Both the position numbers and the translations under genes were made by a program. From Rosellinia necatrix (lineage: Eukaryota > Ascomycota > Sordariomycetes > Xylariales > Xylariaceae), in assembly GCA_021209875.1 (NCBI GenBank), contig JAGYVD010000006.1, positions 3,968,001 to 4,032,000 of the forward strand: a DNA stretch of 64,000 nucleotides, given 5' to 3'. Within the stretch, counting starts at the first letter, position 1. The number at the start of each line of letters is the position of its first letter. Below are positions 1 to 64,000 of the stretch, piece by piece. The notes under the pieces are model-generated. The model made no database searches. It had not been told where the DNA came from and saw only the letters and a list, made by a program, of their open reading frames with translations.

Positions 1-759
1 GTGCTGCTCTCCCTCATCGTCCGAGTCTCGAAATGGGTCCTGTTCCGTCTCACGAAGCACCTTGGATTTATCTTGAGTAACTACCTGTTTCCGGCGAGGA
101 AGTTCCTAATGAAATCAGCGATGGCCGTGCCCACAACTTACCAATCATGAACCACCTACCTTATATAGCATAGCAACGCGCTCTAGGCCAGGAGTATTCT
201 TGTACTCGGCCGCCCAGCCCCGGAATAGCTCTGAACACTTCTTCCGGACATCGGGATCCGATAAATCTGAGGTGCCACAGACGCGTAGACGCTCAAGGAG
301 CGGCTCGTCAATGAACGTGCGTTGGAAGCGCGGGCCAGCATTCTGAATTAGGCCATCCAGAAGGACTAAAGCTCTTAGTTGACGATGGACGTTTCCATAT
401 TTCAACTTTTTCCTCAGAGCACGGGCAGCTTCGGCAGGGCCAGACGCTTGCAATTTGATGACCTCGACAAGGTCGGGAATGCCGCTTAGGTCATCTTCCT
501 CAAAAGTCTCACTAGTAAGCCGCTCGATCGTAACTGTCACAGCCGAGTACGGCTTCTTCTGTAGCTGAAGTTAGCATCGGGGGTATCGCTCACAAGAAGG
601 TGGGGTGGCGAAGGGAAGGGGGGGGAGGGGAGGGGGGGGTGTGAGGGTTGGGCGAGCTCGTATATATTCATTGTAAAGGAACACCGAGGTTCAGACTCGT
701 GGAGGACGGAGTCTCTTTCTGAGGAATCTGAGGAGAGACAAACGTACCTGGGAGAACAT
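1..759 (-). CDS. Lsb5-type VHS-domain protein, 5' part (runs off left edge)
   Basis: Three exons are visible on the minus strand: 759-748, 558-160 and 84 to beyond the window edge. The first exon is only 12 nt (codes MFSQ) and is followed by a GTACGT donor; it joins in frame to KKPYSAVTVTIERL at a CTACAG acceptor. The central exon is an almost complete VHS domain (about residues 12-137: EDDLSGIPDLVEVIKLQ, then GNVHRQLRALVLLDGLI and SDPDVRKKCSELFRGW). The third exon continues in frame with an acidic DPFRDSDDEGE stretch. In fungi this arrangement matches Lsb5/GGA-like endocytic adaptors, which link ubiquitinated cargo to the Las17-actin machinery; the GAT domain expected next lies outside the window. 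The family call is from memory of conserved sequence. The tiny first exon is inferred from splice sites and frame. Confidence 0.85.
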
Positions 760-2170
760 GGCGAGCGCTATGGGTTGATATGGTTGGTAAGTGAGGCCAA
801 GCTCTTGACTTGTTTGGCGACTTGCATGTATCTGCTGCTATCTGCTGCTCGGGTGGGGGGGTGGACAGGCCAGATAGATTCCAAGGCTGTGTCCCTTGCT
901 TGATAACTACGGAGATGGATGCTGGAGATACGCGCTGCGGCAAAGCCTCAATCATTGGTAAGTAGAAAAGTGGGCTAGGAGCTACTAGATGGCGATTGAA
1001 TGCCTACTCTAGTAGCTATGCTGGAGAGATGTTTGGATGTGTAAACCCAGATAACTACTTAGTAGCCAGTAGAGCAGGTGTAGGGTGACGCGTCTGGGCT
1101 GCCAAAGAGTGATTATCGCGGGGTCATTGGTAGCGCCGCCTACCTGGGTGGTTCCACAGACAGGCCCGTACAGGTACCTACCTTTATAGGCAACATTAGG
1201 TAACATGAGGGCCGCAAAGTGAAGCATCGCTATTTGCTCAGGTGCCTATCCCGCAAGGGCAATCTACCAGGGCGTTAAATAATGTAGGGAAAGATAGATA
1301 ATGGAGCCTGGACCGAAGTTTTAGACATTACCATACATAGCTAAATAACCATCCCAGTTTATGATACTTCCCGCAGTCCTGTACATCCTGCTTGGTCTAG
1401 ACCATTTACGGTTTCGATGGCCCCTCCAAGTACTCTTGTAGGGCGTCAAAGATGTACTGTACATGACGTCGGCCGTGGGGTAAAGCTCTTTTGACATATA
1501 TGAATCAGATATAGTTATGCGTATAAAAGAAGGGTTGTATTGTATGGTTATACCACATTGTGCATAAAGGCAGAGCCTTGCCAAAAGTGTTGAAGGAAGG
1601 TGCATCAAAAGCGATAAAATATAAACTAGGTGCTTACCTACCTACCTAATACTACCTACCTACCTAGGTAGGTAGATACTTAGGTAATTAGGTACTGAAT
1701 AGTACCTATAGTCAGTAAAAAGTGCCCCGGACTAGGAGCGCAGGACTGGGAAGGCATACTAAGCGTAACTCTTTCCCCAGATGGTAACTTATCTTCGTCC
1801 TCTTTACCAGGAGGGTTATCCATGGCTTATATGCAAACATCTAGGTACTCAGGCATACCATCCTAATGTACCTACTAGCTATACCTAATGAACTAATAGG
1901 TAGGCGCTTAGGTAGCGTACCGTAACTTCATATTGTGGCAAGTATAGCCTTAAGCTTATAGATCTTGAAACCTGCCGCGATAATTGGCGACAGATTATTT
2001 AATCAACAGGGAAGCTGGCTTCGGGACAGGAGGCTCTGTCAACGGGGTGATATAATCGCGGCATTCGTCAAATACCACACATAACATTGACCGAAATTGG
2101 CTTAGTTAAGTAAAGTTGTAAGCGAAGCCTTGTCATCCGTATCAATTACTTTCACTCCTATCAATATCTG
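760..2170. other. Intergenic region, no recognised gene
   Basis: The upstream intron and promoter side of the VHS gene holds a long G-rich run (about 616-642). The rest contains dispersed ACCT/AGGT-rich low-complexity sequence and no open frame that resembles a protein family on either strand. The open frames present are short and look random in composition. Confidence 0.6.
1631..1695. repeat. ACCTACCT/TAGGTAGG low-complexity cluster
   Basis: A dense run of CCTACCTACC followed by its inverse TAGGTAGGTA makes an almost self-complementary tract. The same motif recurs in most long intergenic gaps of this window, for example near 5.1, 16.7, 27.8 and 62.1-62.3 kb. Confidence 0.75.
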
Positions 2171-2638
2171 ATGGCCTACGACTCCGGAGCAGAGCGACCC
2201 TCGCCATAGTCCCGCCGGTGTGTTCCATGCATCTCCCGGGGGCTATGTCAATGTTGGACGAAAACGAGCAGCCAAGTATAATCCAACACTAGCAGAAAAG
2301 AGGCTATTGAAAATACGGACACTAATGATGAGGGGCGTGATTCGAACGACTAGTATCCTCTGGACGACGATATTGCTCTGTTCCTTGCCGATCCTTCCAT
2401 TTTCGTGTAGGAAAGATATGTACCTCCTTCTAGTGTGCAAGGATGGAACCATGATTCGCGATCCGCTACAGAATATGACCCAAGCCTCGGGTGCTCGCCT
2501 CCTAATCCCCAAGAAACCGATACGGACGCCGCCAAGTCAGAACAGGTCCCTGCAGCATGGCAACTCGATGGTTCGGAGGATGCTCTAAATGAAGACATTG
2601 ATTGGATGACCGTACTAGCCAATGTGAATACAAACTAA
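2171..2638 (+). pseudogene. Decayed reading frame of unknown identity
   Basis: One forward frame reads MAYDSGAERPSP and then, interrupted by several stops, acidic protein-like stretches such as TNDEGRDSND, LDDDIALFLADPSIF and finally an uninterrupted 67-codon tail ending EDIDWMTVLANVNTN and a stop at 2638. The Asp/Glu-rich composition looks coding-derived, and adjacent frames hold similar fragments, as expected from point mutations and small indels. No intron arrangement I tried removes the stops. I do not recognise a family. It could instead be a short lineage-specific gene using only the last open stretch (2435-2638). Confidence 0.25.
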
Positions 2639-3213
2639 AACCGTTCGTCTCTTGTTTATTGCCTGAATTTAAAAGGAAAACTAAGGTCAAGGAAAGAAGA
2701 GAATTACATCCCGGACCGACGGCTAAACTTCCTACTTATACATACAACAGTCCATTCATTATGTGACTGACCGCTGCATTTCACTACCTTCCTACTGGCA
2801 CCTACCGGGGCTATTTACTACTACCTGGCTGCACTAGTTGCTACCTAGGTACCCTTCGGTACCTGCAACTCGGCTAATCAGGGGCCAGCATGGCTGTGGG
2901 TCATGACATCTGGTTTATATTCAAACCAATGGTTAATTAATATAATTTTGTGACTAGTTATGTTTTTTGTTTATTATACACGTGTACTCATGCCTTGATG
3001 ACTAGGCACCTCTACAAAACAAATCTGATCCTTCTTGACCGGGCTCTTCCATCGTTTGGAAGGTGCAGGATTCAAGAGCGGTATACTCGGAGATGCTGCT
3101 TAGCTAGCACTGTTCGACGGGTTATCCGCATCCATAAACGGCGAAGTGGGGTGAAGCTCCAGCGTGTTTAGATTCTCTGGTGACTAGGGGAGGCTGGTAG
3201 CTTGGGAAGCCTC
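2639..3213. other. Intergenic region, nothing recognised
   Basis: AT-rich spacer with several CTACCT/TAGGTA elements around 2800-2870. I see no supported gene. Confidence 0.5.
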
Positions 3214-4598
3214 TTAGTCTTTGAAATCCTCTGGTAACGGCAATTGATCAATGGCCGAGCAGATTCTTTCAAAGTGCCGTGGCATCCAAATGTCGTAAAT
3301 ATTCTTTGTGAACCGGTATGTAGTCCACTTCTCTTTTCCATGGAGCTCTGTAAAATTAAATCCACGAATGAAGTGGCGGTAATACTTTGTGTTTTTCCCG
3401 TCGATTATTGGATAATATCCGTATAGTCTTACGCCGCAAGAGTCGTGCGATATGGAGAAGGCGAGGATCTGGCGGTGGACATCACCCTCGCGCTCAACGA
3501 GGCGAAAAAGCTCGACGACGGCTCGTGCCGCCAAGGTCATGCTGTGGGCATTCTGGCGGTCCGCCACCTCCAGCGCCCCGGCGCCACACTGTACCTCGCA
3601 CGTAAGGAATGGAAAGAGCATATAGTACGTGGCCATAAAGAACGACAAATCGCCATCGAGATACTCGCCGAGAAATAGCGACAGTCTGGTGAGCTGGTCG
3701 GCTGTAAATGCTTCCATCTGGAACCCAACAGAGTAATCTGGCTGCGGGCGGATCTCCGTCAAAGGGATTGAGTTGTTCCAACCCTCATTGGTGCTTTCTG
3801 TTAGGATGGCAAGGTGTTTGTTCTTGTTGTAGAGGGCAAGCGTTTCTGCCGAAGGGACAAGGAGACGGGATACATCTGAGATGACCCTCTCTTCGTTCTT
3901 TCCCTGCAGATTATCACAAGCCTTCTCAAAAATAGAGCCATCATCATCATTATCATCATCAAAGATGGATCCCTTCGGAGTTGGCTGAATACTGTCTAGT
4001 AAATCTCGGCAAGTCTGCTGGCTCTCGTCCGCGATGCCTTCCTTTGCTGCTCGCATATATGTTCCCCTCATCTCAAGGAGCATTTGGTAGCGCGCATCTC
4101 GGTATGGCGTGTTTTTCTCCTCGCGCGGCCTCTAGTCGCTCTTCGATCGCTTACGTCCAGGGATAGTCAATGACCGCTGTCGCGCCAGGATGCGCTCCTT
4201 GGCGGTGGGCTCGAAGACCTCCCTTGGCCAGTGCCCTTTCTTTCTCCAGAAATCGACCGGGTTATTAGGGTTGACGTCGTCTACTGTGGCGTCGCCAGGG
4301 TAGTCGTCAGCGACAGATGGTCTTTTGGGTGGTATAGGGCCGGAATGGCGGGCATCATCGACGAGTTGTGCTTGCCTTTGGCCTTGGATGGGAGCCATTT
4401 CGGACGACGTATGATATGATTTTCGACGCTGACGTTTATGTTCATGTGTCGGGAGGTGTTGGTCTATTTATCGTCAGTTCTTCTTGTCAGCCATAGTCCG
4501 ATGGTCGGCGGTTCATGCAACATACCCTGATCCTCTAGACGGTCATCCTCTAGATGGTGCGGCCTTTTGGGGGCGCCCTGGGCTCGAGTGTGAACCAT
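3214..4598 (-). pseudogene. DUF7924-type protein gene interrupted by one in-frame TAG
   Basis: Two exons are modelled: 4598-4526 (MVHTRAQGAPKRPHHLE...) and 4463-3214, joined across a 62-nt GTATGT...AATAG intron in frame. The protein would be about 440 codons. The C-terminal half matches the fungal DUF7924 family, which I regard as PD-(D/E)XK-nuclease-like: VPSAETLALY, PQPDYSVGF, FFMATYYMLFPFLTCE, DRQNAHSMTLAARAVVELFR, and ENI-type end DIWMPRHFERICSAIDQLP. The basic N-terminal part contains NPVDFWRKKGHWP, also typical. Codon 135 (4134-4132) is TAG; the frame is otherwise open to the normal stop at 3214. The expected E-x-K of the nuclease core reads EVQ here, so the catalytic Lys also seems lost. 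It is either a young pseudogene, a read-through gene, or a shortened protein starting at Met 4083. Confidence 0.75.
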
Positions 4599-5415
4599 GG
4601 TGGCAACATACAACATACAGGTGGGAAGAGAGATGGGAGAAAAGAGATGGATCAATGGATTTAGCTGTTGTATGATGGGAGCTGGCCCCCCGCGCGGTCA
4701 GGGACAATTGACGGCGACTAACGATCCTCTTATGTTACCGCGCGCTCCTCCACGCACAACAGCACCCACGCCTCCACGCGCACACGGTCTACGCGTGACG
4801 AGCTTGCGGGGGAATGCTGGCGCGAATGCTAGCCGAGATGCTGTGTGTACCCCAGGTGGGGGGAGGCGGGGAGAGCTCGGGAAGAGGTTAGCTAGCCGGT
4901 GAGTTAGTTAGTTGGCAGGCTCCTATGGACACAGATTCGTTGACAAGCCGTGGTATGGTGACGTGTGATACCGAGATAATACGAGTGAAGTGCAAATACA
5001 AGTGAGGTGCAAATACAAGTGAGGTGCAAATACAAGCGAGGTGCGGATACGGGCGAGGTGTAAATATGGGCGAGGTGCAATATAAGTGAGGTGATACAAT
5101 GATCTATGGTAGGTACTACTAGCTACCTAGAGGGGTAGGCACTTAGGTAGGTAGTTTCCAAAGGCCTATTACAGGGCAATCGCCTGCCATATCGACAACT
5201 GCTAGATTAGGTAGGTACCTAGGCCCTCTGGCAGGTGCCAATGAACAGGCCGCTGTTGTCGTATTTCCTTCGGTAGGTTAGCTACTACCTAGTCATATCC
5301 AATACATTAATGCTTGCCCACCTAACTACATTGTAGATCTTGGGAGCCGATTTCGTCACTCCGCATGTGCATCCACCTTAACATGTTGAAGAACTCATGT
5401 CTCGTCTTTACTTCC
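4599..5415. other. Intergenic region with minisatellite
   Basis: Spacer between the DUF7924 gene and the PKS 3' end. It holds a 17-bp tandem repeat (listed separately) and TAGGTA-type elements at about 5110-5290. No gene is recognised. Confidence 0.6.
4985..5094 (+). repeat. 17-bp tandem repeat (minisatellite), ~6.5 units
   Basis: Units of the form GTGAGGTGCAAATACAA repeat head to tail. The first three units are nearly identical and the later ones drift (GCGAGGTGCGGATACGG, GCGAGGTGTAAATATGG), and the last complete unit is 16 bp. The array lies about 320 bp beyond the PKS stop codon. Confidence 0.85.
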
Positions 5416-8400
5416 CTACTTGGCTGCAACCGTCATAAAGTGCTTCACGAGATGGTCTAAGGTCGGGCACTTCCAGACCAGTGTTGGCTCCATTTTGACT
5501 TTCAGACTCTTCTGAACTTTGGTCCTAAAAGACACCGTCATCACAGAATCCATTCCCATCTCTGACAAGGGTAGCGAAGGATCGACATGCGGATCGGTAA
5601 TTCCAAGAGTTGCCGCCACGGCTGAAGTGAGCGCCGTCCGGATGTAGGCTTCGAGTTCATGCCCTGATGTAGGTCTTTGTTCACGCGCGTTGCCGGGGCT
5701 AGACGACCGCTGCCCAGCATCCCGGCCCACCATCGCTGCCGGTCGTCGCGTCGCAATGTCTTGGAGGATGGCGTGGGGTGGCTGCTCGTCGGAATCAAGC
5801 GCCAAAGCTCGCATTATGACACCATGGCCCGTATCGAGATAGAAAAGGCGTTCCCAGCCCATAAATGCCTCTTCCGTGGTGATATCCGAGATCCCCCGCG
5901 CCTCGAGTTCGGCGTTGATGTATTCCGTACTGGCCGCCATGCCGAGCCCGCGCCAGCTTGTCCAGAGGATAGACAGGGCATTGTCTCCCCGACTTCTGCG
6001 CCTCTCGGCCAAGGCATCGAGGAATGAGTTTGCGCTGGCGTAGGAAGCTTGGCCCGGGAAGCCGAGTAGTTGACCACAGGAGGAGAACAGGGTGAAGAAG
6101 TCGAGGGAACCCGGTGGGAATAGTCTGTCGAGATGAAGCGCGCCGTTAATCTTCGGCGCTAGGACGCTGTCAAAGGCTTCTTTGGTGATCTCTTCGATGC
6201 GTTGGTCATACAAGACCCCGGCGGCGTGGATTACCCCCTTCACTGCCGGAAGCGAAAGATTATCGATTGCTTCGGCTAAACTAACATCAGCATTTGCTTT
6301 GCTTATGTCAACAGCGATCACATGGACTGAGGCGCCAATGTTTTCTAACTCGGTGATCTTTCTGAGTATTTCCCAAGATTCGTGTGATTCCTTCCACTCG
6401 CGACGAGGTGGGAGCTTCCGGCGAGATACGAGAATGAGGCGCCGCGCGCCAGATGCACACAGCCATCTAGCCGTTTCAAGACCCAGGGCCCCGAGACCGC
6501 CAGTGATCAAATACGTGCCGCTCGGATGAACCAAATCACCGCTCGGTCCGTGGCCCCTCCTTGGACCGGCTTCTGGGAATGGCCGTAGACGCGCTGTTCT
6601 TGCAATGTCATCCTGGTATCGAACGACGTCTTGGCCCTGAATGTATTTGAGTCCTGTCAAGGGGAACGTGGTGTGTTTTTCCAGCTCGAACAAGCCTCCC
6701 CAGATATGAGGTAGTTCGGATTTCATGATGCGGGATAGCCCATAGAGCGGTGCACTACCCAACGCACTACAATAGGTTTGGTCGATTAATGAGAAAAGCC
6801 TCCCTGTCGAGCCGGAAGCGGCCATGACCTTTGCGATAGACACAAGGGTTTCACATGATCCCGACGCCGCTGCCGCTATTCCCTCAATGGTTGAGTCGGC
6901 ATTATGTGCGAAGTGGATAACGATTGAAGTAGAACTGAGCCTTTGTAAATCAGCCGCTTCACGAATACGGGATGTTGTGTACCCTTTGGCGACTACGTGT
7001 TCTTCGTGGCGATCCAAGATGTAGCCGGGGATGGAATCATGAACCAGGAATACGATGTGTCGGAAAGCCAAAGGAGTCTCAGCGAACGGAACTGGAACCC
7101 AAGCAATGCGGTGAACTAACCCCTTCGTACTTTTGCGGGAGAGCTGATCAGCCTCTATTCCAGCGAAAGCCATGGCTTGGAACAAGACCATCACCAGGCC
7201 GTTCTCATCACAGATGAAAATATCGGCAGCAGCACCCGTCTTGGACGTTCTCTTACAATACACATACCCGACTTTTAGAGTGGTCATTGAACCAAACACT
7301 CTAACGTAGCCAATCGAGGTTGGCATTCGCAGAAGAGGCTGTCGATGGAAAACGGTGGAGGCGATAGAAGTGGCCGCGTCCATGATGGATGCGCCCAGGT
7401 CTTCAATCCCTGACAGCTCATCTGGGTTTGTGTCGACCTTTGCCAGCATCTCATAGTCATTTGCCACATGATCCAGGACTTTCCAGGGGAGAGCCATTTC
7501 TGGTACACCCAAATTGGCCAGGTAATCGGCCGAGAAGCTGTGAGGAAGAACCTCGGATAGTCGTTCCTTAAGGAGCGTCAGATCTAGAGTGATTGAAGGT
7601 GGGCCATCTACAATCGGAGCCACATCGCTAGTGGTATTGACAAGCCATGACCCTCTGCCAGTTGCTTCAGTCAGCCTTGATCGGAGCGATATTTGACGGC
7701 CGTCGAGAAGAATTTGAAGTTCTCGAGGCGGGGATACCACCACAGGCACTTTCAGAGATACGTTTTTCAGGCAATGGTCAACCGACTCGATGGCGCGGAG
7801 GAAGGTATTAATAAGGATGGCGGCGGGGACAATTTCTGAGCCGTGGAGCGGATGTGACCCAGGGTACGGCCTGTTCGCCTCCTCCAAATGGGTTTGAAAG
7901 AGCACGTTTTCGGTTCCCCATATTATGGTACGAGAGCCAAGGAGGTTGTTGGAGCCAGGGTGATGAGATGCCACTTGGCCTAAGGGAACGGCCGTCACTC
8001 TTCGCCAATAGGGCTCGTGAGACCATGAAGTACGAGGTACACCAGGATGCCATGGTCGACTATGCGGGTCTGTGTATGCTACTCGGCAGCCGAAACAGTG
8101 GAGTTTTCCAACACAATTGAGAATGCTCTTCATCGCCGGCTGGTTTCTTGTCATTGTGGGTAGCAATATTGTGTTGGTGAGACCTTCAGATTCTAAGGTT
8201 TCATTGATAGAATTCAAGATAATAGGGTGGCCAGAAACTTCGACGAAAGCTCTGTACCCATCCTCGGCTATGCTTTTGATGGCACGACGTAGGAGAACCG
8301 GTCGAATCATATTACCGACCCAATATTCGATATCACGATGCTCTTTTGAGCGCGAATCTGCCGCAGACGTCGAGTAGAGGGGTATCCGAGATGGCATTGG

Positions 8401-10895
8401 GCAAATCTGGCCATCTATACTTTGGCGTAGCGGCGCTACCAAATCTCCTAGCAATCGGCTATGGAATGGTATGTCACACCGGACCATTTTGAAATGAACG
8501 TTGGTTTGTGCCATTTCCGTAGAGAGCCTAGATAGAGCTTCAGATGATCCGGCGATTACGCATGATTCGGGGGAGGCGTCGACAGCAACATCTACTTCGG
8601 CGAACTCGCCTAGGCTCGACTTCATCTTTTGCGCGCTCATACCTACCAACGCCATTCCGCCATGGCCAATTACACGTCTGAAGAGACGTGCTCGCCTACA
8701 GACGAAGAGCGCACCTTCTCTCAGAGTCAACACTCCAGCCACGACCGAGGCAGCGGTCTCGCCAAGGGAGTGTCCCACGACGGCGGACGGTGCTCCGGCC
8801 ACCTGCAAGAGCACTGCAGCTAGACCAACGTGCATACAAAAAGTCATAACTTGTATTTCGTCGGTTCGTTCAACGGTGTTATTCAGAAGTGCCTCGATAA
8901 GAGAGAAGTCTAACTCTTGCTGGACTATGGGCTCCAACTCTCGGACAACACCGGCGAAGGTAGGATTGCTTTCATACAACTCCTTTCCCATTGAGGGCCA
9001 ATGTGACCCATGACCTGGGGAGCTGTCAGTGTTTCTTGCTTAATAGGAAGGCGCCCTCAAAATGGAAAATCCCAACAATAAATAGGGTGTTGATGACCAC
9101 GCATATACTAACCTGAGAAGACCCAGACTACTCCCTTGCGAGCTCCATCGGATGATATGCGATTTTGTATAGTAAATGGGTGCTCAAGGCCTTCTGCAAG
9201 CCTTTCAAAGGCTGATGTCGCCTCGTCTCTACTAGCAGCAACTATGGAAGCCCTGAATCTATGATGAGCACGACGGCTAGCCAATGTAGTGGCGACTTCT
9301 TGCAATGAACCACCAGGTCCCGGGGACCGAAGCCATCGGGCAAATAGTCGCGCAATTTCAGGTAACCGATTTTCCTGCGGGCCAGATATCAGCAGTAAGA
9401 CTGGACTGTCGTCAGGCTCAGGTATGGCTTCGCAGCCTAGAGGAGCACTTGATGGACTAGCTTCTAGGATCGCATGTGACACGGTTCCGCTATACCCATA
9501 TGATGCTACGGCCGCTCTTGCAGGGCTTCCAGAGCGTTTAATCAATTCCGTAGCTTCTTTGTGGACTTGGAGCCCGTTTCTATCCCAGTCAATTTCGGAA
9601 TTTGGCTTCTCGAGGTTTACCTGGCCCGGAACCAGCCCGTGCTGAACAACCTTGACGGCCTTAATAAGACCGAGCACTCCAGCTCCGGCTTCTAAATGGC
9701 CAATATTAGACTTGATAGAGCCTATGGTGCAGGGGTAGGAACGGTCTGTTCCTCCGCTGGTTCCGTATACTTGAGAAATAGCATTCACTTCAGTAGGGTC
9801 GCCAAGTGGTGTGCTTGTTGCGTGAGCTTCGACGTACGAGATGCTCTCAGCAGTTATCTTAGCATCCTTCAAGGCTTTCCGTGCTACAAGGCACTGCGCG
9901 GCCGCACTAGGAGCCATGATTCCGGCGGTTTGACCGTCGGCGCACACAGCGGTTCCTTTCAGGATACCGTGAATCTGATCCCCGTCTGCGATAGCGTTGT
10001 CGAGGCGCTTGAGGACTACAATGCCGGTTCCCTCGCCTCGACCGTAACCGGAAGCTGAGTCATCGAACGACCTGCATTTCCCGTCGGCCGATAGAGCGCC
10101 GGCCTTGTCGAGGACCTGAGTCAGGGCGGGCCCTATAACGGCATTTACGCCACCCGCAATTGCCAACCGTGTCTCTCCGGCCAGTAATGCTTGGCGAGCT
10201 TGGTGGACGGCCACCAGAGAGGAAGCACACGCAGCATCTACGGCAATGCTCGGTCCCATTAAATTGAAATGATACGAGATGCGACCAGGCACGCCACAAT
10301 AAGCCGTACCAACTCCCATGTGAGCCTCAATGTTCTGCAGGTCTTCTAGCATAAGTCTGCTATAGTCGTCGGAGTCTACGCCCATGAAAACGGCTGTGTC
10401 ACTGCCGGAAAGGTGATCAGGCGAGATACCGGCGTCTTCCAGAGCCTCCCACGCCACCTCCAAGGCGATTCGCTGCTGGGGATCGATCTGTTCAGCTTCC
10501 CGAGGAGCTATCCCGAAAAATGCGGCATCAAAATCCTCCAGTCTGTCTAGGAAATACCCTTTGGTTGTCGTCTTTTTCAGCACTTCCGCATTCCGCGGGT
10601 GCCTGCTGTGATAGGGCTCCCATCTCATGGGGGGTATCTCTCCGGCAGCGTCCCCCTTCCGTAAGAGGAAATCCCATAACTGGTTCGGCGAGTTGTTGCC
10701 CCCTGGGACACGGCACGCCATGCCGATTATGGCGACATCTCTTAAAGCGCCTTCTTGGTTTAGGTTGTCGTTAACACTCGTTGCAAGAGGCGTGGTTGCC
10801 TGGAAAGACGACTGCTCTTCTTCCATAAGAGAAAATGCCATCGCCGGGGTGGTAGATAGCAGGGGCGACGGCGGCGTAGCAGCAGGCGAAATCAC
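5416..10895 (-). CDS. Partially reducing iterative type I polyketide synthase (6-methylsalicylic acid synthase type)
   Basis: Two exons, 10895-9113 and 9014-5416, are joined across a 98-nt intron that restores the AT start [18 protein letters not shown]; the model gives 1793 aa, the usual size for 6-MSA synthases. Domain order: KS (about 52-480; DAACASS with Cys223, [22 protein letters not shown]), AT (about 590-900; [11 protein letters not shown], Ser677), a DH-like/thiohydrolase region ([12 protein letters not shown] near 980), KR ([11 protein letters not shown] near 1440) and a C-terminal carrier protein ([11 protein letters not shown], phosphopantetheine Ser1751). No methyltransferase, enoyl reductase or thioesterase is visible. 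This KS-AT-TH-KR-ACP order and the motif details fit synthases that make 6-MSA from one acetyl- and three malonyl-CoA with one ketoreduction. Mellein-type relatives share the layout, so the exact product is inferred mainly from the decarboxylase and P450 across the divergent promoter. Confidence 0.93.
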
Positions 10896-13102
10896 AATAA
10901 CACAATACGTGGAAACTCTGGGCTTTTTAACACCAGTAGGCCCCGGAACAAATACCTCTTAACAACCTGCTGACGGTAGCAAGAAATATTCTCTACCACA
11001 TTTCATCAACTTAACTACATGGCTCCTAAGTCCTTTCACTAAGAAATTCCGCTTATCCCGTTCAGTATTGATGCCTACGATAACCGACCAAGGTCGCATC
11101 CCCCATTTCGATCATTATGCGAGGCGTGGCCTCCGTGGGACCGACTGCAGGCCACCAACTGCAAGCCACTTTAGCCAACAAGCTTGCCGAGTCAAAGAGA
11201 ATTGGTTTGATGAAGTATCAGGATACGCACGATTTATTTTCCCCGTCAAATACACAATAGCACGATTAATGCTACGATTAATACTACGATTAATACTCGA
11301 AGCACTACATGGATATGTTATCATAGAAATAAATATTGAACTACGTCATCTGCTCAGTCACCGCTCAAGCTCACATATCTTCAGATAATCTCTGCCCCTT
11401 TTTATTAACAATAATTCATCCCACCATTCCTTATCAATAGGATACTTTCGGCTTAACGGGACCTACCTCGAGAAGTGCTGCAACCGGATCGATCGGCTCT
11501 CACGTGGCGGTCGAAGTTGGGATCTTTGTGAAACGATAGTGCCGAACTACGATGCGCTTGGAGCAGGTACAACGTCATGTGTATTGTGTCTTTTACCTTG
11601 TCATGGGCCCGTCTGCCTATGATTTGTGACCTGCTATATCACCATTGCCATATAAGCCATCACAAGCGTGTGGTTCTATTTGGCATCGTGGAGCACGTGG
11701 GGCGACCCATGGCGGTAGTCACGGGCCGCTCAGCACTAATAATCTCAACTATCTATCGGAATGTCCCAGTTTTAGATCTTAGCGGCCAGCCAGCTGGCAC
11801 GCCATTGAGCACTAAGTCAGCCAATATTAGTATCGATCCTGCACAGATCATCCATATGCCAGTATGCCCTATCTAGTAGTCATGAAGTCCCCCACGTGGG
11901 GTTTGCTATTCTCCGTCGAGCTACGACCCAGATTCTTCTTCCTGATAGATGTGGTTCAGTAGACATGAGCCACCGATTCATGCCTCCTACATCACGCTAT
12001 TGAATAGGGGAAGACGTGTCTCTGTAGCTAAGTATTTAGTGAAGTGGGCCGCTGGTAAGTATTGCCGTCTCCGGCGGTCTTAATGGGAAACGGGGAGAAC
12101 TTAAAGCTCGCGGGTTTGGAGGGAAGCAAGTCGGTCGAGTCAACGATACCAAAATGAAATAGAATTGAACAAGATCTAACACTACGACTATAAATCGTGG
12201 AGTGTTCATAATTGATATAACTAGTAGTGAAGTCATTTGCAGTGTAAGGCACTCCCTACTTCAGCTCAGATTATATCATCTCAATCCACTTCATTACATA
12301 CTATCCGCCCCCTTACGTTTCCTGGATACTATCGTCTGCACAAACAATACGGCCGGCGCCACTAGAAGAGGTTGCATATGCAGTGTTCAATAGTGATAGC
12401 GTGTACAACAGGCGTAGTGTAGAAAAACTTTGATACTGAGACAGCCTTGGTACCCAATCACATAGTAGATTTCTGAATCATCCCAACCCGGCCGGCAATC
12501 TAGATTTTCAACAGAAACAAACGGACTGGTTTTAGTGTCTACGATTTATATAGTTTCTCTTACAGCTTACTGTCAACATACGCTAAAGTGACTCGCAAAG
12601 TTTATAATTAGAGGTGTTATTACTGAGGTCCCTGGCCCGACATCGCTGGCAGTTTCAATCCTCTTGGACATGGAAGCAACATTTATATATCCTACTAAGG
12701 GCTGGAGATCGGTGACTGTTGTAGACGGGAGACGACAGTATCTTTGGAAGATTAAAGATGGCTTGCTCCCGAAGATGACGTAAAAATATGCACGCGTGGT
12801 GAGGCCCTCTCAATAATACCAGCTAGATTGGCCCTTCGTACCCGCCTTAGTCCCAATCATATCATCTAGAGTACGCCACTCGACTGCCTTCAAGATTTGA
12901 AAGTCTAGATTTTAGATAAGTCTTGTTATCACACTTTAGAGCTTGCAAACACAACCCCAATTTCTATTTTCTACCAATGGTCCTATTCTAGGTCAACAGA
13001 GAAGCAGAAGCTGACCGACACAGAGAATTTGTTAGCGATTATAAAATATAGAAAACGGTCTACGTGTGGTTATGATTCACTAAGTTTCGCCTATCGCCCA
13101 AG
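10896..13102. promoter_or_regulatory. 2.2-kb divergent intergenic region between PKS and decarboxylase genes
   Basis: This gap separates the minus-strand PKS from the plus-strand decarboxylase and P450, so it must contain the promoters of both sides. It is AT-rich, holds a triple 12-bp repeat at 11262-11297, and contains no open frame that looks like a protein. No specific transcription-factor site is claimed. Confidence 0.5.
11262..11297 (+). repeat. Three tandem 12-bp units ACGATTAATRCT
   Basis: ACGATTAATGCT is followed by two copies of ACGATTAATACT, spaced exactly 12 bp, about 370 bp upstream of the PKS start codon. It may be a simple repeat or a clustered binding site; the sequence alone does not decide. 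Confidence 0.8.
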
Positions 13103-14142
13103 ATGAGTCGGATCGATGTGCATCATCATTTCATCCCTGAATCATACATTCTAGGTAACTAGCACACACTTTGTTTCTTTTTCCCGGACCCCAATGACTA
13201 ATATGGATCTCAGCATATAATGCCGCCGGAGGTGACCCATCTGGTTGGATACTCCCGCAATGGAGTCCGGAATCAAGCATCGAACTCATGAAGTCACACC
13301 AGATCGGCACAGCTATCCTGTCCGTCACAGCCCCTGGGCCAACAGTGCTCCAAGGAAACCCAACAGCTGCGGTGGAGCTCTGTGTTAATATCAACAACTA
13401 CGCCGCTGCCCTCTGTGGACAATATCCCGGTATATTCGGGTTCTTTGCAACGTTGCCTCCGCTCACTGACGAGAACCTCGACGATGCTATCCACGAAGCG
13501 GTGCGGTCACTTGAGACATTGAAGGCAGATGGAGTGACCCTATATACAAGCTACGGTGGTAACTATTTAGGGTATTCCGGCTTCCAACGGCTGTGGGCGG
13601 AGTTAGACCGCCGTGGCGCCGTAGTCTTCGTCCATCCTACACATTCTTCTGACACGAAGCTGGTCAATCCAGCCCTCCCACAACCCGTGATCGACTACCC
13701 GCATGAGACCACCCGTACAGCGGTGGACCTGATCATCTCCGGAACTGTGAGGAGCCACCCCCGTACCAAGATCATTCTCTCGCACGCCGGCGGTACCCTC
13801 CCGTACCTCGCTGCCCGTGCTGCCCACCTCACCGCCGATGCAGGTCTCGCCCATTTAGATGCCGCCGAATTCCTGGACCAGGCCCGTTCGTTTTACTTCG
13901 ACCTTGCCCTGTCAAGTAATCCTTTAACACTGGACCTCATTCTCCGATTTGCAAAGCCGGGTCACGTCCTATACGGCAGTGACTTCCCCTACGCCCCAAC
14001 GAAGACGATCTGCACAAATGACAGGATGCTTGAAGAGTATACGGGAATGGATGACCAGATTCGCCATTCGGTGGTGCGGGGGGCGGCCACGCAGCTTTTT
14101 CCGAGACTGAACAATACCGAGGCCGTTGGCAAGCGCAGCTAG
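13103..14142 (+). CDS. Amidohydrolase-family decarboxylase, 6-methylsalicylate decarboxylase-like (PatG/YanB type)
   Basis: Exon 1 (13103-13154) codes MSRIDVHHHFIPESYIL and joins across a 59-nt intron (GTAACT...CTCAG) to exon 2 (13214-14142), giving 326 aa, the normal length for this family. Metal and active-site signatures of the ACMSD-like amidohydrolases are present: the N-terminal HxH (His7/His9), GGDPSGW, FVHPTHSSD, a late SHAGG with conserved His and GSDFPY with the catalytic Asp. The N-terminus and GDPSGW segment closely recall fungal 6-MSA decarboxylases of the patulin and yanuthone pathways, which convert 6-MSA to m-cresol. It is divergently oriented to the 6-MSA-type PKS and 545 bp ahead of a P450 in the same direction, which supports this substrate. 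Other benzoate-type substrates remain possible. Confidence 0.88.
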
Positions 14143-14687
14143 AGAGTCGCGCTAGTATATTACTATTCATTTTGCCTCTCACTCCTATTCACCTCTGCAG
14201 CGGCGCTAGTCTCAATATCATAATTCCGCGCATCCAATCGCCACCTCTGCACATGCTTGGAACTTTTCTACATCTTGTGACCGCTTGTACCGAACTAGAT
14301 GCTGTTCGGAATAGGGGTTATGACTATTGGCTATGGCTGATGAGCACGAGCAGAAACTGACGAATAGGCACCCTGTGACTTATACCCAGCTTGGGGCCGA
14401 AGGTAGTCTGCCTCGGAATAATTTTCATTGGTTAATCTATCAAGGATCGAGATCGGGATGTAATGGGAATGTGATTAGGTGTTGAAATCGAAATCGAGAT
14501 CAAGGCTATATCGTCTGTGTAATACATCATGCCGTTTTTATCGTAGTTTCGGAAACACTTCACGTCTACCAGCTGACCCCGCCTCGTGCCTGTCGTGGTT
14601 ATTAAAGGGACTTCGCGAAACCTCTAAATCCCTGCGACAAACAGTTTCGAAATACACACCCTAACTTCTATAAGAGATTATTAACAA
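14143..14687. other. Intergenic spacer before the P450 gene
   Basis: No gene is seen. It must contain the decarboxylase terminator and the P450 promoter. Confidence 0.5.
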
Positions 14688-16343
14688 ATGCCATATATCT
14701 ACCTCCTATCCCTCATTGCTGCGCTGGTCGGCTCGATGGCCCTCACGTATGGCTGGGGTGTCCGATCGAGGCCCGGCCCAGGGCCGCCAGCCTTACCTAT
14801 TATCGGCAATCTTCACCAGATACCCAAGACCGGTGCGCATCGGAAGTCAGTGTTCTCTCTCCACCATCGTATATGCCGTGAAGCGTCGCTTACGTATCGC
14901 CGTTACCGGCATAGATTCACGGAATGGGCTGCCATATATGGCGGTCTTTTCACCCTCAAGTTAGGACCTGCCCTGGCCGCCGTTATTACAGATCGTCGCC
15001 TGGTGAAGGAGCTGGTAGACAAAAAAAGCTTAGTGTACAGTGACAGACCGCATTCCTACGTATCACATGAACTCATCACCAAGGGCGATCACCTACTCGT
15101 AATGAAGTATGGGGAAACCTGGCGTTCTCTCCGACGGGTAATTCATCAGTATTTCATGGAATCGATGTGTGAGAAAAAGCACATGGAGCTCGTCGAGGCA
15201 GAGCAGGTCCAGATGATGCACGACTTCCTCCAAAGCCCCGAAAGACACATGTGTCATTCCAAAAGAACAAGTAATAGTATCATCATGAGTCTCGTCTTCG
15301 GCATTCGCACGGAATCCGTGGAGACGGCGCATATGAAAGAACTTTATGCCATCATGGAGCGCTGGTCCGAGGTCATGGAGGCCGGAGCCACACCGCCAGT
15401 GGACATGTTCCCGTTTCTAAAGCTCATCCCGGAATCATGGTTTGGCAACTGGGTTCAGAGGTCGCTGGACGTGGGCCAGCGGATGTCGAGACACTATAAC
15501 GGCTTGCAATTGCTAGTACTTGCCCGACGTCAACGGCACGGCAGCCGAGACACCTTTATGGATCTTGTGTTGGATCAACAGGGCAAGCTAAATCTTACAC
15601 CCCACCAGCGTGACTTCTTAGGCGGCGTGCTCATCGAAGGCGGGTCGGATACCGTCGCAACCATGATGCTGGTGATCATTCAAGCGCTCACCCTCCACCC
15701 GGAGGTCCAAGAACGGGCATGGGCCGAGATTGATTCCGTATGCGGCGAAGACCGCTCTCCTACATGGGCCGACTTTGAACAGTTGCCATACATCACCATG
15801 ATCGTCAAAGAGGCCATGCGCTGGCGGCCTGTGGCCCCTCTTCTCTTCCCACATGCCCTGTCTAAGGACGACGTGGTCGACGGCAAGGTCCTGCCGAAGG
15901 GCACCACCGTCTTCATCAACGCCTGGGGCCTCCACCACGACGAAACCGTGTTCCCAGAGCCAGACAAGTTCAACCCCGGCCGCTACACGGGAAGGACCAA
16001 ACTAGCGGCCGAGTATGCGGCCTCGGCGGACTATGCAAGCCGGGATCATTATGCGTATGGGGCCGGGCGCCGTATATGTCCAGGCATCCATCTGGCCGAG
16101 CGCGAGTTATTCCTCGGCACGGCCAAGCTACTATGGGCGTTTGGATTCCAGCCGCGTCTTGACGCCCAAGGGCGGCCGATCCCCATCGATACCGATCCCC
16201 TTTCGGGCTACTCGGAGGGCTTCCTGGTCTGCCCGAAGGACTTCGCCTGTAGTATCAAGCCACGGTCGACGCGACGAGCGGAGACCATTGTCCGCGAATT
16301 CGAGAAGGCAAATAAGGAAGTCTTCTCTCGGTATCGTGAATAA
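14688..16343 (+). CDS. Cytochrome P450, CYP619-like (m-cresol hydroxylase type)
   Basis: The reading frame is open for 551 codons, but codons 53-75 are not P450-like and are flanked by a GTCAGT donor (14846) and a CATAG acceptor (ending 14914). Removing this 69-nt in-frame intron restores NLHQIPKTGAHRKFTEWAAIYGG and gives 528 aa. An N-terminal membrane anchor precedes the proline-rich GPGPPALPIIGN hinge. The I-helix EGGSDT, the KEAMRWRP ExxR motif and the heme-binding YGAGRRICPG (Cys about 441 after splicing) are intact. Similarity to the PatH/PatI class is judged from the FTEWA...YGGLFTLKLG start and overall layout; those enzymes hydroxylate m-cresol in the ER. Its position next to the decarboxylase fits hydroxylation of the methyl group or ring. 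Regiochemistry cannot be told from sequence. Confidence 0.9.
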   Translation: MPYIYLLSLIAALVGSMALTYGWGVRSRPGPGPPALPIIGNLHQIPKTGAHRKSVFSLHHRICREASLTYRRYRHRFTEWAAIYGGLFTLKLGPALAAVITDRRLVKELVDKKSLVYSDRPHSYVSHELITKGDHLLVMKYGETWRSLRRVIHQYFMESMCEKKHMELVEAEQVQMMHDFLQSPERHMCHSKRTSNSIIMSLVFGIRTESVETAHMKELYAIMERWSEVMEAGATPPVDMFPFLKLIPESWFGNWVQRSLDVGQRMSRHYNGLQLLVLARRQRHGSRDTFMDLVLDQQGKLNLTPHQRDFLGGVLIEGGSDTVATMMLVIIQALTLHPEVQERAWAEIDSVCGEDRSPTWADFEQLPYITMIVKEAMRWRPVAPLLFPHALSKDDVVDGKVLPKGTTVFINAWGLHHDETVFPEPDKFNPGRYTGRTKLAAEYAASADYASRDHYAYGAGRRICPGIHLAERELFLGTAKLLWAFGFQPRLDAQGRPIPIDTDPLSGYSEGFLVCPKDFACSIKPRSTRRAETIVREFEKANKEVFSRYRE

Positions 16344-17196
16344 CGGCACATAATCTGTATTATAATCAGAGGTTTAAGATCATGTTCGCTTCGCCTCAAC
16401 TGCTTCGGAACATGCAGTAACTATTGCTTCTGTCATTCTTTTGATGACGATGAAGACATTACAAAACTAATCGCCCAAGTCTTTCTCGTAGAAAGGCATT
16501 ATTGAGTAAAGAGTAGTCGGGCTATATCAGCCATTCCCGGGCCGTGTAATTCCTTCTTAGAATGGCCCGTTGCCACGTACTCGAGGAAGATACGGCACTG
16601 ACCAAGACTAGGAAAGAGACAGAAGTCTATCATATCAAGTGAAGAAAGAATGTCGATCTATGCAATTGCGAGATACTGGGTAGGCAGTAGGTCAAGAATA
16701 CGATCCGGGCATCTTTGAGAGGTAGGTAGGTAGGTACTAAGTAAGTAGGTACCTAGGTAAGAGCCTTTTTAAGTACCTAAGCCCTAGGTGGATTGTGGAC
16801 ACTAGGTGGCTACGTAGTATGTACTACAGCAAATATAGTTACTTGACAAAGCTAGGGTGGTTAATTACCCCGCACTAAGACTGAACGAGAAACGCTAGAC
16901 CAACTCCGAACTAATATGCCATCATCGTTCACATGAGTGAGACAGGTCCTTCCCATCAGGTGTATAAAGCCAGTGTCGGGTCCAAGCTGGCTACATCTTC
17001 CACCGTCTCAGCCCAGAGCTTGTCGATAAAGGCCTGCCCAACGGCCTCGTCGAGGATGGTGGCGCTCCTATTGCGGTCTCACGATTAGCATACATATTGC
17101 ATACCTAGGTATTCACATCCCTCTCCAGGACGCACAGCATGCATCGAGGGATGATGCTTCGCGGCGCGACGCTCACGCGCTCCGCTCGGACGGGAC
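16344..17196. other. Intergenic region with TAGGTA cluster
   Basis: Spacer between convergent P450 and SDR genes. A GGTAGGTAGGTAGG-type run occurs at about 16720-16760. No gene is recognised. Confidence 0.55.
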
Positions 17197-18069
17197 TCAC
17201 AGATCGATCTCGTTATTCTGCAGGAACGTGCCGTTCGTCTCGGGCCCGGCGACGGCGGACGCGTGGACGACGGCCCGCGCGCCGTCCGCGACGAGGCGGC
17301 CGAGCGCCCGGCGGGCCAGCGCCATGACGGGCCGGACGTAGAAGGGCAGGCCGCGGTCGAGCGTGGTCTGGACGAAGCCGGGGCAGACGCTGTTGACGAG
17401 GACCTCGGCGGGCGCGACGGCGGCGAGGCGGCGGGCGCAGGCGCCGACGGCCAGCTTGGAGTCGGCGTAGCGCGCCGCGCGGTTGAAGTTGGCCACGTCG
17501 TCGAAGTGCCGCAGCACCGAGCCGCCGGCCGCGACCGGCCGCCGCCGCAGCGAGTGCTGCGCCTTCTGCACCGACGACCCGACCCAGGTGATGCGCGTCG
17601 GCGCGCCCCGGGCCGCCGCCGTCGCCCGCAGGAGCGGGAACAGCGCGAGGCACACGAGCACGTGCGTGTAGCAGTTGACCTGCATCATCCGCTCGTGGCC
17701 CGACTTGCTCCGCTCGTAGCTCAGCATCGCCACCCCGCCGTTGTTCAGCAGGAGGTCGAGCTGCTCGACCTCCCTCTTCACCCGGTTGGCAAATTCCAGC
17801 CCCGACTGGTAGTCGTCGAGATCGAGCTCGAACACCTCGATCACGGCCTTCGGGTTGACCTTCTTGATGATCGGGTCCGCCCGCAAGGTTGCTACAGCCT
17901 CCTGGCCGCGGGAGACCGAGCGGCAGGCCAGGATCACCCGGGACGCACCCAGTTCGAGGAACTGCCTCGCCGATTCATAGCCTATCCCTGCATTCCCGCC
18001 CGTCACGATGATGGTTTTGCCTGTTAGGTTGGTACCAACCGGCGTTGGAGGGATGGGAGGTTGACCCAT
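17197..18069 (-). CDS. Short-chain dehydrogenase/reductase (retinol-dehydrogenase-like)
   Basis: I chose the start at Met 18069 (MGQPPIPPTPVGTNLTGKT), giving 290 aa; the frame stays open upstream but that part is low-complexity. The Rossmann glycine motif VTGGNAGIG (about residue 20), LNNGG, WVGSS and the catalytic YADSK (YxxxK) are in SDR order, so it should be an active NAD(P)-dependent oxidoreductase acting on an alcohol or ketone. The 3' half is very GC-rich, unlike the AT-rich flanks, which produces long meaningless antisense frames. It lies 0.85 kb from the P450 of the 6-MSA locus in convergent orientation. It could oxidise a benzylic alcohol in that pathway or be unrelated. Confidence 0.85.
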   Translation of the reverse strand: MGQPPIPPTPVGTNLTGKTIIVTGGNAGIGYESARQFLELGASRVILACRSVSRGQEAVATLRADPIIKKVNPKAVIEVFELDLDDYQSGLEFANRVKREVEQLDLLLNNGGVAMLSYERSKSGHERMMQVNCYTHVLVCLALFPLLRATAAARGAPTRITWVGSSVQKAQHSLRRRPVAAGGSVLRHFDDVANFNRAARYADSKLAVGACARRLAAVAPAEVLVNSVCPGFVQTTLDRGLPFYVRPVMALARRALGRLVADGARAVVHASAVAGPETNGTFLQNNEIDL

Positions 18070-20326
18070 GGGGGGTGCCCGACGATCAGACGATCCGACT
18101 CTAGCCGCGCCGTCGACGGTGACTTGCCCCTGTCGGTGGTACAGAATGGTAGATTGGGTTGACCGCCGAGAAGGTCCGTGGGCCGTGCTTCTCTCTGTCT
18201 CTCTCTGTCTCTTCCCCGTGCGAAATAAATGAAGGGCATCCGACGCTTTAAAATGGCCGGCTGGACGTTTGCAAACGCTGTGACACACACACACCGCAGC
18301 AGGGGAAACGTCTCCAAACAGGTTGGGCCGAAGGTGGCGTAAAGTAAAAATAAAACGGATTTTTGATCGAGTCGCCGATTGGCGATCGCTAGGGATCGCG
18401 ATGGCCAGTCACGTATCCATTTTCCTACGGGTCTCGCTGCTGCATTGTTCAACTTGCGCCAATGCCCCAGTGCCCCCTGGTCAATGTGGCTCGTGATGTC
18501 GTCCCGAGCCCGGACCCCTGTATCTTTCGCCCGTAGCGAAGAGAACGGATTTCCTCGCTTAGGAAACTGGCAAATGAAGTCGTCTTAAACATGAGCCCGG
18601 GAGGCTTTTTAGCAGTGCCCAAGTATAGTCAGCCCTACCTGTCAGATTCCATTCCCCGTCCAAAGTCACCCTCCTATATCGAGATGTGGCGTCGCTTACC
18701 TGCATCATTGGCCATCCACCCCACTGCCGTCGCTTTAACAAAATACTACGCTCCCATGCGCAGCCGTTAAACTAGCGAATGACGAGCAAGAGGCTTTTCC
18801 TACCACGTGCACAACCCATCAGGCAGGCGAGCATTATAGACCTAGATTATGCGTATCTCGTTGCATTTGGACGGTGGCTTACGCTGGCGAAGCTCTCCGT
18901 GGTGTATCTATCTGGGCGGTGCATTTTTGGAGGAGTTCAAAGGCCTTAGTGCCGATTGAAATAGTAATGACGGACATTTAGCGCCTTAGATTCTACCCTG
19001 GGCAGAGCTGACTCTTCGACAGGTGTGGTCACGCGCTATCTGGATTTAAGCATTATTGACCGGTCTCCAAGCCTCTGCCATGGTAGCCAAGAAAATAATA
19101 TTGGCATATTTGATTGGATTTGGGTGGTAGTTATTTGCAACTTTACCTCCAGTATACGTTGCATGGGCTCTAGAAGATGAATCGATTAGTTAGAACAAAC
19201 GAGTAAGAGTTAACTATTACAGTTCTCGTGGAAACCCGTTAGAAGTACAGAATAAACATATGTCTGTCAATAGCAAATCCAGGCTGGGACAAATGATACA
19301 AAGAAAGAAGGGCTAAGAGATCAACAGCGGCACATATGAACATGAGCTCATGCACTTATTACATAACAGGAGAAAGTTAAAGCTGGTCATTAATATAAAC
19401 AAATTGGCTATTAACGAGGAGTTTCCAAGGTACGTCGAGAGAATAGTCTGCAAGCGCTCCAATAATGTCATATGGAGAATTTCCCAGGGTAAGTTCTAGT
19501 CACTAGAAGGTAGCAGCTGGGTCGTAAATAGATAGCTGAGTATATAGGTAGGGCGCAATATTATTAATTCCTAGGCCTACCATCTAAGGTAGGGGGCCTC
19601 CAGTCTTTAAATATACCAATATGCCTCTAGAGCTACACCGTAGGGTAGCTAGCACCTCGACGTGTGCTTTATCTACGTGACAAAAAGCCTCGGGTGATAA
19701 CATTATAATACCAATGCCTTTAACCTAGAAGGTAAGAGTCAGCGTCTTCAGTCGCGTGCCTATAGGGTTAAAGTCTCTTGTTTCATAATTTAGACCGTGG
19801 CGCTAGTCAATCTAGTATTAGAGAGCAGAGCATCATTCTTCATTGTTCATGCGTGTTGCCTTTTGAAGCAGGATGTGTTTATGAATATCTAATGACCACA
19901 GATTTCCTCCAACATTAATATTTTGAAGCAACAAAAGTGCGGGCGTTATAAAGAGTACTTATTCTAACAGGGTATTGTTAAGAATAGGTTCAGGTATGAA
20001 ATTTGATCTCAAACCTATCTAGTAAACACATACAGCCTAGCTCTAGCCGTAGTCTAGACAAACGCATCTTATTACCACGGCCCTGCAACACGACAACAAC
20101 CTACCGCCACTGTTCTGGGAGTATTGTTCACAACAACCCCTGGATATGGCACTGAAGACTGGAGGGATTGCCGGCCAATATAAACTTAACACCCATGTGT
20201 ACTCACATGATCCTGTGACTACCTGTGTACCCTCAGGCCACCCGGGCTACACTAGGAAGCCTGGATGAATGAATCTCAAGGTTAGGTTATTACAAGATGT
20301 GGAGACTACAAGACCAATCAGGAACG
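18070..20326. other. Gene-poor, AT-rich region
   Basis: No protein gene is supported over 2.2 kb. It contains one copy of the dispersed ~215-bp repeat (19466-19682) and a CTCTCTGT microsatellite near 18190-18215. Confidence 0.6.
19466..19682 (+). mobile_element. Dispersed ~215-bp repeat copy A (probable solo LTR)
   Basis: The element begins TGTCATATGG and ends CTACGTGACA, so it has TGTCA...TGACA termini as in many copia-type LTRs. Internal landmarks shared with two other copies in this window (50612-50819, 52053-52267) are CTAGTCACTAGAAGGTAGCAG, GCCTACCATCT, a TATA-like AAATATAC and CTCTAGAGCTAC. All lie in the same order and orientation. No clear target-site duplication is left, consistent with an old insertion. 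No retrotransposon coding sequence is nearby. A non-autonomous DNA element is an alternative. Confidence 0.7.
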
Positions 20327-20417
20327 GCCCCTATGGCGTAGTGGTAGCGCGTGTCACTTGTAAGAACTCAATTGCAAGGCTATGACAAGGTCTCTCGTTC
20401 GATCCGGGATGGGGGCA
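20327..20417 (+). tRNA. tRNA-Thr (anticodon UGU) with 19-nt intron
   Basis: A complete cloverleaf can be drawn. The acceptor stem GCCCCTA pairs with TGGGGGC. The D arm is GCG-TAGTGGTAG-CGC. The anticodon stem TGTCA pairs with TGACA, and the T arm is TCTCG-TTCGATC-CGGGA, followed by discriminator A at 20417. The anticodon TGT is at 20359-20361. A 19-nt intron (20363-20381) sits one base 3' of the anticodon, the canonical eukaryotic position. A CCA tail is not encoded, as expected for a nuclear tRNA. Confidence 0.92.
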
Positions 20418-21221
20418 GCCATGATGTTCATTTGAAGCTTCAAGTTTTTTGTGAATCTTTTTGTTACCATATATAGGGTTCGATATTTGAAGCGTTCATG
20501 GTACGTAGCATAAGGCCGAATAGTGGAGAAATCTGCTGAAAGATATTACCAGACCTTTTTGAGTATGCCAAGTACATCGCTGATCATTAGTTCGTTGCTA
20601 ACTGCTCATCGTGTACAGAAATAAATAGAATTATCTCTCACACGTATTGATAGTGAGAATATAACCGATGTATCTATGTATAATACACATTTAGCAAGGC
20701 ACATACATGTAAACTGTTGTTTGTTGTGCTCAATATAATTAAAGCAATTATTCCTCTTGCTAGGCTTTCTTATATTGCGAACTTAACAATCTGTCTTTTT
20801 CCTTATCACAGACAAACCTAATTAAGTTACTGTTGCAAACACGTGCATATCGATTTTCCCACACATGCATGCCTGTTGTCATTTGTAATCTCAGCTTTCT
20901 GTTCTAATCCACATTTGACAACTCGATCTGCAGATTAGGCAACCGAATTCTTTATAGCTGGAAGGATTAAACGAAGGGTAAGTAAATGGCAGCCTAAAAG
21001 AATCATACATAGCGGTCAAGATGGCGGCTGTTAGACCAAACATCTGAATAAAGGCGCAACGGTTATGTCTCCGAATCTGAGCGAGTATATAGTATAGTGA
21101 ATATAGCCTCTCATATCTACTATATCCTACTCGGTAGAGAAAAGCCACAAGACCATTTGTCACGAGTAGCCATAATTGCGCATTATTTACCGCCAGAACC
21201 TTCTCCAACCCCATCCACACC
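20418..21221. other. AT-rich intergenic region
   Basis: No supported gene. It lies between the tRNA and the secreted-protein gene. Confidence 0.5.
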
Positions 21222-22081
21222 ATGAAGCCCCAAGCCGCCACGCAACTTCTCGCCCTGGTCTCGGCAGCGAGATCGGTGCTAGCAGATGACGATATCCCTA
21301 CTCTCATATCCGATGGCCCATTCGCCCTACGCGTGAAAGGGAAGTGTTCGAATAGCTCTGTAGACGGTGAGATGACGCCCAGCCAGGGTCGCGACCCGGC
21401 TCGACACCAAGTAATTAGGCACCAGCCAAGCTAACGCACGAACGAACGCGTGTCAGGCTATTTGCGCACCGTGCCCGTCCAATTCGCGGAGGACCAGATG
21501 GTGTTGCGGTACGACGCGAGGGGGGGTTCCGCACCGCGGGTCGACGACCCATCCTACCGGTTCTACTTCAACTACACGGGCCGGATGCAATCGGGGGCCA
21601 GGGAGCTGGGGTTCTTCCTCTCGGACCGCACGGTGGGGGCGCCCGGGCCGGCGAACCGGACGGGCCGGGCGCTGAGCCAGCAGTACCGGCCGAACACCAA
21701 CGTCGCGCTGTCGGTGCTGGGCGCGCGCGGCGCCACCGTGGACCTGACTGGCTTCGACGAAGGGGGCAAGGCCTTCCTCGACTACTACACCGACGACTCG
21801 CTCACGGTCCCGGCGCAGCCGGCGAACGTCAGCCTGGACATAAACTACTGTGAGGACGACATGCAGATCAAATCTGACCACCCCCTCCCCATCCCCAACC
21901 ACAGCATAGCCCTTAACCGCTCGAGAAATGTACTGATAAGTGACTGCGGGCAACAGACAACTGGGCTGTGTGCTGGCAGACCTACTACGCGACCACGGGG
22001 CCGTTTCTATCCTGGATCACGGCTGGGGAGCCCAATAACCCAACTTGCGAACGTGTTGACCTGCTGAGAGCTGATTTATAG
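21222..22081 (+). CDS. Predicted secreted protein of unknown function
   Basis: Three exons (21222-21366, 21457-21849, 21957-22081) give 220 aa. The N-terminus MKPQAATQLLALVSAARSVLA looks like a signal peptide cleaved before DDDIPTLIS. Intron 1 (GTGAGA...GTCAG) restores VDG-YLRTVPVQF. Intron 2 (GTGAGG...CAACAG, 107 nt with a CTTAAC branch site) restores DINY-YNWAVCWQTYY. Without the second intron the frame ends in an unconvincing tail, whereas the spliced end (TAGEPNNPTCERVDLLR) looks coding. The mature part has several potential N-glycosylation sites and a beta-rich pattern. It resembles a group of fungal secreted proteins of unknown function (possibly DUF7907-like, not certain). No enzymatic motif is visible. 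Confidence 0.7.
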
Positions 22082-22342
22082 ATATGGGGGCGTAAGATTT
22101 GGAGGCGTCTTCCTTAGGTTCTGATCCTTGTGAGATAAGCACATTATGGCGTGATTAAACTAGCCTGACTGTTATAATTGGGGCGGGATATTGGTGGGAA
22201 AGGATCAATATATACACGGGGTGCATAATTTGTAAATATGAAAGAAGACTGCCTGGGTGTGGACATGAGAGCCCTCATACAGGTCACAACTTGCCCTTTT
22301 CGCGGATTTGTGTATATGCATAGTGCCATCCCTCAGTTTTCA

Positions 22343-23482
22343 CTATGTAAGGCGGGTTAGTATTAAATGATCTGGAGTGATAGCGTGATAAAAGCGGTAT
22401 CGACCTCTAGGCGCTAGGCAAAAAAACGAGCCCGGGAACATGGAGTGAGAAACGTGATAATCGCCGGGGACACTTACTATCCTCCCGTACTTTATAATTA
22501 TCCTCCGCAATCCTCAGCACATCCATATCCGCGTCGACGACGGACATGCCCTCGGCGCGGCCTCGGCGCCCCAGCGCGCCGAGGTGCGGGAGGCCGACCT
22601 GACTCAGGCCGGCGAAGTTGGTGTGCTCGCCCCTGGCGGGCGGGCCGCCGGCGTTGACGAAGACGACGGCGCAGGTGTTCTCGAAGGCGCGGGCGACGAC
22701 GGTGCTGTTGAGAAACGTGGCCTCGCCGTCCGGGTTGAGGGCGTAGCCCTCGTCGGTGACGTCGCGCATGGTCCAGAAGGCGGGCACGCAGACGAGGCGG
22801 GCGCCGTCCGCGACGAGCGCCCGGAAGGCCTCCGGAAAGGCCAGGTCCCAGCAGATCAGCAGGCCGACGCGGCCGAGGGGCGTGTCGAAGGCGGCGTGCG
22901 GCTCGTGCGCCGACGACACGAGGTGGTGGCGCTCCGGGTGCCACAGGTTCTTCTTCTGGTAGCGCCCGGCGATCGTCCCGTCTGACGAGATGAAGTAGGC
23001 CACGTTCTGTAGCGACTCGCCTTCCGTCTCGATCATCGTGCCGGGGACGATGCAGATGCTCAGCTCCTTTGCCAGGTCCTGGTACTTCCGCAGGTAGACG
23101 GGATAGTCCGCACATGAGCCCCTAAACCCCGCCTCTTCGGGCGCCCATGACGTGAGATGGTACTCGGGCAATACGGCTAGATGGCATCCTTGAGCGGTCG
23201 CATCGCGGATATAGGATGCCGCCTTCTCGAAATTCCGGGCCGGCGACAGCGGCTACCATACAATGTAAGTAGGCATTTCATGGGTATAGGACTATGATAT
23301 ATGATATATCGAGGATCTATAGGTAGTTCGCGAGATCTCAGCCCGAGTCCTGGAACGCCCGCACGGGCCTCGGCCAATGCTGAAGGCACTATGATTGATC
23401 TGAGTCCTCAAATGCGGGGGAGACGGTAGACACTCACTTCAGGATGGAGTTGAACCAAAGCAATCTTATAAATGGGAGCCAT
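22343..23482 (-). CDS. Carbon-nitrogen hydrolase (nitrilase superfamily)
   Basis: Exon 1 (23482-23438) codes MAPIYKIALVQLHPE; a 185-nt intron (GTGAGT...GGTAG) leads to PLSPARNFEKAA and the body of the enzyme. The nitrilase triad is complete: Glu45 in LAVLPEYHLTSW, Lys115 in YQKKNLW and Cys149 in LLICWDLAFPEAFR. The enzyme should cleave a C-N bond of a nitrile, amide or N-carbamoyl compound in the cytosol; the substrate is not predictable. The 3' end is ambiguous. Reading straight on gives a stop at 22407, while a consensus GTAAGT...GCCTAG intron (22477-22414) gives a third exon ending at 22343. Both models happen to be 296 aa, and I favour the spliced one because of its strong pyrimidine tract. 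Confidence 0.85.
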
Positions 23483-25892
23483 TTTCCGATGTGACCGGGG
23501 TGCTGTTCGGACCTTTTATCAATGACCCTGCGAGGGTGTGATGAGAAGAGAAGTACCCACACCCTGGACATATATGTCACTAAGCAGAATATCATTGTAT
23601 CGGTGATTATCTTTTGCCTTGTCGATTCGATTCTCACCTCGGGATAAACTCTTCCAACCAATACACAATTTTGGAACCAATGCTGGTGTAATTAACCGGA
23701 AATGTTCTTGCTAGGGATAGTCGATAATTACTTGTACGTATTCTATTCTTGATTCGCGGGGCTATTCCTTGTCCCATCCCGACATCGTTTACTTGTAGTT
23801 GCCCGGTGTATCGATTATCAATCTGTCACCCGGTCCCCCCTGTCGGGATGAAAACGCGGGTTGGGCTCTGGTTGAATCTTACTTTTACGAGGCGTCAGTT
23901 TGGGATACTCTGCCCCATCCCGCGAAGATGTTCGTTTTCGCTATTCCTCGTGGTCTACATCCAAATACCTAGGTAGTCAGAGTGTTTGTCAGGCTCTAAG
24001 ATTTGTTTGTAAATGCAGGTTCCTCGGCAGTGAGGCGGCAAACCTCTCCGATACCCAGGAACCACCGTCTAGAATAGAGTCCTTCGCGTGTGCATGCGGC
24101 CGTCAGTTGACTAAGGGGACGAGCAAGTTGGAATACCAACCCCGGCTAGCCAAGGACGGCTGACTCTGCCCGATTTTATCACCGTCAACATGATATTTAC
24201 CTGGTATGGCTATAGCGCGTGCATCTAAATGCGCCAATTTGCTATCCAGCGGGGGTGGAATATGCATCATAACTCGCTGAAGCGGTGAGTTGACGGCGGC
24301 AGTTGCCATGTTGTATTCTTGAGCCCGTCGGTGTACTAATAGAAGCCAGGCGAGCTTGAACGAGGTGACGGGGGCGCGCTGTTCTGTGCGGTGTCGATGT
24401 ATGGCATCGTCTTGAATCCCTGCGTGGCCGACAATATTTAGAGCCGGTCCACCATCTCCAGGGGCCCCGGCGCCCACAGGGAGAATTCCCCTCTCTGGCT
24501 AGGATCGTCCGGTTCGACCGCGGTAACGCCCTCAACCTACAATTTTCGGGTCCGTTTGATGCATTGGCACCGTTCCTAACCCTACGTCTTCGATGCTGGT
24601 CGTACGTGTGCGCAGCTGGCCATTTCGACCTGCCCCGCCGTGGACACGGCAGTTTAGAGGGAGGAATGGCCAGAAGGGTAGTCCACCCCCCCGGCGCCCC
24701 CGACGAAGAATTGCCCTTGTTATGTTGTATGATTTACATGTTTCCTTCGGCGCCTGATTTAATCCCTGGGGCGCAGTGGCACCCCGAGGCATGTTTCGTT
24801 CGTCGCGGGGAGCTATAAGGCAGGATTGTCGGTCGAGGTTGGGGCCATGGCCTTCCCTCGCGCACAGGATAGAAACATGGGCTGGCTTCGTTGGGAGGGT
24901 AGTGTGCTGCCTATGAGGCAGCGTCTAGTTGGTACTCATGGCCATAACATCGAGACTGGCGTAGGTAATCGTATTTTTCTGTGACGTTTAGTTAAGATTA
25001 TTGTTTACCTGGGAGGTGTAGATAGTTACCCCATGACCGACTCATGAGCCGGAACCGGGATTGGTCTTGCGTTTTTGACGTGGCTGTGCGACTTAGTTAT
25101 AGGGCTGCACCGCCACTGGGCACCTGGGTTGACCTGCTTACTTGTAGGTAGAGCCTTCTACCTACCTCTTGTCAGGCGCAAGTTAAGCTTCCTTGCACAT
25201 TCAAATTAGGAGGTGGATGTCACTTCCCATTCTTATATTCCCACATGTCGATCCCAACCGCTCCTTTCCATTGTTTCTAAAAAGCCCTTATAGTTCAAGG
25301 GGTTTTATTGTCCCACAAACAAAGAGACGCAATGTCATCCCAGGCGGTTAAGCAGTGACCCGTTAGGTAGTGACACCTCCTGATGATCTCGTTATGAGAT
25401 GCGGACTTATACCATTTGTTTCGGCTCCTAAGCCCACCAATGGAGAACTGTACCAGTCCTCGTCTAGCTCAGTACGCGGTGAATCTATGGCAAATCAACA
25501 ATTGAGAACTTTTCATACATCGACATAAGTAAAGGCTGGCGAGATACTGGGTAGATTATACCTCAAGACCTTATAGCATTGTACATGCCTCGAATAAATT
25601 GGACCCAAATTGTTCTTGCTCGTTTATAAGTAGGTTTACAACGGCCACCCGGGGTTTCCTCCTGCTGGGGTAGAGTGCGAATAGCAGCGACATGGCACCT
25701 GCGATCTAGAAAGGGGCGGAAGGCGTACCGGTGTTCCCCTGGGTAGCTTATATCTCGTATCTCGTGTGGCCTCCTGTCACCATAACGTAGAGATGAAAAC
25801 ACCAACATCCCAACCTTTCTGGAGTAATATCGCCTATTGCCCATTTTACCACCCACTCATATTGAATTCACTACCCAGGCAATCATAACGCA
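23483..25892. other. 2.4-kb region without a recognised gene
   Basis: Several open frames of 80-125 codons exist here (for example 24103-24477 minus) but none shows a family motif, signal peptide or plausible splice partners. I see no repeat array either. Confidence 0.5.
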
Positions 25893-26752
25893 ATGACAGA
25901 CCTAACGACAGTGTTTACCCCTGCACCTTGGTGCTTTGATCGATTCGCCGTCTTCGTCGATGACCAGGCGCCGGGGACGAGCATCATTCCACCCAGCAGC
26001 GGATGGGTAGATCCATCCTTTATCAAATGCATACCCACTGAATACTCAACCCCCTATCCTACCTTCAGCCCCGGTGTGTGCCCATCCCATATGCCCGTCG
26101 TCAAGCATACCTTCGGAAACTATGACGGCAAGATGATCTGGACGGGAACATGCTGTCAAAGGTATTGCCTGTGTATCATACTGGCCGTGGAGAATGCATA
26201 ATTAATGGTGGCGATAGCGGATTCACCCCTATGTCGATGGACTCCAAGTACATGTGCACGTCAGCCATCACGGCCCCCATGGCTTTCCTGCTTGATCCCA
26301 ACATCTCCACGACAGACGTATGGACGACGCTACCACCTGAGCTCTGGATTGAGCACGACCAGGTGACGGTGCAATGGGAGCCGAGCGACCTGGACCGTTT
26401 CCCGGTTGGCGTAGCCTCCCAATACGCCCTGATGATGGGCGTCACTGCGCCACCATCAGTCGGCGACGTGCCAACTAAAACGGGCGACGTTGTGACGCTA
26501 TCCACGGTGGTGGAAAAATTATCCTCAACGTCGGCTATATGGCCAACGCCAACAAGGTCCACGTCGACAATTACATCATCAACGACAACAACGTCTCGCA
26601 CGTCGATAACGACAACGTCCGAATCCCGGACTTCAGCTTCGGAAAGTCAACCGCAGAGCACGCCCACGAGCGATAGTGCCCCGCTGGGTTTCGGCGGCTC
26701 TATTTGCTTGCTTTTCGTCACGGTTTTCGTTTTCATGGGTTTGGTGGCATAG
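25893..26752 (+). CDS. Cys-rich, Ser/Thr-rich cell-surface protein with C-terminal membrane anchor
   Basis: Two exons (25893-26161 and 26218-26752) join across a 56-nt GTATTG...GATAG intron to give 267 aa with TGTCCQ-SGFTPM at the junction. The N-terminal part MTDLTTVFTPAPWC and Cys-containing ectodomain (CIPTEY, PGVCPS, GTCCQSGF, YMCTSAI) recall a group of ascomycete surface proteins that start LTTVFTPP and have a short C-rich head. A Ser/Thr-rich stalk (about 205-240) leads to a single hydrophobic C-terminal segment ICLLFVTVFVFMGLVA, suggesting membrane or GPI-like attachment. No N-terminal signal peptide is obvious in this model, so an upstream exon may be missing. Function unknown. Confidence 0.65.
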
Positions 26753-27386
26753 GGCCCTCTTCTGGCGCCTGTACTGTACTCTAACCTCGGCTGTGTTATT
26801 CTTCGTAGCAAGTATCCACGTTAGCGTTGATGTTTCCATGGCCGAATTGCCGCCAGCATGGCAGTTCATGCCGCAGTCATCGGCGGCGGATGGAGAGTTG
26901 GTCAAGGGGCGGGCGAGTCTACCAACTGTAATAGCCCGAGGCAACTACCTAGGTAGGCTTGGCGAGGAACTGCCATGAGCGAGATTATATGAAAGTCTTT
27001 CGTAAGAGATTCTAGATTCCATTCTTGGCTAGGAGTGCTATAGGGCATGGTGCATGTCCGACCCCACCATTCCGGATGGCCATGGTTCGTCTTGTTTGCA
27101 TTCCATGACCCGACGACGCTCCCCGGCCTCGGGCGACGTTTTCCCTCAGCGATGCGGCACATGATGGCGGGGTGCATGTCTACTAAAATGGCGCTGCGAC
27201 ATTGTCCCCGCGGCGTCAACATTCGAGATTCGGTAGATGATGCCATATCCGAGTTCGTGATGAGCCGTGTATGCGGCAATCGCCAGATGAATCGGACCTT
27301 TTCACGAAGGGGCATCCATTAGGGCCGTACGGCAGGGGACGCGATGCTACGGTAGATCTGCAGTAACACGACGGGCTGGGGCCGGA

Positions 27387-27437
27387 TGCTTTCCTGTTGC
27401 TTTCCTGTTGCTTTCCTGCTGCTTTCCTGCTGCTTTA
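27387..27437 (+). repeat. 11-bp tandem repeat TGCTTTCCTGY, 4+ units
   Basis: Four consecutive units (two ending T, two ending C) and a partial fifth. It is a simple minisatellite with no evident role. Confidence 0.85.
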
Positions 27438-27801
27438 CGATGTGAGAACAAAAACAACGCATTTCGACTCGCTCTTGAACATAGGCGAAGGTATCACCAG
27501 AAGGGATGACCCCATAACACCCCGCAACAGGCTGCTGGCTAGTGCATCCGGCGGCTGGCAATTCGCCCCCTTGTTAGTGTGCCATGCAAGGCACCCTCCA
27601 CCCTCTCCAGTCTTGGCCCCTCAACGTCAGAGGTGGCATTGCGTCATGTCTGTCGCTGGGAAAGCAACGACGAGCCCCTTGCCCAAATTGTGGAAGGTTT
27701 GGCCCTTTTTCTGAGACGTACCTGCTCCGGGCAGGCACACATGCGGGCACGGGATGTACAACAGGTAATCGCACAGGGCGGGTGCGTACTAAGTAGATCG
27801 G

Positions 27802-27905
27802 TAGGTACGTGTCGTTACATACCCAAGTACCTACCTACCTACTTACATACATACCTGGTAGGTAAGTACCAGGTATACGGAGAGTGTGAACGACCTACCT
27901 AGGTA
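27802..27905. repeat. ACCTACCT/TAGGTA low-complexity tract
   Basis: GTACCTACCTACCTACTTACATACATACC followed by inverse TAGGTAAGTACC elements, about 200 bp upstream of the GH3 gene start. Confidence 0.7.
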
Positions 27906-28085
27906 CTATAGATTAGCAACCGCATATATGGCGGGTGCAGAAGGTATGGCGAGTGACGAGGGCGGGCGGGTCTTGCCGCTATATAACTTGGACAGGCCGC
28001 CGTCGTTGGGGTTGGCCGTCTTATCACACCCTCCCGGAGAAGAGCAGCAGCCCTGACGAGACGCGCCGCCTCGCCTTTCCTCGAC

Positions 28086-30931
28086 ATGCTTTTCACCACG
28101 CTCTCCTTGGTCGCTAGCCTGGCCCTGCCGGCGCATGCGCAGGGCGTCATCACGGACGACACTGTCTTCTACGGCGAATCGCCCCCGGTTTATCCCTCGC
28201 GTTCGTCGCCCTCCCCAGTCCGCCGGCAGCGTACTGCGTGGTACCAAATGACTCCTTTTCACTGACTGGCTGTGATATAGCACAAGGAACGGGTACGGGC
28301 GGATGGTCCGATGCCTACGCGCAGGCCAAGGCTCTCGTGGCGCAATTGAGCCTTGCGGAAAAGGTGCGTGTAGCATGGATGGATGGGCCATGGTAGTCCC
28401 TACCTAGCTAGCTTACTGACGTGAGCTCTGGCTGTAGGTGAGCCTCACGGGTGGCGTCACCGCCGATAGCTCTTGTTCCGGCATCGTGCCTCCCATCTCA
28501 CGAGTCAACTTCCCGGGTCTGTGCCTTAGCGATGCCGGAAACGGCGTCAGAACCACCAATTTCGTGTCCAGCTGGACATCTGGCATCTCGGTTGGTGCTA
28601 GGTTGGTTTCCTGTTGGCCTACTTTGATAATACTCTCCTCACACACCGTAATAGCTGGAACCGAGATCTCGCTCATAAGAGGGCGGTCGAAAGTAGGTCA
28701 CATCCAACGACAGATAGCACTCTGGGTGCGTCGAATCTCCGCTAACCGTTGCCAGTGGGCCTTGAATTCCGGGCGAAAGGGGTCAACGTCGCCCTGGGTC
28801 CTGTCGTGGGACCCGTGGGACGAATTGCTTCCGGCGGACGCAACTGGGAAGGTAAGTTGAGCATTACATTCCGACGACCAACGGATGTTGACGGTTCGTA
28901 GGTTTCTCTAACGACCCATACTTGTGTGGCGCATTGGCATTCGAAACGGTAGAGGGAACTCAATCTACCGGGGTTATAACCAGCACCAAGGTACCTACTA
29001 CTTTATTCTCTCACGGCGACCTCAGCGACTGATGGTGACTTCAGCACTTTATTGCCAATGAGCAGGAGAAGAACAGGAACCCCGGGGGCAACGTGGCTTC
29101 TGTGTCATCTAACATCGACGACAAGACTATGCATGAACTTTATCTTTGGTTCGTATAACATGGTCCTTCATGGAACGTGCGTCTCATCGTTAATTTTCTT
29201 GCAGGCCATTCCAAGATGCCGTCAAAGCAGGCACGGGCAATATCATGTGTTCGTACAATCGAGTGAACAACTCGCACGGCTGTGCCAATAGCAAGACACA
29301 AAATGGTCTATTGAAAACAGAGCTCGGGTTCCAGGTGAGCCATGTCGCACTATATTACTAATAATCAGCTTGCTTATGATGTAAAAGGGGTTCGTCGTCA
29401 CGGACTGGGGCGCGCAGCATGCCGGCGTTGCGACAGCATTGGCAGGGTTAGACATGGTGATGCCTAGCGGATCCGATTTCTGGGGAAACAGCTTGCTTAC
29501 GGCCGTGAATAACGGATCTGTCCCGGAGTCTAGATTGGATGACATGGCAACGAGGTAAGATGACAACACGCCAAAACCTGTGTGAATAACTGGGCTAACT
29601 TTTGTAGAATCCTTGCGACGTGGTACAAGATGAAGCAAGAAGAGGGTTTCCCGGCTCTAGGTATCGGAATGCCGGCTGATCTGACGAAGCCACACCAAAA
29701 AATCATCGCGAAATCGTCGACAAGCAAGGAAGTACTCTTACAGAGTGCTATCGAGAGCCATGTCCTTCTCAAGAACGAGAATGGCGCCCTCCCTCTCAAA
29801 TCCCCCTCCCTCATTTCCCTTTTTGGTTATTCTGCCAAGTCCTTCGATGCCTACACGCCAGGGTCAACGGGATGGAACGGTGGTTCCCAGCCCATCAGTA
29901 CTGACCGAAGTTTGCAAATCGCCCCAAATGGGTTGATGCTATCAGGAGGTGGTTCTGGGGGTAATCAGCCCGCGTATGTGAGCTCGCCGTTTGATGCCCT
30001 TAGCCAACGGGCCTACGACGACGGCACGAGTCTGTGGTGGGACTTCCATAGCGGCAACCCTCACGTTGACTACAATTCCGACGCCTGTATCGTCGTCGGC
30101 AACGCTTTCGCTACAGAAGGGCGGGATCGGCCCGGGTTGCATGACGACTTTACCGACGCCCTTATCGACAACGTTGCGTCGAAGTGTAAAAATACGATTG
30201 TCGTATTCCATAACGCTGGTGTGCGTCTTGTTGACCAATTCATCGATCACCCCAACGTCACGGCTCTGATCTTTGCACACCTCCCAGGACAAGACGCAGG
30301 CCGCGCCTTGGTATCGATACTCTACGGCGACGTTAACCCGTCGGGTAAGCTGCCATACTCGGTCCCTCGCAACGAATCGGATTTCGGGCCTCTGCGGAAC
30401 GTCTCGCTCCCCGAAGGTATTTACGCAAGGTTCCCGCAGTCTGATTTCAGCGAGGGTGTGTACATCGATTATCGCGGTTTCGATGCTAAGAACATCACGC
30501 CGCGGTACGAGTTCGGCTTCGGCCTGAGCTACACCACATTCGGGTATTCGAATCTAGTGGTGACTTTGGCGGACGGTGGGGATTTCTCGTCGTACCCTTC
30601 AAAGCCGATCATTGAAGGCGGACATGAAGATCTTTGGGATCACCTCGTTAGGGTCACCGCGGATGTGACCAACGAGGGATCGGTAACAGGCGCGGAAGTG
30701 GCGCAGCTCTATGTTGGTATCCCTAATGGGCCTGTGCAGCAGCTCCGTGGGTTCGCCAAACCACTGCTCCAGCCCGGAGAGTCCGCTACCGTTACCTTTG
30801 ACCTGACGAGACGAGATTTGAGTACGTGGGATGTTGTTGCTCAGAATTGGCTGCTGCAAGAAGGAGATTATCAAATTTATGTCGGTCCCAGCAGCCGAAC
30901 GTTGCCCCTGGCGGCCGCTTTGGAGATTTAG
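28086..30931 (+). CDS. GH3 beta-glucosidase, secreted
   Basis: Ten exons can be joined in frame: 28086-28200, 28281-28363, 28438-28601, 28655-28692, 28756-28851, 28902-28990, 29045-29148, 29205-29334, 29388-29554 and 29608-30931. They give 769 aa. The N-terminus [19 protein letters not shown] is a signal peptide. The order of GH3 landmarks is complete: [72 protein letters not shown] and [12 protein letters not shown] with the catalytic nucleophile at about Asp279. The glycine-rich second domain and a C-terminal fibronectin-III-like domain ([20 protein letters not shown]) follow. The enzyme releases glucose from the non-reducing end of beta-glucosides such as cellobiose, outside the cell. Nine introns, all short, is many for this family. 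GH131-CBM1 at 56 kb may act on related substrates. Confidence 0.93.
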
Positions 30932-31207
30932 ATCTGATTACGCTCGTCGTTGGGATTCGGGTTCATCAAAACACATAGATCATGTAATAGGGTTGATGAA
31001 CCCCCAACCCTCGTCATGTTTGGTCGGCTTCTTGGGGATGGTACAGCATGGGTGGACACCAGATCATGTGAATTACATCATCTAGGCAGACAAATTGGTG
31101 GAAGAGCATCTGCAAATCATGTGTTACGAGCGCAGATGGGGTTAATAATAAATGAAATTTATGGCCATTACGCATTATAACCGGATAACTATCGTGCGAA
31201 TGTCTCT

Positions 31208-32233
31208 TCACCACTTCTCGACATAGGGTCGAATATCGACCTCCCAGGTGAAGCCCGAGCGGTGTTGGGTATGCAAGCTCCAATAGGTTTCGGCAATCTG
31301 GACAACGAACATCAGCAAATGCCAGATTATACCATGGGCAATGGAAACGGGAAAATCTGACCGAGTCGGCGCTGATCTTGCCGTCGGGGGCGCCGCCGTT
31401 GACACCGGTGTAGGCCTCGGTGCGGGGGCCGGTGATGACGCCGTCGATGACGGCGTGGGCGACGTGGACGCCCTTGGGGCCGTACTCGCGCGCGATGGAC
31501 TGCGCCAGGGCCCGCTTGGCCCACTTGCCGGCCGCGAAGGTCGCGAAGCGCGCCGACCCCTTGACGGACGCGGTCGCGCCCGTCACGAGGAGGGAGGGCG
31601 GGTGCGGCGACGTGGGCACCGACGCCTCGAGGAGCGGGAGCGTCTTCTGGGCGAAGTTGAAGAAGCCTCGGCTGTGGGGGGTTTTTTTTTTTTTTCACGT
31701 GTCAGTAGGGGGAACATGAGAAAATAGCAACAGTGAGGAGAGGGAGGAGAAGGAGGAGGAGGAGGAGGGAATGCGCTTACATGTTCACATCAATGCTGGC
31801 CTCGAGGACCTGCGGGTCGACCTCGACGAACGGCTTCGGCTGCAGGCCGCCCGAGGCGTTGTAGATGGCCGCGGCGAGCTGGTGGCCGGGGAGCTCCTCC
31901 GCGATGGCGGCGAAGGCGGCGTCGAGCGAGGCCCGGTCGCCGGCGTCCGCGACCACGCCGACCGCCCTGCCGCCGGCCGCGTTGATCGCCCTCACCGTGC
32001 CCTCGTACGTCGCGGCCGTCCGCGCGAGCAGGACCACCGGGTATGTCTTGGCGAAGCGGGAGGCTACGGCACCTCCTGTTTGTTTTTGGGGGAGGGAGAG
32101 GAAGCCCCCCAACCCCGGATGCATTAGCGGAAATAATAATAAGGGTCGTAAAATCGGCTTGAGGGGTTAGACGCTTACCGGTGCCGCCGCCGGCTCCGAT
32201 GATGACTGTGTAGAACTTGGATGTGGACGCCAT
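31208..32233 (-). CDS. Atypical short-chain dehydrogenase/reductase (Phe in place of catalytic Tyr)
   Basis: Four exons (32233-32179, 32075-31781, 31671-31362, 31297-31208) give 249 aa. The Rossmann loop is split by intron 1 (VIIGAGGGT-GGAVASRFAK). AAIYNASGG corresponds to the NNAG motif and SLLVTGATAS to the Ser region. The position of the catalytic YxxxK reads FAAGK, and the tail HTQHRSGFTWEVDIRPYVEKW matches a conserved fungal SDR subgroup. Because the Tyr is replaced by Phe, classical SDR chemistry is doubtful; the subgroup appears to carry this change generally, from memory. The intron before exon 3 contains a poly-A run (poly-T at 31681-31694 on the plus strand). Function unknown; it may bind NAD(P) without acting as a dehydrogenase. 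Confidence 0.85.
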
Positions 32234-33547
32234 GTTGGGTATGTGTGTATGATGTGTCTGTGTTAATGTATGTTTTCTTGTGGATTGTTTATTTATCCGT
32301 TCACCCGGTCAAGTCGTACTATTCTGGGAAATGTGCGATGGAGAAGCAATGGTGTAGATAAAATCAGGACATCATGACGATTTATATAGACGGTTGTCGG
32401 CAATAACTACCACAGTCGGGTCGAATCATGTAAATGAGCCAGCTCCCGCGCAGAACACCTTTGCCCAGTTGTCCCTCCCTCCTTGTCCGGGCGGTCGATT
32501 AGCGGACTTTAGGGAGGGCATTAATAATACAGCAGCTGCTGAGCAACCAGAACCAGGCCCAGCGATGACCCCGCAATGGCCACTGCCGGCTTCCACCACC
32601 ATCCCATCCCATCTCGCCTGCCCGCCCGCCAGGGAAGCAGACTGACCTAACGTTGCGACGCAATCACGACATTTGACGACGCGCAGCGCTTACCGACGTA
32701 ACCTCTGGGCGAGATTGGTAATCGCATTTTCGAACACTTTATACGTAGACCTCGTCACGCCTTCGTAGTAATGATTATCGGTCTAGATTTTTGCCATGCG
32801 CTCGGATCTGGTATATGTATCTGGTGATGATTCTTGATTGGTGGTGGCCCTTCCTTGTTGACAATTGTGATTACTGAACTCACGTTGACGACGCAATTGC
32901 TATGTGGTGCAGGAGGTTACATACCGCTTGGATGGTATCAGATGATGCCCCATTGCGATAAATTGACCCTTGCGAATTCATACCAGTATAGCTGACTTAT
33001 TCTTTCTCTCACTCACACACACACACACTCTCTCTCTCTCCTTTTGTCCTGCATCTGCGGAGACAGGCAAAGGATATATTTAAGTGTCATGCTATCCCTA
33101 GGAGAGAAACCAGAGCGTCTCGTTCAGCAACGTAAACGTCGCTGTATAAGCGCAACGGGACTTTGGCAAACAGGCCTGCCGTTGTCACGAATGAGCCGAG
33201 GGTATTGTGGCCATTTCGCCACCTCTTCCGAGTTGTGCGATTTCCGGTTGAATCCATGCACCGGCCGAGCTCACTGAACAAATTAGAATTACGCAGTCAA
33301 GGGCGATTGGGGTGGGACAGCATAGTCCCTGGTGAGGATTGAGTGGCTACGTAGATAGTATACATGAACTCAACGATAGTAGCGTAACGATGCACGATGT
33401 AGAGGGCTATTAAGTGTGTCGTATACTGATCCGATCTGTATATCTCTTATATAGTGTGTCTCTTATAGAATCGTACCGGTAAGCCAGGGCCAGCCACACA
33501 GGCGAAACCCAGCATCTCCGTGACGGCAGGATATATACCCCTCCCCC
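32234..33547. other. Intergenic region, nothing recognised
   Basis: Contains a CA/CT microsatellite at about 33008-33041. No protein or RNA gene is supported. Confidence 0.5.
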
Positions 33548-34267
33548 TCATTCTACGGTGAGCAGCTGCTCGAAGAAACCGCCGATCTGTCTCTCGCGGT
33601 CGACGAGGTGAATCTCCAGGATCCAATGGCGCGGGCGGCCGTCCTTGCCCAGGGAGCGCATGCGCTCGCCGTTCCCCTCGGTGATGTACAGGGTCTTCTT
33701 GTCGTTGGGGATGCGCTCGTGCGGGAAGGAGCCGATGAGGTGGCCGGCGATGGCGCCGCCGAACTCCCAGCCGGCGTCGGCGGCGGCGCGGCGGGCGGCG
33801 GCGTAGAGCTGCTCGCCGGTGACGTCCGGGTCGGCGTCGAAGCGGGCCTTGACACGGCGCCAGACGGGCTCGAGGGCGTCGCGCAGGCGGACCTTGGCCG
33901 GGTCGCGGCCGAGGACGTAGGTGCGGCCGAAGTCGGCCTCCCAGGCCTCGAAGACGGGGCCCAGGTCGACGAAGAGGATGTCGTCGGCGGCGAGGACCCG
34001 GTCGGCCGGGTTCTCCGCGTACGGCTGCAGCGTGTTCGGCCCGCTGCGCACCACGCGCTTGTGCCAGTGCGTCCGCACCCCGTGCCGCCGCTGCCCCAGC
34101 TCGTGGATCTCCCGGCTCAGCGCCGCCTCGCTCACCCCCGGCCGGACCAGCGTCCGCGCGATCTCGTCGAACAGCTGCAGCGCCTTGTCCTGCGCGTCCT
34201 TGAGCGACGCCGCGCGCTGCTGTAACTGTTGCTGCTGCTCCTCTTCCGTCCCCGTGACGTCTGCCAT
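33548..34267 (-). CDS. M24-family metallopeptidase-like protein (aminopeptidase P/creatinase fold), short form
   Basis: Single exon, 239 aa, starting MADVTGTEEE with a Gln-rich N-terminus. All five metal ligands of the pita-bread fold can be placed: Asp101 and Asp112 (FVDLGPVFEAWEADFGRT), His176 (IAGHLIGSFPHE), Glu218 (WILEIHLVD) and Glu233 (GGFFEQLL). It consists of the catalytic fold only, lacking the N-terminal domain of full-length aminopeptidase P. Such stand-alone fungal and bacterial M24 proteins are annotated as Xaa-Pro peptidase-like; the substrate is unknown. An upstream in-frame extension to 34336 exists but starts with TTG. Strongly GC-rich coding sequence. Confidence 0.85.
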   Translation of the reverse strand: MADVTGTEEEQQQQLQQRAASLKDAQDKALQLFDEIARTLVRPGVSEAALSREIHELGQRRHGVRTHWHKRVVRSGPNTLQPYAENPADRVLAADDILFVDLGPVFEAWEADFGRTYVLGRDPAKVRLRDALEPVWRRVKARFDADPDVTGEQLYAAARRAAADAGWEFGGAIAGHLIGSFPHERIPNDKKTLYITEGNGERMRSLGKDGRPRHWILEIHLVDRERQIGGFFEQLLTVE

Positions 34268-35129
34268 GGTGATTGTGTTTGTTGTGAATGTGTGAATGCG
34301 GAGGAAATGACACCTCCCCCCCCAAACTAAACTCAACTCTGTTGTAAGCGTACCTATTGCTCTCTTGGTGATTAGTGGTTTAGTGGAATCGGTCGGCGGC
34401 CAATGTAGCCCATGCAGCCCCGGACAGTGGACTGCTGCTGCTACCCCGCAGTACTTATATACCGTAGAAATCCGGGCTCGTCTTGCTGGGGCGGGTCAGC
34501 TATAGCCTATTCGACGCCGTCAGTCGGGTTGGGTAATAGCGTCGGCCTTTCGGCTCGGCCTTAGCAGACACGAAGTACAAAGGAGGAAGAAGAAGAAGAA
34601 GAAGGAGAAAAAAAAAAAAGATAAAAGTTACGAGAGACGAACGAGAGCGGAAGCCGGAATGAAGTGAGTGAGTCATAACTATTTTTCATCTTGTTGTTCC
34701 GCAGGCCGGAGTTCGGCGGAGATGCCGTCTACGCTACGTCGCTACCATAGTTCTGACCTGCCTCATCATCCACACATGGAACTAGACTAGCCATGCGGCT
34801 GATGCGCGGGCTCAGTCAAGGAAAGGTTAGTGGGATTCTCCATGAAACCAGAGCGTGACATTCGGTCATTTTATAGTATAATCCGCTAGCGAAGTTACGT
34901 ATCGTTTCTCTCCAACAGGCGGATCGGCCGTGTTGAATAATTGGGGAAGCGGGAAGCGAGAAGCGGGAAGCGGGACCCCTCCGGGCTATACCCGTACGCC
35001 GAGTTGCGGATTACAGCGGCCTACATTATCGACAGACCCGGTGCTTATCCTAGGTCTCCTGCCTCTGTGCCTGTACCTGTACGTCGGCATGTACTGCTAG
35101 TACCCTCCTCCTTGCCGGCGTTGAGTAGC
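34268..35129. other. Intergenic region with GAA/A-rich tract
   Basis: Contains a GAA-repeat and poly-A stretch at 34580-34620 and short AAGCGGGA repeats near 34950-34975. No gene supported. Confidence 0.5.
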
Positions 35130-37196
35130 TCAGACGATGGTCAATTTCCTTTCCACCGCGCACCCCATCATGAAGTCATGATCCTCTACGCTGTCAACCC
35201 TCAACCTCCCAATCCGATCGAAGGCTCCGGGCACCCTCTCAGACACCCTTAATATGAGTCCAGCGTATTCGTGCCCCCGCCCCCCCGGCAGCACCGTGCC
35301 AAGAACAGCGAGCCATGATATCTCCGAGCCATGCGGCACGGAACCCTCCCCGCGCAGCTCGTAATCTGGCCAGAAGCACCCCGTCATCTTCCTCGAGCCG
35401 AACTGCACCGAGAATAGGCGGTCCAGCCGCTGCTCTGCGCCGGCGTCCTCCCAGAGTAGTATCCCGTCCGCCACGGGTCCACGCACGGCCAGGCTCGCGG
35501 ACGCCAGCCGACCCGTCGGATCCGGGCCGGCGAGGACGCACGTCGCCTCCGCCGAGGCGAGGAACCGCTCGCCGATCTCCAGGTACTTCCCGGGCCACCA
35601 GGCGCCGCCGTCCACGGAAGCCCAACTCCACGTGGGCGCGACCCAGCCCGCCGGCCTCGCCCGCGGCAGCGGTCCGCGCGCGCACCACGTCAGCCCCCGC
35701 ACGATCTCGCGCGCCCAGAGCCCGGCGACGTACCGGTCGCCGTCGCGGTACTGCCGCGACCGCCGCGCGGCGCCGGAGAGGGCGGGGAACCGGTCGCGCG
35801 CGAACGTGAGCGCGAGGCCGGTGTACTCCTCCACGATCTCGAGCCACGGCGCGGCCGGGTACTGCCCGCCCCCGTACTGCGTCCGCGGCCCGTGCAGGAA
35901 CGCGCCGAGCACGACCTTGGGATTCGCGAAGCGGTCGCCGTCGCCGTCGCCGTTGCCGCCGAGACATTGGCACTCGCATCGGTGCAGACACTCCCATACC
36001 GCCTCGCTGGCGCCGAAATGCAGCACGCGCCGCGACAGCAGGCGCTCCTGGAGGACCCAGCCGCGCTGCAGGAGAGGCGCGGCCTCGCGCGCGCGCGCGG
36101 TGTGCGTCTCGTTATCCGCGAAATGCGGGATGGGGCGGCGGCACCATATGGGCAGCGTGGTCTGCCCGTCATTCAGGGCGAGTGAGAGTTCGTGTGACGT
36201 ATAGGCGCCGGGCAGCGTGGAGTGCAGCCCGTGGTGCGAGTCTGACGCGTTGGTCGCCGCCACGGTCAGCGCGGCTTGCGAGTAGACGTTGCACATGGCC
36301 GCCGCCTCCCGGGCCCAGTCGTCCGTGTCGTCTTGGACAATGCAGACGCTGTCGATCCAAAGATATCGGAAGTGTAGTCTGCGCAGCACCTCGATGACGT
36401 CTTGGAAGGTCTTGGGTATGGAAGCCCATTGGATTCCGGCGCGGTTGCTTGCCAGGGTAGACTTCAACGTAATGCATGCCGGCTTACTTTTACCCCAGCA
36501 GTGGCTGAGACAAACATAGTCCACGTGAGAGCCGAGTAGACTGGCCTGTGTCTCGAGCAGTTGGACCCCGGATTCACATTGAGGACTTGTAACATCGAGG
36601 AGTCGCGTGGGTATGTATGGTGCGGAGTCAGATCTGCATTTATCGTGAGACTTTACGCATAACGAATACCAATTTTGAATTTGCCTCAGTGTCTCCTCAA
36701 GATCGGTCCTAGCCGGCACTGGCTGTCCAACATGAAATTCTGTTGGGAGGTGTGAACTGGGGACAAGTATCGTCTTTGAACCTATTGCTCTGGATCATAT
36801 TAACGGCTCTGTTTCGCTTTGAGGATGTGTGCAGTGGTATACAAATGCCACATCTAAATCCTAAAATCCATTGGTGAGCTAGTTAAACATACCTGGATGA
36901 ATGAAGAACTCTATCTCGTAAACCGCCCCCCCGTCGCCTTCGGCCACTCTTGCCTGGCTATCATTCCGCTCACGACCAGTAAGCACACTATAATTCCAAA
37001 TCCACCCGACGGTGAGGCGACGAGCTTCGGGTGGACAGATGGCAATGATACCCTGGACGAAAAGCTTGCATTTCGCGCAGCCGTTCTTCATGTCCTCGTA
37101 CGTAGGCTTCCATCGGACATGAGGGGGAGGTGGACAGATGGGACAAGACGGAAGCAGCCAGCGACGATCTTCTACTTGGCCCAGTTCTACGAACAT
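35130..37196 (-). CDS. HET (heterokaryon incompatibility) domain protein
   Basis: Exon 1 (37196-36893) and exon 2 (36781-35130) join across a 111-nt GTATGT...CAATAG intron to read IEFFIHPG-SKTILVPSSHLP; total 651 aa. The N-terminal part has CPIC and CAKC pairs. The HET domain lies in the middle: YVCLSHCWGKSKP, then RYLWIDSVCIVQDDTDDW with NVYSQAALTVAATNA. After it come GWVLQERLLSRRVLHFG and PTWSWASVDG, which are standard for this family. HET proteins mediate self/non-self recognition on hyphal fusion and can trigger programmed cell death; many fungal genomes carry dozens of paralogs whose partners are unknown. The middle of exon 2 is very GC-rich. No second domain (NACHT, ankyrin) is fused here. 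Confidence 0.92.
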
Positions 37197-38698
37197 GGCT
37201 ATCGCTAGTCCTATTTATTAGTACAGGTCGTCGCGAAATAAGGGGCATTAATCTCTCATATATTTCCAGGAATCTTGACGCGGTTGGTGCTCGGTTTCGG
37301 TGACGTGGGTTTCATCGATTACCAAGGATAGAATAGAGCCCCAGGCGAGCTTGGCAAATTATTCGGCTTCTGACACGATTTCCCATGTAAAGCATCTACA
37401 TTATCGACAGGGCATACCGCGCAAGGAAAATTAGCCCATATTAAAAAAAAAAAAAAAAAAGAAAGAAAAAGAAAAAGAAAAAAAAAGAAAGAAAGATTAC
37501 AAGATTATTTCCAGTCACTTTGGATACAAGGCTGCGGCTAAAGTCTCGCCGAAGTTTGTGGTTTTAAGATCAAATATAAGAGATGATTAGGTCAGGTCTG
37601 AATTGTCCCCCACGCAAAAGGGTACAAGACACCAAGTTGTCTGCCTAGTTGGGATCTCATATGCTGGCTGCACACGAATGCTACGTCACGTGGCACACTT
37701 GGGGTCCCTATCCTTTTCTGTAGCAATATTTCTACACTATAGCCAGTTCATAGTTGCCACCAACACAATGTGGCCCCTAGACAGACATAACTAACAATGT
37801 ATTCGGTTCTTTTGAATCTGCAGGTTGCCCACTTTTAGGCCACTGTTTGGTGGCTTGGATGAGGCTATCCCGATCTCGTTAGCAATATCTGTGGTTGTTC
37901 AATCGCCATCTTGTGACTGGCCCAGCGCCAGCTGATGGGTGCCGATTAGTTTAGAAATAATATCACCCAAGAGGTCGGCGGGTAACCCGCGCTGGCTTCC
38001 CGGCGGCTGAAGAATGAACGGGCATAGTGGCGTAATAATTATCGTATGAGAGTAACTTGTCATATTTGGTACGCCACACACTTTGAGTGGCTCTGTATGC
38101 TTGTAAACACCACCGAGGGTATTCAGATGTCATCTTAGGATTCAACTTGGATCGTCGATATTAGGCGACGTATGCAGGAGGTAATAGAAATCTATTCTCC
38201 GTGTATATAATCGACGCATGGTCTTGCCGATCCTATATGCATAATGACTAATAAGAACCACAGACAATATTTATAGGTTCACAGTTCTGACTGCATGCGT
38301 ACGCACTATCCATTCAAGTGGCGTAATACGTGCCAGCATAGTACTTGAGACTACTTCGGAGCTTGTAAATCACTATAGGACATGGGGTGCATACACCAAG
38401 CATCGGGCCCGGCGAGAATCCCAGTATGCCTGAATGACTGCAGAAGTAGCGCATTCCCAATACTGGCGTGCCCGCTTTAGTCCAAGAAGCCAACTCACGC
38501 ACCTGGACGTGGGGTGAGCTTGAATGCTCTCGTGACGGGACTGGTGGCTGAGATTTAAGGGAATTATACCCCTTTAAATCTGGAGAACGCTTGTGTCCTG
38601 CCCGGCATGAATCAAATCCCCCCATCGTAACTATGGTCTGTTTACCCAGGACTTAAATCACAAGAAAGGAAATTCATCGATACGCTCAAACTACCACT
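37197..38698. other. Intergenic region
   Basis: Contains an A/GA-rich tract (37442-37497). No gene supported on either strand. Confidence 0.5.
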
Positions 38699-40498
38699 AT
38701 GTGGGCGCTTACAATTAGTGTTGTATGCCTTTGGGTTCTGTTGAGGAGCCTTTACCGCCTCTTTCTGCACCCCCTCTCGCACGTTCCCGGCCCCAGGCTG
38801 GCAGCCATAAGCCATGCACTCGAGTTCTATCATGATGTAGTCCGCGGCGGGATGTACATCTGGGAGATAGAGAAGATGCATCAGAAGTACGGTTAGTTTG
38901 GTACGGTCCACTTGCCCTCTGCATTATGCTAATCAACAGATAGGACCGATCGTGAGGATTAATCCTCGTGAGATGCACATCAAAGACCCCTACTTCTACG
39001 ACGAAATTTATGCCTCGTCATCCCGTAAACGAGACAAAGATCCCCACTTTGTTGGCATATTTGGGTTTCCTACCTCGATGGTTGCGACTATCAGTCATGA
39101 ACAACACCGCTTCCGTCGGTCATTGCTGAACAATTTCTTCTCAAAGAAGTCGGTCATGGAAATGTCATCTATATTGCATGATAACCAGACCAAACTGAGG
39201 CAGCGATTTGAACAGGCATACATCGACAATTCGATCATCCGACTCGACGATGCCTATGCTGCTCTTACTGGAGACATCATATCGCAATATTCATGGGGCG
39301 TGAGCTCTGGGTTTCTGGACGATAAGAATTACAAGAATGATATAAGGAATGCAGTCAATGAGATCAGTACTTTCATTCACATCAACAGATTCTTTCCTAC
39401 GCTGGGTCTTATGATGAGGGGTTTACCACGTTGGCTTCTTGGTTACATCCGACCCGGCGCTACGGCAGTTTTAGACAGTAGGTTTAACAAGATGTTCCCG
39501 AGTCCAGCTTTTCTGACCTTCCCCCAAAGTGCAAGATATGATCACGCAATCAAGCACCCGGAGATCCGGCGAAGGAGCGCGATGGACCATCTTCGATGCC
39601 TTGTCAGATGCCAGTATCCCGCCCCACGAAAGAACCCCTCGCCGCCTGGAAGATGAGGGCCTGATTTTAGTTGGTGCCGGCACCGAGACTACGGCGAGGT
39701 TGTTGGCGGTCGCATCGTACCACATTTTCAAGAACATGCCTTTGCTGACGAAACTTCGCAACGAGATCCGGACAGTGATGCCGACTCCGACAACGCAGGC
39801 ATCTTGGTCCGAGCTGGAGCGGCTCCCTTACTTGGTAAGCAAGCACCCGCTGTCCCGGAGCCCGGCTGCGAGCCATACAACAGGCTTACCATGGCGTAAA
39901 TGCCTAGAATGCTGTCATCCACGAGGCCGTTCGACTCTCATTTGGCCCCATCTGGCGATCGACTCGGGTGGCCCCCACAGAAACTTTGATATACAACGGC
40001 ATCCCGATTCCCCCAGGTGTATGTCACTTCTCAGCCCTCTCCAACCCGCCTTGGCCGTTTACTTACCCTTCCTACTCCGGCCCCAGTGGCCTGTTAGCAT
40101 GTCGACATACTTCGTGCATATGGATCCTCGTATCTTCCCTGATCCGGCTAGCTTTCAACCGGAGCGCTGGCTCAAAGCAGCACAGAATGCAGAACACTTG
40201 AATCAGTTCATCGTAACATTTTCTAAGGGCAGCAGGATCTGCCTTGGCATGAAGTGAGTATCCGTACAGCCGCCGTCCGCGCTGGATCCTGTGATGGAGA
40301 GGTGCTGACCGTGGGGCGCGTAGTCTCGCTTACGCCGAGCTGTTCTTGACATTGGCAGGATTGATTCGACGCTTTGACATAGAGTTGTACGAAACCGGAC
40401 CGGATGATATCCGTATTGATTGCGAGAGGATCGTGGGAGTGCCCAGGAAAGGGGATTTTGCTGTGCGGGCCAAGATCGTCAACATCATCACGGATTAG
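38699..40498 (+). CDS. Cytochrome P450, CYP65-like (trichodiene-oxygenase type)
   Basis: Six exons (38699-38891, 38944-39477, 39530-39834, 39908-40018, 40087-40253, 40324-40498) join in frame to 494 aa. An N-terminal membrane anchor ([19 protein letters not shown]) precedes [13 protein letters not shown]. The I-helix motif VGAGTETTA, the ExxR in [12 protein letters not shown], the PERW (QPERWLKAA) and the heme loop [10 protein letters not shown] are intact. The [16 protein letters not shown] and [22 protein letters not shown] segments are typical of the CYP65 family, which oxidises sesquiterpenes and other secondary metabolites in the ER. There is no terpene or polyketide synthase beside it, so its substrate is open. 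The 52-nt introns are near the minimum for fungi. All splice sites used are GT-AG. Confidence 0.92.
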
Positions 40499-40929
40499 CT
40501 AGAATTGGAGGCAGATTATTCTAGTTTCAAGCATGTCACGTCACGTAGCCCGGTCAATCAAGTATTAGGTAACAAGGATGGAGAATATTAGTGAACATCG
40601 TACCGGCCAACTATCTAAATACCATCGTTTTGTTATGCATGGAATATGATGGTATCTCCAACATTGAATAATTTATTTATTGGATTTACTTGCTCTTAAT
40701 AGTGGCGTAGTTGAGGATAGGGCTGAGATCGACACTTCTAATTACGGACTCTGAATAGAATGGGAAGGAGGGCACAATTGATGAACTCTACACTGTAAAA
40801 CACACCTTTCACTCGCTGTTGTGGCCATGTCCCAATTTTCCTGACACAAGGCTGCCCAAAGGACGAAAGGGGAGGAGTGGTTCGAAAGACGTGAGTCTTC
40901 GTCCTCAACCTTCGTTTGTCCACCGGCCT
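40499..40929. other. Intergenic spacer
   Basis: AT-rich; its right end contains frame-shifted traces of the ankyrin relic that follows. No gene. Confidence 0.45.
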
Positions 40930-41388
40930 TTACTGCGAGCGACGTTTGGAGTCAGACGGTGGCGTGGTCGACATTACTTCACTGCCACTATCAACTTTGT
41001 GTCGCTGCCTTTTGTCCCACCAGCTGCGGCGAGACCATTGTACCATAGCTTTATCCCCTCTCTTGGCAGACCAGCTCAATGATGGGTGACCCTTGTTATG
41101 TGTCGCGTTGATTTTTACCTTCCCGGCGTCAAGCACAAGTCTTACCATAGGCCCACAGCAGTTAATTGGGGCATAAATAAACGGCGTACGTCCGTATTCA
41201 TCTGTAGCCGTTTGTTCGATATCGTTGTTAAGCAGCGGGCCAGTTATTTCAGCAAAAGTGTTTGTGAAGCATCCCAGCAAAACAAGGCCCAGTCGTTTCG
41301 TCCGTCTGCACCAAAACCCCAAGTCTTCTCGCTCGGGAAGGTCGAGGGCGCACTGCGGATTCGGGGGGATCCATCCGCCCTCAGTCAT
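40930..41388 (-). pseudogene. Ankyrin-repeat protein relic
   Basis: A 152-codon open frame contains two recognisable ankyrin units: DEYGRTPFIYAPINCCGPMV followed by RLVLDAGKVKINA, then NKGHPSLSWSAKRGDKAMVQ. Several positions that are nearly invariant in ankyrin repeats are altered (TPLHxAA reads TPFIYAP; TPLSWAA reads PSLSWSA). After KAMVQ the sequence leaves the repeat pattern, and a further unit (TSLAVKAG) reappears in another frame just beyond. There is no convincing N-terminus or partner domain. This looks like a fragment of a larger ankyrin protein of the kind often attached to NACHT or other NLR cores in fungi. It is most likely non-functional. Confidence 0.55.
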
Positions 41389-41780
41389 CCCGGAACTGTC
41401 GTGTTGAATGGCGAGGAGTATATATCGCGATTGTCCGTTTTCTCTGCGACGACGAAGATATCCTCGAGTATACGCATATACTATATGTCGTGGTGCTTGA
41501 CGCTTGCGTGCTGAGGTTCAGGAGCTATAAGGAAGTAGATGGGACTGAATTAAAATATGAACGTAATAACAAAAAAAGAGAGCTGCTGACGCAAATAGCA
41601 GGGACTTGATAACTTGATATATGAAAGTATCGCATGGCGAAGAAACGGCGAAGAGACGAGCGACTTCACTGAAAAGAGAAACACAGTATAGATGTCAACC
41701 TCATCAGCATGGGAGCCGTTGCCCTCGGAATTGGAAGATGCCGTGGGTATGCGAAAGAAACAAGATATCACTACTTACCT

Positions 41781-41841
41781 AAGGAGGGGTAGGGAAGGGT
41801 AAGGAGGGGTAGGGAGGGGTAAGGTGGGGGAAGGTGGGGTA
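41781..41841 (+). repeat. G-rich imperfect tandem array (possible G-quadruplex)
   Basis: Runs of AAGGAGGGGTAGGGA-type units repeat about four times; the tract has more than ten runs of three or more G on the plus strand within 60 bp, enough to form G-quadruplexes. Confidence 0.75.
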
Positions 41842-42013
41842 ACGCAAGTAAGTACTTACTTAAGAGCTCAGAGTAACTTATTATAGGGCTAGGGTCACAG
41901 CCCTTGTCAGGCTTCTTGCCATAACTAGCCTAATATCCCCCCCCACAAGAGCCACCTTGTAGATGTCATATCGACTCCGGCCTCGGCGGCGGGATGAAAG
42001 TCTTTAGGAGCAG

Positions 42014-42072
42014 CAACACCACACTACACCACACCACAGCACACCACACCACGCCACACCACACCACAACAC
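42014..42072 (+). repeat. CACCACAC microsatellite
   Basis: Irregular repeats of CACACCA, close upstream of the start codon of the argininosuccinate synthase gene, so probably in its 5' UTR or core promoter. Confidence 0.8.
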
Positions 42073-42132
42073 TGAGAGTCATCAACTTGATTCGCTTCCT
42101 ACTTGCCTTTCCCACCCCAACCAACCATCGCA

Positions 42133-44615
42133 ATGGCTGCCAAGCGCGTTTGTCTGTGAGTTGAACAGAAACCATTGCTGCCTTCTAAGCGCTGTTAGGC
42201 TGACTCGACGATTCCCGTGAATCAGGGCATACTCTGGCGGTGCGTTTTTCTACTTAAACAGGGCTACCTGAGTACGATAACCATGCTGATGCAGATGCCA
42301 GGTTTGGATACTTCTGTTATCCTAGCTTGGCTCATTGAGAAGGGCTATACTGTTGTTGTGCGTCCAACCCAGTCGATGTACCTGCGCCGGGCTGACTGAG
42401 AACAGGCGTTCCTAGCAGATGTGGTACGTACAGGCCATCCCTCGACATGTACTCCTCGGTCTGGAAGACAAGCCCCGTGCCCTGTTCATAGGGAGGATAC
42501 AAAGAGAGACGACCCGGACGATAGAAAGAGATGGACTGCCATTCTCGGGGCCGACTCGCTGCCATAGCGGCTTCATTTGCTCGTATCCCTTTGCTAACAC
42601 CACGGCAGGGGCAAAATGAGGACTACGACGCAGTCAAAGCGAAGGCCGAGAAGATCGGTGCCGAACGCATGATCATCCAGGATCTTCGGCAGGAGCTAGT
42701 CGAGGAACTTGTTTGGCCAGCAGTGCAATGTGCGTTCGGTCGATCCCCCGTGCGAAGTGCACAACTACCATCCACGGCTATGCTAACATCTCACGTTGTT
42801 AGGCAATGCGGTATACGAAGACGCTTACCTCTTGGGGACGTCGTTGGCCAGGCCTGTCATTGCGAGGGCGATGATGAAAGTGGCTAAGCAGTATAACTGT
42901 GAATTTTTGAGTCATGGATGTAAGCAATCGATGTCGTCTTTCAGCATCTGCTTACTGTCGTGTCATACTGACTGTCGTCTCTCCTACCTACACAGGCACA
43001 GGTAAAGGGGTAGGCACGCCGTTTTTCATGCAGAACCTCCGTTCTTCCCTCTCCGTATGTCATGTTCTGGATGCTAACTCGCTTTTAGAATGAGTACGTT
43101 TAGGTGTCCGGATATCAATGTTACATACTCACCCTGTTATAAGCCAGGTCAGATTCGAGCTGGCATGGAGGGCCCTCGATCAGAAGACAAAGACAATCAT
43201 CCCGTGGCGCATACCGGAGTTTTGTGACCGATTCGCGTCCGTGCCCCTGCCTGCCCCCACTTTGTCTCGAAGATACTAACATACAGACAGCGGGCGTCAA
43301 GCACTCTTAGACTTTGCTGAATCAAAGGGCGTCCCTGTGACGTCGACTAAGCAGAAGCCGTTTTCGATGGATGCCAACATTATTCAGTGAGCAAAAGCCC
43401 TCTACCTCGTCCCAATGAGACCTTCACGCATACTCGGTGTTTATATGGCGTTACAAACGACCGCGGTACAAAATGAGGCACCCTAGCTTCAGCCGTCTTG
43501 ACTGGCCACTACTGTCAGTTTATAAACACACGGCAACTCGCAATGATGTGCAAGTACCAAGAGCGCCTCGGTATCAGCGTGATACCTATTGGGGAGGGAA
43601 TCTCAGGAACTCCAGAAGTGGCAGAAGTGGCAGAAGCACGCAGCAAGTGCTGCCTTTTAGGTGCTATACAACTTCGTATATCACGCGGACAAGACTGTAT
43701 AGTGTGTACAAGACTTGATACTTTCTTCTGCCACACTATGAGGCTTCCATTTGACCTCTTTCTCCCGGCCGGGCATAGAATCGTCGCTAACATTTCCACC
43801 TGAAAATAGTTGCTCTTACGAGGCGGGTCTTCTCGAGCAACCCGAACTCGAGCCGCCGGCCGACATGTGGACAATGACCGTGGGTAAGTTCGTTCAGCCT
43901 TGAATCAGTTCCGTGACGTGGAAGCTAACTTCGAAAGATCCCATGAGAGCCCCTGACGAGCCAACCAAGTTCACCGTCCACTTCGAGAAGGGCATCCCAA
44001 TCAAGCTTGAGGTCGGTGACAAGACCATCACTGGCTCACTGGACATCTTCATGGCCGCTAACGAAATTGGCCGAGCTAATGGAGTTGGCCGCGTCGACAT
44101 TGTCGAGTCAAGGTTCATTGGTCTCAAGAGCCGTGGCTGTTACGACACCCCCGGCCTGACGATCCTGCGCACCGCCCACCGAGATCTCGAGGGCCTTGTC
44201 ATGGACTCCAAGGTCCGTGCCATCCGTGACCAGATGGTCACCTCGAACTGGACCGCATGTCTCTACAATGGCATGTACTTCAGCCCAGAGCGAGAGTTTC
44301 TCCACAACTCCATCATCTTTAGTCAGCGGCACGTCGAGGGCAAGGTCAATATGGTTGCCTATAAAGGCAGCGCATTCGTTGTCGGGCGCTCCAGCGAGAC
44401 CTCTAACCTTTACTCCGAGACTGAGTCGTCCATGGATACTCTAGAGGGCTTCTCCCCAATGGTAAGTTGTATTCTGAAAAAGAGCTTTGAGGCGTGAACT
44501 GAAGCTGATGATGTGGTTTAAGGACACGAGCGGCTTCATTGCTATCCAGGCAATCCGTCTGGAGAAGTATGGCGCCCGGAAGATCAGGGACGGCGAGCCT
44601 CTTGCCCCTATCTAA
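42133..44615 (+). CDS. Argininosuccinate synthase, 13-exon gene with micro-exons
   Basis: Exons: 42133-42155, 42226-42239, 42302-42357, 42406-42423, 42609-42729, 42803-42919, 42996-43009, 43089-43093, 43144-43236, 43291-43386, 43810-43883, 43938-44461 and 44523-44615. The sum is 1248 nt, giving 415 aa, the family length. All junctions are GT-AG and rebuild the conserved sequence: VCL-AYSGG-LDTSVILAW (ATP-binding SGGLDTS), FLADV-GQNEDYDAVK, PAVQC-NAVYED, SHGC-TGKG-ND-QVRFELAW, PWRIPEFCDRF-AGRQALLDF and ANIIH-CSYEAG. The enzyme joins citrulline and aspartate with ATP in the arginine pathway. The first two thirds are cut into tiny exons (18, 14, 14 and 5 nt among them), while the last 524-nt exon is uninterrupted. 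Intron 10 is 423 nt, far longer than the rest. No frameshift or stop occurs, so it looks functional. Whether it is the sole copy cannot be told here. Confidence 0.9.
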
Positions 44616-45340
44616 ATGTAGATAGCACAAATGCTGGCAAAAGTATGTGGACTCGTTGAAATTAATGACTTGGTTTTGCCGATTACAGGCTGAGAAACTA
44701 AATACATAATACGAAAAAATATAATAAAAATAATATATAACTAACTGGAGCTGAAAAGAGCAATATGAAGTACCCAGTTTCATTAATAGTTATAGTTATT
44801 GGTTAACGAGTTATAACTATAAGTACTATGAATGTTAATAATTCAAAGTTTAGTTTGTCTTTTTATTTATTAAAATATAACTAGTTAACATAAATGTTCA
44901 ATATTTTAGTTAAATAGCTATTCATAGTTTATTGACTGCCAGGATCAATAGCGTAGTAGCATATGTCTAGTTATTTTTTATGGTTTTAGATAGAAATGTA
45001 GTGTCGCGGTCAGGCATGAGCAGAAGCTACCTATGTTTATTGATACTATGAACAAAGTCTCTAAACTGAAGAAGAGAAATACAAAGGAGGCTGCCTAAGG
45101 CAGCGGTCCGCGTGGGAATCTATTTACAGCTGGGTTGTGGTAGTCCTTGATAAGGTCATATGGTACAGCCAGCACGTACCTGGCTTGTGCTGTCACATTT
45201 GTTTTATATGTTAGACTGTCTTGAAATTAACATTTTTTAAAAAATGTACAGTTGGTTATTATTAATTAAAGCAAGAGAAAAGAAAACAAAGCCTGAATGA
45301 TAATTTAAAACCCTATAACTAAACGTATCCTCACTGGGGC
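44616..45340. other. Very AT-rich intergenic region
   Basis: About 700 bp dominated by TATAAT-like sequence. No gene is seen. The AT-richness contrasts with both neighbours. Confidence 0.55.
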
Positions 45341-46570
45341 TTACCGGCTCCCATGTTTTGCTTGGTCCCGCAGTCGGACACTCCTCCGTAACTCACTTGG
45401 GTGTGTAGCGTTAGTCTTACGCTGCTGCGGCTGTCGTTTTACAATCCCATTCGGGTGCTTGGTGCCTCGGCCTGGAGACGCTTTTGCTTTTGCTGCTGTT
45501 GTTGTTGTTGTTGTTGTTGTTTCTCTCGTCGCTTTTGACCCTGCTGTGTGCTTCCCCGACCTCCCGGCGATGTTGCTTCCCAATCCAGAATCCGCATCGG
45601 GCGGATCAGACATTTCCTCCTCCTCGGTAATCCTGTCAATTTGTGGCCGCCGCTGCTGTGGCCTTTGTTTTACTACCTTGTTCGAATATGTGGTCACTCG
45701 AGTCGGCACAGCCTTTTCTCTCACCGTATTCCAACGTGTATGTCCAACCCCCCTCACGGGAGTGCCAACCCCCTTCGCAGGAGTGGAGCCCCTCGATTCC
45801 GAATCCGTATCAGATGTATCGGCTAGGCCGTCCTCTTCAGGGCTCGTGCTGATCCGCGGTCGCCGTTGCGGTCGTCGTCGTTTTACCACTCTATTTGGGT
45901 ACAAGGTGGCTCCGCCTAACTGTTCTTTTGCTTTCGATGCCCTCGCTGCTCCCGGCCGTACGGGTCCGTCCACTCTTTCGGCTATGATATCCCTCCGTCG
46001 GGGATTATTCTGAAATATATCAGACGTCCGCTCCTCGGACTCGGTGTCAATTGGAGGTTGGCACTGCTGTTGCGGTTGATGTTGCTCTATCGCCGGTGGA
46101 TTGAGTGTAGGGTCGGATTGGTCGTTTACATACGAGCTGAAGTATCTCAGGATGGAATTAAATGAGAAATTTCGAGAGATTTGAGCCAATCGTAACCATA
46201 GGGTATGTCTCTCCTGCGGAACGTCCCATCGCATCGAATCCCCGGTCAGCAGCGCCCTCGTCCTATCCCATGCACGCTGGATCTCTTCATAGCGCTCTTC
46301 TTGTCTCTTTCGGAGAAGTTGTCTGAATTCGGCCCGGGTGTCGGCACGAACGGCAATCTCGCACACGTCCAGATGCCAGCTGTGGGGATCTTGGATGGCG
46401 CACTGGATTGAGTTGAACTCGGCGTGTAGCTCGTTAAAAAGCGCGTCGGCGTCGTAACCGATTTTCCAGTTTGGCCACTTCCAGGTGTCATCTACGGCCC
46501 AGTTAACCAGCGGCGTGTGGCGGCTCAGGTGGTTCTGGATCGTGGGTTTCCGATCGTCATCCAGCTCCAT
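45341..46570 (-). CDS. Unknown basic, low-complexity protein with three internal repeats
   Basis: Single exon, 409 aa, no recognised family. The N-terminal third (1-150) looks folded and Trp-rich (TPLVNWAVDDTWKWPNW; HSWHLDVCEIAVRADTRAEF; ALLTGDSMRWDVPQERHTLW). The rest is charged and disordered. It contains three spaced copies of a basic motif: PNRVVKRRRPQRRPRI (225-240), SNKVVKQRPQQRRPQI (296-311) and PNGIVKRQPQQRK (373-385). The first two are followed by acidic S/D/E-rich tails. A run of eight Thr (351-358) is coded by a trinucleotide microsatellite. It ends RRSVRLRDQAK. The basic patches could bind nucleic acid or act as nuclear signals, but that is a guess. The 409-codon open frame in a region of average composition is itself the main evidence that it is real. 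Confidence 0.65.
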   Translation of the reverse strand: MELDDDRKPTIQNHLSRHTPLVNWAVDDTWKWPNWKIGYDADALFNELHAEFNSIQCAIQDPHSWHLDVCEIAVRADTRAEFRQLLRKRQEERYEEIQRAWDRTRALLTGDSMRWDVPQERHTLWLRLAQISRNFSFNSILRYFSSYVNDQSDPTLNPPAIEQHQPQQQCQPPIDTESEERTSDIFQNNPRRRDIIAERVDGPVRPGAARASKAKEQLGGATLYPNRVVKRRRPQRRPRISTSPEEDGLADTSDTDSESRGSTPAKGVGTPVRGVGHTRWNTVREKAVPTRVTTYSNKVVKQRPQQRRPQIDRITEEEEMSDPPDADSGLGSNIAGRSGKHTAGSKATRETTTTTTTTAAKAKASPGRGTKHPNGIVKRQPQQRKTNATHPSELRRSVRLRDQAKHGSR

Positions 46571-48410
46571 GTTCAGGTGTAATAAACGGGTGTCACGGGA
46601 GATGAAGAGGCTTCGGGTGGCTGGACAACAATAGCGATAGCGACGGCAATAAAAATAGCAGCAGCGGTAGAAATACCGATGTCAAATTTCGAGAGAGTAA
46701 CAGAGGCAATACTAGTAGTGTATGGAGAAGGATGAAACAACTCGAAGCGGGCGGTGTCAAGGGATGAGGCGTGCCTAAAGGAGCCACGTACAAAGCCACA
46801 AGACGGAGTCTGGTTGGCTCCGGCACTCGCTCTCATAGCACTCGGCCACGCATCGCATGGTTCTCCGCTGAATCCATTGGCTGCAAGCCAAAGGTTGCAC
46901 AGGGCATAATATAACCCAGGATCGACCCCATGCGACCCCGTCCTTGTCAAAATTTATAACATTGGCAAAGCTCAGGTGGGCTGTGCTGTTTAATCATAGA
47001 CATCATAGAACTTACTTAGCCTCGGACCCCTAGTATGATCACATTGTTAATCGGAACCACTCGTCGGCGCCGTATCCATTTTCATCAAGCCAGCAGCCAT
47101 GTATCGATATAAAAGGCATATCAATATAGGGGGTGGTGAATATCACCTTCCGCCAAGCCAAATCCATGCCTCCAAGGGTAGAGTTCAAAAAAGGGGATTG
47201 GGATCCGTCCGACTGAATTCTCTATCACGTTTTGGGAATGGCCGTATTGGTTGTTATTCTTGTCGTATGCTATGAGTGCTTGTCTATCTGCCGTTACAGA
47301 ATCTTGTATTAATATTCAATGTAGTCTTTGGTCTTGGCCCTGAATTACTATATAGTTGCCATAATATCTAGATCCTGATGCAAGAGCCTAAGAAAAAATA
47401 TTAGTTCGACAATATGGCTTGAACGTCGCGGTTCCAATAGGAAACCTCGCGGTAGTGCTGAATAGATTGCAGTATAGGCTTGGCGCAACGAATGTGACAA
47501 GGACTACGGATCTAAGGTTTTGGAACATAGTATAGTTCAATTCGTAGAATAGTGTTCTTGGGCCTTAGGGGTGCAATGAAGAAAGAAGGAGAACTCCTCC
47601 TCTCCGGCCAATGCCGGGTAAAGTACAATATAGTTATTCATATGGCTTCATTGGTGACTCTTTAGCTATCTACCTAGGTGCATGTTAGTTCCCCCCACCA
47701 AGTGGCTATGTCTAATGAATATCTTAGCACTTCGTGATACGTGTAACAACGAACACTCCAAAGCTTCTATTCAAGATGTAGTAAATACGCAACCTTATCC
47801 CCATTCTTAAGACGCAAAGTATTGAATTCAATATGGATAGATAACTGTAATACATGCGCTGAAACAAGATAGCCTGATCCAGACATTATTGACGAAGAGC
47901 GAGAACAGTCTCGGACCCGGAGGGCTCGTTCCTAAGCGAGGATTTTCCAATGTACAAAAAATTGCCATCCTCGAGCGGGCTCACAGAGACTCTTGAATCG
48001 TCATCTCAGCGCACTTTCCATACTCAAGGTTAAGCGAAAACGGCGCCCATGGTGATATTTGTCAGATGCTGGCTGATACAAACCGCCTTCTGGCTAAAAC
48101 AGAGGACTGGAAGATCATTTGACATCCCACCTCTGTAGAGAATAAACGTCATAACTGATCAACCCAAGCACCATTACCAGAGGGGCGCGAGGTTCGGAAC
48201 CTAGTTTGGGGCACATCGCATAGCTGAGATCTTATTTCCCCATCCACCGACAGCACTGAGGTTGGGGTGAGGGTTCCCACTGCCAATTGGACCGCCAGTG
48301 TCACCGCCGCAGCCCGTGTGCCTGTTTTCCGGCAACATCAGCATCTATTTTCAAAAAAAGACCAGGAAGTACGCGAACGCCCAAGTGGCACCGCGAGGAA
48401 TGAGGATATC
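46571..48410. other. Gene-poor region
   Basis: A 125-codon minus-strand frame (46573-46950) ends just before the previous gene's start, but it shows no supporting motif. The rest is AT-rich spacer without recognised content. Confidence 0.5.
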
Positions 48411-48795
48411 TTACTCGAAGATGTTGCAATGACCTTGGGCTTTGCCCTGGACATTGTATACCTTGATTGAATTCACTTTGTCGTTTAGTCTAGCAAGGGG
48501 GAGACCGTTGGCGTCGACCCATGGGTTGACGAAGTCGTCTGATTGTTGTTCCCGGTTAGCTAAGTTTGCCTTGAATACCATAGGTGTTCCAACCATGTGC
48601 AAATTGGGTAAATGAACAGTAGAAATTCTACAGAAGGTCAGTCTACTTACAGCATTGGTTGTAGTCAAGTGCAATGTTCTGGCAGTCCACGTAATTGTTT
48701 TTGAAGCACATGTCAAGGCTGATATCGCCCGCAGCGGAGGCGATGGAGGATAGAGCAGCCGTGACTGCGGCAAGAGTGAGAGTCTTAAACTGCAT
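48411..48795 (-). CDS. Small secreted cysteine-containing protein
   Basis: Two exons (48795-48651 and 48538-48411) join across a 112-nt intron (GTAAGT...AATCAG, with a GCTAACC branch site) to 90 aa. MQFKTLTLAAVTAALSSIASAA is a clear signal peptide. The mature peptide of about 68 aa has four Cys in the pattern DMCFKNN, VDCQNI, NQCYDD, GHCNIFE and a central RLNDKVNSIKVYN. The spacing, and the DKVxSIKV motif before a final Cys, resemble small secreted fungal proteins with a crystallin-like or killer-like beta fold, though I cannot name a family. Such proteins include effectors and antimicrobial peptides; no specific role is shown. It sits in the gene-poor, repeat-bearing part of the window. Confidence 0.75.
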
Positions 48796-50611
48796 AGCGA
48801 ACGCTGTAACTGGTAGATGAAAATAACAGAATGTGAGCGGGGGAAGCTGTGAGTCTGCTGAGGAAGGATAACTGTTAATGAGCTGTGGCGTGCGAGTTGC
48901 AGAGGAAGTGAAATCTCGACACTGGCTGTGAGCTGGTTATTTATACTTCAATTACTCTCAATGTTAAAGGGAAGAATAGCGCCTGATGGATACTTCAAAA
49001 ATGTTTTGACATCGTATGACTAGACCTTTTGCCTAGTTTAGAAAGCTTCGCTTTCAGCTCTCCAACATTGTCGTCGCTGATTATCCAATCATCTTTCGCG
49101 ACTAAATAGTGGAATTAGCCCTTTGGCTTTCCCCGTTCGCAATAGCCTATTGACGCTTGGCACCGAGTTGACCGCTCTATGTTTAAACTATGCTGGGGGT
49201 TCTTGATATGTTATTAGAAAACATTAGGAATAGCTTTTAAAATCCTCCAATAGACAATAGCCTACTAAAACTTGGCATTGATGCGATCTGATCTGAGAAC
49301 GCTATGAGAACAGCAAAATCATGTTAGTGCGAAGAGTAACTGGGTTACTTTCTTTCCGCGCTTCGTGTGCCTCAAAATAGACGCAGGACTACCCCAGATT
49401 TGCCAAGATAGGTAAACAAAATTACCACGCACCTTATGTGCCTGAATGCTGTACTATGCACATATAAACATCCAGAAATGTATGAAAAAGTCTAGCACAG
49501 TCAATTCAGCTTTAAATAAGCGCTGTTAATATCTATTTACTAGCTAGTTACATGAGACGTTGGGATGTAGCCAGACTGGAATGACTACCGCAGACACGGT
49601 ATTACCCGTTAGCCCCTTACCAAGCAGCACTAGCAACACTAATGATCGCTCCCAGGCTATAACTTAAACTTTAATAGGTGTGGCATCTCAATTTCAGCCT
49701 ACCCGCTAGGCCCATGCAGATAGCCTAGACTCGCCTGATGGGGGTGCGGGAAAACGGGCACGTGCTTATTGACACCAAATGTAATATCTTAGCAGCGTTC
49801 CCTCTCTTCTGCATTGATCATTGTCCTGTCTATTGTATTATCCCTTAGAGTACGGCCAGGTGACTTTCGTTCGTTCAAATTGACAATGTGCACGTTATCT
49901 AGCCCCTAGGAGTTGTGAGGCCTTTGCATCTCCAGGGCTTAACATGCCACACAATTAAAAGCAATAACGCTTCAATGGCAACTTGACTCACCCACTCAAC
50001 GTTATAGATAAGCGTAAAGTAGAGGTTAGTTGGCGAGAGTCAGATATAATGGGTCAAAAGGAGTATTAGGTTAATATGTTCATCAATTACTCAGTTGCTC
50101 GAAACTTCAAAACGTACCCGCAGTATAGTTGAATTCGGGGCTGGCATATTAACGATCACTCAAGGCTTCTTTGCCTCCAAGCTGAATATAATGCTTTGAG
50201 ATATCATTGGTTGCTAACTTGGGCAAGAAATAATGCCGCTGGGTACCATAAAGGTGGGCACACCTTATCGTACCCAAAGATCAGGTACTCCCAGCGCGAA
50301 ACCAAGCTTAGGGCTCTAGTTCTTCACTAAGCATAGGTCAGAATGCTATCTATGTTAGCTGGGGTAGTTAAAGACTCTCTCGCAAGTGGGAATTTTGGTT
50401 CAGCGACAATCAGCATTTAGTGCATCGAGCTAGAATGGATAGACTCATTTCTTTCAGGGGCCGGCCTGGTGTGATTTACACTCCTCCCTTACTGTAAACC
50501 AACATCAGGTTGTCTCTCAAAAATATTGTTTCCCCCAATTTGTTACAAATTATTTTAGTTATCAAGGAACTATTTACGAATTCTTGCATTTTCACTAGAG
50601 TCAAGATGTGG

Positions 50612-50819
50612 TGTTCAGAATATCCAGAGTGAGGTCTAGTCACTGTGAGGCAGCAGCTGGGTCGTAGGTAGATAGCTTAGTATAGGGGTAGGGCTTAAAA
50701 TCATTGATTCCTGAGCCTACCATCTAGGTGGGAGGTCTTCAGTCCTTATATACACAGATATGCTTCTAGAGCTAGGGGGTAGTAGCAGGTACCTCGCTAT
50801 GTGATCCATTTATCTGACA
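50612..50819 (+). mobile_element. Dispersed ~215-bp repeat copy B (probable solo LTR)
   Basis: Begins TGTTCAGAATATCCAGAG and ends TTATCTGACA. It shares GGTCTAGTCACT, GGCAGCAGCTGGGTCGTAGG, GCCTACCATCTAGG, CTTATATACA and CTTCTAGAGCTA with copies A and C in the same order, with scattered substitutions and small indels. Confidence 0.7.
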
Positions 50820-51198
50820 CAAGAATACTAGGTAACTGGTACGGCGGTTCTATTGTATGACATGAACTCACACCCCCCTGTGGTTCGAACAGCATCATCC
50901 ATCTAACATAAAACTTAGAAATACTAAAACTGATATAGTATGTCGGAGGAACGGATTTGGTGATTGATCGGTCGGAAGATCTCATGGGTAGCACCTGTAG
51001 TGATCTCTGGATGGTAGTTACAGATGATCGAATTAACTAGGAAGTGATTATATAAGTGGTGATCTTGGAATATTTATGTACAATGATCATACAAACCGAC
51101 CGATCTTCCGGATCCAGTCTGCGAAGTATATTGGCAAGCGCGGATTACGCACTCCGGTACAGCGATTGCTAGGTTCACATGCCAAGACTATGCATGAT

Positions 51199-51432
51199 TC
51201 TGTCACATATAGTTAGTGACTGAACGTTGATCCATGTGCTGATGATTAATGGTGAGGTGTAGTGACAAGAGAACATTAAGCCACGTCGATAGCTGGAGCA
51301 TGGTGGTAGGGACCAATTCTCTTGATTCGTTAGACTACCATCTAGAGGGCAGACCCTTGGCCTTATATATACTAACATCCTACAAGAGTCAAAATGTAGG
51401 GGAGCTATCACTATGATATGTGACCATACACC
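51199..51432 (+). mobile_element. Diverged copy D of the same dispersed repeat
   Basis: Weaker similarity. GAGGTGTAGTGACAAGAG, ATAGCTGGAGC, GGTAGGGACCA, GACTACCATCTAGAGG and CCTTATATATAC occur in the order expected from copies A-C. The ends (TGTCACATATAG near 51199 and a CTGGCAC near 51432) are uncertain. Confidence 0.4.
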
Positions 51433-52052
51433 TGGCACATGATGAGCATGTTCGCGAAGCCGGGGGCTTTGAGCCTATTCCTAAGATAATATCCGAAATA
51501 GCTCTCAAGATGAAACATGCTCTTCGTTCTCATCCTTGTCAGTATCCATATTCCGTAGCATTGCTTCGCATTCTTACATTTCTACATATCTCAATATCTA
51601 CACTATAATTATCATGCCTCCATCAAGGCCAGGGCTTCTCACGTCAATTCATTCCTGGACTCTCGCTGAGAACCCTTTCCTACGAGGACGCAAAATATCT
51701 AGTATACGCAATTTCACGAGATTAAACTTTGCTTCCGACTAGCCCAGACTAAGACCGTGTAGATACGAGACTATATAAGAGATACTCTCATTCATAATTC
51801 CAACCTCCCGCGGTACATGCTATCGGTAGTCGTGATCTTGGAAGATATATATTAACACTGCCTCATATCGCCACGTGTTTTTGTTTCGACTATAAACCGG
51901 TGCGCTATAACTGACGCATACAAAGGCAAGCTATTATAGTATGTTATTCTGCCGACAGATGTCATATTCTAGATTCGCAGAGTGGATAGATAGCCGTATT
52001 ATAGGTAATAGGTGGGTGAAAAGTGTCGTTACTTAAGGTTCAATAAGGCAAA

Positions 52053-52267
52053 CGTCATATGAAGATTGTCCAGAGTGAGGCCTAGTCACTAGAAGGTAGC
52101 AGTTGGGTCGCAAGTAGATAACTGAGTAGAGGGGTAGGATTTAATATCATTGATCCCTAGGCCTACCATCTGTGGTAGGAGGCCTTCAGTTTTTATATAC
52201 ACAAATGTGCCTCTAGAGCTACACCGTATAGAGCTAGTACCTCGTCATGTGCTTTATCTACCTGACA
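52053..52267 (+). mobile_element. Dispersed ~215-bp repeat copy C (probable solo LTR)
   Basis: Begins CGTCATATGAAGA and ends CTACCTGACA. It is the closest relative of copy A, sharing CTAGTCACTAGAAGGTAGCA, TTGATCCCTAGGCCTACCAT, TTTATATACACAAATG, CCTCTAGAGCTACACCGTA and CATGTGCTTTATCTACCTGA. No matching flanking duplication is seen. Confidence 0.7.
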
Positions 52268-53100
52268 GTGGATAATTGATTTCCACACCCTTCAAAACAC
52301 AAAGGGGTCTTGAAATTCATTATATATACCCGATTACAGTGCTACAGCCACCCTCGATGTCTAGTAGTACGTGGTGGTGTGATAGTTGCACCTGACACCG
52401 GGCCACCTAATACTGTCTTGTACACCCTACTTGTACTTGGCATTTACCTAGTGGCGTTCCATTACATATATCGATCAACCTCAGCCAGCCGCAATAGCTC
52501 TGCGGGGTTTTGCGAATCCATACAGCTCCGTATGTATTGGCGGCATCCGTCGTGCTTAACCGCCATACTAATGCAGCTAGCCATGCGTACCGTGAGCCAA
52601 TATACAATCCAAAACTATGTAAGCAGACAGACACACAGCCAGGGGCAATATTACGAGCCGACCTAGTCCGGTCAAGTCTCACCCACTGACGGATATCCGC
52701 AGTCTTTCGCCGCTCATGTCCTGTTTCATGTTTGGGTGCCGTGTTCAAAATCGGAAATTAATAGGTTGGGGAGCCTGGGCGATCTGGTCTCCCAAGATCA
52801 CCACGCTTGGTGGTGGCGGTTATGTATGCTCGAGGCGCGCTAGATGGGCCGTACCCGTTTAAGAAATGTTGATCAATCCTTGGCCGTTCATTCATTGGAT
52901 CCTTGCGTTTCTAGTGCACGTTCAGCTTCGCTCTCCCGCATCGATGACGTCTGGCCTATCGGATTGAACAATCCCGACGGGCGATACGGGGTCCATGAGG
53001 AGTATAATATAAATATCCCTCCTTGTTTGTCGTTTCCCTATTGTCTAATTCCAGATCTCTATTTCCTCACCTGGGAACACAATAACGAATCGTCTCCAAT

Positions 53101-54363
53101 ATGGATAAGCTTCTAAGCATACCTTTCGTTCTAGCCTTAGCCGTGAGAATCCCCTAATATTAACATGAATCGCCAGTATTGTTGACATATCCCAGGTAAC
53201 TGCCGCATTGGCAGATAGGTCGTGTATATCCGCGACCTCGTGGGGTGATCCCCGCGTTGACCTAGTCGGTGCTGCCCCGGACAACTCGATCTGGCACAAG
53301 TTCTACACCGGCTATGACTGGCAACCTGAACTATTTGAGCGGATCCCATCTGAAGTCGCAGGCTGTCCATCCGTGTCTTCTTGGGGCTATGGCCGTCTTG
53401 ACCTCGTGTGGATCGGTCGGTCGAAAGGGAATGTACTGCACAAGTACTTTGATGGCGGGAACTGGGGTCCATCTTGGGAGGATGCTATCGACCTAGGCGG
53501 CGATATCAACATTGCGCGGACGCACTCTTGGGGCAAAGATCGCCTAGACATCGTCGGGACTTCCAACAATGGTTCCTTCATGCATAAAGCATGGACCGGT
53601 AGAGACTATTATCCTACCGGGCAAGAATGGGAAGACCTGGGCGGGAACTTTTCCAGCGTGCCCGGAATTGGGTCATGGGGTCCCGACCGCTTTGATATAG
53701 TCGGTATCGCAGCAGATACCGGTTCATTACAGCATAGATACTGGGCAGTCAACGCATGGAGCGACTGGGAAGATCTAGAAGGTGGCCCCTTTCTCGGGGA
53801 CCCCGCCATTTCATCATGGGGTTCGGGGAGACTCGACCTCTGGGCAATTGACAAGCAAGGCGTGTTGAATCATAAGTTTTGGGATGGATTCCAGTGGAAT
53901 GGCTGGGAGAAAATGGGTGGCAAGTTCTCACAGGCTCCCCAGGTTGTTCACTGGTCCCCGGGGAAGATTGACATTGTAGGCAAGAGTTCAGACGATGATA
54001 GGTACTACCTGAAGAGCTTTGACGGGAGTAACTGGAACCCATCGGTAGAAGGCTGGTACAGCCTTTCCGGTCCTTATAGCTCGGAGCCGTGCATGATCAC
54101 TAAAGCTACTGGACAAAGTGAGTAAAACCTCAAGTTATCCGCCCCCCAATACCATCAGCCGTCGCTAATACGCAATAGACTTTCTCTACCTCTTTGGCAT
54201 CGACACTGAAAGTAGCGCCCGGATGCAAATTTGGAGCGGATATGAGTGGCAACCAAGCGCCCAAGGAACATGGTCACTCGGAAATGTGTCAAAGCCATAT
54301 CCGGAGAAATCCGATAGTCCCCCACCGAAGATCCAGCATGTTCCAATCGGAGCTGAGCTTTAG
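53101..54363 (+). CDS. Secreted PLL-like beta-propeller (lectin-like) protein
   Basis: Three exons (53101-53142, 53196-54117, 54179-54363) give 382 aa. Exon 1 plus the start of exon 2 code a signal peptide (MDKLLSIPFVLALA-VTAALA) ending before DRSC. The mature protein is built of repeats of about 48 aa with the core SWG..RLDLVG....SL.HK.WDG..W..WE.LGG, seen at least six times (for example SWGYGRLDLVWIG, SWGKDRLDIVGT, SWGPDRFDIVGI, SWGSGRLDLWAI, HWSPGKIDIVGK). This is the signature of the PLL/PHL family of seven-bladed propellers that bind fucosylated or other glycans at sites between blades. Outside the cell it may bind glycans of a host, prey or competitor; specificity cannot be predicted. 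The last exon restores one more blade half and a Pro-rich tail. Confidence 0.85.
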
Positions 54364-55551
54364 CACTGTTTCCAACAGAGAGTTGAGATAGAGTTGATTG
54401 ACTTGGGTCAACGAATGATACCTGAATCGCTGCCAGCCATCTTAGTATTAGGTAATGGCCATGGTGCCGATGGAAATCGGAGGTAAACCGCAATAAAGAT
54501 AATATAGTTTCGCATTCCAGTACGCCAGGTTACTACCCACGAGTCGGGTCAGAGAATGCAACATCGAGCCCGCTAGCTCTTGTGACCACATGTCGTGTCC
54601 CTGCCCTAGTTCCGATGATGGAGTTGAAAAGCGCCGAACAAGGACATCACATGTATGTCTATGGCATCATGTACCTGCGGACCAATGCGATAGCAGGGAC
54701 CTCATAGATCAACATTGCTTTTTATCCACTAAAGCTGTGGCCGCCGCTGTTAGTCTCCCTGATTATTGTATGTCGGCCCACGCTATCTAAACTGGATTGT
54801 CCGTTCACTAGCCGCCCACGGCCCCCGATGAGATCGTCAACTGTTGCTTAAAAATCAAGGTCAAAGGGGGCACGTCGAGAGATGTGTCGGCTCGTCGAGG
54901 TACTGTCTACCCTTAGCGAATAATGTTGTGCGCCCGAATGACAAGAGGTATATCTAGCAGCAAATGGAATATCGTGCTTATTAGTAAACATTGCATACCT
55001 AGGTGCTGTGTCCGCGATAATCAAGCCAAGACATCCGATAGCTTTGCTTTTGCCCGGGTTGGAGAAGCCGATTTGGCCACACTCCATTACAAGTAATTTC
55101 ACAGCTGGCAGCTTTCCCCATACGACCTAACCTCTCTATCAAAAACGTACATGCGCATATTTAATATCGATAGACTGGGTCAGGTTGAGTCCTCGAACGC
55201 TCGCGCATGCTCCACAGTATCATGAAGGCTCGTAAATTCGGGTCGACAAGCGGCAGCCAGTCTCGGCCGACAGCACACCCTGACACACCTCCTACAGGGC
55301 AATATAGCGACCGATAGCCCCCCATACCCTTGAGTCGAGATCACAGTCCTGTTCGAGCACGGAAGGCCGTAGCTAGTGAGTCGATGACTCTTCTACTATC
55401 AAATTCGTCGAATCGTTGACACATCCGCACAGTATAATTAGAGGGCCCCAAGCAGAATGGGTGATCATGACTGGTCAGTGTTATGTTGGATGCATCGGCT
55501 GAAACAGAATAGGATAAAAGTATGTACACGAAGTAAGCGAATAAGACCACG
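54364..55551. other. Intergenic region
   Basis: No gene supported; several minus-strand open frames of 60-110 codons have no recognisable content. Confidence 0.5.
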
Positions 55552-56726
55552 CTATAGGCACTGGTGGTAGTAATCGTTCAGGACGCTGCAGGTGCTGCCG
55601 GCGGCACACGCAACGCATCCTGTCCAGTTAATGCCTCCGCATTGCCTATAGTGGGTGCATGCGAATTAGTGACGTCGGCCAAGGTTCGGGCAGAACCCGA
55701 GGAGAAGGACTACTCACGCGTATTTCGGCGAGGTGCAGCCCGCCGTTGTCGTAGTAGCGGGTGCCGACGTCGTAGTGGTCGAGGACACTCTGGTGGTAGA
55801 AGTTGAGAGAGTCGTGGTGCTGGTGCTAGCCCTGGTAGTGCTGCTGCTGCTGGAAGAACCCCCGCCTCCGGAGGAACCTAGAACCGCGTCAATAAGGGGC
55901 CGTCCCCCCTGAGGGATACGACGGATCATCACGCTCACTCACCTCCCGGTCCGGATACGGCGGTCGTCAGGCTGCCGCTCTCGACATAGACACCGGAGAA
56001 GTAGAGGTCCTCGTCGGCGTCGGGGTAGCCGTCGCGGGGCAGCTCCAGTACGCCGAGGTGCCAGTCGGCGCCGTTGCTGGAGGCGGAGACGGAGACGGCG
56101 GCCACCGTCAGCTTGAGGTCGTCGGACCCGGTCGAGTGCCAGAAGGCGGCCGTGTTGGCGCTGAAGTCGATCTCGTAGGCCACGTTGTGCCACACGCCGG
56201 CGGTGAACTCGGTCTGCCACTGCGTCTGGCTATTGGCCATCCATCGCAGGTTGGGGTCGGACGTGCCGCTGGCGCCGCTCAGCCAGCCGACCTTCATCTC
56301 GGTGAAGTGGCTCTCGAAGAAGTTGACCTGGTGCTCGCGGGTGGTGGCGGGCGCGTTCGTGGCGCTGCGCATCATGCTGAAGTGGTACCACACCTTGCCC
56401 GCGTTGATGGCGGCCTTCGTCTGCGGGATCAATTCCGTGCGTCGCATCGTCTGCCCGTTCCAGTACGCCGTCGAGTCGAGAGTGACCTTGACACCTTGGC
56501 TCGAGCCAGTGTCGGCAGGGTTCTTGTAGCTGGGCGACAGGTTCACGTAGTCGGTGACCTCGCCGGCGCCGTGGATATAGTATTGATACGGGCCGACCTG
56601 GTTTGCCCAGGACCAGTTGTTCAAGTCTGTAGACGAGGATAGATCGTTGAAGCGGCCATCCCAGAGCACGGTCCCGCCGGCTGCGAGCCGGCTGCTCGCC
56701 AACGCCAGAAGCCAGGAATACCTCAT
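55552..56726 (-). CDS. GH131 glucanase with C-terminal CBM1
   Basis: Three exons (56726-55943, 55877-55718, 55645-55552) give 345 aa. I chose Met 56726 because [18 protein letters not shown] is a signal peptide; upstream Met codons in the same frame would hide it. The catalytic domain (about 20-258) matches GH131: [71 protein letters not shown] and [13 protein letters not shown] Gly/Ser/Thr-rich linker (about 262-308) leads to a fungal cellulose-binding module CBM1 (CTSPKYAQCGG, NWTGC, AGSTC, and terminal YYHQCL). GH131 enzymes cut beta-1,3/1,6- and beta-1,4-glucans and are linked to plant-tissue colonisation and wood decay. The intron positions place the CBM1 start across exons 2 and 3. Secreted. 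Confidence 0.93.
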
Positions 56727-58257
56727 ATCGCAACGTCCAGCAAGAGAGGGAGAGAAGCGCAGGGCAGGTGAGTCTCTTGCTACCGACAAGTCTTCCACAC
56801 GAGTAGTTGTCCACACGTATATATAAGAGTACGCGTATGATTAGATCCCGGTCGGGGGGTCCGCCCGCGACCCGTAATCAAGCCATCGTCACTACACTAC
56901 GGCTACTCGGAACAGGGCATGCTGGTGGCATGGGGCGCGACATGGTGAGGATGATGGGGGAGGAGGTGGATGCAGTGCCTCCGTGCTCCGTGCTCCGTGC
57001 CCAGATTAGAGGTTTCGAAGCCTTGCGGTCCCTGCCACAGCCATCCTTGCATGGGCCTCCCATTATATGTATACGGAGAGGCATGTAGCGTCTCCACCGC
57101 CTCCTCGGAGCCCTGATGTTTACGCGCGGCGGCCCAGCGGCCCAGAAATTGCACCAATAGAGCGGCCGCGGCCTGGGCCATCCCACGACACTTGCGGGAT
57201 CTCGGGATCTGCACCCGACGATGCCAGCCGCAGAACCAACGGGCTCCGGAGTCACATTCGAAAACGGAGACGAGACAGGCGCCCTCGTGAGTTACCACTT
57301 TCCTCCGGCCTCATTCGTGCTGCTCGTCATCCAGCACATGAGATGCCTAACGTCATCCGCCATCTACCATCTACCATCTACCATCTGCCATCTGCCATCT
57401 GCGCATTGAGTTAATTTGAGATGCGAGCAGCACGGATGCGATCGCTACTACTTCACCGTGCACTATAAACCCAACTGGTGTATCAGCCCAATAACAGGGA
57501 AAATACACACCAAGACGGCAACCTATTTATAGCAAAGGAAGCCTGGCCAGAGCGTCACAATAGAATAATGGAGGAAGCCCTAAACGAATGAAAGTGAAGA
57601 GACAGGAAATGGTAAATGGACGGGCGACGCACCCCTTCATAAGTCGTCAGCCCGTACCTCCTATGAGTTTATGATGCCAGGCGCGATACTTGGCAATTTG
57701 TTAGGTAACTAAGTAGGTGGGTTACTTCTGTTCCTAAGAGCATGGAAGAAAATGCTCTGCCTAATTGAATAACTATACTAAAAGGCCATATTATATAAAT
57801 ATTAAGGTGGTGTGGGAGTTATATGCAGATAAAGGTTCAAGCGCGAGATCCCGTCTAGAGCTAATTCGCCCCACGATGACGTATAGACTGCGTTCGGGTG
57901 TTCAACAAAGGTTCCGAGTACCAGTATAGATGGTAGGCACAACCAAAAGTTCTTAGTATTAGTACCAGCAGGCCAATTGGGAAGGAGAGGGGGCAGAGTG
58001 AGCTCCTTCAACCTTCATCACAGGCAAGTCGTAGATAAGGAGCTATAAAAGACAAGAGCAAGCAGGCACCTACCTGTAGGTACCCGTATTATCAGTTAAT
58101 CGTTCCCCCATCCCAATTCCAAACTCCTGCCCATCGCATCTCGTCCCAAACAACACGATTCACCCACATACCACCACGTCGTATCAGCACCAGAACCACC
58201 TACCGCCTTGCTCGCCTCACGTCCGTCACCTCGTCAAAAGACAGTCAGAGAAACAGT
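56727..58257. other. Intergenic region with a 7-bp tandem repeat
   Basis: Between GH131 and the SRPBCC gene; contains the CCATCTR array at 57360. No gene supported. Confidence 0.5.
57360..57401 (+). repeat. 7-bp tandem repeat CCATCTR, 6 units
   Basis: Three CCATCTA units followed by three CCATCTG units without interruption. Confidence 0.85.
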
Positions 58258-58963
58258 ATGTCGATCCCAACCTCAACCTCGGTGGTCGAGTCCGCCGTCA
58301 TCAAGGCTCCTTTAAGCCATGTGTGGCACCACATCAAGCGTAGGTCCCATCCCAACCCTTCGGCCAACAATACATACATGGCCACGCCATGCATCATGGA
58401 CAGACATAGCGCCCCTCTAACCGCGCTAGATTGTCTCCAGTCCAGAACTTCAGCAGTTTCTGGTCCGCCCTCAAGTCGAGCGAGTTCGTGAAGGGTGCCA
58501 GCGACGAGACAGACATCGTCCACTGGACCTTTGGCGACGGCACCGAGCTGGATGTGAAGCAGGAGGAGCACAGCGTACGTCATCCGCCCCCTCCCCCCAG
58601 TCTCGTCCGCATAGCTTACCCAGCCCCCAGACTATCAACCACTTCATCACGTACAGCGTCATCACTGCGAAGCCGAACCTAACTTACACCTCCGTCCTCT
58701 CCACCATTCGCTGCTACGCCGTCACTTCTGGTGAGCTCGAGGGCTCCACGTACGTCGAGTGGTCCGGCCATTTCTCGAGCGACGCCGATGCCGGTATGTT
58801 ATCCATCCCCCCCCTCGGCCTATTTCCGTCTTGTCATAGACGTGTGGAATCGCTACTCACGTGGGTTACCATCCGCTGATGAAAACTAGGGGTTATCGAA
58901 GATGCCAAGTTCAAGCGTCGCGACGCCCTCGCCGATTTGGCGAAAGCTGCGACTAAGAAATGA
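58258..58963 (+). CDS. SRPBCC/Bet v1-like (START-type fold) protein
   Basis: Four exons (58258-58339, 58441-58574, 58631-58793, 58890-58963) give 150 aa. The joined protein reads MSIPTSTSVVESAVIKAPLS, HVWHHIK-LQNFSSFWSAL, TFGDGTELDVKQEEHS-TINHF, VLSTIRCYAVTSGE, TYVEWSGHFSSDADAG-VIEDAK and ends KRRDALADLAKAATKK. This is a well-conserved, uncharacterised ascomycete family with the polyketide cyclase/START-like helix-grip fold (IKAPLSHVW at the start, EWSGHF in the last strand and a long C-terminal helix). The fold usually binds hydrophobic ligands. It has no signal peptide, so it is cytosolic. It is not near the PKS, so a cyclase role in that pathway is not suggested by position. Confidence 0.85.
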
Positions 58964-59498
58964 AGGGCCATTGGCTATGAGTATGACAGCCCAACAGTGC
59001 GCGGTTAGATCGCGAGGCTAGGTGGCTAAAGGGGGAGGGGGAAGGGGTAGAATGGATTCGAGATTATTGTTGGTAGGTCGCTGTCGCACAGGCCAATAAC
59101 GGCTATGCTTTGCTCTTGAAATAATAATTACATGTCAGCACTATCACCTGCGCTTGACCTTTCGTCGTTCCCAATGCGGATATGTAATTGGCGGCGTTGT
59201 ACATCACTACGTCTCATCATGTTACGACGTTTCTCAGATTCATGGAGTTACAGTCGCCTGTTGACCGCTACACAAAACATCAGTTCCACAAAGCAGCCGC
59301 CGTAGTCTAATATTCCCCCAGTATTACCCCATCCCAATATATTCATACAAAGACCAGCTGGACCAAAATAATTAATACTCGCAATGTATCCGCATATTTC
59401 CACTCGCGTTATCCGTCTACTCTATCAAACACACATATAATTTTTTTTTTTTTTTCATACGTTCCAGACGCCTTCGACCTGGCCGGCCAGCCCGGCGC
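58964..59498. other. Intergenic region between convergent genes
   Basis: 3' ends of both neighbours face this gap. It contains a poly-T run (about 59441-59454). No gene. Confidence 0.5.
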
Positions 59499-59840
59499 TC
59501 AAGCCTCCTTATCCATCGAGTAGCCGAGTCGTTCCGAGCACTCGGAGCAGATATATTGTGTCGCCAATAGGGAAGGCCCCTCCCAGAGACGATACTCGCC
59601 CAGAGGACCGTGCTGGACGCCTTCGAGCACCTCGAATCGGCTCTCGAGGCCTTTTAGATAACACTCCTGTCCTTCCGGTATCGGCTTGGTAGGAGGCCGA
59701 CTGGTGGCTGATGACTTTCCTGGACTTCTAGTTAGTGGGAGGCGCCTTTATGGGTTGGGCCGTGGCCAAAGGGGGTTCGCAATACCTTGTTTAGCTTTTC
59801 CACCCTGGTCAGTTTTACCTGTGTTTTGTGACAAGGCCAT
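59499..59840 (-). CDS. Small CxxC protein of unknown function
   Basis: Two exons (59840-59786 and 59719-59499) join across a 66-nt intron (GTATTG...GTCCAG, with CACTAAC branch site) to 91 aa. Exon 1 codes MALSQNTGKTDQGGKAKQ and exon 2 continues GKSSATSRPPTKPIPEGQEC. The C-terminal half looks folded and conserved: FEVLEGVQHGPLGEYRLWEG, LLATQYICSECSERLGYSMD. The CSEC pair with the upstream Cys in QECY could form part of a zinc or redox site. An alternative donor at the first GTAAAA would remove 11 residues from exon 1 and keep the frame. I do not recognise a named family. Confidence 0.65.
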
Positions 59841-62800
59841 GGTATCGAACTATGTTGAGAGAGACAGTCTTTGGAGCATAGAAATACCGCCGGCGATAAG
59901 GTAGCCTCTATAAGTATGAGGTCCCGGAATATAAGTCGAGTACAAGCGTGAAGATTCTGCGTTGCGGGGAATTAAAGTTTAAAAATAATATCTGAGAAAT
60001 AATAGGGACGGCTGTTTTGTTACGACGTAGATAGGCAGGCAGGATAACGAACTAGGGATGCCAGTAGATATTTATATAGAAAATCTAATCAAAGACGGTA
60101 TGGATTTTTCTATTGTGTTAATATTCAGTGTCACTAACTTACCGACACGCCGGAGAACCGGTGGTACCATTAGGCCTTTGTAATAAATAACGTCTTTTGA
60201 TTATTTCGTGGCACAAGACGTGAATACCAGGGGAAGGATGACCTGCTTATCCCGCTTGATGATATAACGCGTGCGTGGACATGTACCTCCATATTGACTC
60301 ACGTCGCCGTATTATTCGCTTCAATAGAGCAATCTCCGTCCCGACGTTCGTATTCAGAATGACACGGGGTCAGAGGACTGGGTTTTGCCAGCGGTCTTTC
60401 GAGTACCCGGCGGTGATAGGACCTCGGCAGGCGGTGATGAAGAGCCGCAAGTCGCCCGCATTGCTGAGAAAATGTATAAAATTCTAGAACTAGTCTGGAA
60501 GGCTGGCGAATGCAAGGGATGCTAGCGCAACTCCCTCCCGACGACATGGAACGGCTGGCCTCGGTTACTGTGACGTGCCAGTCCCGGAAGAAACCCACCA
60601 TAGAGATTTGTGCTACCCACTGCGCATTTCCCGCGTAATTAATGGGATGCACTAGGCAAAGACAGGTTTCGAGGATTACCTGGTAATATGAGCTGACGGT
60701 TTCAGAACAAGCGACATAAAACGGATTTCAAGAATACCGACTTCACTGAGGCAGATGGAGGAAACGGGTATGCTGATGGGGCTAAAACATAAGTTTTCAT
60801 CTTGTGGCCAAACAAAAAACAGTCCAATTTCATGTGACCATGTTTGGGCTCCTATTCTTGGTACCCGAACGTCAACAACTTGCTCACGCTGCCGCCGCCG
60901 CCGCCGCCGCCGTGCAGTCGAGGTAGCAGTCGAGGTCTCCTATTCCCTGCGCGATTTCTTTAATGCCCTCTCCTGGGTCGTCATGATGTTGACTTAGCAT
61001 CCACCCCGTGACCGGGCTGATGATTGTTTCGGATGGGGTATATAGCATGGCTATGTTGCTATATCACACCTGCGCGATGCCTGACACAGGTCAAGACGTG
61101 TCACTCGTACGTTTGGTCCGCTTCCCGCCAAAGCCGAGAGCTAAGGGGAGGCGCCGCGCAATCCCGATCCGCCCCTGTAAGAGATGCTCTATATTAGCGT
61201 TAGATGCCAAACGAGAGGAAGGGGTGATGTCGGCACTTCATCACTTATCCAGGGAGGGGAGGGTGCTAGCTGCCCTTCCCGCTTCAGCCGACTGGTCAGC
61301 CGTAATTCTTGGGGCCACGGTATCTCCCCGCAACATAAACCGGTCTCAAGGTGCTCAAACGACTAGAATTGACAGCTTGCAGCAGGGCTCGTGGCACACG
61401 CCAGAGGCGCCATGTTCTCGTTACCAGTAAAGGTGACTCGGCTCAACTGGCCGTGCAACCTAGTATGGCACGACAGGTGGGACAGATATGCTATCGACAG
61501 GTCCAGCTGCTAGTAATAGTAATATAAGCTAGCATATATAAACATATTCCACTCCCCCGTCATGTCAGGCATGACTGACGATGAGCGTAGGTGACCCAGC
61601 CTGCATGTGCTACCAGCACGCCAGCCGGGACAACCCAGACCAATCATTCATGAGTCGCCCCCCCAGAGTGACGAGCCAGGGCCCAAAGACTACGTTGAAG
61701 TCAGCAAAGCCTCTCGTTTCTTTTGCTACGGCAACCAGCTCGGTGATGGGATATGGATCATCATTACATACAATGCGCCACACATTCAGTTGATGCCGAT
61801 GCAGATTCTCGGCGCCGGAAATAATTTCGCGGCGTCAATAGTCGTCAGGGAAACTCAGCTCGGCGATGTCACGAAGGATATAAAGACCCTATGCCTTCCC
61901 TCATTCGGAAGTGAATAGGAGAGGGAGGCCATGGATGCTTTGGTACCTATGTATGTAACCTTGCTGCAGTTCCGCCTCTACGATTTACAAGGTCGGGTCC
62001 CGTATCCCGGGTAAGAGCGATAAGGAAGACAGCTTTGTCTTGAGTCTAGAAACAGGGTGCCACGGCTGGAAGGTTGTCTGGATCCCTGACAGCATACATT
62101 TGGCGATAGCGAGTCTTGGTGCATACCTACCTAGGTACTTCGTGGGTGGGTTAGGTATGTTGAAGGTTTGGGGTGCCAGAGTCAGCTTTGGTCGATGAAA
62201 GGTAGGTAGTTAATACCTACTTGCTAGTTGTCGTGGTGCATTAATTAATATGGCTGTGGAGCTTAACCCGATAGGTACCAGGTACCCGCCTACCTACTAG
62301 GCAAGTGTTGGTTCCATGAGTCAACTAGAAGTAGGTAAGTACTGATACGCAAATAGGTGGTTGCTTAGGCTACAATAATTACGACACCTTTGCCTGTAAC
62401 TAACGGGGGTGAATCTTGAGATCAAGGAGTTGGGAATGGGAATCAACAAGTCTCAGCCCAATCAATATATCCAATTAGTTTATTTAGGTGGAACGAATTA
62501 TGGTGTAGGTACAAGGCCTAAATACTTGTGGGGAACAGATATAAAGTTTCTACTGCATAATTACCGATTTGAGCTAGCGGGCCTGGTGCCCCTCCTCTCA
62601 TTCGCCGATTCAACACCTCCATCACCTGGACAACGACCGCCACGTTGCGGCGCAGGTAAACATTCACCACCTGGGCACTTAGGGCTGACTTTTTGCTTGT
62701 TGGCCGTAGCAGCTCGCTTCATTAATGGACGTCTTATTCCGGAATAAATTACATTCCCGACCGCATTAATTACAACAACGCTCGGGAATATTGTTTGATA

Positions 62801-63011
62801 CCATCTCGGCAGAGTTGACCTCGAGCCCGAATTAATGAACTTCATGGATGTGCAACGAAAGTGAAGGTAGACCGCCATTCCTGATTGACAGCACACGACC
62901 ATCTACCCATTCCCAGTTACGGTTTCCAGCAACACACCACCCAAACACCCAGAGAATCATCATCGCTACGACTGTGTTTCCACCGGCCGTGCTATACTAA
63001 CAGGCATAACG
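59841..63011. other. 3.2-kb region without a supported gene
   Basis: Contains a CCG trinucleotide run (about 60891-60911) and dense TAGGTA-type tracts at 62126-62345. A 103-codon plus-strand frame (61607-61918) ending ETQLGDVTKDIKTLCLPSFG looks faintly protein-like, but I find neither a matching upstream exon nor a family. Confidence 0.5.
62126..62345. repeat. TAGGTA/ACCTACCT low-complexity cluster
   Basis: Repeated CCTACCTAGGTA and GTAGGTAGT-like elements interspersed over about 220 bp. Confidence 0.65.
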
Positions 63012-64000
63012 ATGCCTTCCGCCATCGAGGCGCCGACGGTGACCCTGTCATGTATGCACTTCGCTTTGTTCTATCACGCTTCCCCCTCCGATCTTGCTAA
63101 CTTCGTTCACTGCATAGTCGCAAACAACTTTTGGGGTAAAGATGACGCCGGTGTCGGGCCATTGCTCGATCGCATGGCCTCGGCAAAACAGACGAATGAT
63201 GAACTGAGATCTTTCTATGGCGGTAAGAACCTATCTATTCGTCTACTTTTCCCCAGACCCGATAGAGCTCCACCAGGTGACTGCCAGAGGGGGCCATATC
63301 GTACGCTGCTTGTTACTAACACACATTTTCCGCTAGCACGCGCCTCAATTGAAGATGATTACGCCCGCAAACTCCTATCCCTTTCTAAAAAAAGTCTAGG
63401 ATCGCAGGAAATGGGATCATTGAAAGGGGCGCTAGACACCGTACGCGGTGAGCTCGAATCCATGGCGAAACAACATTCCAGTATTGCTGCGCAGATGAAA
63501 TCCGAGCTAGAAGAACCTCTAGCTGCCTTCGCTGGCGGAATGAAGGAACGGCGAAAGATCATACAGAACACAGTGGAGAAGCTAATGAAGGTTAAAATGC
63601 AACAGACTGGTACTGTCAACAAGGTGCGAACGCGATTTCAGAGCGCGGCTGCGACAGATCGGAATTTGCTGACAAGACAATTCCACAGACACGCGACCGG
63701 TACGAGCAGGATTGCCTGAGAATCAAGGGCTACCTTGCCCAGGGTCATATGGTCATGGGCCAGGAAGAACGCAAGAACAAGGCCAAGTTGGAGAAGACAC
63801 AGATCAGCCTCGCCAGTTCCAACGCCGAGTACGAGGCGGCTGTGAAGGCCCTGGAGGACACGACGGCTCGCTGGAACCGGGAATGGAAGGCCGCGGCCGA
63901 CAAGTTTCAAGATTTGGAGGAGGAACGACTGGATTTCTCGAAGAGCAGTCTGTGGACCTTCGCAAACCTGGCATCCACCGTTTGCGTGAGTGACGATTCG
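63012..64000 (+). CDS. F-BAR domain protein, Cdc15/Imp2 type (5' part, runs off right edge)
   Basis: Four exons are visible: 63012-63051, 63118-63222, 63337-63623 and 63689 to the edge. They join to MPSAIEAPTVTLS-FANNFWG, then KDDAGVGPLLDRMASAKQT, ELRSFYG-ARASIEDDYARKL, MKERRKIIQNTVEKLMKVKM, TVNK-TRDRYEQDCLRIKGYL and GQEERKNKAKLEKTQISLAS. This is the membrane-bending F-BAR domain of the fungal Cdc15/Imp2 (PSTPIP) family, which scaffolds the cytokinetic ring and septum with formin and SH3 partners. The linker and C-terminal SH3 domain would lie beyond the window. Introns are 66, 114 and 65 nt, each with a good branch site or pyrimidine tract. Confidence 0.92.

Follow-up and report, generated by a model that had tools for sequence, protein, structure and literature searches.

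A predicted five-nucleotide exon in a conserved motif of a Rosellinia necatrix argininosuccinate synthase gene, and traces of it and its 14-nt neighbor in a fungal clade

Can an enzyme of primary metabolism be encoded by a gene in which part of a conserved motif is carried on an exon of five nucleotides, and if so, is such an exon a local accident or an old feature of the gene? The question is raised by a locus of Rosellinia necatrix that lies in a stretch of 64,000 nt, called the window here, which occupies positions 3968001-4032000 of 4357776 on contig C4 in a 49.1-Mb genome of 12 contigs. A sequence-only reading of the window had proposed an argininosuccinate synthase (ASS) gene of 13 exons, four of them extremely small. 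Its exon model was borne out: the 13 exons, joined as proposed, give a CDS of 1248 nt that encodes 415 aa and a stop with no internal stops, and all 12 introns, which range from 48 to 423 nt, run from GT to AG. The four micro-exons and the 524-nt exon 12 likewise lie where they had been placed (positions are those of the window).

42133..42155 (+), exon 1, 23 nt, with the start codon
42156..42225 (+), intron 1, 70 nt, phase 2, GTGAGT...CAG
42226..42239 (+), exon 2, micro-exon of 14 nt, codes in L-A-Y-S-G-G; residues 8-13 are missing from P0059 of Xylaria digitata
42240..42301 (+), intron 2, 62 nt
42302..42357 (+), exon 3, 56 nt
42358..42405 (+), intron 3, 48 nt
42406..42423 (+), exon 4, micro-exon of 18 nt, AFLADV; skipped in the Metarhizium acridum model P0006
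42424..42608 (+), intron 4, 185 nt; 5' part read as coding in P0009, a Xylaria bambusicola model
42609..42729 (+), exon 5, 121 nt
42730..42802 (+), intron 5, 73 nt; kept as coding sequence in P0003 of Cosmosporella, with a nearly identical translation
42803..42919 (+), exon 6, 117 nt
42920..42995 (+), intron 6, 76 nt
42996..43009 (+), exon 7, micro-exon of 14 nt, C-TGKG
43010..43088 (+), intron 7, 79 nt, branch-like CTAAC, acceptor TAG; its 3' part is translated in M. acridum P0006
43089..43093 (+), exon 8, micro-exon of 5 nt, AATGA, Asn122 and the first two bases of Asp123
43094..43143 (+), intron 8, 50 nt, GTACGT...AAG, with a weaker branch-like site
43144..43236 (+), exon 9, 93 nt
43237..43290 (+), intron 9, 54 nt, GTCCGT...CAG
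43291..43386 (+), exon 10, 96 nt
43387..43809 (+), intron 10, 423 nt, the longest of the 12; a search of the genome gave no other copy
43810..43883 (+), exon 11, 74 nt
43884..43937 (+), intron 11, 54 nt, GTAAGT...AAG
43938..44461 (+), exon 12, 524 nt
44462..44522 (+), intron 12, 61 nt; read through at the same place in the contig protein P0122
44523..44615 (+), exon 13, 93 nt, with the stop codon

Under a strict definition of a micro-exon (at most 15 nt, with AG before and GT after, in mature mRNA), the 14-, 14- and 5-nt exons qualify by size and splice sites and the 18-nt exon exceeds the size limit. A branch-like CTRAY lies 9-24 nt from the acceptor in 11 of the 12 introns, the exception being intron 8, immediately 3' of the 5-nt exon, which has CTCAC only; acceptors are AAG in introns 8, 11 and 12 and CAG or TAG in the others. 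Intron 10 also carries a 22-nt imperfect inverted repeat (43627-43648 and 43713-43734).

The predicted product is a full-length ASS. It scores 461.8 bits against the NCBIfam equivalog TIGR00032, well above the cut-off of 268.2, and its residues 5-402 align with residues 7-404 of human ASS (2nz2) at an E-value of 6.5e-127, with both SGGLDTS and TGKGNDQVRFEL falling within the alignment. The window protein thus has in common with the ASS family full-length homology as well as GKGND and other motifs, and what sets the gene apart within the family is its architecture and its membership of a clade (clade II, below) other than that of the 412-aa Sordariomycete type. The 5-nt exon encodes the Asn of GKGND and all but the last base of its Asp codon, residues that contact citrulline and aspartate in the human enzyme.

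Does the reading frame need this exon, or could the motif be assembled in another way? Splice parses were enumerated between exon 6 and exon 9, with restoration of GKGNDQVRFEL as the criterion. The motif was restored by none of 453 parses with at most one intron and by none of 22,006 with at most two; among 188,611 three-intron parses it was restored by 10, all of which use the exon at 43089-43093 together with an exon 9 that begins at 43144, and one of these also keeps SHGC directly before TGKG. Every enumerated parse that restores the motif therefore needs the AATGA exon. A reachable arrangement of this kind (AG, then AAYGA, then GT or GC) arose in only 4 of 20,000 dinucleotide shuffles of 43010-43143. 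The readings contrary to the predicted exon would be its skipping, or a 9-nt AATGAGTAC exon in its place.

How might such exons be spliced? The sequence-only reading had held that exons this small are hard for exon-definition splicing. As a problem this finds no support, since PMC8624252, in the part of that text drawn on here, describes the splice sites of short introns as paired across the intron, with exon length of little weight, and each short intron of the window gene would probably be recognised as a unit. From the same part of that source comes the report that Prp40 is necessary for exons too small for enhancers (primary paper PMC8378409). Since U2AF and U1 are unlikely to find room on a 5-nt exon at the same time, introns 7 and 8 would probably be removed successively, and intron 7 may go first, as its branch-like site and acceptor are better than those of intron 8. 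None of the 14-, 14- and 5-nt exons is a whole number of codons, so skipping any one of them shifts the frame; together with the conserved GKGND this argues for constitutive inclusion, and we infer that all four micro-exons would be spliced constitutively.

To place the gene among its relatives, we built a tree of 226 sequences including that of the window, from which three proteins shorter than 350 aa from two full-length searches, as well as P0121-P0239, were excluded. A single midpoint-rooted FastTree run divides it into clade I (support on its side 0.68) and clade II (support 1.0). The 116 sequences of clade I come from Aspergillus and other Eurotiomycetes, Dothideomycetes, lichen fungi and the 412-aa Sordariomycete type, and the 110 of clade II, which include the window gene and that of N. 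crassa, are mostly from Sordariomycetes; order or family was looked up for nine taxa.

Conservation of the introns was read from errors in protein gene models rather than from the relatives' DNA, and in several models the errors fall on the exons and introns of the window gene. Cosmosporella P0003 translates intron 5, giving AFGRSPVRSAQLPSTAMLTSHAI against ...HVV in the window gene. The X. bambusicola model P0009 starts at the junction of exon 4 and intron 4 and runs into intron 4, with 13 of 18 aa alike over 42419-42472 (a segment whose start falls at the very end of exon 4); exons 7-8 are missing from this model. M. acridum P0006, apart from skipping exon 4, translates the end of intron 7, again with 13 of 18 aa alike, and a Trichoderma asperellum model is without exons 7-9. 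Six models (Cosmosporella, Fusarium culmorum, Stachybotrys chlorohalonatus, F. lateritium, Nemania bipapillata and F. zealandicum) have GNEY in place of GND, as would result if AATGA were read straight into a GTAY donor. The motif in these public models (P0003, P0028, P0051, P0052, P0058 and P0101) is probably false, and they probably need re-annotation.

Breaks at residues 116-124 were found in 23 of 81 clade II NCBI models and in none of 28 unnamed contig proteins of that clade (Fisher p 0.0008), counts in which related species are not independent and broken frames are less likely to be listed among the contig proteins. An earlier count had 24 of 120 matches without a literal GKGND; P0004, which has a point difference, is excluded from the 23. 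The corresponding clade I figures were 4 of 71 NCBI models (p 0.0002 against clade II) and none of 45 unnamed proteins. Since real differences in the protein should appear in the unnamed contigs too, the breaks are probably gene-model errors, with the caution that four clade I models break there as well. None of the 28 unnamed clade II contig proteins in the tree lacks the motif, and the other 58 of the 81 NCBI models are intact at the 14-nt and 5-nt pair, as judged from proteins and not from exon structure. P0001, 95% identical to the window protein, has an unbroken 415-aa frame with GKGND kept on a contig of 1462 nt; this contig looks like a transcript, and the unnamed contigs are likewise taken for transcripts from their length. 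A relative of the gene among viral contigs was not found in one scan.

Taken together, these traces suggest that the 14-nt/5-nt exon pair is an old feature of ASS clade II, that is, mostly of Sordariomycetes, and it is for this pair only that wide conservation is claimed. Introns 4, 5, 7, 8 and 12 also appear to have counterparts within the subclade of the window gene or among its near relatives. The idea that all 12 introns are widely shared in clade II was dropped as unsupported: outside residues 110-130, only 6 of 30 breakpoints beyond the subclade fall at window intron sites (expected 9.9%, p 0.07). Breakpoints near these sites were found in 9 of 34 cases among clade I NCBI models, somewhat above expectation (p 0.016), and in 6 of 13 among unnamed proteins, mostly as truncated N-termini; because these groups also break near window introns, breakpoint counts alone are soft evidence.

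What of the history of the introns themselves? The sequence-only reading had taken their clustering towards the 5' end as a sign of recent gain or of loss from the 3' side. The first of these is unsupported, as introns 4, 5 and 7 can be recognised in mis-predicted proteins of named species, intron 12 in P0122, and the 14/5-nt pair across clade II. The second draws modest support from a decayed paralog on contig C1 (below) with further introns inside the region of exon 12, although gain in that paralog would explain these equally well. Clade II models also break repeatedly near residue 85, where the window gene has no intron, and this, with the introns of the C1 relic, points to intron turnover among clade II genes. 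Nor do the micro-exons look like a recent peculiarity of this locus. A search for introner-like elements, which skips very common words, found no second copy of any intron in the genome and no long repeat among the introns.

Within clade II the window gene falls in a subclade of 10 (support 1.0) that joins three orders, Hypocreales, Xylariales and Sordariales, with C-terminal identities of 92.5-99.6% between orders. M. acridum (Hypocreales) and X. bambusicola (Xylariales) are 99.6% identical over the C-terminal 226 residues. Clade I pairs used for comparison gave 85.8-89.4% between Hypocreales and Xylariales (n=6) and 90.7-92.0% between Hypocreales and Glomerellales (n=3); given the latter range, the excess in identity is modest for some pairs of the subclade. 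The pattern suggests horizontal transfer of the gene, with its introns, between orders. As the introns are alike between orders, such transfer would have been as DNA and not as mRNA, so the intron-rich gene of this subclade probably spread between fungal orders at the DNA level. Carriage as Starship cargo was considered and rejected: no DUF3435 captain lies near the gene, and the five PF11917 matches in the genome are on C2 (two), on C9 (two) and at C4:1963262, about 2 Mb from the window.

The neighbors of the gene are of several kinds. Upstream of it lie a HET-domain protein (35133-36794, -) and a piece of a P450 (39517-40254, +). Further away, KS, AT, DH, KR and ACP domains of a polyketide synthase are spread over two reading frames at 5419-10958 (-), near an amidohydrolase (13198-14139) and a P450 (14685-16340), so that the surroundings at 5419-16340 are probably a secondary-metabolite region. 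The window also holds a DUF7924 protein (3217-4131, -), a carbon-nitrogen hydrolase (22410-23252, -), the C-terminal part of a GH3 enzyme (29564-30928, +) and a GH131 enzyme (55938-56840, -).

Is this the copy on which the fungus depends, or is there a conventional gene elsewhere? The search for a normal copy that the sequence-only reading had proposed was run with PF00764, PF20979, the window protein, a clade II ASS of Beauveria, a clade I ASS and the DNA of the gene as queries, the best candidates being scored. Among these, the PF00764 profile matches the genome at the window gene alone, and profile, protein and DNA queries found no intact second ASS in the assembly, which may be incomplete. 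The remaining matches come from two loci, both decayed and without the 5' half:

L011:2669-3606 (-), decayed ASS on contig C9, with matches in three frames and a TGA; best matched by clade II proteins of Tothia and Apiospora
L012:2200-3140 (-), decayed clade II ASS on contig C1, with GT-AG gaps in its exon 12-matching region near residues 258, 272-280 and 325

With the 226 ASS proteins as queries, nothing in the fetched stretches matches 5' of about residue 184 in either relic (lower query numbers come from query proteins that are themselves shortened), and inspection by eye puts the start of both at the counterpart of exon 11. For each relic, the 12 proteins that match best all belong to clade II. 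The C1 relic has no match to the window protein past residue 379, and an origin as a retrocopy was ruled out for it, as the GT-AG gaps between its matching pieces show that introns are present. The possibility that the window gene is itself a pseudogene or a spare duplicate was likewise set aside, the best-candidate searches having found no other intact copy besides it, only these two decayed 3' halves. Argininosuccinate lyase (argH) was matched in pieces on C5 (positions 4-453 of 455). From the assembly and the best-candidate searches, the window gene is probably the sole working ASS of the genome, in which case the constitutive splicing of its micro-exons must be accurate. The earlier suggestion that selection still acts on the gene is supported by its full-length identity of 95% to both P0001 and P0002 and by the failure to find an intact second copy.

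We consider it quite probable that the locus is a working ASS gene, probably the only one, with four constitutive micro-exons including an old clade II pair, and that it belongs to a gene that spread between orders and stayed in this lineage as the other ASS copies decayed. Of this reading, the exon model, the traces of conservation, the clade of paralogs and the decay of the other copies are shown by the sequences, and transcription, the order of splicing, the transfer and a sole role in the arginine pathway are deduced. The contrary view that the locus is dying or untranscribed, with the 5-nt exon a coincidence, can point to the weak sites of intron 8 (a sub-consensus branch and an AAG acceptor) and to a reduced GC3 on the 5' side (0.58, compared with 0.72), but it would have to reconcile these with 415 open codons, relatives at 95% identity, a micro-exon of a kind that is so seldom produced by shuffling and the failure of the best-candidate searches to find another intact copy; we regard it as very improbable. 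That inclusion of the micro-exons instead changes with growth state, so that ASS would be active only under some conditions, has a precedent in Xlr2 of Trichoderma virens (PMC11121469, in the part of that paper drawn on here), yet with sizes of 14, 14 and 5 nt and a motif conserved in ASS, skipping would most likely just destroy the protein. The motif is moreover present in every one of the 28 unnamed clade II proteins, although broken frames would rarely turn up among the results of a protein search, and such regulation seems to us improbable.

The historical part of the preferred reading has its own competitors. Fragmentation of the 5' part by recent intron gain in this lineage would suit 12 introns that are mostly 5' and the turnover seen near residue 85, and the introner search that speaks against it is weak; but the relatives contradict it for introns 4, 5, 7, 8 and 12, the pair is traced across clade II, and no copy of an intron was found elsewhere in the genome, nor a long repeat common to the introns. 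For introns that have left no trace in relatives, such as intron 10, it may yet be true, and as an account of the whole it is very improbable. Purely vertical descent, with an early duplication of clade II in the Sordariomycetes, patchy loss of paralogs and no horizontal transfer, deserves more credit: clade II is a large group, with 110 of the 226 sequences and N. crassa among its members, some genomes have both kinds (e.g., P0046 and P0318 of Thelonectria olida), and the window genome itself retains two relics of clade II affinity. It has difficulty, though, with the near identity of M. acridum and X. bambusicola, which exceeds all the Hypocreales-Xylariales values of clade I (unless either assembly is contaminated), and with intron-derived stretches that are alike between orders, and we think it unlikely. 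A bolder version of the transfer reading is that an essential gene with an old 14+5-nt pair, introns and all, crossed between orders and took the place of the other ASS genes of this genome, leaving arginine synthesis wholly dependent on accurate micro-exon splicing; this we offer tentatively, as possible rather than probable. In that case the ASS genes of clade II could serve as a natural reporter of micro-exon fidelity in fungi (e.g., of Prp40). Returning to the preferred reading of an old, constitutively spliced pair in a working gene, its interest lies both in annotation and in splicing. If the pair is shared as widely as the broken models imply, then of the 81 clade II NCBI models examined, 23, or over a quarter, misread a conserved motif of the enzyme. 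A gene of primary metabolism would also lend itself to a simple assay, growth without arginine, of how fungal spliceosomes include exons too small for exon definition. If the gene did pass between orders, its recipients would seem able to splice 5-nt exons at once, and the ability would be general in these fungi rather than specific to the gene.

Very small exons are not new to fungi, being already known down to 1 nt (PMC12940212), and what the ASS case adds is an essential pathway, a signal of transfer and damage to annotation; we found no paper on ASS micro-exons or gene structure among titles and the opening lines of abstracts, for some searches a part of the results. The closest parallel is the 1-nt exon of CYP621A P450 genes in Fusarium, published in 2026, which lies in a conserved motif, is supported by reads and, according to the authors, is wrongly represented in all public transcripts but one (PMC12940212, in the part of the article drawn on here). 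Both cases concern a filamentous ascomycete with a tiny exon in a conserved motif, without which the frame is lost; CYP621A differs in being a seldom expressed P450 with a single-nucleotide exon, described in Fusarium species from SRA reads, whereas the ASS exon of 5 nt, with its 14-nt neighbor, belongs to primary metabolism, is traced over several orders and is known from sequence alone. The conserved micro-exons of plants, 1-15 nt long and overlooked in annotation, with adjacent 5- and 12-nt exons reported in a rice transcript, resemble those of the window gene in being both conserved and mis-annotated, although that survey was based on RNA-seq and ours on errors in the models of a single fungal gene family (PMC8831610). 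Xlr2 of T. virens is another micro-exon of a filamentous fungus, but there it is alternative and regulatory (PMC11121469), whereas the micro-exons of ASS would be constitutive.
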